Positions 1 through 64,000 of a stretch of DNA of 64,000 nt are shown one piece after another; the stretch's first letter is position 1; the number at the start of each line of letters is the position of its first letter. The notes under the pieces are model-generated. The model was not told where the DNA came from and did no database searches. It saw only the letters and a program-made list of their open reading frames with translations. The stretch is from Coptis chinensis (taxonomy: Eukaryota > Streptophyta > Magnoliopsida > Ranunculales > Ranunculaceae). The position numbers and the translations under genes were made by a program. The DNA is taken from positions 27,056,501-27,120,500 of the forward strand of contig CM027377.1 of NCBI GenBank assembly GCA_015680905.1, written 5' to 3'.

Positions 1-1455
1 CAAATACATAACTGAGCTCAAAAAGTAATTAACGGGAAATCGGAAACTTTATGCAAATGCAATAAACTAAACTCAAAAAGTAATTAACTAGAAATCGGGA
101 ACTGGGTGCAATTGGATTAAACTAATGTCAGATAATGACTAATGAGAAATTAGAAATTGGATGTAAATCCTTGAAAAATATTTAACGGGAAATCGGAAAC
201 GGTATGCAAATACATCAAACAAACCTCAGATAATAATTAATGGGAAACCGGAAATCGGAAACTGAATGCAAATGTATTGAACTAAACTCAAAAAATAATT
301 AACAGAAAATCAAAACCCGAATGCAACTGCATTGAACTAACCTCATAGAATAATTGGTGGGAAATCGAAAACTAAATGCAAATGCAGTGAAATAATCTCA
401 AAGAATAATTAACGGGAAATTAGAAACCGGATATAATTGCATTGAAAAGCATACATAATAAGAAACTAAATGCAAATGTATTGAACTAGCCTTAAATAGT
501 TACTAATGGGAAATCGGAAACTGGATCCAAATGCAATGAACTAATCTAAAATAATAATTAACGAAATATTGAAAAATGGATTAAACTGCACTGAACTAAC
601 CTAAATGAATAATTAACGGGAAATTATAAATTTGATGTAATTGCATTGAACTAACCTAAAAAAATAATTAACGGGAAATCGGAAACTTGATGCAAATGCA
701 TTGAACTAACCTCAAAGAACAATTAACATAAACTCGGGAATTGGATGCAACTGCATTGAACTAACCTCAAAGAATAATTAAAGGAAAACCAAAAACTAGA
801 TGCAACTGTATTAGACTAAAATAAAAGATTAACTAACGGTAAATCAAAAATTGGATGTAAATGCATTGAAATAACCTCAAAAAATAGTTAACTGGAAATC
901 GAAAGTCGGATGTAACTGCATCGCACTGACCTCAAAGCATAAATGTTCGTTTTTTTAGCTTTCTCACATGAGTAATTACAAGTAATTAGGAACCCAAAAC
1001 GAAAGTGAGTTTATAAAAACAAACTCTTACATGCATGTATGCAAACTGTATAGAAATTGTAAACTATCGAACTAACCTAGAAAAACAATTAACGAAAAAT
1101 CAGAAACTGGATGCAGATGTATTGAACTAACATCAAAGAGTAATTAACAAAAGATTAGAACCTGGATGCACATGCAATGAACTAATCTCAAATACTAATT
1201 AACTAAACATCGAAAACTGTATACAACTATACTGAATTAACCTTAATGAATAACTAACGGGAAATCATAAAGTGGATGCAATTGCACTGAACTAACCTCA
1301 AATAATAATTAACGGAAAATCGAAAACTTGATGCAACTGCATTAAACTAACCTCAAAGAATTGGAAACTGGATGCAACGTACTACATTAAACTAACCTCA
1401 ATGAATAATTAATGGAAAATCATAAACTTGATTCAAATGCATTGAACTAATAACC
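1..1455. repeat. Degenerate ~55-bp tandem satellite array
   Basis: About two dozen diverged copies of a unit near 55-58 bp follow one another. Each contains a recognisable core, AATTAACGGGAAATCGGAAA, followed by a segment resembling GGATGCAAATGCATTGAACT and a link resembling AACCTCAAAG. The core recurs near 30, 180, 408, 611, 666, 888, 1087 and 1309. An unrelated stretch at roughly 945-1080 interrupts the array. The array runs to the left edge of the window, so its true length is unknown. Copies differ at many positions, so it is old or weakly homogenised. No coding potential is seen. It may lie inside the Helitron whose 3' end is at 2448, but that is inference. Confidence 0.9.
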
Positions 1456-1932
1456 CTAAAACATATTTGTATTATATGTAGGGGGAATAAATGTCTCGAC
1501 AAATATAGTTTTGCATTTTAAGTAGTGATTATCATAATTATTTTATTGTGATTGGGAATGTCTTGCTATTCAAGTAACTTCAATATTATCTACGCCATAT
1601 TGGGCATTCTCACAAAACTTTAATCAAACTTTTATTGTTAAACCTAACAATAAAAAGAAGTCGCTGAGTTTTATCAAGGTTTGATGCTTCCTTTTTTATA
1701 GAGAGTGGTGCAAAAAATTTAAATGAGTAATTAATATAATTTTTATATCTCATAGCTATGCATAGTTGCTAATCTTTTTTAGAATAATTTAATATAATAA
1801 CGACACCCGTTCATAGGACACGTTCATGTGATAAATCTTTTCAAGTGGGAGTAGTGTATTCTTTGAGGATATGGAAACAATCAATCTGTTTTGGTGATTT
1901 GTACACATTGGTACGTAAGCTGAGCGGTGATG
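1456..1932. other. AT-rich non-coding stretch
   Basis: No open frame, repeat or RNA gene is recognised. It lies between the satellite array and a tandem duplication and may be internal sequence of the Helitron ending at 2448. Confidence 0.5.
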
Positions 1933-2367
1933 ATTTACCACTAAATCACCATAAATCTAATAAAACTATTATACAAGCTAGATCGAGTTTAAGATAATTT
2001 AATTTGAAAATTATGGATTAATATCCTAAACCACAAAGTGAAGAGACTATCTCAATTTGATCCCTTAGTTTCTAAGTACTTATGCACCATAATCGCTGCT
2101 CATTAACGTATTTCGGTTTATTTTCAATAAAAATATATTCTGATTCGAAAATTTGCCGCTAAATCATTATAAATCTAAGAAAACTATTATACAAGCTAGA
2201 TCGAGTTTAAGATCTATTTGAAAATTATGGATTAATATCCTAAATCACAAAGTGAAGAGGCTATCTCAATTTGATCATTTAGTTCCCAAGTACTTATGCA
2301 CCATAATCGCTGCTCATTAACGTATTTCGATTTATTTTTAATAAAAATATATTCTGATTCGAAAATT
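1933..2367. repeat. Tandem duplication of a ~216-bp unit
   Basis: Two adjacent copies (about 1933-2150 and 2151-2367) share long stretches such as TTATACAAGCTAGATCGAGT and CACCATAATCGCTGCTCATT. The offset is 218 bp at the start and 214 bp at the end because of small deletions in the second copy. The duplication lies immediately inside a Helitron 3' terminus. No reading frame is conserved across the copies. Confidence 0.85.
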
Positions 2368-2370
2368 TGT

Positions 2371-2448
2371 GTGAGACATTTTGTAAAGCCTTTTCAGCAC
2401 ACAAAATATTTAATAGATCCCGGGCGTATGCCCGGGTCCAAAATCTAG
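2371..2448 (+). mobile_element. Helitron 3' terminus (plus strand)
   Basis: A perfect 7-bp stem CCCGGGC/GCCCGGG with loop GTAT occupies 2419-2436. It is followed by 8 nt and then CTAG (2445-2448) and a T. Hairpin plus CTRR before a T is the defining Helitron 3' end. The matching 5' end (TC after an A) was not identified and may lie left of the window; the satellite and the 216-bp duplication would then be internal to the element. No Rep/helicase gene is visible, so this copy is probably non-autonomous. Confidence 0.7.
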
Positions 2449-2449
2449 T

Positions 2450-3278
2450 TCTCATACTAAAACCGTTGAGAACCGAAATCGATAGAACTGTAAAATAATA
2501 AAATCCAAACCAAAACGACTAAAACCCGACCCAAAACCGATCCGTTGGCACCCATACTTATGGGTATTTCATATTTGTGATGTGTGTTCCACGAGGCCCG
2601 TGTATAAATTAAATGAGCTGAATTTGGGACTTTGCCTGCTGAAAGAAAGAAAAAGGCCTAGTTGTGAGAAGTTAATGTGGGAAAGTTTACTCTGTGTCTC
2701 AACTCTCAATTGTTGCAAAAGTGTTACGAGCACTAAGATCATGTGAGTTGTAGTCTCATGCATCCTAAAGATTACTCAAGCTTAAAACAACATCGTTTTC
2801 ATGAGAAGGAGCTTCCTACATTTTGCTTTAATCGTGCAATTTTCCATCCTCACGAGAGCCGCACTGAGAGGAAGACAAAGTTAATACATGCCTAAGTAAA
2901 ACCACTGACGCACCCAATCCATCAATTTCAACCTCACCTCTTCAAGTGCTTTGAGTACAGGTAGTTATCATTTCAATTAGGACAGGAAGGCCAACTGAGT
3001 TTTTGTGCATTTTCTTTCTCTTTAATTAGAATTCAAGCTGCACTTTGACATGAGAAAATAACAAATTGCATCTTAGTTAACCTATAAGTGTTTTCAAGAA
3101 ATTGGTCCGAAGACCCATTTTAATTTTGAGTGAAAACCACTCTTAGAATCAACGTTTTTTTAAAATCACTCTCAAGGACAATTTTCCAGTGAAAATAACT
3201 ATGAAAACCAAATTTCGAGTGAAAATAACTCGGATTTGAAATAAATATTTTCCGATTTTACCTTTTCTGTCATTTTGT
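2450..3278. other. Non-coding stretch without recognised features
   Basis: AT-rich sequence just outside the Helitron end. Short open frames here (for example minus strand near 2569-2763) have no recognisable protein features. Confidence 0.5.
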
Positions 3279-3751
3279 TATGAACAATGAGTGTTCATAC
3301 CTTATGTTGATGTATGAACAATGATTGTTCATACGTAAATAAGTGAACGTACCTCATACAATATATTAATGTATGAACATTGTTCATAGCTCATGTTGGA
3401 TATAAACAATGATTGTTCATACTCCAATAGGTGTTTTTACTGATCATACATTATGTTGAAGTATGAACATTAATTGTTCATACTCTAAATAAGTATGAAC
3501 AATGAGTGTTTATCGTTCATGTTAAGGTATGAACAACCCAAATATGTATGAATAATGATTGTCTGTATGAACAATGATTGTTCATACTCCAATAGGTGTT
3601 TTTATTGATCATATATTATGTTAAGGCCGGCATAAACAATTATTGTTCATACCTAAAAATAAGTATGAACAATGATTGTTCATAGTTTATGTTGATGTAT
3701 GAACAATGATTGTTTATACTCAAAATAGATATAAAGAATCATTGTTCATAC
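3279..3751. repeat. Palindromic minisatellite (ATGAACAATGATTGTTCAT)
   Basis: At least eight copies of a near-palindromic module close to ATGAACAATGATTGTTCAT are spaced by variable AT-rich linkers (for example 3279, 3313, 3373, 3405, 3465, 3565, 3666, 3698). Each module is its own approximate reverse complement, so each can form a short hairpin, and neighbouring modules can pair with one another. Linkers carry variants of TCCAATAGGTGTTTTTA and of AAATAAGTATG. Nothing suggests coding. The function is unknown. Confidence 0.9.
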
Positions 3752-4131
3752 TATATATACCGGATAGTTTCAGTTGGGCAGAGCCGTTTATTATTTTGCG
3801 TAAAGAGTATACTTGCCTTTTCATCTATCTGAGCCCGTTGTCCTGGATAGTAACTCCGTGTAAGTGTTTTCCAGTAAGTGTTTTCTAGTAGCGTTTCAGT
3901 TCACGTACCAAAATGTCCAGCATCCCTACATAATGTTCGTATGTTCCATACTTAGATTTGACTTTAAGCCAAACCTGTGTTATCTTTACAAGACTTTATA
4001 CTGTCTGCTTTCCAAGCTAAAAAATGTGAAACCAACTAGAACAGATAAATTCCTTAAGTCAGAACTCTGAGGCTCTAACTATGATCTGCCATCACTTTTC
4101 CGGACAACCACTATAAAAGTTTTGACTATTG
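3752..4131. other. Non-coding flank of the Copia insertion
   Basis: No recognisable gene. The last bases form the 5' copy of the target-site duplication (ACTAT, 4132-4136). Confidence 0.5.
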
Positions 4132-4136
4132 ACTAT

Positions 4137-4454
4137 TGTGGGAGAAGAAAGGCAAGGGCGCAGTCGCGCCTTGACCAAGGCTAGTTGGAGCGCAGGTGCG
4201 CCCTAGTCGGTGTTTGCAGAGATTTATCAGATTCTTATGTTTTTTATAAAGGAAAGTCTCCAATTCTTTATAGAAACATATAAACACGAATATGCACTCA
4301 TGTTGTGCTATATAAACTCTCTGTAACCTAAACTCCTATAATTTCAAGCAAAATAAAAAACTTTTCTTCTCCCGTGGACGTAGGTCGCCGCATTGGCACC
4401 GAACCACTATAAATTATTGTGTCTTGTCTATTTATTTAGGCGTTAAATTCTACA
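4137..4454 (+). repeat. 5' LTR of the Copia element
   Basis: 318 bp, starting TGTGGGAGAAG and ending AAATTCTACA. It contains a GC-rich segment with GGCGCAG and AGCGCAGGTGCGCC, which also resembles the coding spacer near 7 kb. TATATAAAC near 4311-4319 is a plausible promoter element. The right half carries the GTGGACGTAGG...GCACCGAACC block also seen in the LTR fragment at 51341. Confidence 0.96.
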
Positions 4455-4466
4455 TGGTATCAGAGC
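4455..4466 (+). other. Primer-binding site (initiator tRNA-Met type)
   Basis: TGGTATCAGAGC begins immediately after the 5' LTR and matches the usual plant retrotransposon PBS complementary to the 3' end of initiator tRNA-Met. Confidence 0.9.
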
Positions 4467-4514
4467 GGAGCTCCTAATCTCTCTCTAAATCAATCTAGAT
4501 AAACACAATACATT

Positions 4515-5013
4515 ATGCCAGATCCAAATCCAAACCCAAAGTCGGCTGTTACTACAGAGACTGATTCTAATCCTGGTTGGAAGCTGTCATCACTTCTTTT
4601 GAATGGAACGAACTACATACCTTGGTCTAGGGCGGTTTCTCTATCGCTTGGTGGAAAGAGGAAATTGGGGTTTATTAATGGTGCAAAGGTATGTCCTGCC
4701 ATTGATGCTGCCAAATATGAGAATTGGGTTTCTAATGATCAAACAGCTTGTTCGATCTTGGTTACTAAATTCTATGGAGTCTACTATTCTTTGGGATTTT
4801 TACTTTCTCCGATTCTCGCGAAGGAGATGTGGGATTCAATTGAAGATTTATCACGGAAACCGAATAATTGCCCGTGTGTTTGAACTTCAACTTCATGATC
4901 GGTGCTTTGCAACAAGGTGAGAAAACTTTTACTGAACACCTTGGGAATTTGAAGAAATTGTGGGATGAGTTAAACATTTACCGTCCCCACACCAATCGAT
5001 CGCGAAGACTCTA
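4515..5013 (+). pseudogene. Copia gag N-terminal part, frameshifted
   Basis: The frame starts with ATG at 4515 (MPDPNPNPK) and carries the start of a Copia-type GAG: a LNGTNYIPWSRAVSLSL segment typical of the UBN2/Retrotran_gag family. It stops at 4881-4883 because the frame is lost near 4850. Recognisable gag residues continue in other frames (RVFELQLHD, then LKKLWDELNIYRPHT) to about 5010, where the long frame at 5014 picks up. At least two small indels are therefore needed to explain the break. Gag would form the cytoplasmic virus-like particle; this copy cannot. Confidence 0.85.
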
Positions 5014-7062
5014 TTGAAACGGGCCGAGGAGGATAAAATCTTCCACAAGATTTTAAGTAGTCTTAAACCGAAATATGAAAATCTGGAAAGCAACATTCTA
5101 ATGGAAAGCACTTTTCCATCACTTGATGCTGTTTGTGCAACTATTCAAAGGGAGGAAACAAGAAAGAAAACCATGAACTCCGAGGTAAAGTCCTCAATCT
5201 CTGAATCTACTGTATTGTTTGCAGAAAACGATTTTAGGAAGAAGTCACAGGGATTTGAAAAGGGTAAAGGAAAAAGGGAACCATCTCACTGTGATCATTG
5301 TGGAAAGAACTGGCACACCAAGGACCGTTGTTGGGAATTATATCCACATTTTAAGAAGGAAAAGGAATTGTCCAAAAAAGAGCATGCCGCTGTTGCCGAG
5401 ACATCAATGTCCAACTCAGATATTAGTCATCAGTTAAGTCAAATTCTCCAACAACTCACTAAGTCTATGTCTTCTAGCAAAGGTCAGTTTGCCTCAACTC
5501 ATGTGTCAGGTAATTTACATGCCTATTTTATTATGCCAGAAAATAGTAACTCATGGATAATTGATTATGGGGCTACTGATCATATGGCTAACTGCCCTGC
5601 CTCTGTCCATAATTTTGTGTCCAAACCTGGAAAACATAATATTTCCATAGCAAATGGTTCCACAGTTCCCATTCTAGGTAGTGGTCAAGTGAATTTTTTT
5701 GATAAAAATCTCAAGAGTGATGCTCTAGTCGTTCCGTCATTCCCTGTTCAACTTCTATCTGTTGGAAAACTTACCAATTTGTTAAATTGTGATGTCATTT
5801 TTTCTCCTAACTCTGTCGTCTTTCAGGATCGAAAGTCGAAAAGGACGATTGGTGAAGGAATTTATTATAATGGACTTTACTTGTTGAAGTCGCATAAGAA
5901 GGCGTATCAAGCTAGTGATTTACTTGAGAGTCGTATTTTGCATAAAAGACTTAGGCATCCATCTAGTCATGTCCTTTCAAATTTGTTTCCGCATATTTCT
6001 TTAAACTCTGATGATGTTTGTCAATTTTCTAAACAAACTCGGTTATCTTTTCCACACTCGAATTCTGTGTCAAATAAGTTGTTTGAGTTAATTCATTCTG
6101 ATTTATGGGGACTTGCTCTCGTTAATTCCTATGATGGCTATAAGTATTTTGTGTTGTTCATTGATGATAAATCTCGTGCTACATTGTTATATTTATTGAA
6201 ATCGAAAACTGAGGTTGTGACTGTATTCAAGGATTTTCATACTATGATTACTAACCAGTTTGGTGCTAATATCAAGATGTTTAGATCTGACAATGGCACT
6301 GAGTTTTGTAAAGGTATGTTACCTAAGTATCTTCGTAGCCAGGGGATAATTCATCAAACTAGTTGTGTTGGCACACCTCAGCAGAATGGCGTGGCTGAAA
6401 GAAAGAACAGACACCTTTTGGAGACCACTCGTGCTTTTATGTTGGGCATGAATGTTCCTAAGCACTACTGGTCTCATGGCGTCTTAACTACTGCATATTT
6501 GATTAATCGTCTTCCCAGTCGGGTCCTTGGTTTTAAATCGCCATTGGAAGTGTTCAAAGCCAGGCCGCTGGATCTCTCTTACCTGCGAGTGTTTGGGTGT
6601 GTTTGTTATGTGCATCAGCAAGCCATTTATCGAGATAAATTTGATGCTCGGGTTACTCAATGTGTGTTTGTTGGTTATTCCACCACACAGAAAGGCTACA
6701 TATGTTATAGTCCTGCGACAAGGAAATTAGTTGTCTCTCGTGATGTCCGCTTTGTGGAATCTGAAGCCTTCTTTCATGATTCAGCTGTGCCTGGGAATCG
6801 GTCCCAGGGGGAGTGTTTGGCAGATTTGGCACCTCTCCCAGCTATTATTACGGCTGAGTTGGCTCCTCTTCCAGCGGTTGGTGAAGGCATTGCCCCTGTC
6901 CTAATGGTTGGTGAAGGTACAATTCCGGCCACTAAAGAATTAGGCGCTATTGAAGCAAGGGCGCAGGTGCGCTTGCAGATTGAGCAAAGTGATCCACGGC
7001 TTCTAGTAGATGGGGCGCAGGTGCGCTATGGTGAGGCGCAGGTGCGCTTGCAGATTGAGTAA
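5014..7062 (+). pseudogene. Copia Gag C-terminus, protease and integrase
   Basis: 682 codons open. A CCHC zinc knuckle is present (C93, C96, H101, C106). The protease motif reads WIIDYGATDH at residues 181-190; the family normally has D-[ST]-G, so the residue after the catalytic Asp has become Tyr (TAT at 5566-5568). The pre-integrase domain (HKRLRHPSSH) has lost part of its His/Cys zinc-binding set. The integrase core keeps all three acidic positions: HSDLWG, RSDNGTEF and the Glu in QQNGVAERKNRH. The frame ends at TAA (7060-7062) inside an internal tandem repeat; a sister repeat copy has CAA at this place, so the stop is a C-to-T change. The first Met is mid-protein, not a true start. Confidence 0.93.
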
Positions 7063-7145
7063 AGTGATCCACGACTTCCAGTAGATGGGACGCAGGTGCA
7101 TTCTGGTGGGGCGCAGGTGCGCTTGCAGACTGAGCAAATTGAGCG
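6955..7145 (+). repeat. In-frame tandem repeat in the Copia integrase-RT spacer
   Basis: Copies of a GGCGCAGGTGCGC-bearing unit recur (near 6959, 7014, 7034, 7109), partly as a longer unit of roughly 75 bp that also includes TTGCAGATTGAG and GTGATCCACG. Translated, they give repeats of AQVRLQIEQ. The 13-mer resembles AGCGCAGGTGCGCC in the element's own LTRs (near 4189 and 8996), suggesting amplification of a short LTR-like motif inside the polyprotein. The stop codon at 7060 lies in this repeat. Confidence 0.85.
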
Positions 7146-8936
7146 CGGGGTGCGCTCTGGTGATTCTCCAGCCCCTCCAGCTCCTCCAGTTTCTAGACAA
7201 TCTGAACGAGAGAAACGACCTCCAGTAACTCTCAAGGATTACTATAAATCTGATAGAGAAAGGCATCCTCCAGTGACTCACAGGAATTTTTATTCTTTGC
7301 ATAACGTTACATATCCTCTACAGGAGTATATAACGTATGCTAATATCACTTCATCTCATCATGCTTTCCTAAGTACAGTTGATGACGTGCAAGAACCCAA
7401 GAACCCAAGAACTTTAGAGAAGCTAACTCTCGTCCAATATGGAGAAAGGCGATGCAAGAAGAACTTCGTGCTCTAGACGAGAATAACACTTGGGATATTG
7501 TTATGCTACCGTATGGAAAGAAAACTGTTGATTGTCGGTGGGTGTTCAGAAATAAGTTCAACAATGATGGTTCATTAGAGAGGTCTAAAGCTCGACTTGT
7601 TGCAAGGGGATTCACCCAAACGTATGGTCATGACTATAAGGAGACCTTTGCACCAGTTGCAAAGATGAATACGTTTAGAGTTCTTGTATCTCTAGCTGTG
7701 AATCAAGACTGGAAATTATTTCAGATGGATATGAAAAATGCATTCTTACAAGGAGATCTTAAAGAAGAAGTGTATATGAGCACCCCACCTGGACATCCGA
7801 AGGAGACTAAGGTCGGATTAATATGCAAGTTAAAAAAGGCTATCTATGGACTTAAACAATCTCCACGAGCGTGGTATGCCAAGCTCAGTTTTATTCTAGC
7901 TATGACTGGTCTTAAGCGAAGTGATGCTGATCCTTCCTTATTTGTTAAATCTAGCAGGACAGGCTTGGTTATAGTTCTTATTTATGTTGATGATATAGTT
8001 ATCACAGGTGATGACGTTATCGAGATTTCTAAGCTCAAGGAGTTACTGCACAAGAAGTTTGCCATCAAGGATCTGGGTATTATGAAGTACTTTCTTGGGA
8101 TCGAAATTGCTTATTCAAAAAAAGGTATATTTCTGAATCAAAGAAAATATGTGTTGGATATTTTGAGTGAAGCAGGAAAGCTGGGGGTAAAACCATCTGA
8201 TTCTCTAATTGATAGTGGAGCCAAGTTGGACAACACTGGTGATCTTCTTACTGACATTGGTTAGTATCAGCGATTAGTTGGTAAACTAATATATTTAACT
8301 ATTATCCGACCAGATATTTCTTATGCAGTGAGCTTGGTTAGTCGTTTTATGCATGCTCCAAGGACTCCACATATGAATGCAATTTCTAGAATACTGCAGT
8401 ATCTGAAAGGGTCACCAGGCAGAGGTATTTGGATGTGGAAAAATAGGCATACATCTATTACTGCGTACACAGATGCCGATTGGGCAGGATGTCCAGTTGA
8501 TCGGAGGTCTACTTCCGGTTATTGTACCTTTGTGGGAGGTAATTTAGTCACTTGGAAGAGCAAGAAACAGAATGTAGTGGCTCGTTCTAGTGCAGAAACT
8601 GAGTACAGGGCTATGGCTTCCACCACCAGTGAAATCATATGGCTTCACGCTCTTATGAAGGATTTGTGTTTTGGGTTGCATATGCCAACTACACTTTACT
8701 GTGATAATCAAGTTGCTATGCACATTGCGACAAATCCAGTGTTTCATGAGAGAACTAAGCATATCGAAATTGACTGTCACTTTGTGCGTGAAAAAGTACA
8801 ATTCAACATTGTCACTACCTCCTTTGTTCAAAGTGACCAACAGCTTGCAGATATTTTTACCAAGAGACTTCCAGCTTCCAAGTTCCATGATATTCTCTCC
8901 AAGTTGGGTTCGCTGGATATCTTGGCACCAACTTGA
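7063..8936 (+). pseudogene. Copia reverse transcriptase and RNase H
   Basis: After the TAA the same frame stays open to 7476, then a duplicated 8-mer (GAACCCAA twice near 7393-7410) shifts the frame. RT continues in the frame starting at 7452: DCRWVFRNKFN, KARLVARGFTQ, ETFAPVAKMNT, DMKNAFLQGDL, KAIYGLKQSPRAW and the catalytic IYVDDIVITG (about 7980-8010). A TAG near 8262 interrupts the GxYQRLVGKLIYL region; homologues have Gln, so CAG to TAG is likely. RNase H follows (8328-8936): YTDADWAG, RRSTSGYC, SSAETEYRA, and the terminal QLADIFTKRL. The final TGA (8934-8936) overlaps the polypurine tract. Confidence 0.93.
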
Positions 8937-8943
8937 GGGGGAG
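8935..8943 (+). other. Polypurine tract
   Basis: GAGGGGGAG directly precedes the 3' LTR and is the plus-strand priming site expected there. Confidence 0.9.
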
Positions 8944-9261
8944 TGTGGGAGAAGAAAGGCAAGGGCGCAGTCGAGCCTTGACCAAGGCTAGTTGGAGCGC
9001 AGGTGCGCCCTAGTCGGTGTTTGCAGAGATTTATCAAATTCTTATGTTTTCTATAAAGGAAAGTCTCCAATCCTTTATAGAAACATATAAACACGAATAT
9101 GCACTCATGTTGTGCTATATAAACTCTCTGTAACCTAAACTCCTATAATTTCAAGCAAAATAAAAAACCTTTCTTCTCCCGTGGACGTAGGTCGCCACAT
9201 TGGCACCGAACTACTATAAATTATTGTGTCTTGTCTATTTATTTAGGTGTTAAATTCTACA
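8944..9261 (+). repeat. 3' LTR of the Copia element
   Basis: 318 bp, the same length as the 5' LTR with 8 substitutions and no indels. It ends CA and is followed by the duplication ACTAT at 9262-9266. Confidence 0.96.
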
Positions 9262-9266
9262 ACTAT

Positions 9267-10447
9267 ATATCAGTTGATTTTGGAGCCAAATAAGAGAACG
9301 ATCATCTAGCAGTCCAAGAATTTTCTGACGCCAATTTTACCAGACACCAATTTGTGTTTTTGAGTAAACAAGACTTCCAACCTGCAAGTGTTTATGCCAC
9401 ATGATAAGCATCATAATCCTTTACTTTGACAAGTAACAGCATAACTTTTTCGTAAGTCATAATTCAGCAATGTCTTCGATAATCAAGAGCATAGTTTGGA
9501 CTTATAAAGTAGCAACCTGAGAGCAATGTAGTTTGAATGGATCAAAGACATGTAGTTGAAACAGGTAATGTAAGCATAATTTCACAACAAGAAGCAAGAA
9601 TTGAAGGCTGTTTAAGTTCAGCGCACCCTCTTTCCCTTCTAGTCGTACTGGCCGGTAGGAAGCGAGTTGCTTAGCTGTTTCTATGGAATTGATAATACAA
9701 ACTAGAAAAGAGGCAAAACACTTCCCAACCGGTGCATCATATATACAACTAAGCCTACAACTAATCTACAGAACACCTATAACAGATGATGTCGAGAAAC
9801 TTGAACTCCTAGAATTAAACTGGCGATTCGTCACAGACACATCTGATGACTCAATAAATGAGGGAAACCAAAGTACGAGCAACTGAGCAACATAACTCTT
9901 ACCTAATATAATGCTATCTGACGAAATTATATTGAAGGAGAGAGACATGTACTATAGCTTATGACTAGTAAATTTCATATAATTAAGAGACCACACACTT
10001 GTGTGATCGAAGTATCCGTTGCATGTATTCCTTCACGACAAATAAGATGACCATATTTCTGAAATCTAGCTATTCCCTTTCCCTCCCCCCCTACTGTAGG
10101 ATATTAGATAGAGAGAAAGCAAGATAAATTTTGTGCCCAATACTAAAAGAGAGTCTGGTCAATCCAGTACCCTATATAGTATATAGGCAAATTATCAAAA
10201 CTGTCCTTCACATGTATTTCTCCAGTTCCATCCATCACAGATTTCACAAATGCCATCAATTGTCAGTGTCAATATATTTCCTTATTTTTAGGTAAGCTAT
10301 GGGCACAAATATATGATACCGTAACTACGAAGGACCAGTATAATCGCAAACTCATGAGAAAAACATTGCAATGCGCAAACTCTAAACGAACATCAAATTT
10401 TTTCTTCGTGTTGGTGACCAAAATGTAGAGCCAAGATAGCTAAATTA
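9267..10447. other. Host intergenic DNA
   Basis: AT-rich, no gene recognised on either strand. It lies between the Copia element and the 3' side of the minus-strand 2H gene. Short open frames near 9683-9948 lie on opposite strands over each other and have no known motif. Confidence 0.5.
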
Positions 10448-10605
10448 GGGGTTAACGAGTATTACCCCTCCACTAGATGAGCCAATTAGGATTTCCCCAC
10501 TAGATGGGAAATTAGAATCTTCCTCAAGTGTCAAGTACACACAAAAAAACACAGTCAGACCCTAATTTCCCATCTAGTAGGAGGTGGGGGTAATACTAGT
10601 TAACC
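10448..10605. mobile_element. Small foldback element (MITE-like)
   Basis: The ends are inverted repeats: GGGGTTAACGAGTATTACCCC at the left corresponds to the complement of GGGGGTAATACTAGTTAACCC at the right, with one substitution and one extra base. A second inverted pair lies further in (ACTAGATGGGAAATTAG against CTAATTTCCCATCTAGT), so most of the 158 bp could fold back. No coding. The target-site duplication is unclear, so the superfamily is not assigned. Confidence 0.65.
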
Positions 10606-11117
10606 CAAAAATTAGTAACACAAAAGCACCAGCTCATAGATAACTTTCAGGAGTATTCGACATGAATAAACAATGAACTCGTTGATTTTCATTTTTAAGT
10701 GAATTGGAGCATTTATTACTAGCCCAAAGCAAAGTTTAAGAATAAATACAAACTTGCAAAGTATGTACTTTTCAAAAGCACAGTAGTATTAGTAATAGTT
10801 GTTAAATATTCTTATAGCAGCTGAAATCAATGATCATCAGAATGGTTAGGCATGTCAAAGAATACCGTACCTAAACATCTCAATGAATATTATTCTAACA
10901 GATAGAACTGAAATTACACATTATTTACAAAAAATTGCACTATTGTCTTCTTGTAGCAAGAAGCTTATCATAACATTCTCAAGACATGACCAACTGAGAA
11001 ACCCACGACGAGACTATAATTGTAGTAAAAGAAAATGTTATAATACTATTGGACAAGGCAATAATCATGAATATTGTGAAACTTGAGTAGAAAGTAACAA
11101 ATAGCTCTAGTACCTCA
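10606..11117. other. 3' flank of the 2H gene
   Basis: Non-coding AT-rich DNA downstream of the minus-strand gene; it presumably holds its 3' untranslated region. No distinct polyadenylation signal could be assigned with confidence. Confidence 0.4.
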
Positions 11118-11666
11118 TCATTCTGCAGCATTCCCAAGAGCAAACGAAAAAACCTCGCGAACAGGGGAAAACTCCACTAGTGCTATATCCATTCCACAAC
11201 CATTAACAGGCAACTTCAAATCTCGCAAAACACTAAAAGCCTCCGCCACTCGGTTTTTAGGGACATCTTGTGCAACAATGCATTGAGGTACCCATGAGTC
11301 TGGACAATACTCTTCACCTATTTCAATGTTCACCTTTTTCAGCTCATCCCACAACTGCATTTGAAATCGAAGCAGCGACAATGTAGGCGTCGGAGAAAGA
11401 AACAGAGTGTTTCCTGTACTTTCAAAGCTTCCAATGCTGGAGAAAGTTAAAGACAATGGTTCTTGCGTGGAAGCAAAGCTTTTTAAGACTTCTTTAAGTT
11501 TTGGGAGTTCAAGAAATGGAATAGAGAACAGAGTAATGTGTGGTCTAGACTCAATTTTGATGAGTTGGGAAGTGATCTGCCGGAGAGAAAGAACATTCCA
11601 AGCTTTCAAAACTTGGTTTTCAAGTGCAGGATCGAAGTAAAGCTCGATTGCGAAGCCTTGTGACAT
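11118..11666 (-). CDS. 2H-phosphoesterase / RNA-ligase-like protein
   Basis: 182 codons from ATG at 11666 (MSQGFAIELYFDP) to TGA at 11118-11120. The sequence fits the plant family annotated as RNA ligase/cyclic nucleotide phosphodiesterase-like (2H superfamily), soluble proteins that hydrolyse 2',3'-cyclic or 2'-5' phosphodiester bonds using two His-x-Thr/Ser motifs. The first motif is intact (RPHITLFS, His at about residue 43). At the second position the sequence reads WVPQCIVAQDV: the expected His is Gln and the expected Thr is Ile, so activity is doubtful. There is no signal peptide or membrane segment. The first 23 residues of the longer open frame depend on a non-ATG start and are not used. 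After splicing a 5' intron, an in-frame upstream ATG (MIKGVDSV) also becomes available. The reading frame is uninterrupted, unlike nearby transposon genes. Confidence 0.8.
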   Translation of the reverse strand: MSQGFAIELYFDPALENQVLKAWNVLSLRQITSQLIKIESRPHITLFSIPFLELPKLKEVLKSFASTQEPLSLTFSSIGSFESTGNTLFLSPTPTLSLLRFQMQLWDELKKVNIEIGEEYCPDSWVPQCIVAQDVPKNRVAEAFSVLRDLKLPVNGCGMDIALVEFSPVREVFSFALGNAAE

Positions 11667-11704
11667 TGTACTCAAATGGAATTCAATGAAAACAGAATCA
11701 ACTC

Positions 11705-11954
11705 CTAAGAACAGCGACAAAAACAAGTCACCCAATTATGTAAAACACCAAAACAAATGATCTTGAATGCTTGTCTTACAAGGGGGAAAGTGGAATTTAA
11801 ATTAAAGTAACCCCAACATGATAATATTTTTAATCTTGAGTGAGCATAGGGAGAAATCTGTATATGCAACAAAATAAAATAAACAACCAATTCAAGGCCA
11901 AGAAATATATATAGATTGAATAAAGAAAGAGTTAAAATTCAAAAGAGAAAATAC
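11705..11954 (-). other. Predicted 5' intron of the 2H gene
   Basis: On the minus strand, ATGATCAAAG|GTATTTTC at 11955/11954 is a good donor, and TTCTTAG|GAGTTG at 11705/11704 is a good acceptor, giving a 250-nt AT-rich intron. Splicing puts an ATG at the end of exon 1 in frame with the downstream coding region. Whether translation starts there or at 11666 cannot be told from sequence. Confidence 0.6.
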
Positions 11955-12058
11955 CTTTGATCATAAACAAAGCTGGCAAACACTGAAAGGAAAGAATAAA
12001 GATAGTTCACCAAAGTGTGATGTTGATAATGAGTCTTGGGTGGGGGGAGTATTGACTT

Positions 12059-12066
12059 TTTAAATA
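12059..12066 (-). promoter_or_regulatory. Possible TATA box of the 2H gene
   Basis: TATTTAAA on the minus strand about 100 bp upstream of the predicted exon 1 donor; spacing and context suit a plant promoter. No direct evidence of transcription. Confidence 0.35.
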
Positions 12067-12707
12067 CAGTAGAGCAATGGAGTTAGATCAAAGAAAGTGA
12101 GAGATGAAGCGAAGGCTATAAATGATGGTGCTGAAAGTTCCCATACCCAAAGACCTTACCACTTTTGTCCATTTACTGAATTTCTTTCTTGGTGCTGTTG
12201 AGTGTACTGCATGCTAAGTTCAACTTAAGAGACAAGAGTTCTAGTTATCCAGGTAAGTGTGCTGTACGTGTGTAATGTAAACTGCGTCAAGCATTGTCAT
12301 TTTTGGCAGCATGGTATGTCACTGATATTTCACTATGGTCAATACATACGTGATATGATTATGATAATTGGGATTTAAGGTAGCTATCATATTCTCTTCA
12401 CAGTTTTTTTTAAAGAGGAATCAGAATTTTCTGCTTCTCAAATAGAAATTCATTTCAATTTCGTGGAATGTTCAAAACATTGACAACGTAGTTCGGTTTT
12501 CAGTTTTCTCATGTGTTAGGACTTAGGACTTAGGACTTAGGCATCATATTCTGAAAGCGTCTTGTTAAAAGGTGGGTTTTGACATGCTGGAATTCCCAAG
12601 ATTTTGAGATTTTTTGACAGTACGCCGCATGTCCGCATATAGTGAACCACTGATTATTGTGAAAGTTTCATTATCAATAATGGGATCGGGGAATAATACC
12701 TACCTAC
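12067..12707. other. Upstream region of the 2H gene
   Basis: Non-coding. It includes a short (GGACTTA)n run near 12518-12540. No transposon ends recognised. Confidence 0.4.
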
Positions 12708-12894
12708 CATGTTGAAAATCAGCTCCAATAGGGAAACTGTCATCTTCTGAAATGCAGATAACCTGCCGTACTAGTTCTTCTTTGCTGACGAAAGGAATAT
12801 GACTTGTTCGTGACTTGCCGACTTGTACAGTTGTACTAGTGAATTGTGAGTCTGAATCCTCAGAATCTGCATGTTCTTTTTCCGAGTCTCTCAT
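12708..12894 (-). CDS. Possible first exon of an unknown gene
   Basis: An ATG-started frame (MRDSEKEHADSEDSD) rich in Ser, Glu and Asp runs for about 62 residues and ends at a good donor, CAACATG|GTAGGT (exon end about 12708). The composition is protein-like, but the sequence is not recognised and no following exon was found before the 2H promoter. It could be an alternative upstream exon of the 2H gene, an exon relic, or chance. Confidence 0.3.
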
Positions 12895-13187
12895 TAGTCA
12901 TTAGTCCCCAAGTCCCCAACTCCAAAAGCTACATACCAGGTACGGTGGGAATGTTTTTTTTTCAATGAGTTGATTGTATGGTGAAAAACCATTAAACCAG
13001 ACTGATTTAATTAGAATCATTTTGAGTATTGGGAATGTGATATAAACTGCCAAGAGCCCAACATAGTATACTGATTTTCGTTTTCCATGACTGTTTGTTT
13101 TTGTACGTATCTACCAGTTTTAACCATCGTTAGTTAGTTCGGGGACGGAAATTATTCGTAACCTGAATCAATAGGGAATTAGTCTAA

Positions 13188-13647
13188 GGGGGTGTTTGGA
13201 TCCTATTTATTTATTGCCAAAAAGTGTTTATTAGTGAAAAAACATTTTTTGAAAAAATAAATGTGTTTGGTTTCTATTTAAAAAAAAATAGTTTTTCTTC
13301 CAAAAAACACTTTTTGATCTCAAAAAGTTGTTTTATGATAATTTGTTTTATGATAATTAGGTAAAACTTGTTTTTCAAGTTAAAAAACTATTTTTCTTTG
13401 AAAGAAACACTTTGGGTGCTAAAGGCAAATGAACTCCCCGGATGTTTTAGACTTTTAAATTTTATCTTGATATATTACCAAAATATATCGAGAAACATAG
13501 TGCGAAATCTATTTTCATAAAATAGCTTTTAAGAAAAATTACAACCAAACATGTTGATTGAAAAACTGTTTTTAGAATAAATACTTTTTCATAAAAATGT
13601 TTTTTAAGAAAAAATGATTTTTTTTAAAATGAGAACCAAACACCCAC
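13188..13647. mobile_element. Tourist-like MITE (PIF/Harbinger type)
   Basis: A 460-bp element with terminal inverted repeats GGGGGTGTTTGG at the left and, as the complement at the right end, GTGGGTGTTTGG (one mismatch). It is flanked on both sides by TAA (13185-13187 and 13648-13650), the 3-bp target duplication typical of Harbinger/Tourist elements. The interior is AT-rich with many AAAAACATTTTT-type segments in both orientations and no coding frame. Confidence 0.8.
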
Positions 13648-13650
13648 TAA

Positions 13651-14385
13651 TTCATTTTCAATTTGGAAAAATTCATGAAAACATTCGGTTAGATAGTCGC
13701 AGTATGAGAAATATTCGCCTAAACAGTAATTCGTGAATAATTCAATATTCATCAATAAAAATTTGTAGATATAAACCACTTTCAATTCACAAATTTAGGT
13801 CAAAACCATAAGAAATTATTTGTATTTAGTATTCTAACTAAATAAAGCATCTTTAACAATGAAAAATATTCAAAATTCCTATTGAATTTCATATCTCATC
13901 CTAACACATAGGAGTTTATCTAATAAAAGTTTTTAAATTTTTTATGAAAATTCCGAATTTTTGGGCCGAATCCAAACGAAAATTAGAATTCAGGGTATCA
14001 TACTGCATTTTAATTACTTTTAGTCTACGTGATGACTGGAATAATACTTCTTATAAGACTCAATTTAATTAAGAAAGCATAAACGATATGTTCATAAGTC
14101 CGCCCACAGAAAATCACCAAAGATATTGATTTTGGTCTCGTCGTACCAAATCCAGTAAGAACATTATTTGTAACAGCCAGACCTAGCGTCAACAAGTCCG
14201 CTCTGCACTGAGAGCTGCAAGACCGAAAGATACCACATAAACTAAGCATAGCAATAAAAGACCACACAAATTCAAACTGCTAACAAAATGTGTTATGGAA
14301 AATAGAGAATTAGTAACTCATAGTTACAACTACTCCACAACAACGACTTCTTCTTTCAAATGGTCTTTGATATATAATTCAAATA
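13651..14385. other. Host intergenic DNA
   Basis: AT-rich; no gene recognised. A minus-strand open frame near 14025-14267 has no known motif and no convincing splice context. The right edge is the A of the AT dinucleotide where the next Helitron inserted. Confidence 0.5.
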
Positions 14386-16006
14386 TCTTATATATAAAGC
14401 GGATACTGGATTTTCCAATTAGTTCCCGTATTTCCGGTTTTAAACCAAAATTTTTAATATAAAGGGTACCGGAGAGAAGAGGGGACAGCCAATTTCTTTT
14501 TGCTATTTGCAGAAAGGATAAATCGGTAATTTAAACCATTCCCAGACTATGACATTTTCGGACACACCGTTTCGATCGCCTCCTTCCCGAAAGAAAATAT
14601 AAGAAAAAAAAAAACCGTTCCGACTCTGTAACTTCCCTATTCCCAAATCCCCTCTCAGATACTCTCTCCATGATCTCTTTCGTAATATGATTTTGTTATA
14701 ACAGTTATCTATCAGAATAAATAGAATGTTTGAACGTGTCGTGATCGCTTGATTTGGGTAAACAACACTTTTCCTTACTCCTTTTTTTTTTAATCCTCTT
14801 AGTTAATTCTTCTTTGGTAATGTCTAACTATAAATCACATTCAATTCTACTACCATACGTTAGTTTTTGAACATTTCATGTTTGACAAAATATTTTGGTG
14901 TACATTTACATGGATGTTTAATTGAAACAATGCGTCTCTTCCCATCTCCGACTCTCCGTATTCCTAATAAATAAATAAAACCTCAATTTCCTTCACTTTC
15001 TTCCCAATAAAACTTGACGAAAAGTTTTTGATTGCTTTGGTTATCCAGATTAACGCTTCCAACAGTCAATGACCATTGGTTCACCACAGAAGAGGTGTCT
15101 TCAATTTTCCTCTTTCTAATTTCAATGTTTTATCTAAGTGATTGAAAATTTTACCAAATTACAGATAACCCGTCATTCTCAAATTGTTCGCACTAACGAA
15201 TTTTAGGATGACTTATTTTCAGTACATTTACTTTATATTGGGTTGATAGTATTCTATCGTTCTACTTAAATTTCTTTGTTTATACAATGATATCAGTCAT
15301 TGTACATTTGCAGGCCTTATCAATTACTAAATGTGTTGTCCTGAGTTTGGCGATCATTAGGTTTGACACTTAAGGATTTGTGGACTATGGATGCATTACT
15401 TCGCCATGGAAGAGGTCAGCTTAGTGTTCATACTTTCAGATATTAGCATTTAATTTATTTTTTCAGTCTAACCTATGCACCAATGGTGTTATGTAAGTCT
15501 AACAAAATTCCAGACATCCAATTGTTGTTTCATTTCAATTAGCTTCAAAATTTAATCGACTTTCACTTGCCCTCTTTTAGTTCTTTCCTACCATTCTTCT
15601 GTGGGCTTGACCGTTTGACAAGGAACAAACTTAAAACTTATCAACTTCTGATCTCAGTTGAGTGTTTTCATTTCCTGTATTGATTGCATTCTTTTTTGGT
15701 TTATTCTGTTATGGTCCTGGTAGCGTATAATGCAATTCTAAGGTTGATTTTTCTTCTTCCCAAAATTATCATTCCAATGTATTCTTTTAGTTAAGGTTGA
15801 TGATTCTCATGGTGTTAATATGATGTAGAATGGACAAGAGGAGTTAATATTATATTTCCTCTATGTTTATTTAGAACTTTTACTTTTTTTTTTTAAGTCC
15901 CGAGTACGTGGTATTTTCCCAACATAAGTTGTCATCTAAATGCATTCAAATTCATACTTGTCAGTTATTCCTCAAGTTTTAAATGTATGTAATTATCTTC
16001 TTTCAG

Positions 16007-16073
16007 TTATTTGAAGGATAAAAATGGAAGGACTCATCACTCACATTCTGCCGTCACGCCGTTCTGTGAAGAG
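16007..16073 (+). pseudogene. Exon-like fragment in the Helitron
   Basis: A polypyrimidine stretch and CAG precede it, and GAAGAG|GTACC ends it. The frame starting at the second base is open through the 67 nt and reads YLKDKNGRTHHSHSAVTPFC. The product is not recognised. Similar AGAAGAG|GT-type borders occur near 15106 and 15414, hinting at further small exons of the same captured gene. Confidence 0.35.
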
Positions 16074-17394
16074 GTACCATTATTTTCCCACCTTTCCTTT
16101 TGCTTAATAGTTCCATTGCTTGCTAATCCTCGACGTACATCACCATTGAAATCCAACATTTATGTGTACGTAAATTAGTTGTTGCAGACTTACTGTTGGT
16201 GAAAAGCAAACATTGATTATAGAAATTTTCTGTTTGTATATATAGAAAGCTAGACGTTATCTTAGTTGTTTAAATAAAGTAGGCTAGGTCTCTATCCCCG
16301 GATTCACTGATTCAAGGGTTTTAGATGGGATGGGGGGCTCATCCAATTCCATGGGTCTCCCTGACGCCCTCTCGATCTCTTCCTTCTCTAAGTCAACCCC
16401 TCGCCTATCGAATGTAGCAGGGAAGCAGCCTTGAATAATGTGTGTCAACTTATAAAAATTGGTAAGGAGCGCCAAATTTATACCCCCTACTTAAAAAAAG
16501 TTGCTCAAGCAATTCACAGAAGAAGATATGAAGTGAACAGGACCTTCAAAAGTTCAATATGTTGATATTGATTTTAATTGTTTATTGACTTTTTTTTTAT
16601 TTGATTGAAAAGTTTAATTTTATCTATAAATCCAGTGATAGCGGTTACATCGACTAATGGAGGCCTGCTTATAACAAATTGTTATGTTGCGGGAGTACAC
16701 TATTTAGCTATTTTAGCCGTGTTAAAATTTTGAGAGCCTCTTCCCATAACCATAGCAATCATTCGGTGTGTTTTTCTTTGTTATACATTTGTCTTTCTCA
16801 TTGTGCGATATAGACCGATTAAATATTTTAGACAATGTCATTGTGACTTTGATGTGTTTTTAAAAATTAAAGTGCCCCCCGTATAAATTGGCGAGTCTAA
16901 CATATCAATTAGAAGAACTCTATATTATAGTGTGTTTCGTTTCAAGGTTTTTCTGAGTAGTTGCACTGAAGTGGTCCCTATTTCTTTGATACAATTTTTT
17001 TTTTTTGGCCTTAACGTTTACTTAGCTTCCTCAAAATCTCCTCTTATCTCTGCCAACATAACCTTCAAAAGAATTTGCCTGTTTAATATTGATATCCTCA
17101 CTTTTCTTACTGAGAATCTCCTCTTAGTTTAATTAATATTTATGTTGTATGTATGAGGACCATGTATAAAGAAGTTGTGTTATGATTCGTAATAAAAGAA
17201 TTTTACTTTATTAACTTACTTTTTAGACTTTTAGTTGCATTATCTACAATGACGTATTCTTTGAGTAATTTGATTATTACAGTAGCTATGAATTATAGTT
17301 GATATCATACCTTACAACAAGTGTCTTCGACCTGTTACTGAGATAGTTCCTTTTCTTTCATGCGAAGATCTTATGTGTGCATACCTCTATGCAG

Positions 17395-17525
17395 TGGGCA
17401 CAAGTGTTGTGAAATCCTCAATGGAAGCACATTATCGTCGGGTCTTATTGTTCTAACAACTTGGAGTTTATACCAAAGAGGAGTGGGGAATCCAAAACTT
17501 TGACCATATCGTTGATGTCTAACAG
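17395..17525 (+). pseudogene. Exon-like fragment in the Helitron
   Basis: It follows ...CCTCTATGCAG and ends at CTAACAG|GTATAC. One frame (GHKCCEILNGSTLSSGLIVL) is open for about 36 codons and then meets TGA, so it is decayed or the frame is wrong. The product is not recognised. Confidence 0.3.
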
Positions 17526-17680
17526 GTATACAAAACTTGCATGCAATCTCTTTGCTTCCTATTAATATTACCATGCTTTGTGATACCCTCATATTCTTGT
17601 TTAACATGCAATAGTTTTCCTTCTAATTTGAACTGTTTTATATGGAGCCCAGTTTTTGTTTTTAATTTTCAATTTTGCAG

Positions 17681-17844
17681 AGTCAGGATAGCAAATAGAG
17701 ACTGGGAATGATAATTCAGTTATACACGTGGAAAAATTTCTAAGAACAACTGATCCAGTTTTAAAATACCTTGGCATGCTAAGAAAGCTTGATACATTTC
17801 CCATTGGTGGTGCTCTTTGTGGCTTTAACAGTCATTTCCAGTTT
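17681..17844 (+). pseudogene. Exon-like fragment in the Helitron
   Basis: It is preceded by TTTTGCAG and ends at a plausible donor, TTT|GTAGTATG. Apart from one TAG near its start (possibly from CAG), a frame is open and looks protein-like (VEKFLRTTDPVLKYLGML and onward). I do not recognise the family. It lies in the same strand and order as the two upstream fragments. Confidence 0.4.
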
Positions 17845-18172
17845 GTAGTATGCCCATTAGTTCTTTGTGAATTGTTGAGTGTTTTAACGGCATATACACC
17901 CCCCCCCCCCCAAGGTTCGGAAAAAACAAGGAATATATTTAATTGAAAATATGTTGGACGATTATCTGTCTCTAATACATTGTAGTTGAAACAATTGCTA
18001 TTTCTTATAATCTATGTTTCCCTCTTAGAAGCATATTACACTGTACCATAAATCTTCATTTCCCCCCTTCCTACAAAGTACAAACCAGTTACCACATGCA
18101 TTTTTCAGACCTCCATGCAGAGATATTGCAAAATACTTGCTGTCAATCACGTGCGCACGTGCCATCTACTAG

Positions 18173-18849
18173 TGCATATAAAGCATATTACTACTTAACC
18201 ATGCATGTAAGTATGGCTAGTTCTCAACACGGCGAACCTATACTAATGTGATCAATTGTTTTAACTAATTTGACTAGCCCTACAGGCCTGAAATAAGAAC
18301 ATGTCGCCAATGAGATATGGTACGCAAGTACAGTCAAAGTTACTGGAAGTCTGGAACCATAAGTTACAAAACCGAAAAGAACAAAGGCATATTTTACAAA
18401 ATCTGTTAAGGTAACACATACGAGAAATGGAACAGAGGTTGAAATTCTTAAGGATCAACAATATGGAAGATAAAGGAAAACAGAATCAACCTTGACATGG
18501 ATCCATTAGCATTAAGCACTCTAAAAGACTTTTGCATGTTGGCCAGCTGCAGAAAAAAGTCCATGATAACCTAAAACAGAGAACGATAAATGGAAATCAC
18601 AACTTCTAAGTCAATAAGGTTAAGGCATCTTGATCCGAGCTAGTGTCATAAGCACTGTGACTGTCTTCATATTCATCTAGGTGCTCATATATCGGTCCTA
18701 TTAGAAGTTGTTCTGTATGTCAGAGTGCAGAGTGCGTACACGCTCTATTCAAGCACAATTAGAGCCCGCTCGCGCCTCGAATCATGTTTAGAAATCCACC
18801 GTTTGTGTTTGTACAGATGACACACGCTCCTTTTGTGTGTGTAGATGAT
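18173..18849. other. Host DNA between Helitron and Athila element
   Basis: No gene recognised. The exact left boundary of the Athila LTR is not resolved, so part of this stretch may belong to that LTR. Confidence 0.4.
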
Positions 18850-20372
18850 ATATAGATGATGTAGATGGATGATGGTCGTTGAACAAATAGAAACGTATCA
18901 AAACCTAATTATCCCTCAATAAGTAAATGATGAGTAGGGTATCGTTCCACTTTTAAGTGTATGTTATGTGAAGGATAAGACTGGAAAGGGGGTTTGAGAG
19001 ATTAAAAACTATGATTATAGAGATTTTAGATTCTAATGCTAAACTAAACTAAATTAACTAAACTATTGAGAATTTATAAGAGAGGGAATTCAAGAGATTA
19101 AAATCCACCAATACTTTTGATCTATGACCTTTTGCTTCATGGTTGTTCTTACAAGTAGACTACAATTAGGCAATCGAGCGAGTGGCGAGGCCCTCTTGGA
19201 CGAAACATCGTTAACAATTAATTCTACTTAAGGTTGTTCCTATGTTTATGCTATTAATGTCTTCTTTCCTTTTATGTAAGCTCAGGTAGCCATTCAATGT
19301 ATTACCGAAAGCAACATCAAGGAGTACTTCCTAATAGGGCGGCCATTCAATAAATCACCACTTAAGGCAAACACAAAGAATACTTCCCCTAGGCAGCCAC
19401 TCCCTGAGCTACCCCTTCTAAGGCAACACAAATAATATTTCCCTAACTCTAAAGAACTACACTACTAGAAGAAAAGTAAAGAACACTAGCATGATATTAA
19501 TATTGCAAAATATGAACCCTATTCTATACTTTCATCCCCTGGTGTGGGCAATGAAACTAATAGCTAAAAACATAAAGAACTAACCTGATTGAAGAACACC
19601 ATGAACCAGAAGAATCATTAAACCTCAAGTATCGGTTTCATCTCCTCCCTTGAAAGAGAAGATTAACCTTCCATAAAGAAGGAAGAACACAAAGAACGAG
19701 AAGAAGAAGAGTCGAAGAACATAAGACTAGAACTTTTTATTATTAATCTCTCTACCTCAAGTTCTGGAGACAAGAATATAAGTGAATTGGCCAATTACAT
19801 GAGGCACTTAGGTCCTCTATTTATAGGGGTTACAATGAGTTCTAGAAGCATTCCAAACCGCCATTTGTTTCCTAATACAAATCAACTTCTTTCAGAGTCC
19901 AACTTTATCTCCAAAACTGAGAAGGAATTGGCTACAGTGTCGTTTCATGCGTCTGGACACATGATCCATGAGTCTCAAACGCGAGCAATGCGTCTAGACT
20001 CATGATCCATGTGTCCCAGACACGGAAGTCTATTTTCCCTCTTTTGCTCTATCTTTCTATCTTCTTTTGCGGGCTTTGGTCCAAGTAACGAATCCGTTTG
20101 CCTTGGGCTTCTAAATAGGCTTTAAAATAGGTCTAAGTCGCATCTTTAATAGCTTCAATTCCTTGGCCTTCTCCATGATTGTCCACGGGCTTCCCATATG
20201 ATCCTTAATGCTCCGAATTGCTCCGTTTTACCCCCTTTCTCTAATATTCCACAAAACTCTCTCTTTCACCTGTAGAATCATAAAACATAACTTACAAACA
20301 CTATTAGTCCATTAAGATGCCTAAACAAGAGGCATAATCGAGGGTTAAATTGCACTTTTTGAGCACTTATCA
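18850..20372 (-). repeat. 3' LTR of the Athila-type element (left edge approximate)
   Basis: On the minus strand the LTR begins TGATAAGTGCTCAAAAAGTG at 20372, directly after a purine-rich GGGAGTTG tract, which is the expected arrangement of polypurine tract and LTR. It runs about 1.5 kb, a usual Athila LTR length. The 3' limit could not be fixed because there is no second LTR to compare. Confidence 0.6.
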
Positions 20373-22588
20373 CAACTCCCAACTAGCCTTTTGCTAGTCT
20401 CTTAGCAAATAAGATAAAAAAATAGATAAGTGATCAAAATCACATCCTAATAACAAAAATAAAATCCTAACTCACTTTTGCAGGCATCGCAATTGCATTT
20501 AACATATGCAACAAGGCTTTAAACCTTTAAGTTCCCCAAAAAGAACGAGTTATAGTCTCGTAAGGGTTTTCAGGTGATATACCCACAAAATCAATCAATA
20601 ACATGTTCAAGAATGATAATAGTTTTAAGAGAGAGAAATTCCTTATCCACTTAGTACTTACTCCAACAGACGGTCTCCATTGCTAACTACATTACTGCAA
20701 ATACTCATAGATTATGATGGGGGATAATAAAAATTGACAAAATTCTCAATCAAGGCTTATGTTTGTACTTAGTCAATCTCCTATACTCTCCTATCCAAGA
20801 AACAGAATCCCTAGTTTATCTTTAGACAGATAATCTCGACTTTCAATTCTCACTGGTCATACTCTCAGCAGAGAATCTCTCAGAAGATGGTCTACTATTT
20901 TACCTCATGTATGTGGGAAAAAGAATAAAACATACGAACATCCCACATAATACCTTGAAAAACAGACTTCTAGATGACAATAGTCTCATGGAAAGAATGT
21001 CAATCACATATAAAGTGTCGGGTCCTTCACTTTAGCATCCTCTCACTTATTCTAGACTTCGTACCATACTGTAGTGATAAGTTATGGGTTGTAACTTGGC
21101 TTGGGTATTGGTTTATGAAAGAAAGGTAAAAAGGATTCTAAGGTTGTTTCTGAAAACACTAAGGGTTTTGCTTCTTTCTTTGGAAGATTTCTTCAAATTT
21201 TGTATTGCAGAGAAAATTCTTCCTTTGTCTTAGCTTTTTCATCCATTCCGCTTTTTTTTTTTTTTTTTTTTTAACACTCGTGGTATATCCTTGATTAGTC
21301 TTGGATATGCTTGTTTTCCACTAGCTTACTCGCTTTAGAAACGAATGATGGTCTTCATTGTATCTCTCTGATATTTCCTTGTAATCTTCATTTTGTGCTC
21401 TTTCTTCCTCCTTGTGCCCCTCATATACTCAGAAACATATGGGTATGGCTGATAAAGGTTTTTGGCTATACTCCTTGTCTGGAGTTGGGTAAAGGATAAA
21501 GGGTTTTATGAAGGAAAATGGCTTATTGTAAGGCTCAAAAGGGTTTAACATGATGGTCCTACTAGGTGGGATAAAGGCTGAATGGGTTCACTACTTGACT
21601 TATCAGTATAATACTCTGTTTTGAATAGACTCTACAAGACCTAATGGCTATCTCCCCAGTTGATGTCACTTCCTGATTAACCAAATCAACAAATAATGAG
21701 ACTATATTATAACGACATAGAGAGCTGAAAGATGTTGAGTCACTAAGACTCAGAGTTTTCATAAGAACTCTCCAAAGAATGGGTATAAAGCTCAAGTCTC
21801 AAGGGCTAAGTCTAAAAATTCTTCTTCCAATTTACTAGGGGTTTAAATCTCTCTTCTAACAAAAGTATACAAAACTGACCAAGTACTATGGTGGTGCCTT
21901 GATAAAGGATTCTATCAACAAGAACTATGTACAAGCATAATAAATAGTCTAAGTGGTAATGAAATCAATAATATCAACTATCTATCAAACTTAACGCTAA
22001 GCAGTATAGAATATATATCCCATACTCATCATCAAAATTCATTTTTCTCATGCTGCTGATATAGAAACAAAAATATTTTAGTTTTTGAAAACTAATTTTC
22101 GAAATTCATTTCTCAAGTACACCCTCCCCCTACTTATGCATGCATTGACCTCAATGTATAAAGAAGTAAATGAAATGGATGAGAAAAAGGTAGGATATTA
22201 CCATTGATGCCGAATTTTGATCTTTCTCTGTCATATAAATGTTAAGCTCACAAAATAGAGAAAATCAAATAGAATTAGTTCAAGAAACAAAACAAATATT
22301 TTTAGGTCTTTTTACGTCAGATCCCCAAGACGTAATGTGAGTCTTTTAAAATCAGATTCTCAAGACTTTTGAGTCCTTTATAGTCAGATCCTCAAGACTA
22401 GTATTCCCACCCAATAGGTTTCACTTTGTAGGAATTCTTCTAATCTCTCAACAATATGCTTACTTCCTATAAACATTTTATACTCGGTCTACTAGAGTTA
22501 TGAGACTTTGACTCCGGCGCTTGCAACTCCTCTCAGTAAAGGATAAAGTGATGAAAATATGAGGGCCCGGCTATCGGTGGCACTTATA
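20373..22588 (-). other. Athila 3' non-coding region (env position)
   Basis: About 2.2 kb between the end of integrase and the 3' LTR, where some Athila elements carry an env-like frame. No such frame is visible here. It contains a 20+ nt T run near 21250-21272 and short repeats of GTCAGATCC(C/T)CAAGAC at about 22317-22400. Confidence 0.6.
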
Positions 22589-24130
22589 CTAATGAGATCC
22601 TAAGGAGTCAAGCTTACGATGCTTGGCTTCCTCATGCAAAAAACTTAAACTAGACAGAGTAACAGGTTCAGCAAGACATATAATGTAATCTTTAAGGTGT
22701 GTAGGTAACTTACCCCAATTTTTTGCTTCAACAGTGGTCTGATAAACTAGATCCTTGAGAAAGACGGCCTCCACGTCTCCAGTAGGTAACTCCAGAAAAG
22801 GCTTCAGTCGATGAGCGTTGACTTTGAAACGAGTCCTTCTCTTTATGTTTTCTACTTCAATAGCTCCAAAAGGTGTGACATGTTTTACTACAAACGGTCC
22901 CGTCCATCTAGATCTCAACTTTCCAAGGAAAATTTCTAGACGAGAGTTGTAGACCAGAATCTTCTGTCCAGGTTCAAATTCTCTCTTTAGAATTCTTCTA
23001 TCATGTAATGCTTTAGTCTTATCCTTGTAAATCCTTGACTTATCATAAACATCACTTTTTAATTCCTCTAATTCACTGATCTGAAGTCTCCTCCTTTCTC
23101 CTGCTTGATCTAGACTGAAATTCATCTCTTTTACTGCCCAGTAGGCTTTATGTTATAACTTAATAGGTAGATGACGCGCCTTTCCATATACCAAGAGATA
23201 GGGCGACATCCCTATGGGTGTTTTGAATGCTGCTCTGTATGCCCATAGTGCATCTTGGAGTCTAAGAGACCAGTCTTTCCTAGAAGGATTAACTGTCTTC
23301 TCCAGAATACTCTTGATTCCCTATTCGAAACTTCTGCTTGACCATTAGTCTGAGGATGATATGGTAAAGCTAGCTTGTGAATCACTCCATACTTTGCCAT
23401 AAGATTTCCAAATATACGGTTACAGAAGTAAGAACCGTTATCACTAGGATGTTCCAAATCTTGGTAGAATGTTCTTCTTCAGAAAGTCCACGATGACTTT
23501 ATGATTGGCGGTCTTTGTAGGAACTGCTTCAATCCACTTTGAAACATAGTCCACAGCCAGTAGAATGTAGGTGTAACCAAAAGAAGGCGGAAATGGTCCC
23601 ATGAAATCTATACCCCATACATAAAAAATTTCTGAGATAAGGATCGGTTGTTGAGGCCACTCGAACCTTTTCGAGGTCTTACCCAAAAATTGGCATCTCG
23701 GACATGCTTTGCAATAAACATTTGCATCTTTAAAAAGAGTAGGCCAATAGAATCCGGCTTGTAATACCTTGTTTGCAGTACGTTGTGGGCCAAAGTGTCC
23801 TCCGCAAGGCTGATCATGACAGAATGATATAATGGATTCCTGTTCCGATTCTGGGATGCATCTTCGAATAATCTGATCCGAACACTTCTTGAATAAGTAT
23901 GGATCATCCCAAAAATAATATCTGGTCTTTGAGTAGAATAAATCTTTTTTTTGCTTGCTCCAATGCGATGGTACCTTGTCGGTCACAAGATAATTTGCGA
24001 TGTGACCATACCATGGTACTTCTGATATACTGAACAATTGTTCATCATGAAAAGTCTCACAGATTTGTAAGGTGTCTTCCGTATTCTCCACTAGCAATCT
24101 AGAAAGGTGATCAGCAATGACATTCTTTGT
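22589..24130 (-). pseudogene. Athila integrase, broken
   Basis: Minus-strand pieces 24097-23444, 23457-23212 and 23125-22589 together cover integrase. The zinc-binding domain is visible (HDQPCGGHFGPQRTANKVLQ, then CKACPRCQ). The catalytic core shows VWGIDFMGPFPP and, after a frameshift, HPSDNGSYF and YHPQTNGQAE, so the acidic triad positions can be found but not in one frame. The last piece is the C-terminal DNA-binding region (LRSRWTGPFVVK). A TGA near 24130 separates it from RNase H, where homologues have Gly. Confidence 0.88.
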
Positions 24131-24703
24131 TCATTTCTTATCACGTATCTCCAAATCAAATTCTTGTAAAAGTAGTATCCATCGGATCAACCTAGGCTTG
24201 ACATCCTGCTTAGCAAGTAAATGACGCAAGGCAGCATGGTCAGTATAGACAATCACCTTTGAACCTATCAGATATTGTCGAAATTTGTCAAGAGAATAGA
24301 CGACGGCTAAGAGTTCCTTCTCAGTGGTAGAATAATTAATCTGAGCTCCACTTAGAGTCTTGCTAGCATAATAGATTGCGTACGTCACTTTCTTGTCTCT
24401 TTGTCCTAGAACGGCTCCTATAGCATAATCAAATGCATCACACATGATCTTAAATGGCTGGCCCCAATCGGGCGCACGAATGATTGGTGCTGAAGTGAGT
24501 GCTTCCTTTAAGTTCATAAAAGCTTCGACACATGAGGTATCAAAATCAAAGACAATATCTTTCCCTAACAAATATGATAGCGGTCTTGCAATTCTGCTGA
24601 AATCCTTAATAAATCGACCGTAGAATCCCGTGTGACCTAGGAAGGCACGAATATCTTTTACAGTTCTCGGTTTAGGTAGATCCTTTATAATATCAATCTT
24701 CAC
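24131..24703 (-). pseudogene. Athila RT thumb and RNase H region
   Basis: Open for 190 codons on the minus strand. It has the Gypsy connection segment [20 protein letters not shown] and the RNase H-like segment [40 protein letters not shown] and [16 protein letters not shown]. It is bounded by stops that separate it from RT and integrase. Confidence 0.9.
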
Positions 24704-25975
24704 TCGATCTACTAGAATTCATTCCTTTGAAATTTGGTGACCCAACACTATCCCTTCCTTTACCATGAAGTGACACTTTTTCCAGTTCAGAACTAAGTTG
24801 GTATCGCAACAACGTTTAAGGACTAAGGAGAGATGGTGTAGGCAATCCTCAAAAGATGATCCAAAAACTAAAAAATCGTCCATAAAAACTTCCATGTATT
24901 TCTCTACCATGTCGTAAAAAATACTCATCATGCATCGTTGAAAAGTGGTCTGTGCATTGCATAGACCAAAAGGTATATGACGGTAGGCGAATGTTCCGAA
25001 CGGACATGTGAATGTGGTCTTCTCTTGGTCCTCAGGGTGAATATGGATTTGAAAATATCCTGAGTAACCATCAAGAAAGCAGTAGTAAGCTTGTCCAGCT
25101 AATCTTTCTAACATCTGATCGATAAATGGCAATGGAAAATGATCTTTCCTCGATGCGCTATTCAGCTTCCTGTAATCGATGCAAACTCTCTATCCAATCT
25201 GAATCCTGGTTGGAATCAATTCATTATTCTCGTTCTCGATCACTGTGGTTCCGGACTTCTTCGGCACAACTTGAACTAGACTAACCCATTGACTATCAGA
25301 AATAGGGTAGATATTGCCGGTGTCAAGGAGTTTGACGACCTTTTCTCAAACTACTTCCTTAATCTTCGGATTAAGCCTCCTCTGTGGTTGCTTAGAAGTC
25401 TTGGAATCCTCTTCCAAATAAATCATATGTTGAACTATCATTGGGCTGATCCCCTTGATATCATCAATTGTCCAACCTATAGCTGACTTGTATTCCTTTA
25501 AAAGTGCTACTAACCTGGATTCTTGCTCCTCAGTCAAATCGGATGCAATGACTACTGGGTAGGTTCCCAAATCTCCCAAGAAAACATACTTGAGTGTAGA
25601 CGGCAAAGGTTTCAATTCTAGCTTAGGTGGCTCCTTCTTAAGCTCTTTAGATGGTCCATCAGACATAGGCGATTCAAACTTTTCTTTGAACTTGCTGTCA
25701 TCCATGACAGGTGATGAATCCAAAATCGCATTGATTTCCTGGACACTAAGTTTTTCACAGTCGGAGTCTGTCAGAGCTTTCAATAACTCGCCAGCAGGAT
25801 ATGAATGGGTCAGATAATCTTGTGCTAATGCTTCAATCATGCATACCTCGTTCATAGCACACACCTCCTGTGGTTGCTGTAACATATGGAAAACATTAGT
25901 CTCGACTCTCATATTACCAAAGGATAACGTCATATTACCGTTTCGACAGTTAATGAGTGCATTTACAGTGGCCAA
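24704..25975 (-). pseudogene. Athila reverse transcriptase, broken
   Basis: The upstream piece (to 25346) has the spacer after protease (MTLSFGNMRVETNVFHML). The core RT (25132-24719) has FLDGYSGYFQIHIHPEDQEK, FGTFAYRHIPFGLCNAQTTF and the catalytic EVFMDDFLVFGSS. Between them, at 25190-25192, the tryptophan of the conserved GWRVCIDYRKLN block is TAG, a TGG-to-TAG change. Confidence 0.9.
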
Positions 25976-26858
25976 GAATGGTCTGCTTAGAATGATTGGT
26001 ATCTATCTGCCTACCAGATGTAGGTTCTGTGTCGAGTACTATAAAATCAACTGGATAATAGAAATCTTCGATCTTGACTATGACGTCTTCAATGATTCCT
26101 CCAGGTATCTTCACTGATCTATTTGCAAACTGTAAAGTAACATCAGTCGGTTTTAGATCCTTCAAGCCCAACTTCTCGTAGACGAAATATGGTAGAAGAT
26201 TCACACTGGCACCCAAATCTAATAAAGCTTGCTCCTCCAAAGAATCTCCAATTCTGCATGTAACAGTTGGACTTCTAGGATCTTTCAATTTCACAACCGC
26301 TAGATTCTGTAGGTATGATGAACATCTTTGAGCGATAAAAGCTTCTTTTAGAATGTTGGTCTTCTTTTTCACTAGATCTTTCACGAATTTGGCATACGAG
26401 GGAACTTGCTTGATGGCGGTCAGAAATGGGACATTAATATGCAAATTCTGAAATATATCGCAAATTTCCTTGTACTGGTCATCCTTTCTGGTATTCACTA
26501 GTTTCGAAGGAAACGGTGCTGGCGAATTCTTCAATATCGGTTCTCTTCTTTCGGCTTCGGTTGGCTTGGTAACAGATAGTGGAGTGACAGGTGGAGTCAC
26601 TCGTGATGGCTTCTTCTTACTTACTTCCACAGTAGTTCCTTCAACTTCTTTTACAACAGTTTCTTCAGCAGGTGGTACAACACTAGATATATCTAGAATG
26701 TTAGAACTGGGTGGGATGGTGGGGACATAAGTTACCTTAGGCTCTACAGAATCTTTTCCTGGTTCATAGACAATCTTGTTATCAACTTTCTTGCCTGACC
26801 TCAGAGTGGTGACATAATTAACTTGGTCATGAGTAATCTCCAGGTTATCCACCTGCAA
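25950..26858 (-). pseudogene. Athila gag C-terminus and aspartic protease
   Basis: 302 codons open. The protease motif is ALLDLGASVNLLPYFVYEKL with the D-L-G variant characteristic of Athila, followed by KIEDFYYPVDFIVLD. It overlaps the next frame (25975-25346) by a few codons, marking a frameshift at the protease-RT junction. Confidence 0.88.
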
Positions 26859-28313
26859 GACACCTCTTCTTTTCGGATTTGGCTCCGACTGGCTTGGTAA
26901 TGCTCATTTTGATCTCTTTGTCAAGGCTGCAGCGATTTGCCCTATTTGGCCTTGAATGACACTAAAGTTATTCTCCAACTTTTGGGTTCTTTGATTTGTA
27001 TGTTTCAGCTCATTGACAATGGTGGTGATAGCTTCTTCCAGATGTGGGATAGCTGCTTTGCTCGACTGAGGCGTAGGGGCAATGTATCCACTCATAAGAT
27101 TTTGTACTAACTCTCTGTTTGTGTTGGCTTGGTATTATTGGTTCTGATATGGCTGCTGACTTCTGTACGGTTGATGGCGGACTTAGAACTGATAATGGTT
27201 ATTCTGGAGCTGATTTGACTAATTTTGGAATCCTGGAGGAAAATTCCTCTGATTTGCATTTTGTGGCTTCCAATAATTCTGTCCCTGATTGAACTGGTTA
27301 TTTCTTCCTAAAGAGTTGATACTACATGCCTCTGCATTAGTATCCATATAGTACGAACACTTTTCAGTGGTGTGGCCTTCATTAGAATATAGCTCACAAA
27401 TAGCATAACAAGGCTTGGATGGCTGAGGTTTAGCTTGGAAATTGTTTGCTTTTGGAGGATTCATGGAGAACTGATCAAACTTCTTGTTCAAAGTTTCAAG
27501 TCCTGTTGATAGGCTTGCCATAATTGATAGCATCGCTTGATTTGGGTCTTCTTGAATTTGGTTGCCAAATTGTTTTGACACTCCCTCCACTCTAGTTACG
27601 TCCTCGTTGCTAGTACTCCATTGTTAAGTGTCTTTAGCTAAATTCTCGAGAAAGTTGTAGGCTTCCTCTCCATCCAATGATGTAAACTTACCTTGATGCA
27701 TTGATTGTATCATCTGCTTATTCATAGTAGAAAGTCCTCGAAAGAATAAATGAGCCAGTGTGCTCTTATCATAACCATGATGTGGACATGAGACTAGTAG
27801 ATTATTGAATTTCTCCCAGCTTTGATGATATTCTTCAGTCACCTTCCCTTTGAAATTGTTGATGGCTTGCTGCATGGCATCGGTCTTCTGGGGTGGGTAG
27901 AACTTGTTCATAAACTTTGTTCTCAACTTCTCCCAGTTGTTGATTGAATTGATCGACTGTGCAGTTAACCATTCAGATGCTTTACCTTCGAGTGAGAGCG
28001 GAAAAAGAATCAACTTGATACTCTCATCTTTGATATTCTGGTTCTTGAAAGTTCTGAAGACTGATAGAAATTTGTTCATGTGAACATATGGCTGAACATT
28101 GTCTGAACCATTGAATTTTGGAAGCATAGAGATTACTGATGCTTTAAGTTCAAACTGGTTAGATTCTGTCTCTGGAAAAACAATACTGCTGGGTGGGTCT
28201 CCAATGATTGGCGAATAGAAATCACTCAACTTCTTCCTCTGTTGTGCTTGCATGGGTGGGATAGCTTCACCATTATTCGGTTCCATAACACCTCCATCAT
28301 TACGTGCGGCCAT
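26859..28313 (-). pseudogene. Athila gag, broken
   Basis: The first piece (28313-27624) starts MAARNDGGVMEPNN and contains the retrotransposon gag core: KFNGSDNVQPYVHMNKFL, ASEWLTAQSINSINNWEKL, FMNKFYPPQKTDAMQQ and CPHHGYDK. A TAA near 27623 ends it. Pieces at 27590-27219 and 27095-26904 carry the zinc-knuckle-like CYAICELYSNEGHTTEKC and a coiled-coil-like stretch. The initiating ATG is plausible. Confidence 0.88.
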
Positions 28314-30371
28314 TGTATCAATCTCGTCTAGTATTCTTGTGAGTCAGTTGTTGAACCTTGTCTACTGTTGTGTTCTTATCGGACGACGATATGGACGACG
28401 GGGCATACACTAGAAAATGCTATGCAAAAAATGACGAACACTATTCTACTATTTAACAACAAAAAAATGAAAGTGACACTTAAATTCAATTTAGCTAAGT
28501 AGTTTATATGGTCTTTAAACGACCTGAATAGCAGTTCAATAAATTTCACGAAGGTTAAAAAGGAAAAAAATGGTATCGAGAGAACACCCAACTTGATGTG
28601 ATATCGAGAGATCAAGGAATGATACATATCCAATATGCTATGAGAGAGTTTCGTGGAGAAATCAGTAGTGGAAGATGGTTTCTAAAAAGACTAACTAAAA
28701 GAGAATGACTCTACGCAAAGTTAGAAAAAAAAAATCAATAAAACAATAGCACGGCTATGAATCTCTGCAGGTGAACCTATTAGTGAGTTATGGCCTAACT
28801 TAGGCCAGAGAGAGGAAGATCTCTAATAATGAATAAGCTGCCTTTCTTTCACTCGTAAGATAATATCTCTAATAAGAACTTCAACAATATAACTATAACT
28901 ATAAGTTCATAAAAATTCATATGCACTAATAGTTTAATAACTAATAGTTATATTTTTGTCATAAGGACTCTCGGGAAGCACGCTTATGTTAGTAAAACTA
29001 TTCACGACATTCAATTATTCTAGGAAATGACATTGCAACCATTAGCACATCTCACCCTACACAATCTGCAAGGGGTTAAGTGCAAACTGAGGAAGCCAAA
29101 ACCTCAAGGCATGATCCAAGCGCATATTTAGCTTAGAAACCTTACTTAGGAAGCAATTAAAGTGAACAACACAAACTGTAATGAAAAAAAAATGCTCCAT
29201 TTGTAGTTAAAATACCTAATTGGTATACGAATTGCATAGATAAAAAAAACGAAGTGTTTACCAATGTCCAACAAACATCTATGACCAATATCCAGTTGTA
29301 ATTTTATCTTCCCATTTAGATGCATGTTCCAAGCCTTTATACCCTTTTATCCTCTATCTAATTTAGTACTTAAAAAGTGAAAGTATAATAACAAATGTAA
29401 TAAAACAATAGACGACAAATTTCTTCCAAAACAGATAAAGAGTTTGGGGTTTGACTACTATTTTCAAGGGAAGTTACAGGGAGGGGTTGACTACTATTTT
29501 CAAGGGAAGTTGCAGGGATACAATGCTCAGGTTTACATTCTCCCAATTGAAGAGCTTATGAATGTAGCCTTTCAAATAAATCAACCGTAGTCCTACCTCA
29601 GGTTAGTCTTTCTCAAACCTCTTCCACCTCTTGTCTGAATTAGATTTATGTATGTATATTGCTGACATTTTTCTACCCTTATTATTTTTGCAAATTAAAT
29701 TTTGACAATTTTCATTTTGGATCTACAGTATTTTGCTTACGTATGTTAAATTAAGTTGAAGGCCTTTTATCAAACAAAATTTTAGAAGAACAACTGGTGT
29801 AGTACTATAGATAAAAAAAATGAAGTGTTTACCATGTCCAACAAACATCTATGCCCAATTTTCATAACAGGTAGGGAGAGAGAACTAACATATATGAATT
29901 GCTAGTAAGCATTGAGAGAATCAAAATCTTTACCAAGGTATGCTCATAAGCTTTCGAACGCTTCACTGCCAGGCAATATTTTCTTAAATTAGTTTTTTGT
30001 TTAGATACATAAGATCCTTATTTTCCTCAATACTTAAAGTACAGTATCAATGAGACATATCCCCAAATACATAGCAATATTCCAACTTCTTGAGCTTATT
30101 GAGTTCCATAGAAGAGCAATTAGGCAGACTTGACGAAAAAAAATTATTATATTCTTTAATAAACTATAAATTCTATCTAATATATAGTGCGATAGGGAAA
30201 AAAACTACTATAGTTCAATATTTGAAGTTGGAATTAGATAGATCAAAACAGAAACGAACATAAAAACTCTCGAACCCAAAATCCTACGCTCATTCTAGAT
30301 AAATCTCTTCAAAAAGATAGTTTATTTTTTTTAATTATAAAGTAAGCACTGATACAAAAAACAGCAAAAAG
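28314..30371. other. Non-coding stretch between Athila gag and LINE
   Basis: The place where the Athila leader, primer-binding site and 5' LTR should be. I see none of them. A ~52-bp direct repeat containing GAAGTGTTTACC and TGTCCAACAAACATCTATG occurs at about 29241-29293 and 29809-29862. A ~30-bp tandem repeat of TTGACTACTATTTTCAAGGG occurs at about 29451-29515. No gene recognised. Confidence 0.5.
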
Positions 30372-30439
30372 GAGTTTTCAAAAAAAAAAAAAAAATAATA
30401 AAGTTTAGGGTTAGGCAGACCCCTACCTGTATTAAACTC

Positions 30440-33400
30440 TCAAAAATACCTTACACTTGTCCTCCTCCACAGACACATGAGTTGCAAACTCAGGGGAGGT
30501 ATAAAGTACTGCACACCATTACAATTTTCTAGAGCTGCCAGGTGGTCAGCTACTCTATTGATCTCTCGATAAACATGAATAAACTCAACACAGGTAAGCT
30601 TAGTATAAAACAATTCAATAGCACCTACCAAATTCTAACAGAACCAAGATGTTTTCTCTTTATTCTTTAGAATGTTGATTGCGCTTTGTGAAAGAACACA
30701 CAGCCATGTAACCCTTGCATGATAGCTTTTAACTCCTGATAAATCACTGACTTTCTTCCTCCTCCTACATAAGCAAACAGAACTTCACCATTGGAGTCTC
30801 TTGTTGCTCCTCCTGTTGCACTTCTATGATCTGACACTACACCATCTGTGTTCAGTTTTACAATGCCTACCGCTGGTTTACTCCAAACACATGGGGTTGG
30901 TAATCTTACCTTGTACTCTATAATCAATCTAATTCTCTCTAACAATGTTCTTTCCCGAATATCCACTTGTTGCAAAGTTGTATAAGTTCCAACCATATAC
31001 CATTCCCATCCGATGATTTCAAGTGAATTCCCAATTCCTGTTTAACAGCCCTCCAAATGGATTTACTGTAATGGCACTCAAAGAACAAATGCAAAGAGTT
31101 TTCTCTTGATTGATTACAAAGGCAGCATGAGGATTGCTGTAGCACCTTCTTTTTAACCAATCTATCTTGAGTAGGTAGGTTGTTGGAAAGAAGTTGCCAT
31201 GTAGTGAACGAATGACGAGGCACAACATACTTACCCCAGACCAAACTACACCGCCTCACTTTGTCTCTTGGTATTCTCATGGCTGAATATCTCGCTTTTG
31301 AACTAAAAAGTCCATTTGGGGATGGAGACCAAACAATAGAATCTCTAGTAACATATCCATTGATATCTGTAAGAAGAATTTGGCACTTAAGAGGTGATTG
31401 AGGTAGTTCACTTACCAATCTATTCCATCTTCCATCTGTGATCAGCTCACTAACCTTCGCAGAGAGAGGTAACTAAATATTATCTCTTGCAAAAGCATTC
31501 TCTATGAGGGAAGTCTCACTACACCACAAGTCATACCATAGGGAAGTGTTTTCACCATTAGCTATAACATATTTAGTGAATTTCCTTGCATTATCCCTTG
31601 CTTTCAAAATGTTTCTCCATACACAGGAACAGTCTTTTGGAATTTTCATTGTCCAAAAATGACTTTCCTTGATGTGTTGCTTCCAGACCCATTTCACCAA
31701 TAAACTTTCTTCTAGTGAAACAACCTTAAATAATAAGCCACAGTATGCCACTTTATTCCACAACTTCAGATCAATTATACCTAAACCACCTTCTTGCTTT
31801 GGTAGTGCAGTGCATCCTTTACTTACATGATGCATTTTACTTCCCATCTCAGGCCCATTCCATAAGAATTTATTGCAAATCTTAGTAACTTGCTCAAGGA
31901 CAGTGATCAAGTAATACAAAAGTGTGAGCCCAGTAGACATGAAATGTGGACAGGACAGAGTGGATGAGTTGGAGTCTCCCCGCATGTGACAGACACCTAG
32001 TTTTCCAATTCTGTATCCTTACAGTTATCCTCTCTATTAGGGGTTGGCAATCCCTAATCCCTAGTCTTGTGGAAGTTAATGACAATCCCAAATATATTAC
32101 CGGGAGTGAGGCATGCTTAACTCCTAAAGAATCTTCCATGAGCTTCCTTTCATCTTCTGAGAGTCCTCCTGTTATCAAGGTAAACTTATGCAAATTGATC
32201 CTCAACCCAGTTCCCTTTGTAAACTTTGATAAAGTTCTCATAACTTCATCTGTTGATTGTTGTTCACCTTTGAAAAAGATCAATAAATCATCTGCAAAGC
32301 ACAAACTGATGATCTGTGATTTTCTACATTTTGGATGAGCTTTGATAGAACTAGAATATAGCTTCTCCTTGAGCAAACAACTCAAACTCTCCATGATCAT
32401 TACAAAAAGGTAAGGTGATAGGGGGTCTCCTTGTCTGAGACCCCTTTTGCCATGGAAGTAGCTTTCAGGTTTTCCATTGATCAAGATAGAGTACTGGGAT
32501 GTGGAATAACACATCTTGATCCATTTTTGAAGATTTAAAGGAATTCCCATTTTCTGCATCATCACTTCTAAGGCCACCCAATGCAATGAATCATAAGCTT
32601 TACTTATATCCACCTTCAACGAGCACCTGGGAGATATACCACCCCTATTGTAACTTCTGAGTAACTCATGTGACAATAGAAGATTGTCCTGTATGGATCT
32701 TCCTTCTATATAAGCTGATTGATTTATGTTGACTAGGAAGGACATAATAGGCTTGGGTCGGTTTGAAATTATCTTGGCAACACACTTGTAGGTTATATTA
32801 CAGAGAGCAATAGGACGGAAATCTGTAATCCTTGAAGGTGTGGCTATTTTTGGAATGAGACTTATGAAGGTGAAGTTGATACCTGTTGGTACCATGTTGA
32901 CTGTGAAAATGTAGGTGATAGCTTTAACAAAATCCTCTCCCACAACTGCCTAGCAAGTCTTGTAGAAAAATGAATTGTAGCCATCTGGTCCTAGTACTTT
33001 TTTAGTTGTCCATTGCAAACAAGACCTCTTTAATCTCTTCAGGGTTTACATCCAATTCCAGTAGTGATATATCTTGCGCTCGAACTATTGCTTCTAGTTG
33101 TAATCTCTCAAGAATATCTCTATTAACATAAGTACTCTCCCCCAGCAAGTTCTGATATTGATGAACAATTTCTTCAATCACCTTAGAAGAATCAGTGATT
33201 TTCTGCCCATTTTGATCGGTAAGAGACCAAATTTTATTCCTTAACTTTCTTTCCTTCACCATACTATGAAAGAATGCAGTACACCTATCTGCTTCCTGTA
33301 GCCACTGACTGCTTGCCCTTTGCCTAATGTCTTCATACTCCATATTCATGAAATCTGTATATTCCTTTCTTGCATCTCTTTCTTGAGAAATCAGTCTTGT

Positions 33401-34363
33401 ATTTCCTTGATCATTACTCAGTAGAGCCAGAATTGAAAATAATTTCATTCTAGCTTCTTCTGTTCTTTTGCCTATATCGGAAAAGTACTTTCTAGACCAA
33501 TTCTTCAGTACTAACATCTTTTGTTTTTGTGCAAGTATATAAATGGGATTGCCTGTAATAGGAGTTGCCCATGTTGTTGCAACTGTCTCTCTGAAATCAG
33601 GATGTAGTGCCCAAGCATTACAAAACCTAAACGGGGAAACTTTTCTCACCATTAAGTACCAAGTAAGTATCATCGGAGTATGATCTGAAACACCTTGACT
33701 AATGAACTCAGCTTCTGAAGCAGGAAATAAAGAGCTTCATTGCGCATTAACCATGCACCTATCAATTTTTGAACATCGTCTCCCTGCTCCTTCTGCATTG
33801 TTAGTCCAAGTATAGAAACTGCCCTTATACTGTAAGTCTACAAGCCTAGTTGTACTCACACAATTAGAAAAGTCTCTTAACTCCCTTGGATGCACTAGAT
33901 TACTCCCAATTCTCTCAGAAGACTGCAAAATACTATTAAAATCTCCACTAACACACCATGGTGTTGTAATGCTTGTACTTAGTGTAATCAAATCATGCCA
34001 CAAAGTCTATCTTTGTAAAGGGGAATTGCTTGCATAGATGATCGTTAGATAGAATCTATGATTAGTGGGAAGCACTTGAACCTCACAATGAATCATCTGG
34101 GATGTTTCTTTGATGCCTACTGCCTGAATCATGCCTGGATCCTAGCAAAACCATATCCTACCTACAGGATCAGAGTTATAGTTATTCAGATGGGACCAAA
34201 AAGGACAACACGTACTTCTAATGAGCTTGTAGCTACCAGCTCTAACCTTTGTTTCGAGAAGCCCCATCATGCATAGTTTGTTTTCATTTCTGACTTTATT
34301 AACTTCCCTTGCTTTCGCTACTTCGTTTATTCCCCGGACATTCCATATTCCTAATGTCGACAT
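30440..34363 (-). pseudogene. LINE ORF2: endonuclease, reverse transcriptase, RNase H
   Basis: Endonuclease pieces: ATG at 34363 (MSTLGIWNVRGINEVAK), LLETKVRAG, then VSGDFNSIL and SFYTWTN. A TGA follows at about 33737 where homologues have Trp. The next piece ends in the linker before RT; a TAG near 32957 again replaces a Trp-like codon. RT (32943-31894): RPIALCNITYKCVAKI, VDISKAYDSLHW, GLRQGDPLSPYLFV and SLCFADDLLIFFKG. The zinc-binding region follows (YVVPRHSFTTWQ, CCLCNQSRENSLHLFFEC). RNase H at the end: VKLNTDGVV, GGATRDSNGEVLFA and VYREINRVADHLA. At least two stops and several frameshifts break it. Confidence 0.92.
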
Positions 34364-34377
34364 AAAGAAAAGTGGGG

Positions 34378-35981
34378 TTAATTCTTTCTACCAGCCCCTC
34401 TGGTTGATCCTCGACCTCTTGAAGTGCTCTGTGATGGCTGAGTATTCTTTACCACTTGCTTTCCTTTCTTCCCAACTTCAGTCCTTGCCTCTTGTAACTG
34501 CTTTTGATTTCGGGTAACTGGAGGTGATGGGGCTGCAATCTTCTCAATATGATCAATGAATACCTGATTGCTTTCTGTATCTGCTATGATCTCAGTTATC
34601 AGGTTCCCCTCCAGTTCTTTAAAGGCTGCTTGCTTTTCATCATATAGTGCCACTGTCTGGTCTCTGTCATATTCTTCAGGTGGAATAAATGGGATTATTT
34701 CTATGCCTTGGACTTCATTTGTTAATCTAGTCACAATTGGTCTATATTCCTCAACCCTCTCGCAAACTGCTGTTTCTGCACACTGTTGTACCAGGTCTTG
34801 AGCATTTTCTTCAAAGGAAAGTAAAATCTCAAAGGATCCTTGTGTGATGGGGATTGGTGTTATAGTAGTATTAGTTGGATCACAGATAATAGTACTCACT
34901 ACATGGGGATTGGTGTTATAGTAGTATTAGTTGGATCACAGATAATAGTACTCACTACATTATCACCATTTGCATTTTCAACAGTTGGCAATGAGCTCTC
35001 CATAGGGTTAACATCTGCTCCATTTGGTAGGACCTTTGGTGTCCCCATTACTTGAGTGGAAATGTTGTTAACTCTCTGTGTTCTAACTTGCTGCCAAGCT
35101 TGGTTAGGTCTCTCCTTCTGTCGAGCCATGACATGTGACCTTGGAAGCAAAGATGTCGTAGTACCAGCTAACAGAGTGGTTGTTGGTGCCACTGAAGGTA
35201 AATCTCTTGGTGCAACTGATGGAATTGCTCTGGGTAATTGCTTTGGGCACTTAGATGTTGTATGCCCAAAAACTTTACAGTAGGACCAGTAGTTTGGTTT
35301 CCATGTATATTCAATCCCTACTGTGACTATTTTCTCATACCCTAGATCGAACGTTAGGGTGGAAGGGTATTGTGAGTCAACTGGAACTTCAACACAAGCT
35401 CTGACATAGTCCAATCTTGTTCGTTTTTGAGAGGCCATGTCCCAACAATGAGGTTTACCCAACCTGCTTGTTATCATACTAATTAACACCTTGTTTGGTC
35501 CATAAAATTTTTGGTACATCATAGAGTTTCACCCATATAGGAACATCAATATCCACATCAAAATCTTCACTCCAAGGTCTGATAATGAAGATTCTTCCAG
35601 CAACAAAAACTGGACCACTCTCAAACACTTTTTGTTTTAATCTTCATCATCTGAAAATTTGAAGTAAAAGAGGTTTTTGTCTGTTGATATTTCATAATTA
35701 GCTTTCGTCTTCCAAATTCTTTTTAGTGTTCTCTTCACTAGAGGAAAAGGCATACGCTTCTCCACAAAGTAACCCACAAGGAATTCACTCCATTGTTCTA
35801 TTCCTTCTTCCAAAACAAATCTTGGAACTTCAATGACATCGTCAACCGAGGTCGATTCAACAAATTCTAACTGTTCATTGACAAAGGTGGGACTTTTATC
35901 ATGAAACAGTGAACTCCACGAAAAGGGGGGATTAGCACTTGAAGATGCTTGCCCCACTTGAACTAGAGAGGGATCCGGCAT
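34378..35981 (-). pseudogene. LINE ORF1: DUF4283 and zinc-knuckle region, broken
   Basis: ATG at 35981 (MPDPSLVQVGQASSS). The first 114 codons contain the start of DUF4283 (FLVGYFVEKRMPFPLVKRTL). The domain continues in another frame, then 35522-34899 shows LGKPHCWDMASQKRTRLDYV and YTWKPNYWSYCKVFGHTTSK, the zinc knuckle, whose first Cys appears to be Trp. A perfect 56-bp tandem duplication (34847-34958) shifts the frame before the C-terminal part (34899-34378). ORF1 proteins bind the LINE RNA. Confidence 0.85.
34847..34958. repeat. Perfect 56-bp tandem duplication in LINE ORF1
   Basis: 34847-34902 and 34903-34958 are identical. 56 is not a multiple of three, so the duplication itself breaks ORF1. 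The absence of differences shows it is recent relative to the other mutations of the LINE, or that it is an assembly artefact. Confidence 0.95.
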
Positions 35982-36376
35982 GATGACTTAACCGTGAAAT
36001 CCACTACCAAGCATTAACCTCTACTTTGTTAAAAGGAGAGAACAAAGTAGCAATATAAGAGTCCCAAAGTGAGGGAACAGGAAGGAATACCAAAGTAGAA
36101 AGCTCTTATGGCTGGAGAGAGAGCCCAAGATCAGAAAAGCCAGTAGCTTGGTCTAAAAGCTACTATAAAAGGTAAAAAAAAACAGAGGGGATATGGAAAA
36201 TAACGGGGTAAGGAAAAAAGGTTACCTTAAAAGGAAGTTTTCATATCGCCTTACCAATCGCCTAAGTAATCTCTCGTGACGTCATCGGGACTTGCTCTTT
36301 TTACTCGTAAAATAAGCAAAATTAAGCCACTAAAGTTCTGTTTTTTTTTTTTTTTTTTTTTTTTTTGAGTTTTCAA

Positions 36377-37257
36377 GAATTACCCGAGTCATATTCTCAA
36401 AATCCATGTCCTTAATTGCTTTCATAGTTAAGATTAACTGAATTTCCTCCTTCTCCAACCAAGTCCATTACTTCCCCCCTGAAAACAAATGATGTGCAAT
36501 TGATGAATTCTGAAATTGAATTCAATCAGAGATTTAAAAATATGAAATTCATAGAAGAGTGTACCTGGTGGGTATGGAACCAATAGTTGAAGCGATAGAG
36601 AGATAACATATAGACATAGGTTATTTGGACTCGTTAATCTCTTCAAGCGAAAGGAACAACCCTGAATTTCATAAAAGGAATTTATTAAATTTGAAGAAAA
36701 ATGAGAAGTGAACGAATGGTGTTTTTTTTTTCCTGGTTCAAGCTAGTTGGTTTTGGAGAAAAAAGATCAAGAGAGGGTTGGACGAGTTGTCTGATTATCA
36801 ATCTGTGTGGAGAGCTTTTTAGCTTATGGTGGGGTTTGAACAATTGAAAAGAGATGATGGAGCAAGTTTTTCTCTTTTTTTTGGTAAAGGTCAGGTGGGG
36901 GTTTTCAGTTTTGATGAAAGGTTTTTTTTATCATTTTCTTTTATTTTATTTAAGATTGTTACGCAAATAGTTTCCAAAACTATGCATGAATTTGTTTTTT
37001 TATCTGCCGAATCATTCTAAAAGCTAAGGTGTCCACTTTAGAGAAAAAAGAGTGTTGAGGTGGCTTCCTAGAGAGCATTCTCGACTGTTCAGTATTAATG
37101 GTCTTTAACTAACACATTTCCTTTTTAGTACAAACATTTTGACCACTTTACACTTGTATTTGGACTAGCTCGTACCTATTTTCGCAAGGTTTGGTTGTTT
37201 CCTACTATTGTGAACCAAGTTATGGAGAGTTTATGTTCCGTGTAGGCGTGTACGACA
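36377..37257. other. Host DNA right of the LINE
   Basis: No gene recognised with confidence. On the minus strand a splice-acceptor-like TTTTCAGGGGGG lies near 36475-36485 and is followed by a short open stretch, so an exon relic is possible. T-rich runs at 36720-36730 and 36926-36960. Confidence 0.35.
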
Positions 37258-37460
37258 TACCACTTTTGATGAAAAATCAGCTTGATCTTATGATTGCAAG
37301 TGCATAACTAATTGTTCTAGGACAAAAACAGCATAACAAAGGTACTAGCCATCATATCTACCCACACTTGAGTAAATATGGAATTATGGATAATGTAGAG
37401 GTGTAGAGCTACTTTTCCCTGGATTTTCTATTCTATATTGTATAGTTATCAACTCGTGTA
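37258..37460 (+). repeat. Dispersed repeat, copy A
   Basis: Similar to parts of 49130-49300 and 51130-51340, sharing CACTTTTGATG, GATTGCAAGTGCATAA, AGCATAACAAAGGTA and CTATTCTATATTG. The three copies lie on both sides of the Tekay element in the same orientation. No coding frame is conserved. Confidence 0.75.
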
Positions 37461-38192
37461 TCATATCATGTATGAGTTTTCAATGCTAACGTATCGAGCA
37501 TCGAATTGATCATGTATCGTATGATACCCTTCTAATATATTTTTGTAGTTTTGTATGTGTTTGTGCATGTGTATGTAACTAATGTAAGTTTCATCCACAA
37601 ACATACAAAATTAAGTCTTATCACGTACAGTACTAGCGTTTGGTATCTCTACACTATATGATAGCCGGGTTTTGAGGAACCCACTTTCCACTATCGAGTA
37701 GGCAAATTGAAATCTCTCTATATTTGTTCAATTTATAAACACCTCCCTCACAAAAATTAGAAAAACCCCTTTTATTAATAATTTAGAAGAACCCTCCTAA
37801 TGTAAGTTAAATTATATAATTATTCTCCATTTTTCTCCCTGAATTTAGAACAAGCCATCTTTTATTAATAATTTAGAAAAAAAAAACTCCCTAATATCAC
37901 TTAAATAACATAATTATCCCTTATATTAAATTAGATGTGCCTCCCCTATATAATTACAATTAGATTCCAAAAAAACCATGCTAATTATTGATCTCAAATG
38001 ACGGGTTTCAAGACTTCAGGAAAAAAAAAACCTCGATGCGTAGTACGGTTTGCATACTTGTAAATATCACAAATTTTCAATCATAAGACCCGATTCAGTA
38101 TTATCCACAAAGAGCGAAGCTAGCTGTTGGATGAGTAAGTAAAGGTTCTTTTCAGTTAGGGTTGTTGTCTATTATATCTAAAACCTAAGATG
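37461..38192. other. Left flank of the Tekay insertion
   Basis: Non-coding. TTTTATTAATAATTTAGAA occurs twice about 90 bp apart (near 37770 and 37860) as part of a short tandem duplication. The target duplication GCTTT is at 38193-38197. Confidence 0.5.
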
Positions 38193-38197
38193 GCTTT

Positions 38198-41062
38198 TGT
38201 CACAGCCCAAATTTCTAAACAATTACAAAGTGAATCTTTGAAATATAAATATCTCAAACATCACTCGGTTCAATTGTCTAAAAACCCAGGCTATGACGGG
38301 GTGGATACAACACATGTCAAAACCTAAAACCCCCATCATACAAGAATCAACTTAAATTAAAAAAAAAAAAAAACAATTATCCGCCATTACTTTATTAAGA
38401 TATCATCCCATCCAAACAAAACATCAAACAGACTCTCTGAATAAATAGTCCTTACTACCATGTTCTCATGTCATGCTGAAAATATAACTACGTTATTACA
38501 TCCTGTCAATAAGAATCAGACCTAACAAAAGAACTAACGGACTGCTCCAGGCAAGAATCCAAATCACACGCCGTGGTTCCACTGCCTTCCACCTATGTTC
38601 CCAAGAACACACCCACGTTGCAAAAACAAAGCAAACATGGGTCAGCAAAATGGAATTTGCTGGTATGAGTAGACTAACCACATATAAACATATCTAATCT
38701 TTACTTATCCCAACTAACACTTTAAATATATCATAATATAATCATTCCCAGCTTGGAAGACAGGTAGTTCCGTCATTTTAACCGGCATAGTTTCTTTCCA
38801 AGCAAGACTCACATCTTATTAACTCGTTATAATAACTTGTTTTGATAACTAAGTAATTGAACTAAAACTTACCGATATCCACTGCTGTATTAGGGTAGGA
38901 CAACGTCCCTGTACAAAATATTATTAAGTCCTACCCTCCTGCAAAAGAAAGTTAGAAATCTTATATAACATATGTAGATATCCTATAGGTATTCAAATGT
39001 AAGCCCAAACACACTCGCATAATCAAATCAATTTCTCTTATCAATTAATCAATTACTTTTCTTATACACCAACCCTTTAATACCTACTCCACGATTTGCA
39101 CTCCACACATTTGCCAAATCACATATTCCTGTGTGCCTCTCTCCCACCGAATACCTCAATATCATAGCCACCTCTGGGCTTTCATACACATATTCCACAG
39201 CCTCTTTGGGCACAAAACTCAGGTCATTCATGGCACATTCAATGAATACCTTAGGTCATTCCTGCCACATTCAAGGAATACCTATCATATCACTAACGGG
39301 CCATTCATGGCACATTCAATGAATGCCTTGGGTCATTCCCGCCACATTCAAGGAATACCCAACCCTACATTCCCGTACACTCAAGGAATACAACTAACCC
39401 GCAAGGCGAATACCTTAGTTCCTCTTTAGGGCAGTCCAAACAATCTGGTCATTCATGGCACATTCAATGAATACCCATATATAATGCTAACGGGTCATTT
39501 ATGGCACATTCAATAAATGCCCACCTAACATATGACATCATCAGTCATAAAACTCAATTCCAAAACTTGAGGCGTGGAGAGTTCTAAAAGGGTGCGGTAA
39601 ATTTGTTTACGCATTATTGAACTTTATTGCATATATTATTTCATAGAACGAAGGAGTATCTTGATTCATGTATTTTTTGTTTACGCGTTATTAATTTCAT
39701 GGATGTATAAGTGTCATAACGTTGTGTATCATAAAAGACTGACATATCACAAAGTAGTAAAGACACGTACACAAGTATATTTAGAAAGGTCTTAGCCTAA
39801 AGTCAAGCATGTTAATAATCCTAGACCTATCCTAATATACTGAATCATAATCCGAGGTAAAAGTCAAATTTGGGTCAACTAGTCAAAGTCAAACCTGGTC
39901 AACAGTCAAAGTCAACCTGCCAATGGTCAACAGCAGTCAACCAGACCTAAACTCCTCTAACCCAAAAGCCCAACTCCTAAGGCCCAAAGTCTAAACTTAA
40001 GTCCAAAAAAAGAAAATTCAAAAATTAAACATTCAAGCCCACCCACGATTTGGCCCAAGTCCAAATCGAAATTCACTGTTCATCTTCTTCCTCACAACAC
40101 CTTCCACCAATCAGCCACCACCACCAACCAACCTATCTCCACTATGAACCCCACGGTTCCACTCCCCTTCAAACCCCCAATCTGTCGATACCCAAAAATC
40201 CTCATTCCCTTATACTGCGAAAATCCCAAATCGACTCCATTAATGGTCTGCTAAAGCTTCACTCGCCGAACCACCACTCACCTCTCCAACTAACCGAAAT
40301 TAACCTACAACAAAACCCCTACTACTTTAATTCCTACCAAAAACCCAAATCATTGTTTATCAAATTCGTCCCTCACAACTGGATCGACATTGACCTCCAT
40401 TAATGCACCGGTTCCGAAGCTTCCCCTCACGCTCTCCAGCACCCACTCTATTCTTCACCATCCAACGACTAACAACCAAGTAAAACCCACCACAACCACC
40501 ATTCAATTCAATTATAACCACAACAATTAACATCACCACACAATCAAACAAAACACATCATTCAAACACAACCAAAAATATATAGGACGAGTTGGTTCTC
40601 ATGGCGACGCCATTAACAACCGGTGTCAAGGCTTCGACAGTTTAAATTCTCAAATTCATCAGAGTTTTACATACTGTAGTACTGCTAAATTTTGTATCTA
40701 ACAGCCGGCACCATTAACAGGGTTTACAATATCTCAAATATGGAAACAGTATTACTGATATGATTAACATAAACAAATATAAAAATATATCTTCATACTA
40801 CTCACTGTTTATAAACCGAACAGCGAGAAAAACCCCGAAAGACCGAAGTCGACTGTTGCGCGAAAGGACGATCTTCCTCGTTCAAAACCTTTTCTTCTTT
40901 TAGTAAAACTCCTTTTTTTTCCAAAAAAGAACTCTACGTGAGAAACCCCTTTTTTTTGTTTTGTTTTTAAAACCTCCCCGAAAAACAAGGATAACACTTA
41001 TTTAGTTACTTACGGACTTTTATCCCTAAGCTAATAGTTATCATATATCTGTTTTATCCATT

Positions 41063-41097
<35 letters not shown>

Positions 41098-41139
41098 ACT
41101 ATTATTATAGGAAAAGCAAATAAAAGACGGGGTGTTATA
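38198..41139 (-). repeat. 3' LTR of the Tekay-type element
   Basis: 2942 bp. It contains a minisatellite (39221-39522), a (TTA)n microsatellite near 41068-41097 and, antisense to the element, an open frame of 117 codons at 40050-40403 that is also intact in the other LTR. It is colinear with 45927-48932, with scattered substitutions and a few indels. Confidence 0.93.
39221..39522. repeat. Minisatellite in the 3' LTR
   Basis: Alternating units of about 30-37 bp containing GTCATTCATGGCACATTCAA or GTCATTCCTGCCACATTCAA followed by (T/G)GAATACC. Roughly eight units. Confidence 0.9.
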
Positions 41140-41173
41140 GTATACATACCTTAAAATGATCTCGTCCTGAGAT

Positions 41174-42664
41174 TCAAGGTAGAGTGTCAGAGAAGAGCTC
41201 AGGATGCATCTGCCTTATTTTATCTTCAAGTTCCCAAGTCACATCATTTTCCCTTTCACTCCACTGCACTTTTACCAAGTTTACAATCCTCCTCCTAAGG
41301 TGTTTCACATCCCTATCTACTATCGTGATAGGTCTCACTGTGAAAGTTTCATCATCGTTCAACTCTAGCTCTGCTGGCTGAACAACCTCAGTAGGATCTT
41401 TCACACATTTCTGTAGCATAGACACGTGGAAAACATCATGAATCATCGCTAAGTTAGGCGGCAAAGCATGACGGTACGCCAAACTACCAATGGAGGCTAC
41501 TATCTCATATGGTCCAATATATCGTGGACTCAACTTTTCTTTCATGCCAAACCTCATAACTCCTCTCATAGGGGAAACCTTCAAAAACACAAAATCGCCT
41601 ATAGAAAACTTAACCTGTTTCCTCTTCAAATCTGCATAACTCTTCTGCCTACTCTGTGTTGTCTTAATCCTTTCTCTAATGACTTTAATATGTTCAGATG
41701 TCTCTCTCACTATCTCAGGCCCAAGCAATACTCGGTATCCCACGTCTGCCCAAAAAGCAGGCGATCGACATGGACGTCCATACAAAGCCTCAAAGGGTGC
41801 CATACCGATGCTCGACTGGAAACTGTTATTATATGCAAACTCCACCAAAGGTAAATGCTCCTCTCATCCTCCACCAAAATCCATTACACAAAAGCGTAAC
41901 ATATCTTCTAATATCTGATTCACCCTCTCTGTCTGTCCATCTGTCTGAGGATGATAAGCAGTACTCATCGCCAAACTAGTGCCCATAGCACGCTAAAAAC
42001 TCTTCCAAAACTCAGAAGTGAACAAAGGATCTCGATCTGAAACAATACTCACTGGAATCCCATGTAACCTGACCACTTCCCGAATGTACAAGGAAACCAA
42101 CTTCTTTGTATTTCTAAGCACGTCAATAGGAATGAAATTAGCAGATTTCGTTAAACGATCAACAATAACCTAAATAGATTCATTACCTCTTCGAGACTTA
42201 GGCAAGCCATTAATGAAATCCATATAAATGTGCTCCCATTTCCACATCGGTATCTCTAATGGCTACAATAATCCAGAAGGCCTCTGATGTTCTGCCTTAA
42301 CCTGCTGGCAAGTTAAACACTGAGAAATATATTCTCCAACATCTCTTTTCATTCCTTCCCACCAAAAGGTCCTCTTCAAGTCTTGGTACATCTTCATTCC
42401 TCCAGGATGAATTGTAAACCGAGAACGATGAGCTTCATATAATATCTCCTTTTTTAACTCTGCATCATCTGGTACACACAATCTCTCATGAAATCTCACT
42501 CCTCCCTCAGAATCTACTGCCCAATCAGACAGACAATCATCTAAAATATCAATGACCAGATCATCTAACCGACTCAAAAGAAATTGGTCTCTGTGTTGCA
42601 TGGCAATCACTCTACTGAAAATCACCGGCCTAACCTCCAAACTGCATATAAGAGTGCATGGCAA
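41174..42664 (-). pseudogene. Tekay integrase and chromodomain-like C-terminus
   Basis: The upstream piece (42664-42263) has the zinc-binding domain HRSRFTIHPGGMKMYQDL...CLTCQQVKAE. The catalytic core between 42262 and 41849 is decayed. The downstream piece (41848-41174) is open for 224 codons: VEFAYNNSFQSSIGMAPFEA, LYGRPCRSP, LSPRYIGPYEIV and FHVSMLQKCV, then a chromodomain-like tail, VKVQWSERENDVTWELEDK. Chromodomains of this lineage guide insertion into heterochromatin. The stop lies about 35 bp from the LTR. Confidence 0.9.
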
Positions 42665-42699
42665 TCACTCATCTGTATCTGGTGTAGTCCGGACATCAT

Positions 42700-43382
42700 A
42701 AGCTGCTATAGTCTCTAAACTCTTCCACTCTTGCACCATAAGAGTGGTCAAAACACCAGGCAATCGACTAAGTGCATCCGCAACTACATTGCCCTTGCCT
42801 AGGTGATACTGAATCTAGAAGTCATAACTACTTATGAACTCCATCCATCTCTGTTATCTCATATTCAACTCTTTCTGTAAATAAAGATACTTCAAACTCT
42901 TGTGATCTGTGTAAAGCTCAAACTTCTCACCATATAAATAATGCCTCCACACCTTCAAAGCAAAAACCACTGCCGCTAACTCCGTGTCATGAGTAGGATA
43001 ACGTCTCGTGTATCTTCAACTGTCGTGAAGCATACGACAAAGACCTTCCTCGGGTCTTGCATTAACACACAACCCAAACCGGTTCCACTAGAATCTATAA
43101 AACCACTAGTTTTTTCGCCTCTAGTCGGGATTACTAGAATTGAGTCAGAGTCAACCTCTGTTTCAATTCTAAGAAAGCCTTCTCACAATCATTAGTCCAC
43201 ATAAACTTCCGTCCTTCCTAGTTAACTTTGTGAGCGAGTTTTGCGGTAAGTGTGAACTTCTCAATAAATCTCCGATAATATCCCGCTAACCCGAAACTCC
43301 TAATCTCTCAGAATAGTGGTTGGTTGTTTCCATTCTTTCAACTCGCAAAGAACCTTCTCGTGGTCTACAAAGAATCCCTTCA
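42700..43382 (-). pseudogene. Tekay RNase H region, heavily decayed
   Basis: Recognisable only by position between RT and integrase and by short pieces in shifting frames on the minus strand. No single long frame remains. Confidence 0.55.
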
Positions 43383-43926
43383 CTAGATACCACATGTCCC
43401 AAGAAACGAATTTCTTCTTCCCAAAATGGCACTTGCTAAACTTAGCATACAACTTCGCTCCCTAACGCCTCGCATCACTATCTTCAAATGCATCTTATGT
43501 TCTTCTGTGTTTTGTGAATACACTAAAATGTCATCAATGAAAACAATCACAAATTTATCCAAATAGGGCCTGAAAATACGATTCATCAGGTCCATAAAGA
43601 ATGCAGGTGCATTCGTCAACCCAAAAGGCATCACAAAAAACTCATACAACCCATACCGAGTTCTAAATGCAGTCAAAGGAATACTCTTCTTCTTCAACTC
43701 CCATCTAATAATAACCAAATTTAAAATCAAACTTTGAAAATATCTTAGCCCCTTTCAACTGATCCAACAGGTCATCAATCCTAGGAAGCGGATACTTATT
43801 TTTTATAGTCACCTGGTTCAAATCCCTGAAATCAATACACATCCTCAAAGTACCATCCTTCTTTGAAACAAAAATAGCAAGCGCACCCCATGGTGAGTTG
43901 CTCTGTCGTATGAACCTGTCATACAC
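43383..43926 (-). pseudogene. Tekay reverse transcriptase, frameshifted
   Basis: Two overlapping pieces. The first has [40 protein letters not shown] and [11 protein letters not shown]. The second has FRTRYGLYEFFVMPFGLTNA and the catalytic VIVFIDDILVYSQ. The frame changes near 43715. Confidence 0.92.
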
Positions 43927-44000
43927 ACCTTAAAAGATTCAAACCCCTATACTCAAAAGATATGGTTAAGCCACAAACAAAAACACTAAAACTTAAACTT

Positions 44001-44645
44001 TTACCCCTTCTTGAGTAATTCCTCGACTTGCACTTTCATTTCGTCCAAAAGCTTAGGTGCCAACCAAGAAGTTTCCACTTTGAAAACCGTGTGCGGTCCC
44101 CGTAACAAGTCTATACGAAACTCCACCTCCCTCTTGGGTGGCAACCCTGGAATCTCCTGAAAAACATCTTCGAAGTCTCTCACTACTTCCATATTGCTGA
44201 TATCCCTCGTGGGTATCTCTATAGAGCACAGGAAACTAGACATCACCGAGTCCTCCTTACTAACACAGGTGTGAATCAACCTCGGCATGCCAGGTGTATT
44301 CACTATAACCTCCCTCCTCACACAATCCAAGGTAACATGATAACGCGTCAACCAGTCCATACCAAGTATGAAATGGAAACCCTCAAACCCCAAAACGATC
44401 AAGTCTACCATAAAGACACGGTCTAAGAAACACAACTTAAAACCTTTGCACTCATCATACAAGGTAACAGAACCTCCTAACGGTGTCTCAACACACAAGG
44501 GCTTAGATAAAAGGGTAGTTTTAAAACTTTCTTTCTCAACATACTGATGAGATATAAAGGAATGTGAAGCACCTGAATCAAACAAAACGCTGAATGTAAA
44601 CTGAGATGAACTAAAGGTACCTTCAACATTCCTGTGTCCCGGCAT
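44001..44645 (-). pseudogene. Tekay aspartic protease
   Basis: 214 codons open. The active-site motif LFDSGASHSFIS is intact, and FILGMDWLTRYHVTLDC follows as in Gypsy proteases. The C-terminal part leads into RT (FQEIPGLPPKREVEF). It is cut off from the RT piece by loss of frame near 43930-44000. Confidence 0.9.
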
Positions 44646-45794
44646 AGTCGATAGGCTCTAGCACGAGTGGTAGATCTTCGGTGCTCTATTCTCATAATTA
44701 CCACGCTTTGGTAGGGGCAATAACGAGAAATAAATGACCCACTCCCAAAGCTTTTTCACTATGGCTCAACAAGCCTTTCAACAGAACTATGGCTCAAGCA
44801 AGAGGGGTGCTCGTAAAAGTAATGTTGTCGGGTCGATTCCCCCGAGGTCTAGTGGGAGCTCGACCACGGCCGGGGACCCTGCCTCTGCCACTGATTCCCC
44901 TGAGGTCTATAGCCTCCAAGCTGCCCCGGTGGCCTATAACCACCCTGCTGTGCAAATCCTCCCTGGGGTCGGAATACACCCTGCTGATGAAATCCTCCCT
45001 AAAACCCCTGGGATGGTGGTCTCTGAAACGGACCCCTCTGAGGTATATCATAAGGCCTAAACCTATTCGGATGTCTGCTCTCAAAAGGCCTAGGACCAAC
45101 AACTGGTATCTCACCAAACTTCCTCTTCCCCCTCAACTCTCTTAGGGCTGCATTTTGTTCCTCATATCTCAATGCCAAGTCCAACACACGATCAAAAGCG
45201 TCCCCGTCAAAATCAAATCAACTTGTTTGGACAAGTGACTCTCTAACCCACGATGAACTTTTGGTTTTCTTCTTGTCAAGATCCACAAGATAGGGAGGAA
45301 ACCTTGATAACTCATTAAACTTGGTCACATACCCAATCCACCGGACTTCCCGCCTTGAGTCAACTCAGAGAACCTGTTGAGCCAATCGCTTTTTATCGCC
45401 TCCTAATGAACTTACTCTCAAATCTAACCTTGAAGTCTTCCCAAGTCAAGGTTCTAGTGTCCAGACTAGGGGTGAGGGCTCGCCACCAAAACCTAGTAGC
45501 GTCATCAAGTTGGTGAGCTGCCAACTCCTGCTTCTGAACCTAAGTAAGCTACATACGCTCAAATACATTTTCACAACTTTGAATCCAAGACTCCGCTGCA
45601 ATCGCATTCCCAACACCAGTAAATCGCTGCCCACCAAGAGTACCAAACTCCTTATTGCGCTTAGTAAAAGGATCTCCCTGAATAGGATGGTTATTCTGCA
45701 TAGCCTGCAACAACTGATTCAACTGTCCTCCTAACATCTGTACTGGAGTGTTCACTGCAAGTCCAGTAGTATTATCATTACATGTCTCAACCAT
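44646..45794 (-). pseudogene. Tekay gag, broken
   Basis: The first piece begins at 45794 (MVETCNDNTTGLAVNTPVQM) and ends FERM; RFTGVGNAIAAESWIQSCEN resembles the Gypsy gag F-x-G-x-x-x-x-x-x-A-E-x-W-I motif. Later pieces, including an Arg/Gly/Pro-rich stretch at 44794-45117, lie in other frames. No intact zinc knuckle was confirmed. Confidence 0.8.
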
Positions 45795-45904
45795 GATCTA
45801 CAGTTCAAACAAAACTCACGTTAATATTCACATATATCCAAAACTCCCAACACTATAACCCATATTCCATATCCGATGATCACTTAGACTTTCTCAATCT
45901 AAGC

Positions 45905-45922
45905 TAACCTGGCTCTGATACC
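45905..45922 (-). other. Primer-binding site of the Tekay element
   Basis: On the minus strand TGGTATCAGAGCCAGGTT lies four bases from the 5' LTR. This is an 18-nt match to the usual initiator tRNA-Met primer site. Confidence 0.92.
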
Positions 45923-45926
45923 AAAG

Positions 45927-48845
45927 TGTCACAGCCCAAATTTCTAAACAATTACAAAGTGAATATTTGAAATATAAATATCTCAAACATCACTCGGTTC
46001 AATTGTCTAAAAACCCAGGCTATGACGGGGTGGATACAACACATGTCAAAACCTAAAACCCCCATCATACAAGAATCAACTTAAATTAAAAAAAAAATCC
46101 AACAATTATCCACCATTACTTTATTAAGATATCATCCCGTTCCAAACAAAACATCAAACAGACTCTCTGAATAAATAGTCCTTACTACCATGTTCTCATG
46201 TCATGCTGAAAATATAACTATGTTATTATATCCTTTCAATAAGAATCAGACCTAACAAAAGAACTAATGGACTGCTCCAGGCAAGAATCCAAATCACACG
46301 CCGCGGTTCCACTGCCTTCCACTTATGTTCCCAAGAACACACCCACGTTGCCAAAACAAAGCAAACATGGGTCAGCAAAATGGAATTTGCTTGTATGAGT
46401 AGACTAACCACATATAAACATATCCAATCTTTACTTATCCTAACTAACACTTTAAATATATCATAATATAATCATTCCCAGCTTGGAAGACAGGTAGTTC
46501 CGTCATTTTAACCGGCATAGTTTCTTCCCAAGCAAGACTCCCATCTTATTAACTCGTTATAATAACTTGTTTTGATAACTAAATAATTGAACTAAAACTT
46601 ACCGATATCCACTGCTGTATTAGGGTAGGACCGCGTCTCTGCACAAAATAGTATTAAGTCCTACCCTCCTGCAAAAGAAAGTTAGAAATCTTATATAACA
46701 TATGTAGATATCCTATAGGTATTCAAATGTAAGCCCAAACACACTCGTATAATGAAATCAATTTCTCTTATCAATTAATCAATTACTTTTCTTATACACC
46801 CACCCTTTAGTACCTACTCCATGATTTGCACTCCACACATTTGCCAAATCACATATTCCTATGTGCCTCTCTCCCACCGAATACCTCAATATCATAGCCA
46901 CCTCTGGGCTTTCATACACATATTCCACAGCCTCTTTGGGCACAAAACTCAGGTCATTCATGACACATTCAATGAATACCTTAGGTCATTCCTGCCACAT
47001 TTAAGGAATACCTATCATATCACTAACGGGCCATTCATGGCACATTCAATGAATGCCCTGGGTCATTCCCGCCACATTCAAGGAATACCCAACCCTACAT
47101 TCCCGTACACTCAAGGAATACAACTAACCCGCAAGGCGAATGCCTTAGTTCCTCTTTAGGGCAGTCCAAACAATCTAGTCATTCATGGCACATTCAATGA
47201 ATACTCGAGTCATTCATGACACATTCAATGAATACCCATATATAACGCTAACGGGCCATTTATGACACATTCAATAAATGCCCACCTAACATATGACATC
47301 ATCAGTCATAAAACTCAATTCCAAAACTTGAGGCGTGGAGAGTTCTAAAAGGGTGCGGTAAATTTGTTTACGCATTATTGAACTTTATTGCATATATTAT
47401 TTCAGAGAACGAAGGAGTATCTTGATTCATGTATTTTTGGTTTACGCGTTATTAATTTCATGGATGTATAAGTGTCATAACGTTGTGTATCATAAAAGAC
47501 TGATATATCACAAAGTAGTAAATACACGTACACAAGTATATTTAGAAAGGTCTTAGCCTAAAGTCAAGCATGCTAATAATTCTAAACCTATCCTAATAGA
47601 CCGAATCATAATACGAGGTAAAAGTCAAATTTGGGTCAACTGGTCAAAGTCAACCCTGGTCAACAATCAAAGTCAACCTGCCAATGGTCAATGGCGGCCA
47701 ACCAGTCAAATGTTAGCCAACCGCGGACCTAAACTCCTCTAACCCAAAAGCCCAACTCCTAAGGCCCAAAGTCTAAACTTAAGTCCAAAAAAAGAAAATT
47801 CAAAAATTAAACATTCAAGCCCACCCACGATTTGTCCCAAGCCCAAATCGAAATTCATTGTTCATCTTCTTCCTCACAACACCTTCCACCGATCAGCCAC
47901 CACCACCAACCAACCTATCTCCACTATGAACCCCACGGTTCCACTCCCCTTCAAACCACCAATATGCCGATACCCAAAAATCCCCATTCTCTTATACTGC
48001 GAAAATCCCAAATCGACTCTATTAATGGTCTGCTAAAACTTAACTCGCCGGACCACCACTCACCTCTCCAACTAACCGAAATTAACCTACAACAAAACCC
48101 CTACTACTTTAATTCCTACCAAAAACCCAAATCATTGTTTATCAAATTCGTCCTTCACAACTGGATCGACATTGACCTCCATTAATGCGCCGGTTCCGAA
48201 GCGTCCCCTCACGCTCTCCAACACCCACTCTATTCTTCACCATCCAACAACTAACAACCAAGTAAAACCCACCACAACCACCATTCAATTCAATTATAAC
48301 CACAACAGTTAACATCACCACACAATCAAACAAAACACATCATTCAAACACAACCAAAAATATATAGGACGAGTTGGTTCTCATGACGACGCCATTAACA
48401 ACCGGTGTCAAGGCTTCGACAGTTTAAATTCTCAAATTCATCAAAGTTTTACATACTATAGTACTGTTAAATTTTGTATCTAACAGCCGGCACCATTAAC
48501 AAGGTTTACAATATCTCAAATATGGAAACATTATTACTGATATGATTAGCATAAACAAATATAAAAATATATCTTCGTGACTACTCAATTGTTTATAAAC
48601 CTAACAAATGAAAAATCGAAGACCGAAGTCGATCAAGGCGAAAAAGGACGATCTTCCTCGTTCAAAACCTTTTCTTCTTTTAGTAAAACTCCATTTTTTT
48701 CCAAAAAAAAACTCTACGTGAGAAATCCCTTTTTTTTGTTTTGTTTTTAAAACCTCCCCGAAAAACAAGGATAACACTTATCTAGTTACTTACGGGACTT
48801 TTATCCCTAAACTGATAGTTATCATATATCTGTTTTATCTATTTC

Positions 48846-48887
<42 letters not shown>

Positions 48888-48932
48888 ACTACTATTATTA
48901 TAAGAAAAACAAATAAAAGACAGGGTGTTATA
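45927..48932 (-). repeat. 5' LTR of the Tekay-type element
   Basis: 3006 bp, colinear with 38198-41139. It is longer mainly because it has one extra minisatellite unit (near 47180-47230) and extra bases near 47690-47720. The antisense 117-codon frame recurs at 47832-48185. The (TTA)n run near 48845-48885 differs in length and has an interruption. Confidence 0.93.
46951..47282. repeat. Minisatellite in the 5' LTR
   Basis: The same units as at 39221-39522 but about 30 bp longer: one additional GTCATTCATG(G/A)CACATTCAA unit. The array has changed copy number since insertion. Confidence 0.9.
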
Positions 48933-48971
48933 GCTTTGCAAAAGCTTAGAAAGGAGAAGGAAATAAAAACT

Positions 48972-49300
48972 AATTATCGAAAGTGGTAACAACATCTGTA
49001 AAGCATACCAACTAAGGAACTAAGGTTGTTCCATTTGCAAGAGAGATTTTAGATTAGGTGTCAGGCTGGTATTCTGATTGTGTTGATGTTTGAGTAGTAG
49101 ATATTATAGGTATGACCTACTTGATCCTAAGATTCTGAGTACTGAGGACCTTTTGATGGGAAAATCGAATGATTGCAAGTGCATAATTGATTCTTCTTCT
49201 AGGACAGAAAACAGCAGAACAAAGGTATCATAGGCATATCTAGCCGTACTTGGGTGAATCTGGATAATGCCGAGCTGATTTTCCCTGGATTTACTACTCT
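48972..49300 (+). repeat. Dispersed repeat, copy B
   Basis: Closely related to 50927-51330 over about 330 bp (for example GTAACAACATCTGT, GATTTTAGATTAGGTGTCAG, TTGATGTTTGAGTAG, AGATATTATAGGTA). Its last third is shared with 37258-37460. Confidence 0.8.
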
Positions 49301-50367
49301 CTAGTGTTTCATTACTTAGTTTAGCTCCTTAAGTACTAATGATGGCGTGATTGTGGGTCTGACTCTACTCCATGTACTAATCAGCTATGATGTTTTCAGG
49401 CTCCTGGGTATTCACAATTTGCACGACCTTATAGATGTTTCTCTTCCTTCACTTGTAATTTATTCTAGTTTGATGAATTATAGGTGTCCTCCAGATATGT
49501 CATACAATTTCATCAAGTCCCTGTGATAAATATTTCAAATACTACCAATTCCCATGTTTGGAAAAGTTATAGTACTTCCACGTTGGGGTATCAATGGGTT
49601 TTCGAATGTCTGGAAACGGAACTGGTAACCGGTAGCACTAGGAGAGTTAAATACATGTATTGAACGAAACTTCTGTACTTTCAGTAGTATGAGATGGTGG
49701 AATCATGTAATTACAGAGGAAGTCGTCCCTGGTTATGTGATAGATGATTACAAATATGAAGTGAATTACGAGAGGACCCATACTAATAGGCATTTTCCAC
49801 ATAGGTGAAGGTTGACACATGGGTATCCGCTATTGTTTGTGGTTATGGATATAAAATCATGAGGAACCGACAATTGTCGAACCATTGAGAACCATATTAG
49901 CCTGCTCTGATTGGAGACTGAAATTTAGGTCCGATAAGAGAAACTCGTTGGAGTCTGGTGGAGGGTAAAAAGCTATTGACGAGTGAGTTACAAGGTTGAA
50001 ACACTTCTTCATTATGTAATACTGCTCTGTAGTTCTGCATATGGAGCTGACCCAAGTTGGTTATACTGTGCATTTGGGAGATATAACTAGTCAAAGTGCC
50101 AATAGCATTTACGGACTGGATATGAGCAATGGCTGTATAAAGAGGAAAGATTTAGTATCTTATTGCGTTTAAACCTTCTTCTTTTATAATAGTTATAATT
50201 ATTTTATAATAGTTATAATTAGATGTCACGTTACAAACTTACAATAGCTTCTAATAGTTTTGGATCAATATGTTAATAATCAAGTGAGCGGAGTGAACGT
50301 TCTGGGCCGAAGGGGTATGTGGATAAAAAGTCATTTGGTTGGTTTATGTCTGTCTGTCTTCATTCTT
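49301..50367. other. Host DNA, possibly with an exon relic
   Basis: No gene recognised. On the plus strand at about 49700-49810 a short frame looks protein-like (VPGYVIDDYKYEVNYERT) but is not recognised and has no clear splice context. A short direct repeat of TTTTATAATAGTTATAATTA occurs at 50182-50221. Confidence 0.4.
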
Positions 50368-50585
50368 CTTCTCTTCGTCCCTCTCTCTCTCCCTTTCTAG
50401 GCCGTCTCAATCTCTCTCTCTCCATTCCTCCCTCTCCCTCTCCGCTCACGCCCCTACTGCATAGCAGTATACTCTTCTCTTCGTCTCTCTCTCTCCACGC
50501 CATCTTAATCTCTCCCTCTCCACTCCTCCCTCTCCTTCTCCACTCTCCCTCTCCGCTCACGCCCCCACTGCATAGCAGTATACTA
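50368..50585 (+). repeat. CT-rich tandem duplication with small hairpins
   Basis: Two copies (about 50368-50473 and 50474-50585) of a pyrimidine-rich unit, each ending in CCGCTCACGCCCC followed by ACTGCATAGCAGTATACT. ACTGC-ATA-GCAGT forms a short hairpin. In the second copy the hairpin is followed by ATA and CTAGT, loosely resembling a Helitron 3' end. Confidence 0.8.
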
Positions 50586-50587
50586 GT

Positions 50588-50926
50588 ATATATATGTACT
50601 TGCAGTGGTAGAACTCTCATGGGCTGGATGTTTTACAGTTTTAGCTTATAGTTGATTAGTTATGAATTGGTGTTTCCAGAATCCGGAAAAAGATGCACAG
50701 AATGGTTCATGGAGATATTTAGGAGAAAGAGGGAAACTTTGTATGTCATGGAGGCATCTAAAAGAAAGAGGAAAACTGTGTTGTCACGTTAAACTGTTAG
50801 CCTGTCTTTAAGGGGGATATTTATTTACTTATTTTTATCAGCTGGTTGAGGCATTTAGCTTGCCAGTTGCCATACACCTTGTGAAAGACAAGTTTGTACT
50901 GAGTCATCAATTTCATTCGATCTGTT
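50588..50926. other. Non-coding stretch
   Basis: No features recognised between the CT-rich duplication and repeat copy C. Confidence 0.4.
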
Positions 50927-51330
50927 ATCTTATTATTGAAAGTAGTAACAGCATCTGTTAAGCATACTAACTAAGAAGTTAGGTTGTTCCATCATAAAAG
51001 AAATTTGAGACTAGGTGTCAGGGTTGGTATTGTGATTTTGTTGATGTTTGAGTAGCAGATATTATAGGTACGACCTACTTGATCATATGATTCTGAGTAC
51101 CGAGGACCTCGTGTTTGTGCCAATAAGTAAGATCACTTTTGATGGAAAATCAGCTTGATCATACAATCGCAAGTGCATAACTAATACTTCTAGGGAAAAA
51201 AAAAAGCATAACAAAGGTATAGGTATCACAGGCATATCTAGCCACACGCGAGTGAATATGGATCCTGTAGAGATTTAGAGCTAATTTTGCCCGGAGTTGC
51301 TATTCTATATTGAATAATTATCAACTTGTA
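50927..51330 (+). repeat. Dispersed repeat, copy C
   Basis: The fullest copy of the repeat also present at 48972-49300 and in part at 37258-37460. Its right end is cut by the Copia-like LTR starting at 51341. Confidence 0.8.
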
Positions 51331-51340
51331 TATTGTATAT

Positions 51341-51797
51341 TGTAGAAAAAAGGTATTTTTTTCTCTTTCACATGTAGGGCGCGACCCGCGCTTACTTTTG
51401 CCTTGACAAGGGCGCGCCCTGCGCTCATGCCTTTGGTGACCTCCAGGAGCTTAAACGCCGACCAAGACTCATTTTGCTTGGCGAGGGCGACCGCTCCAAT
51501 CGCTTTTCAACACGAAATTCACTGTTTCGGAAGTTTTTTGAAACAGTATAAATATAGATTTTTTATGTAGAAACCTAATTTTTTTTCCAAAACTAAGAAA
51601 GAGAGAGATTATAAGTGAACAATTTTTTGTGAGTTGAGTGTTCATTCTTTGTGAGTGAATTGAGAGACTTGTAATTTGTTACTCCGGACATCTAGTAAAG
51701 TTTGGAACTCGCAGTGTGGACATAGGCAAATTGCCGAACCACGATATATCTCGTCTTGTGGTTTGTTCTTCTTTTACATTAATTGTTTTACTTTAGA
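51341..51797 (+). repeat. Copia-like LTR fragment interrupted by a Helitron
   Basis: It starts TGTAGAAAAAAGG and contains GC-rich GGGCGCGACCCGCGC and AAGGGCGCGCCCTGCGC, a TATAAATA motif near 51549, and then GTGGACATAGGCAAATTGCC...GAACCACGA...TCTTGTGGTTTG. This matches the order of blocks in the LTR at 4137 (GTGGACGTAGG, CCGAACCAC, TGTCTTG) without being the same family. No coding region or primer-binding site follows; at 51798 the Helitron begins. The rest of the LTR, and whether it was solo, lies beyond the Helitron outside this window. Confidence 0.75.
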
Positions 51798-51827
51798 CTA
51801 GTAAACGGGCACGTGCGTTGCACGTGC
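51798..51827 (-). other. Helitron 3' terminal hairpin and CTAG
   Basis: On the minus strand a stem of GCACGTGC repeated around the loop AAC (51827-51809) is followed by seven bases and CTAG (51801-51798), with T as the next host base. This is a textbook Helitron 3' end. Confidence 0.92.
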
Positions 51828-54800
51828 TAGGAAAGAAAATTGGGGTAGAAAAATCAAAGGAAAGAATTATGTATAATGTAAAATATAACATATTACATTT
51901 GTCTGAATGGAATATGTAAAATGGTTTATATTCAAAGAACTTCAATAAGAGAAAAAAAACGATTGAATATGCTAGTTTTAGTCTTTGTTTGATTCGATTT
52001 TTGTTGCAATGCTGCGAATAAATATATTTGAAGAGGTATTTAACCGCCTGTAATTTAGTTAGTATGTAATTAGTATTGTATATGGCACAAACTAATTTAC
52101 CTAAAAAATAGGTATTATGTTGATGAAGTTTACCTTTGTGCTGCTAGTCGTGTAATTCTTTTGTGGAGCATTTATAATTGATGGAGGAACATTGTTGGAT
52201 TTATATGAGTGTATTACCGGTAAGATATAAGAATATTACATCATGTTGTGCAATATAATTGATATTCTAAACTGAAGAATAAAATAGCTGACAAAAAATG
52301 CAAGAAGAGTAACCTTTTTCTTTTTATTGTCTTCAGAATGATCTAGCGATTCCATTTTTTTTTTTTTTTTTTTTGTTTATTATTTGGATCGGTTTAAATA
52401 AGTAGGAAGCTTGGAGGGTTGGTAGCTAAAAAAAGCCTTTTTTGGTTTGTTTTATTTAGGAACGTCCACATTTAAGTTGGATATAATATGTGGACTGAAT
52501 TGAATGTGTAAATAATAGTTTTCGGTAAGATGGCTATGTTGCAAAATTACAAATTAAAAGATTTTAATATAATGTGGATCCATTTCATGTGTATGGAGAT
52601 TGAATTATTCAAATGATGGAGGGTTGAATTTTTTCAATCGATTTGTATGGAGGTGTCAAAAGGAAGAAATTATGGATGTGCTAGCTGCATCGCTGAATTA
52701 CATCTGTGTCATCCTTCTGTTAGTCGCACATTAATTTGATCAATTCTTACATTGTTTATTGGTCCCTATTCTAAAAATGTGATTAGCACCAAGTTACACA
52801 TTCAAAATTTTGCAAGGTTTCGGGATTCCACTTGATTAACATAATGAAATGAAATGTTGGTTCTTTGGTCCCAATTTATGAACCTTTTTCTTTTGCACCA
52901 AGCTGCACATGCCATTCATCAATCTTTTGCTTCATGATGGATTGGGTTGGACCATTTTTATATATTGTTCGGGGCCTGAGCATGGTAAATAACTAATTAT
53001 TGAAATATTTCCCAACAATGGCGGAATCATGGATAAATATTTTACGAAGGAGTTTATGAAATGCAGTAGTGAATAAGAAAAAGTACACTAAAAAGTAATG
53101 AATCGCTCTTGAAAGTGTACGTGATGTACAGTCTTGAAAACTACAACACTATGAAAGAAAAAATGATACGATGAAACAATTTAGTAGAGTTAAAATGGTC
53201 TATTTAAAGTTGGAATATGTTGTTGAAGAGACTGAAATTAGTCATTATCAAACCTTTTTTGTAGGATAATGTTATTTGTTGATGCCAAAGATGGCACATG
53301 AGAAATTGGGAAGGAAGAGAATAAGTGAGGCTTTGACAATGGATTGTTGTTTGTATGTATACTGACAGTTTCGCTTAAGAAACGGTTATAGTTTGAAGGA
53401 ACCATACGAGCGGTAGTTGAAGCAGTTAGTACTTGAATTTTGAAGGAAGAGTTTTTTGACGATTGAGGGGATTGAACTTCAAGCAGTGAGGATCGAAGGG
53501 ATAAGTTTGTTTTTTTTTTTTTTTTTTTTTCCATTCTTGGGCCTTCCCAGTCAGTTTGAAAGCTCTATGGTATGGGCATTTACAAAAAGCAATATTGGAA
53601 ATCCGCTCTCAAGCAATAGCTCGTATGAAGGCGTGAATGCAGACTAAATGTAACACTCGTAGCTCCCTCCTACAACTCTATCTGTGTATTAGCAAGGTGT
53701 TGTAAAAAAAATTGACGTTTGTATGTAAAATAGTAGTAATTATAAATGACACAATACCGTTTAAAAACTGATGTACACCAAAATGAGTACATAATTATAG
53801 AGATCTTGCAATGTTGAATTACGCCAAAAACATACAGATTGAGTTCATGGGTATAACATGTGGAAAAAAACTTTTGGTTGCAGCAAGAACAAATGTTTTC
53901 GGCGTCAAACTCTTCGAGATTCACGGAGCTCGAGAGGGACAGCAGCGTGAAGAGTGATCATGGTTTTGTAGTTTCCCAGCTTCTTCTTATACGTCTAACT
54001 AGAGTTTCTTCTTAAAGAATCTCATCAATACGTCTCACTGGAGCATTAATCATTTCACTTGTTTGAGAGTATGAAGAACTATTTCTGAAGTACTCTTATA
54101 CTCAGTTGACCCAGGAAGAAGCTCCTTGAAGTACACACTACTCTCTAAGCTCCAACGAAAAACTTCGTACAGACTCCCTTTCCCATGCGATCCTTCACTT
54201 TTTATCTGCTGTTACATAATGTCAAACACACATGCAATCTACCCACCACCATCTGAGCTATTTGGCATAGGTTACCATCTTACCTATGAGGCAACAAATT
54301 AACATTTAATAGCCGATAGACTTACTGGGGCCATCTTCAAACATTTTAACAACCAATACTTAAACAGTTGAAGTTGGTAAGTTTATTTTTTTTCGAGAAA
54401 CTTCAAGATTTCAGCCATTGTATTTGCCAATGTCCGCTTTCCACCAAACCGGACACCATCACACCACAACAAAGACGTCACAAACACAACACTCTAGCAC
54501 ATGGCCTGCTAGCATACACATACACACAAAATACAAAACACGCCCACACTACCACCTCCACCAAACCAGAACACACCATACACTACCACATCCATAACAC
54601 CACAGCACAGCACATATTCTTTCATCAAACTTTTATTTAAACTAAATATAACAATAAATGTAAGTTTAGCATTTTACTGAACATAATTAAAGGCTATTAC
54701 CTGGTAAATTTTGTGGATTCTGTTAGATGCAGCAGTCGTGCCTGAAGTTTCCACGGTTTCAGTAAAATTGAATGCATAAATTTCCTGTGCTAACATAATA

Positions 54801-56239
54801 TGCACATTTTTTCCTCTTGTGTTAGTAATAGTGGAAATCTGCTTTCAAGCAATGGCTCGTATGAAGGCATGAATGTAACACTTGTATTCCCTCCTACTAC
54901 TCTATCTGTTTATTAGCGGTGTGTTGTAAAAATATTTTTGCTTATTAGCACAGGCCTTCTACAGGGTGTCACTCCAGACCTTGAGCTTCAGGAAAAGCTT
55001 GCCAGTAGAAACGAAAGGAGCCGACCTATATTCGAGAAGAAAAGAAGAAGGTCAATTAAGAATAGAAAACCCTAAGAGTTTAAAAGACAAAGCTTACCCT
55101 TAACAGGTACTTCCCTATAACCCTTCGGAGTGCTTGGGTAGTGAAGGAGTATTACTTTTTCTTTCCTTGATGACAATTTAAGGTCTTGGACAATTCCTGA
55201 TTATTAAATCTGAATAAGTAAAGGAACATATTGAAGAAGTTGTGAATCAATATGATGTCGATTTCACAAGTATGTTATTGTTTCTAACATGACACAACAG
55301 TTATCGGCTATCTGTAGGACCAACATAGTAAGAGCATAGTAGAATCCATTTCTGTTTTTTGGATGTCCTACGTTGTTACATTCTAAAAATATCCAGTATG
55401 AAACACATGGGAATTCGACAAAACAAAACAGAAACATAAAGCATACCCCTTCAACATGAGGTGGCTCAATCGTTTGCTTGTAGATCCCATAACTACTAAT
55501 GTAAAAATAATTGTTTGACGCCGGCACTCAGGCCTGCCTGTTACAACCAAACAACATTAGAGTATGAGAAGCCAGAACACAGCAGTTTATGCATGACAAA
55601 TGCACTGTTTTATTTTTCCTTCTAATAATTGCTTTATCAAATGAAACTATGAAACTAATAATCGCAAAAAGATATAAAAGATAATTACAAAAATACTAAT
55701 GGTGAATTTGGAGACAGGAAACAAACCTAACAATATCCAAATCTTTGCCTTTTTATTCAACACAAAATTGAACTCCACCCTGCCAACAACATCCGTTTCA
55801 AATATGCTCAGATAGAGTAGCATGAACTGCAAGTAACCTTTTCTAAGAACTCGATAGTGGTTGCAGTTTTTTTCAGGTGGAATGCCTCCTTAATAGCTTT
55901 TACAACCTTTTCTTGTAGTGGAAGCATTTGTTTCCCTGCTAGACTGTCAGAAATTGGAACATATGTCCCTCAAGTACCTTAGATCTTGATCCCTTAAATC
56001 TATAAACCTTTAAAACCAAAGTGATTATATATACGAATGTACTGTAAAATGGAAATTATATAGAGGGAATCAAAGAAATAGCACAATAAATGCAATAAAG
56101 TTATGCACATTATTATAGTTAGTTCTGATACGTATGATAGAGATGTATTTCATGTCTAAAAGCAATAAAGTTACAGAAGATAACACAATAAGTTTTCTTT
56201 TTAAGAACATAACTAATAATAAAAACAAATAAATATAAA
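51828..56239 (-). other. Helitron 3' non-coding region
   Basis: About 4.4 kb between the RPA gene and the 3' end. It contains a direct repeat (53590-53710 and 54828-54942), a CA-rich segment (54435-54610), T runs near 52357-52374 and 53508-53530, and two unidentified protein-like stretches: plus strand near 54958-55060 (LLQGVTPDLELQEKLASRNE) and minus strand near 55850-55960 (SLAGKQMLPLQEKVVKAIKE). These could be further captured exons. Confidence 0.5.
53590..54942 (+). repeat. Pair of ~115-bp direct repeats inside the Helitron
   Basis: 53590-53710 and 54828-54942 are similar over about 115 bp: GGAAATC(C/T)GCT(C/T)TCAAGCAA, GCTCGTATGAAGGC, then ACTCTATCTGT and GTGTTGTAAAAA. The copies are 1.24 kb apart and differ by substitutions and a small deletion. 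Only the outer limits of the pair are given as coordinates. Confidence 0.8.
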
Positions 56240-59036
56240 ATATCTCCATGGCATGATCTACTTTGACACATTTGATCTTCAGTCCTACAAACAAAGAAAA
56301 AATATATGTGATTGAAATGAGTAAGAAGAGTCATGTAGAATTGTGGTAAAGGTCAATTTGTTTGAAAATAAGTAATGTTTAAATACCTTGTTTTCTTTTA
56401 TCCTACGAACTCTTTTAGATGGAGGTCTAATGACTGAAGTTCGGGATGTTTCATTCGAATCTCCAGTCGAAAATTCCTTTGAGAAATAAGCAGATAGAAG
56501 ATAAGTGAATGTCTAACAATTTATTAAAAAGGGAAACATATAAAAGTAAAACACATACCATATAAGCTTTTCTTTTGAAAGTTTGATTAGATCTTTTTTT
56601 CTTATTTGAGGGCTGAGGAATGTCATTGGAACTTGCCAAAAGAATCTGCTGCTAGACAAAAGAGCATAATAAGAATAAAGCGATGAATAAAGGAATATGC
56701 AATTTTGTTTTTGTATAGATACTTAGTCATTTGCAGTAGGGTAAAAGTAAATGAATACCTTTTCTTTCATAAGAGTTGAGTTGTTCTGCTTCATGTTGTC
56801 AGGTAGTTGGGCTTGGAAGGAATCATTTAAAATATGTGATGACTCTGTCACCTGAGTGTATATTAAGAGGTAAACCAATAAATATAAGCCAATGATAAAT
56901 AAGCATGTTATTGGTAGCTTAAAATTGAACAGGTCCAAAGGGCGAAAAAATGAAGTATGTATCTAATAGATAAAACACAATCATAAAGGAAAAGTTTGTA
57001 TATCTATTTACCTGTTCAATTTCTTCTTGTATTTGGTGTGAATATATCAAGATTGTAATCCATCTGAAAAACCTTATTAGCTGTAAAGCCATCCCTTCCT
57101 TGACTCTGGATGTTGTATTGGTTGATTTTTATCTCAAACACTATCGAAGTTCCAATAATTTCATCCATTATGGCCTTAACAGTTTGGATACCATCTGCCT
57201 ACTCCAATAAATGATAATTATTCAGTTATAATGTTGTATTTTGTAAAGATATATTGCATGGCATAAAGATCGGATGCGAAAATTTTGATAGCGTTGTAAT
57301 GGTTTTACCGATTCGATAAGCCTAGCCAACTCAGAAGCTGGATGTTTTAGTAGCTTTTCTGCTTCATCGCCAAATATAGTTATTAGGGTACTTTCTGTGT
57401 CATCTTGAATGCGAACTTTCAGTTGATACCTAGCATACATTTTTATTAGATCAAAATCATAAAGTCGAGAGAAGTATTGAATGAATATCTTTAAAAAAAA
57501 AAAGAATATGAATACACACCTAGCATCCAGAGATGGAATAGCATTGTTGCAATTATTGCACCAATAGTGATCACCTTTGGCTATAACTTTTTTCCGGCAG
57601 CCGATTTTGGTGCAAGACTTATAGAACGGTGCATAATCATGAACAATATCATTAATAATTGCTTTTCATGTGAAGACTTGTCCCTGTATGGAATGTAAGT
57701 ATTTTGAGAAAAATAAAATTAAATATGGTCGATAGGCAAATGTAGAGTAAACTTACAACAGAATCTGCGTTTAACATCTGAAGAATTTGCGAAAGCGTTT
57801 TCCTGTTTCTTAAAGATCTATCCTTCATATTACATTCAACTGATGACAAAGCTTGTAGCACTGAAATATTTCTTTCTTTGAAAGTGGAGCTGTAAAAATA
57901 TAAAATATAGTCATACTTGATCAATGGCTAGTTAATAAAAGTGTATATTTTATTTTAAATAAGTTTTCATTTTATTTGATCACCTGTTTTGTAATTCTAA
58001 CACTTCTGGAATTTCCAAGTTTACATAGAATTGGGTTGCGCTTGTTGAATTAAGGAAGTATTGATCTGAAAAAGAAAAAATTTAAGATTAAATAGGTTAT
58101 GTAAAAGAAAAAGTGCTAGCTATATAGATTAAAAATCCAATATAATCACCATAATAGCTTCCAACAAGTAGCTTAACCAACAACCAACACCGCTTTTCGT
58201 TGCATACGTAATAACATTATCCATCAATTGTATTGCATTTTCCCAGAGATTTATTTTCAGTTCAGTTCCACTGCATAGATAATATATTATTGTGTTAATG
58301 TATAGAGTTGGTTATGCATTTTGTAAATTCTAAATAAGCATATGGAAAAGCAAACCTGCTATTCTTCAAGAAGATCTCTTTCAACATAAGTCCTTTTCTA
58401 AACATCAATTCTGAAACACCTTCAAGCGTACCATACACATCTGAAAAAAACAATTTGATGAAATAGTCATTTCTAACGATGTTTTTAGAATTGAAAGACT
58501 ACTATTATATCACGGCAACTTACCTTGCAGATTCTGATTTTCTTTTGGAAGCAGCCTAATTTTGTTAAACTCAACGAAGTCAAAATTATATTTTGGAATT
58601 TCAGGGTGTGCTTCGGAAGATCCCCTAACAATAGTATCCCATCTAATAAGTATAAGATATTCGTGTTGAACGGGGCGGTATGAATTTGTTCTAGTTTGCA
58701 CACTGAAGTTTTCAATAATGTGATATACATGTCCTTCGTGAAGAACATTTAAGAATGTGTTCGAATGGTTCTTAGGAACAATGGCTTGAATTTGATTTCC
58801 CTGAAAATAATTAAAAGCATTTAGGCAATGTCATAATGGGGAGAATTCAATGTAACGTAACATAAATGACTTATACGAATTACCTGTTCATCAATCAGGA
58901 CAACATCAAATCTTTTCTTCTTCTCTTGGGAGTCTTTACTGCCTAAGGTCCATCTTCTCGAGACACGAACTTTAATTTTACACCGATGAGTTCTGTCAGT
59001 TAATTCAGACAATCAAACATATTCTGTTGTACCCAT
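56240..59036 (-). pseudogene. RPA70-like single-strand DNA-binding protein of the Helitron
   Basis: Thirteen exons can be drawn with GT-AG borders on the minus strand: about 59036-58884, 58800-58524, 58440-58356, 58270-58148, 58065-57984, 57889-57757, 57683-57520, 57429-57309, 57198-57012, 56851-56759, 56645-56559, 56476-56387 and from 56284. Exons 1-2 form an OB fold (CKIKVRVSRRW, GNQIQAIVPKNHSNTF, YHIIENFSVQTRTNSYRPVQ, YNFDFVEFNKIRLLP). A DVYGTLEGVSE block follows. Exon 7 has a CX4C...CX2C zinc motif (CTKIGCRKKV, YWCNNCN) of the RPA C-terminal domain, exon 8 LKVRIQDDTESTLITIFGDE. The tail is basic (PPSKRVRRIKENK). RPA is thought to coat single strands during Helitron replication. This copy has TGA at codon 8, TGA in exon 7 and a shift in exon 4. 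Confidence 0.87.
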
Positions 59037-59247
59037 TTGTAACGTGTACCTAAAGTGCAATGAATTAGTTGAAAGGAAAAATAAAGCAACAACATGCCAA
59101 ATTTAAAAGTTGTAACTTAAAAGTGAGGAGATTTAAAAGCCAACCTTTTTGGAGTGATTTGGGTACTTGTTGTTCTTGGTGATGACGTATAAGAGAATGG
59201 AACAGAAGTAGGAGAAGAGAGGGATTTGAAAATGTAGTTTTTTGAGT

Positions 59248-59255
59248 ATTTATAG
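59248..59255 (-). promoter_or_regulatory. Likely TATA box of the RPA gene
   Basis: TATAAATA on the minus strand, about 210 bp upstream of the ATG at 59036. It is followed by a CT-rich leader and by a possible 5' UTR intron (CAAAAAG|GTTGGC near 59146 to CACTTTAG|GTACACG near 59052). Confidence 0.5.
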
Positions 59256-59868
59256 TAATTATCATACCTGTTACAGGGTAGTTAGGATTGTCAATGTATG
59301 AAGTAACTGAATCTGTATTCTAAACGGTGTGTAGGATGTATCTCTTTTCAAATAGATTCAACTGAAACCCAGATTCTTGGCTTTAAGGGAAGTGGTTGTG
59401 TAACTGTTTATAAATGAAAAACTTGGCAGTTAAGCCAATTTTTTTTTCAAGAAAAAAACGGAAGAAAAAAAATTAATGTGGGAAAATATTTCTAATACGT
59501 GTAGTAATTCCTAATAAAATTCTTGAATATGATTTAAAAACGTGTAATTCAAAATAAACAATGTTACATAGCGATAAAAAAAAATTCAAAAAGATTTATG
59601 ATATTTTTTTTTGTTAGACAAACCTCTGTTGAGCTTTAAAAGCAATGTTAGCGACTACCGTTTTTTGTAAAACGGAACTTGAAAAAAAAATAACGTCAAG
59701 ACATTCAAAAGGAGACTACAATAGAACAAAAAAAATTGGGACGGAAGCTTGCAGTTCTATGAAGAAAATGAGTGTCAGTTCTATATTACCACCATGTGTA
59801 AATGATTTTATTATAGTCATCTCTGTATGAATTCATGTGAAGGAACAAAGGCAAGTGTGTTATGTATG

Positions 59869-60870
59869 TCAGAACGAAGTTCCAGTATCATAGATCAACA
59901 ATGACGACAACAATATAGTCTTGTCTAGAGAGTATATATCAGACTTGGTTCCTAGCATGCCCGTTTGTTGGTACTCTGGGTCTATGTAACAGAATGTCCC
60001 CGCTGCTGATGTCATGTGATATTGAGTAACCGTGTTGGCCACCGAGGGTGGGACCAAACGTGCCATCCCAACGTCACTGATCTTGGTCACATAGTTGTGA
60101 TATAGGAGAATATTGCATGGTTTAAGGTCCCGATGCACTAGGGTCTCTGGTTTTGTTTGGTGAAGGAATAGAAGTCCAGTTGCAATGTCGGCTGCTATCT
60201 TGAATCAATCCACCATGGAACCGTAGGTGTCCCTCCCCTCCTAAAGAGCCTTTCTTCTAAGCTACCATTGTCCATGTACTCGTAGACTAAGCATCCGGAC
60301 TCGGAAAGCCGAAAGCAAAAGAACCATGTTTGGATGTCTAATGCGACTTAACACTTCCACCTGCGTAGTCATGTTTGTTCATCATGAATACAAAATTTCG
60401 TGATAAAGACATAAATGCATAGTTATTTACTTATGCTACCACCACCGCTAGCACTATATATGTTACCTCTTGTTGGAATTGTTTCATCGCCAGGCCGCAT
60501 CCGATCTTAAGACCTTAATGGCAACCGGTGTGTGATAAAGCTCACTCTATAAACCGCCCATATCCACCTTCACCAATCTTCGTGAGAATCTGAGAAGTTA
60601 TCAGTAGCAATCTCGATCTCTTCTATGTCGTATGTTACTGTTCGCCAAAGCAGTCAAGACATTGGTTTTCGCTTCTGCCGCAGTCAGAGCCTTAATCTCG
60701 ATATCCTTCCTCCTCTTTGTCTCCAGTTCGGCTATCCTTTTTGATGTTGCAGCAGCTTCATTGGCCGCCTGCGTCCTCACATTTTGCATCTTGGCAATTG
60801 CAAGTGCTGCCTCTTCAACAAGCTTTGCATCCTCAAACTTGCGAGCTTCATTAATTTTCCACTGGTGAAA
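59869..60870 (-). pseudogene. Captured fragment of a U-box-type receptor-like kinase
   Basis: On the minus strand, a coiled coil (60868-60600: AALAIAKMQ, RIAELETKRRKDIEIKALTA) leads into a kinase start (IATDNFS, then KIGEGGYG), an intron-like stretch (about 60470-60376), a part equivalent to RHPNMVLLL, GCLVYEYMDNGSLEERL, and the catalytic loop VHRDLKPCNILL with KISDVGMARLVPPSVANTVT and GTFCYIDPEYQQTGMLGTKS. This order (coiled coil, kinase with DVG) is that of plant PUB-type kinases, which also carry a C-terminal U-box. The N-terminal sensor part, the end of the kinase and the U-box are missing, and frameshifts are present. Retained introns mean it was copied from DNA. Confidence 0.85.
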
Positions 60871-60889
60871 CTCTAAAGCCTGATATCAA

Positions 60890-61440
60890 ACATCACAGAT
60901 ACCAATTTTCTTAGTAACTTGGTTTTGAAGGAAATCAAGAAAGGTTCAGGCAAACTTGGCGAGTCAATGAAGTTGCTTTCATGATCTTTCACGTTCTGAC
61001 CATATAGTCCGGCAACTGGCATGGACACCAGAAATGCATGAGCAGCGTGGCCAGTGTTTGTCATGAGCTCGCGACAAAAAAAATCATATGACCATGAATT
61101 ATTCTGTCTATAAAGCAGATGAGGAGCAACTTGTAAGTCTGTAAAGAAGGTTGCAGTCTCAAAAACAGGATACTCAGTAGCACTTCATAAGCATCAGGGA
61201 ACCGGTGTGGCAGAAGGAATGCAATAAGAAGATAATTGCATGTTGGAACATTAGGGCACAGACCTGCGGCAACCCTATACTGAAACCATCTACGAGCTTT
61301 ACCAGCCTTTCCCCATGAAACTAACGGGAGAGCGTAGACAGGTTCATCTGGAACCAAATTATTTAGTTTCATATCTTTAAAAACAGCCTCTGCTTCAGTG
61401 AGATGACCACAATGGGCAAGGACTTAATCACACAAATGTA
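60890..61440 (-). pseudogene. Captured fragment of a pentatricopeptide-repeat gene
   Basis: Minus strand: AHCGHLTEAEAVFKDMKLNN, LVPDEPVYALPLVSWGKAGK, RWFQYRVAAGLCPNVPTCNY, LLIAFLLPHRFPDAYEVLLS and LRLQPSLQTYKLLLICF are consecutive degenerate 35-residue PPR units. After a frame change, NTGHAAHAFLVSMPVAGLYG and QNVKDHESNFID follow. From memory this corresponds to the region between the last PPR units and the SMR domain of proteins like Arabidopsis At1g18900/At1g74750. Neither the organelle-targeting N-terminus nor the SMR domain is present. It abuts the kinase fragment at about 60880. Confidence 0.82.
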
Positions 61441-63169
61441 TTTGTTTATGGATATGTCTATGTCCTAAGGGCACTGGTATCATTGCCCTGTCATCGAAAC
61501 AAATGCTCCCTGGATAAAGGCCAGTGTCAAGTAATCTGATAATAACTTTTTTACAATATGAAGCCGCAGGCCATAAACCAAAACTGTGTAAATAGGTCTC
61601 CATATGACCAATGGTATGCGGCACGATCACCTGGTAGTTTATGCATATCGGATAGCTGAAATTGTGTTAGCCTCGAACTAAATACATCCATAATATGGTT
61701 GTAGGAGTAGAGTAATGTTTCTTACTTGAGCGATGCCAATGTGTATCGATGCAATGATTCACGTGTTAAGAAGGGTGCCGGTTTTCCATCGGCTTCTTTT
61801 GCATCATCATTTAAAGTTGAATAACAATGACGGTAACAGCTAGAATTGAATTTAGTTCAGTCTGAAAACATTGTTCATATCTCAGCTTTTGCACCACCAT
61901 TGACTCTATTGGCCTCTTTGTCGTCACAATCGATTGTTAATGGAACAAAAGGCAGATGCGATGACTTGTATATCTTGAACAAACTGCACGAAGTTTAAAA
62001 GTAATATGTAAGCACGTGGAGAATATAAGGAAAATTGGTCATATGATGGATAAATAGAACTATATACACTTGAATAAAAAAAAAAGGCCAGTCCACAGAT
62101 CGTACGGAGACGCATAAATCAAATTTTTAAAACAAAATATTCTTGTGCAGAGTTAAATTCTTCAATCCTAATCTTATAGACCCATTAACGGGTGCACATC
62201 TTGTATATCACATTTACAAACCTGTACTTGCAGAACAACTTCAGTGACGTGTCTATTGTTTCAGCCCCACACGAAAAAAACTTAAATCAACTTTAGTGAC
62301 AGATAAATTGCTGACCACCACATGTAGAAGCTGAAATTGGAAAAGGACGAAACGATAGGAAGTAAGAGCTTGATAGTCAGCACTTCATAAGAAAAGTTCA
62401 ATAGTCAGCACTTCCTAATAAAAGTTAGAATGGTTGACATGGTATATTTAAATTCCGAAATGAAGCTATCACTACTAAGGATAACTAATAGCATACAACA
62501 TAAAAATAAATTTATTTCCCCTCCTCCTTTATCTGGGCTTGGGACCAGCAATGCAAAACGCAAAATGCATTGGCGGAGTTAAATTTTTTTTTGGTCAGTC
62601 TGGATACCCTCCCTTTAATAGTTGTTATTCTAATTGTTTGAGCGTTTGCTTTGTTTACAAATCGAAATTCATCGAAAAAACTAAAGGCACCTGTGTTCTG
62701 TACCAACAAAAGGAAACAATCACATAGTAAATATTACACGTTCTAAGGCACGTTCAATTTGCACTCTCACTACTCTTTACTAAAAATCCTAGTGACTACT
62801 TGAGCATTATTGGGTGGTTAAAGACATATATAGGTTTTAGGGGGTGTAATAGAAAAATCAGATAGGAAGACAATATTGTGAATTCAATGGATTGCCCAAA
62901 AAATTTCCTCATATGATATCTCTAATTCATGAATGTTTATATCTCCGTGGAGAGTTTTTTAAAAAGTAAAGCGTGGGGGAGTGGTGGGGATGACGTATAC
63001 CTAAATGCAAATATTAACTGTGGGTGGGTATCCCGAACTAACCATATTGTTTATTTTAACTGCAGTAGAAAAGTATTCATCACATTTTATTGTACATATG
63101 AAAACCAGGGAGTGAAAAACAAAGGAATAACGATTCATTGCATGATAGCATAACGACACGAAAAGAAGG
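61441..63169 (-). other. Helitron region between helicase and PPR fragment
   Basis: Mostly non-coding. Minus-strand stretches near 61640-61425 and 61830-61730 look partly coding (for example NDDAKEADGKPAPFLTRES) but are not recognised; they could belong to a third captured gene or extend the PPR one. Short repeats of AGTCAGCACTT(C) near 62375 and 62402. Confidence 0.45.
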
Positions 63170-64000
63170 TTAGTGTAAAGCATCCATAGCATCATCATCA
63201 TCTGAAAGTAACACATCCCGATATACAATATTTCTAGTGTAAGTTCCACAACGTTTAGTTAAGGTTCCATTTTTGACTAAAATCTTTATGTTATTTCTTG
63301 AGACGCACCTCGACAATGCAACGTATAGTTGGCCATGAGTGAAAACATGATCAGGAAGGTATATACCAACATCACGAATAGTTTGTCCTTGTGATTTATT
63401 AATAGTCAATGCGAAACTAAGCTTAATTGGAAATTGTTTCCTTATAAAAGTAAACGGCATGTGTTCACTTTTATTTGGCTCGAGAGGTATTCGTGGTATA
63501 AACTCTTTTTTACTTCTGAACTGCCCAGTGGCAATCTCAGCATATATAGTATTATCATAGAAATGAACACAAATTAATCTAGTACCATTACAGAACCCTA
63601 TAGTCGGATTAATATTTCTAAGAAGCATGATTGGGCATCCCTTTTTTAGAGTTAATTGATGTGGGGGGCAGGCCACCTGGTGCAATAGAATTCAAAAATT
63701 CTTGTTGATATAAGTTCCGAAGATTAGGTGGAACAATATCAAATGAGTAGTAGGTTTTTTCTTGTCCTGGGAACATGTCTATAATCTGATTATTGAGTTT
63801 ATCGACAACATCATTCCTCGGTGTTAAAATAGCCCTATCAATAATGTAATTACTATTACATCCATTAAGACTTAGTGAAGGATAAACAAAATCTATTAGA
63901 TCATTTATTGAGGAATCACCTGTCCAGGGCAATACAATATCATCAGGTAATCTAATCATTCTATCATCATCAATATAAGGCTCGTCACCATTTCCTACAC
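63170..64000 (-). pseudogene. Helitron Pif1-type helicase, C-terminal part, frameshifted
   Basis: Two overlapping minus-strand frames. The first (from the window edge to 63618) has MIRLPDDIVLPW, DFVYPSL and DRAILTPRNDVVDKLNNQII. The second (63685-63170) has KKGCPIMLLRNINPTIGFCN, the SF1 helicase block LSFALTINKSQGQTI and GQLYVALSRC. The frame changes inside or next to a run of six C on the minus strand (63665-63670). This is the C-terminal half of the RepHel helicase; the Rep nuclease part lies beyond the window. It ends at a stop at 63170. RepHel nicks and unwinds DNA for rolling-circle transposition. Confidence 0.92.

What the first reader, a model, noticed from the sequence alone, without database searches (positions are those of the whole stretch)
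51798..64000. Large Helitron carrying helicase, RPA and two captured host-gene fragments
One element holds a Helitron helicase, an RPA70-like gene with its introns, and in between them, in the same orientation, pieces of a PPR gene and a U-box-type kinase gene. Captures placed between RepHel and RPA in a gene-carrying copy are less common than captures in short non-autonomous copies. The layout could give a chimeric transcript.
Basis: partly seen in the sequence, partly recalled or inferred. Interest (0 to 1): 0.75.

Follow-up and report, generated by a model that had tools for sequence, protein, structure and literature searches.

The report
Plant Helitron carrying two gene fragments
This is a complete 18-kb rolling-circle jumping gene of a plant that picked up broken pieces of two host genes in separate steps and carried them to new places; the kind is already known from maize, but the steps can be read unusually clearly here.

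Summary
The element is a full-length plant Helitron of 18,083 bp, window 51798 to extended coordinate 69880 (C1:27126380). Rep and the 5' TC end lie past the window edge. It sits between A and T in a retrotransposon LTR; a second copy of that LTR, 17.6 kb downstream, is the empty site. Ten further copies carry the same PPR and kinase pieces in the same place. One, at C9:80.85 Mb, matches at both ends with different flanks, so the whole unit moved.

Acquisition was stepwise: PPR first, kinase later, probably from an already chimeric repeat, with a 4-bp microhomology. A deletion private to this copy brings the pieces together. The cargo is broken and weakly or not constrained, while the helicase is constrained between cargo-carrying subfamilies. 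RepHel of this copy is broken.

RepHel+RPA Helitrons with gene fragments and stepwise capture are published for maize (PMC3288121). This is a new member of a known kind; the chimeric transcript is untested.

The parts
51798..64000 (-). Helitron, part inside the window; the whole element runs to extended coordinate 69880 (L009:5980, C1:27126380), 18,083 bp
51798..51801 (-). 3' end CTAG, followed by host T
   Evidence: 19 of 20 fetched loci end exactly here with different flanks
51809..51827 (-). hairpin just inside the 3' end (GCACGTGC AAC GCACGTGC)
51341..51797 (+). flank: part of a retrotransposon LTR that the Helitron interrupts; the rest of the LTR starts at extended coordinate 69881
   Evidence: joined flanks align as one match to L011:3630-4234, 92.1% identity
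57225..57665 (-). RPA-like gene, C-terminal part
   Evidence: Rep_fac-A_C E 1.9e-16
58513..58830 (-). RPA-like gene, DUF223 exon
   Evidence: DUF223 E 1.3e-8
58887..59036 (-). RPA-like gene, first exon (extent approximate); one in-frame stop in this copy
59134..59930 (-). segment upstream of RPA, shared with family members that lack the kinase piece
59927..60969 (-). captured kinase-gene piece; 4-bp microhomology CTCT at the RPA side (59927-59930)
60964..60969 (-). point of a deletion private to this copy; the other 10 kinase-bearing copies have about 0.69-0.82 kb more here, alike in content
60964..61432 (-). captured piece of a PPR gene (nearest intact gene found: L062:543-1019, 85.6% identity)
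63173..64000 (-). C-terminal helicase part of RepHel; helicase and Rep go on in L009:150-1640 and L009:1588-2370

Best explanation
A formerly autonomous RPA-type plant Helitron lineage that acquired host gene pieces between its helicase and RPA genes in at least two steps and kept transposing with them. Shown: complete element with A^T insertion; the same cargo at the same place in 10 other copies; a sister that matches at both ends with different flanks; the PPR piece also in relatives without the kinase piece, with matching boundaries; a kinase junction with 4-bp microhomology; a private deletion between the pieces in this copy; broken cargo. Inferred: helicase function during the time of cargo carriage (from rate ratios); capture by template switching or filler-DNA repair during transposition; the kinase piece taken second-hand from a chimeric repeat (L028/L030/L031 type) and not straight from a kinase gene; the cargo is a passive passenger.
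For: Rep, helicase and RPA domains; empty site in a second LTR copy; 3' ends; sister C9:80.85 Mb starts at A|TC and is 97.0% identical over e 1-5183 (e = 69881 minus coordinate), matches on to e 12386 and at e 16271-18083 (96.0%); 11 kinase-bearing copies; relatives C7:19.0 Mb and C8:9.4 Mb with the PPR piece and no kinase match in the fetched stretches; C9:64.4 Mb with kinase-free sequence at the RPA side; intact PPR gene with an 892-aa frame at C5:63.26 Mb; helicase dN/dS 0.16-0.21 between the window/C1/C9 subgroup and C2, all cargo-carrying, against 0.65-0.69 for kinase and 1.03 for PPR.
Against: No copy with intact RepHel and cargo was shown; past autonomy rests on pairwise rate ratios from few changes (22-22.5 synonymous, 13.5-17 non-synonymous per pair) and on lesions that differ between copies. 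Inside the window/C1/C9 subgroup the helicase ratio is 0.40-0.56, and against C8:9.45 Mb 0.24-0.44. The kinase ratio lies below 1, so weak constraint, or constraint before capture, is not excluded. Frameshift counts from pairwise alignment are inflated in divergent copies. About 3.9 kb of the C9 sister (e 12387-16270) was not fetched.
Confidence: 0.9

Rival explanations
1. The PPR and kinase pieces are separate later insertions (nested transposons) inside a Helitron.
For: The kinase piece is also found in a repeat with other gene-like sequence (L028, L030, L031).
Against: No further end of this Helitron type inside the element; gene-internal boundaries with 1-4 bp microhomology; in the kinase-free C7 relative the two flanks do not adjoin, 4.4 kb of other sequence lying there. 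Ends of other transposon types were not sought.
Confidence: 0.05
2. The fused unit yields a functional chimeric transcript or protein (exaptation).
For: All pieces lie in sense with RepHel and RPA; the kinase dN/dS is somewhat below 1.
Against: In 11 of 11 copies the kinase frame shows at least one stop or frameshift; PPR ratio 1.03 over the 21 of 66 pairs with enough sites; no expression data could be examined.
Confidence: 0.05
3. The kinase piece was captured directly from a host kinase gene, such as L027 or an unsampled paralogue whose intron resembles the L028 flank.
For: L027 is 94% identical over 59927-60969 and its kinase exon is open.
Against: The copy C1:35.9 Mb shares about 450 bp upstream of the kinase part with L028 and L031 (about 390 bp with L030) that does not align to L027.
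Confidence: 0.3

Closest known systems
ZmhelB2 and ZmhelA1 of maize (Dong et al. 2011, PMC3288121; abstract, results part 1 of 2 and section 9 read)
   Same: Putative autonomous Helitrons; ZmhelB2 has RepHel followed by RPA in the same orientation and two postulated gene fragments, ZmhelA1 eight; stepwise capture is proposed there.
   Different: Here the fragments lie between RepHel and RPA, at least 11 copies carry them, and the order of the steps and the pre-kinase state at the RPA side are visible. Where ZmhelB2's fragments lie was not in the text read.
Plant Helitrons with PHRPA, Mothra and its sister family in rice (PMC4683698; abstract and passages read)
   Same: Plant-type RPA beside RepHel (sister family); a captured fragment that predates the radiation of the family.
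   Different: Mothra is non-autonomous and its mother element lacks RepHel; here RepHel, RPA and cargo travel together.
Hel1 Helitrons of Spodoptera frugiperda (PMC6544945; passages read)
   Same: Stepwise acquisition with 2-13 bp junction homologies, read as filler-DNA repair.
   Different: Insect elements; here the element is of the plant RPA type, and its junctions show 1-4 bp.

Membership tests
Helitron (RPA-type plant Helitron) | Rep domain plus PIF1-like helicase | tested here: met
   Helitron_like_N E 1.3e-39, PIF1 E 2.6e-66; frame broken in this copy
Helitron (RPA-type plant Helitron) | 5' TC and 3' CTAG (CTRR) ends | tested here: met
Helitron (RPA-type plant Helitron) | hairpin a few bases inside the 3' end | tested here: met
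Helitron (RPA-type plant Helitron) | insertion between A and T without target duplication | tested here: met
Helitron (RPA-type plant Helitron) | RPA-like single-strand binding gene | tested here: met
   DUF223, Rep_fac-A_C
Helitron (RPA-type plant Helitron) | rolling-circle transposition activity | not testable with these tools
   needs experiment or polymorphism data
Autonomous Helitron | intact RepHel reading frame | tested here: not met
   frame split in the window copy
Helitron gene capture | identifiable host source gene for the captured piece | tested here: met
   PPR: nearest intact gene L062; kinase: L027-like gene, possibly by way of a repeat
Helitron gene capture | chimeric transcript | not testable with these tools
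   no RNA data held

The most novel reading that the evidence does not exclude
The interval between RepHel and RPA is a long-lived cargo bay: an autonomous Helitron lineage stayed functional while carrying, losing and swapping host gene pieces there, took one piece second-hand from another chimeric repeat, and even exchanged its helicase module relative to cargo and RPA (in C7:19.0 Mb the helicase is dS 0.70 from this element, but the PPR piece is K 0.14 and two RPA exons dS 0.12 and 0.16).
Probability: 0.35. Interest if true: 0.5.

Novelty: new member of a known kind. Interest (0 to 1): 0.35.

Why it matters
Helitron gene capture is well known, but its steps are seldom seen with sources, intermediates and end products in one genome (my judgement). 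Here the nearest intact PPR gene, a candidate chimeric intermediate for the kinase, kinase-free relatives and a multi-copy cargo-carrying subfamily are all present. That makes it possible to ask whether gene-carrying Helitrons stay autonomous and whether capture proceeds by template switching.

Tried and rejected
Separate nested insertions were considered and found unlikely. Exaptation of the cargo was tested by frame integrity and dN/dS and is not supported. An RPA exon-1 dN/dS run kept no pairs because the exon is too short. The C9:64.4 Mb copy was first suspected of holding other captured genes; its insert shares sequence with the 5' side of the C1:35.9 Mb stretch and looks like a CACTA-type transposon (name from recall, no family scan). 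Naming the interrupted retrotransposon Copia-type also rests on recall of its primer site and gag; no family scan was made. Paper searches on captures between RepHel and RPA (0 papers) and on gene-carrying or autonomous Helitrons (listings) gave no closer case than PMC3288121; subscription journals are mostly not held. Hel-It1 of Ipomoea was searched for (listing only; nothing read). The species was not identified; that it is a plant follows from the gene content. Nature and copy number of the L028 repeat stayed open (searches unanswered), as did the origin of 61433-62124 (unanswered, not repeated).
Full report
Coordinates. The window is C1:27056501-27120500 of an unnamed 936-Mb genome in 116 contigs. 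It was extended to the right with L009-L011; extended coordinate x equals the window coordinate, and L009 position p is x = 63900 + p. Positions along the element are e = 69881 - x.

Is it a complete Helitron? Yes. The minus strand starts TCTTATATATAAAGCGG at x 69880 and ends CGTTTACTAG at x 51798, 18,083 bp. A DNA hairpin lies just inside the 3' end (z -5.57). The element interrupts a retrotransposon LTR (Copia-type by recall). A second copy of that LTR in the same orientation, L011:3630-4234, about 17.6 kb downstream, aligns to the joined flanks as one match, 92.1% identity with small gaps. It reads TTTAGA directly followed by TACTTGTTTTA where the Helitron sits (allowing the few mismatches further out). 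It ends where the LTR ends, so it is probably the 3' LTR of the same retrotransposon, though a solo LTR is not excluded. The 3' end matched 40 places (414 candidates, 40 scored); of the 20 fetched, 19 end exactly in CTAG followed by T with different flanks, and one (L044) loses the match five bases short of the end. The 5' end gave 48 matches (316 candidates, 40 scored), and the same 5' end preceded by A also occurs in the window at 14386.

Genes. Pfam finds Helitron_like_N in L009:1588-2370, PIF1 in L009:150-1640, Pif1_2B in 63173-63691, and DUF223 and Rep_fac-A_C in the RPA gene. RepHel of this copy is spread over several frames with one in-frame stop, and the first RPA exon has an in-frame stop. 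The C9:80.85 Mb and C1:35.9 Mb copies have RepHel frames broken in a different pattern, so at least some lesions arose separately.

The captured pieces. PPR: 60964-61432 matches L062, part of an 892-aa open frame at C5:63.26 Mb; seven PPR_2 stretches lie in the 460 residues scanned. Another open frame of 886 aa at C1:21.13 Mb is more distant (63% against 84% protein identity to the L036 query). The same stretch of L062 (about 534-1022) bounds the piece in C7:19.0 Mb (93.7%), C8:9.4 Mb (89.8%) and C1:35.9 Mb (86.2%), which points to one capture before these lineages split. Kinase: 59927-60969 matches L027, whose kinase exon is open (Pkinase E 9.1e-31), and three broken copies L028, L030, L031 that are 94-96% alike over about 4 kb; L028 has a weak FBD/LRR-like stretch on the other strand, below Pfam's cut-offs. 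The C1:35.9 Mb Helitron aligns to L028 and L031 over 10160-11962 of its stretch, but to L027 only from 10607. About 450 bp upstream of the kinase part are thus shared with the repeat and not with this gene. The repeat reaches further into the kinase gene than the Helitron does, so it is not simply derived from the Helitron.

Order of events. At the RPA side the kinase source reads TATACTCTCT|TGGG, the kinase-free copy C9:64.4 Mb reads GAACTCT|AGACAAG, and the window reads TATACTCTCT|AGACAAG: a 4-bp microhomology. The kinase-free sequence just before that point is shared by C9:64.4, C7:19.0 and C8:9.4 Mb, so they did not lose the kinase secondarily. At the PPR side the junction in C1:35.9 Mb shares about one base. 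C7:19.0 Mb has helicase, PPR piece, 4.4 kb of other sequence and RPA, without kinase. So PPR came first, and the kinase came later with loss or lack of the sequence between PPR and RPA. The window copy alone lacks about 0.69-0.82 kb that all 10 other kinase-bearing copies have between PPR and kinase, alike in content (C1 against the other nine). That stretch contains kinase-gene sequence (it aligns to L027 from its position 452 on).

Copies. Of 87 matches to 59000-63200 (591 candidates, 40 scored), 11 places including this one carry the kinase and RPA side in line; all 10 others also have PPR sequence upstream, and for 9 of 10 a match to the helicase end is listed (not for C6:98.28 Mb). Counts are lower bounds. 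With the places typed into, 9 of the 11 have a 3' end 6.3-8.2 kb from the listed match, and 6 of 11 have both ends within 30 kb (18.1, 18.7, 19.1, 19.3, 19.5 or 19.8, and 22.0 kb). C9:80.85 Mb was compared over e 1-12386 and 16271-18083. Shorter relatives with both ends and PPR matches but no listed kinase match measure 8.8-12.7 kb (C3, C4 and two on C5); their sequence was not fetched.

Selection. Pooled dN/dS was 0.22 for the helicase end (36 of 36 pairs, including the divergent C7 copy), 1.03 for PPR (21 of 66 pairs, the rest too short) and 0.69 and 0.65 for the two kinase exons (55 of 55 pairs each). Between the window/C1/C9 subgroup and C2, all cargo-carrying, the helicase gives 0.16-0.21; inside the subgroup 0.40-0.56; against C8:9.45 Mb (PPR, no kinase match listed) 0.24-0.44. 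For the subgroup-C2 pairs the kinase exons give 0.59-0.90. I read this as a helicase that worked while the lineage carried its cargo, followed by decay; the numbers of changes are small. Every one of the 11 kinase pieces has a stop or frameshift. Alignment gaps inflate frameshift counts in divergent copies.

A mosaic relative. C7:19.0 Mb has a helicase at dS 0.62-0.81 from each of the eight members compared, yet its PPR piece is K 0.12-0.15 from window, C9:80.8, C2, L025, L026 and L035, and two RPA exons dS 0.12 and 0.16 from the window (the other two RPA exons were not covered). Against a simple picture, the segment just upstream of RPA is only 74% identical, and the helicase-PPR spacer is mostly unalignable. 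Either modules were exchanged between Helitron lineages or two elements are fused there; a simple motif scan showed no clear Helitron end between helicase and PPR.

Literature. PMC3288121 (abstract, results part 1 of 2 and section 9 read) reports putative autonomous maize Helitrons with gene fragments, including ZmhelB2 with RepHel and RPA, and stepwise capture. PMC4683698 (abstract and passages) covers plant Helitron RPA. PMC6544945 (passages) reports junction homologies of 2-13 bp under the filler-DNA model. The finding is therefore a clear new member of a known kind.

Noticed in passing
window 14386: A second Helitron 5' end (A|TCTTATATATAAAGCGG, + strand), 79% identical over 142 bases to this element's 5' end; a motif scan for a 3' end of this type found only the one at 51798.
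   Followed up: partly
L034/L040 (C7:18999501-19011500): Mosaic relative: divergent helicase (dS about 0.7) with a closely related PPR piece and RPA exons; possible module exchange between Helitron lineages.
   Followed up: partly
L028, L030, L031: Chimeric repeat of at least 4 kb with a broken kinase-gene copy and, in L028, a weak FBD/LRR-like stretch on the other strand; likely source of the kinase cargo, nature unknown.
   Followed up: partly
L038/L039 (C9:64386501-64402500), L032:1-975: Another transposon, CACTA-like by recall, interrupts one family member after the helicase; part of it also lies upstream of the truncated C1:35.9 Mb copy.
   Followed up: no
window 61433-62124: Sequence upstream of the PPR piece, shared by family members but not by the fetched stretch of the PPR gene; origin unknown.
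   Followed up: no
L011:5187-9257 (extended 89087-93157): Minus-strand frames that look like gag-pol of another Copia-type retrotransposon (by recall, no family scan).
   Followed up: no
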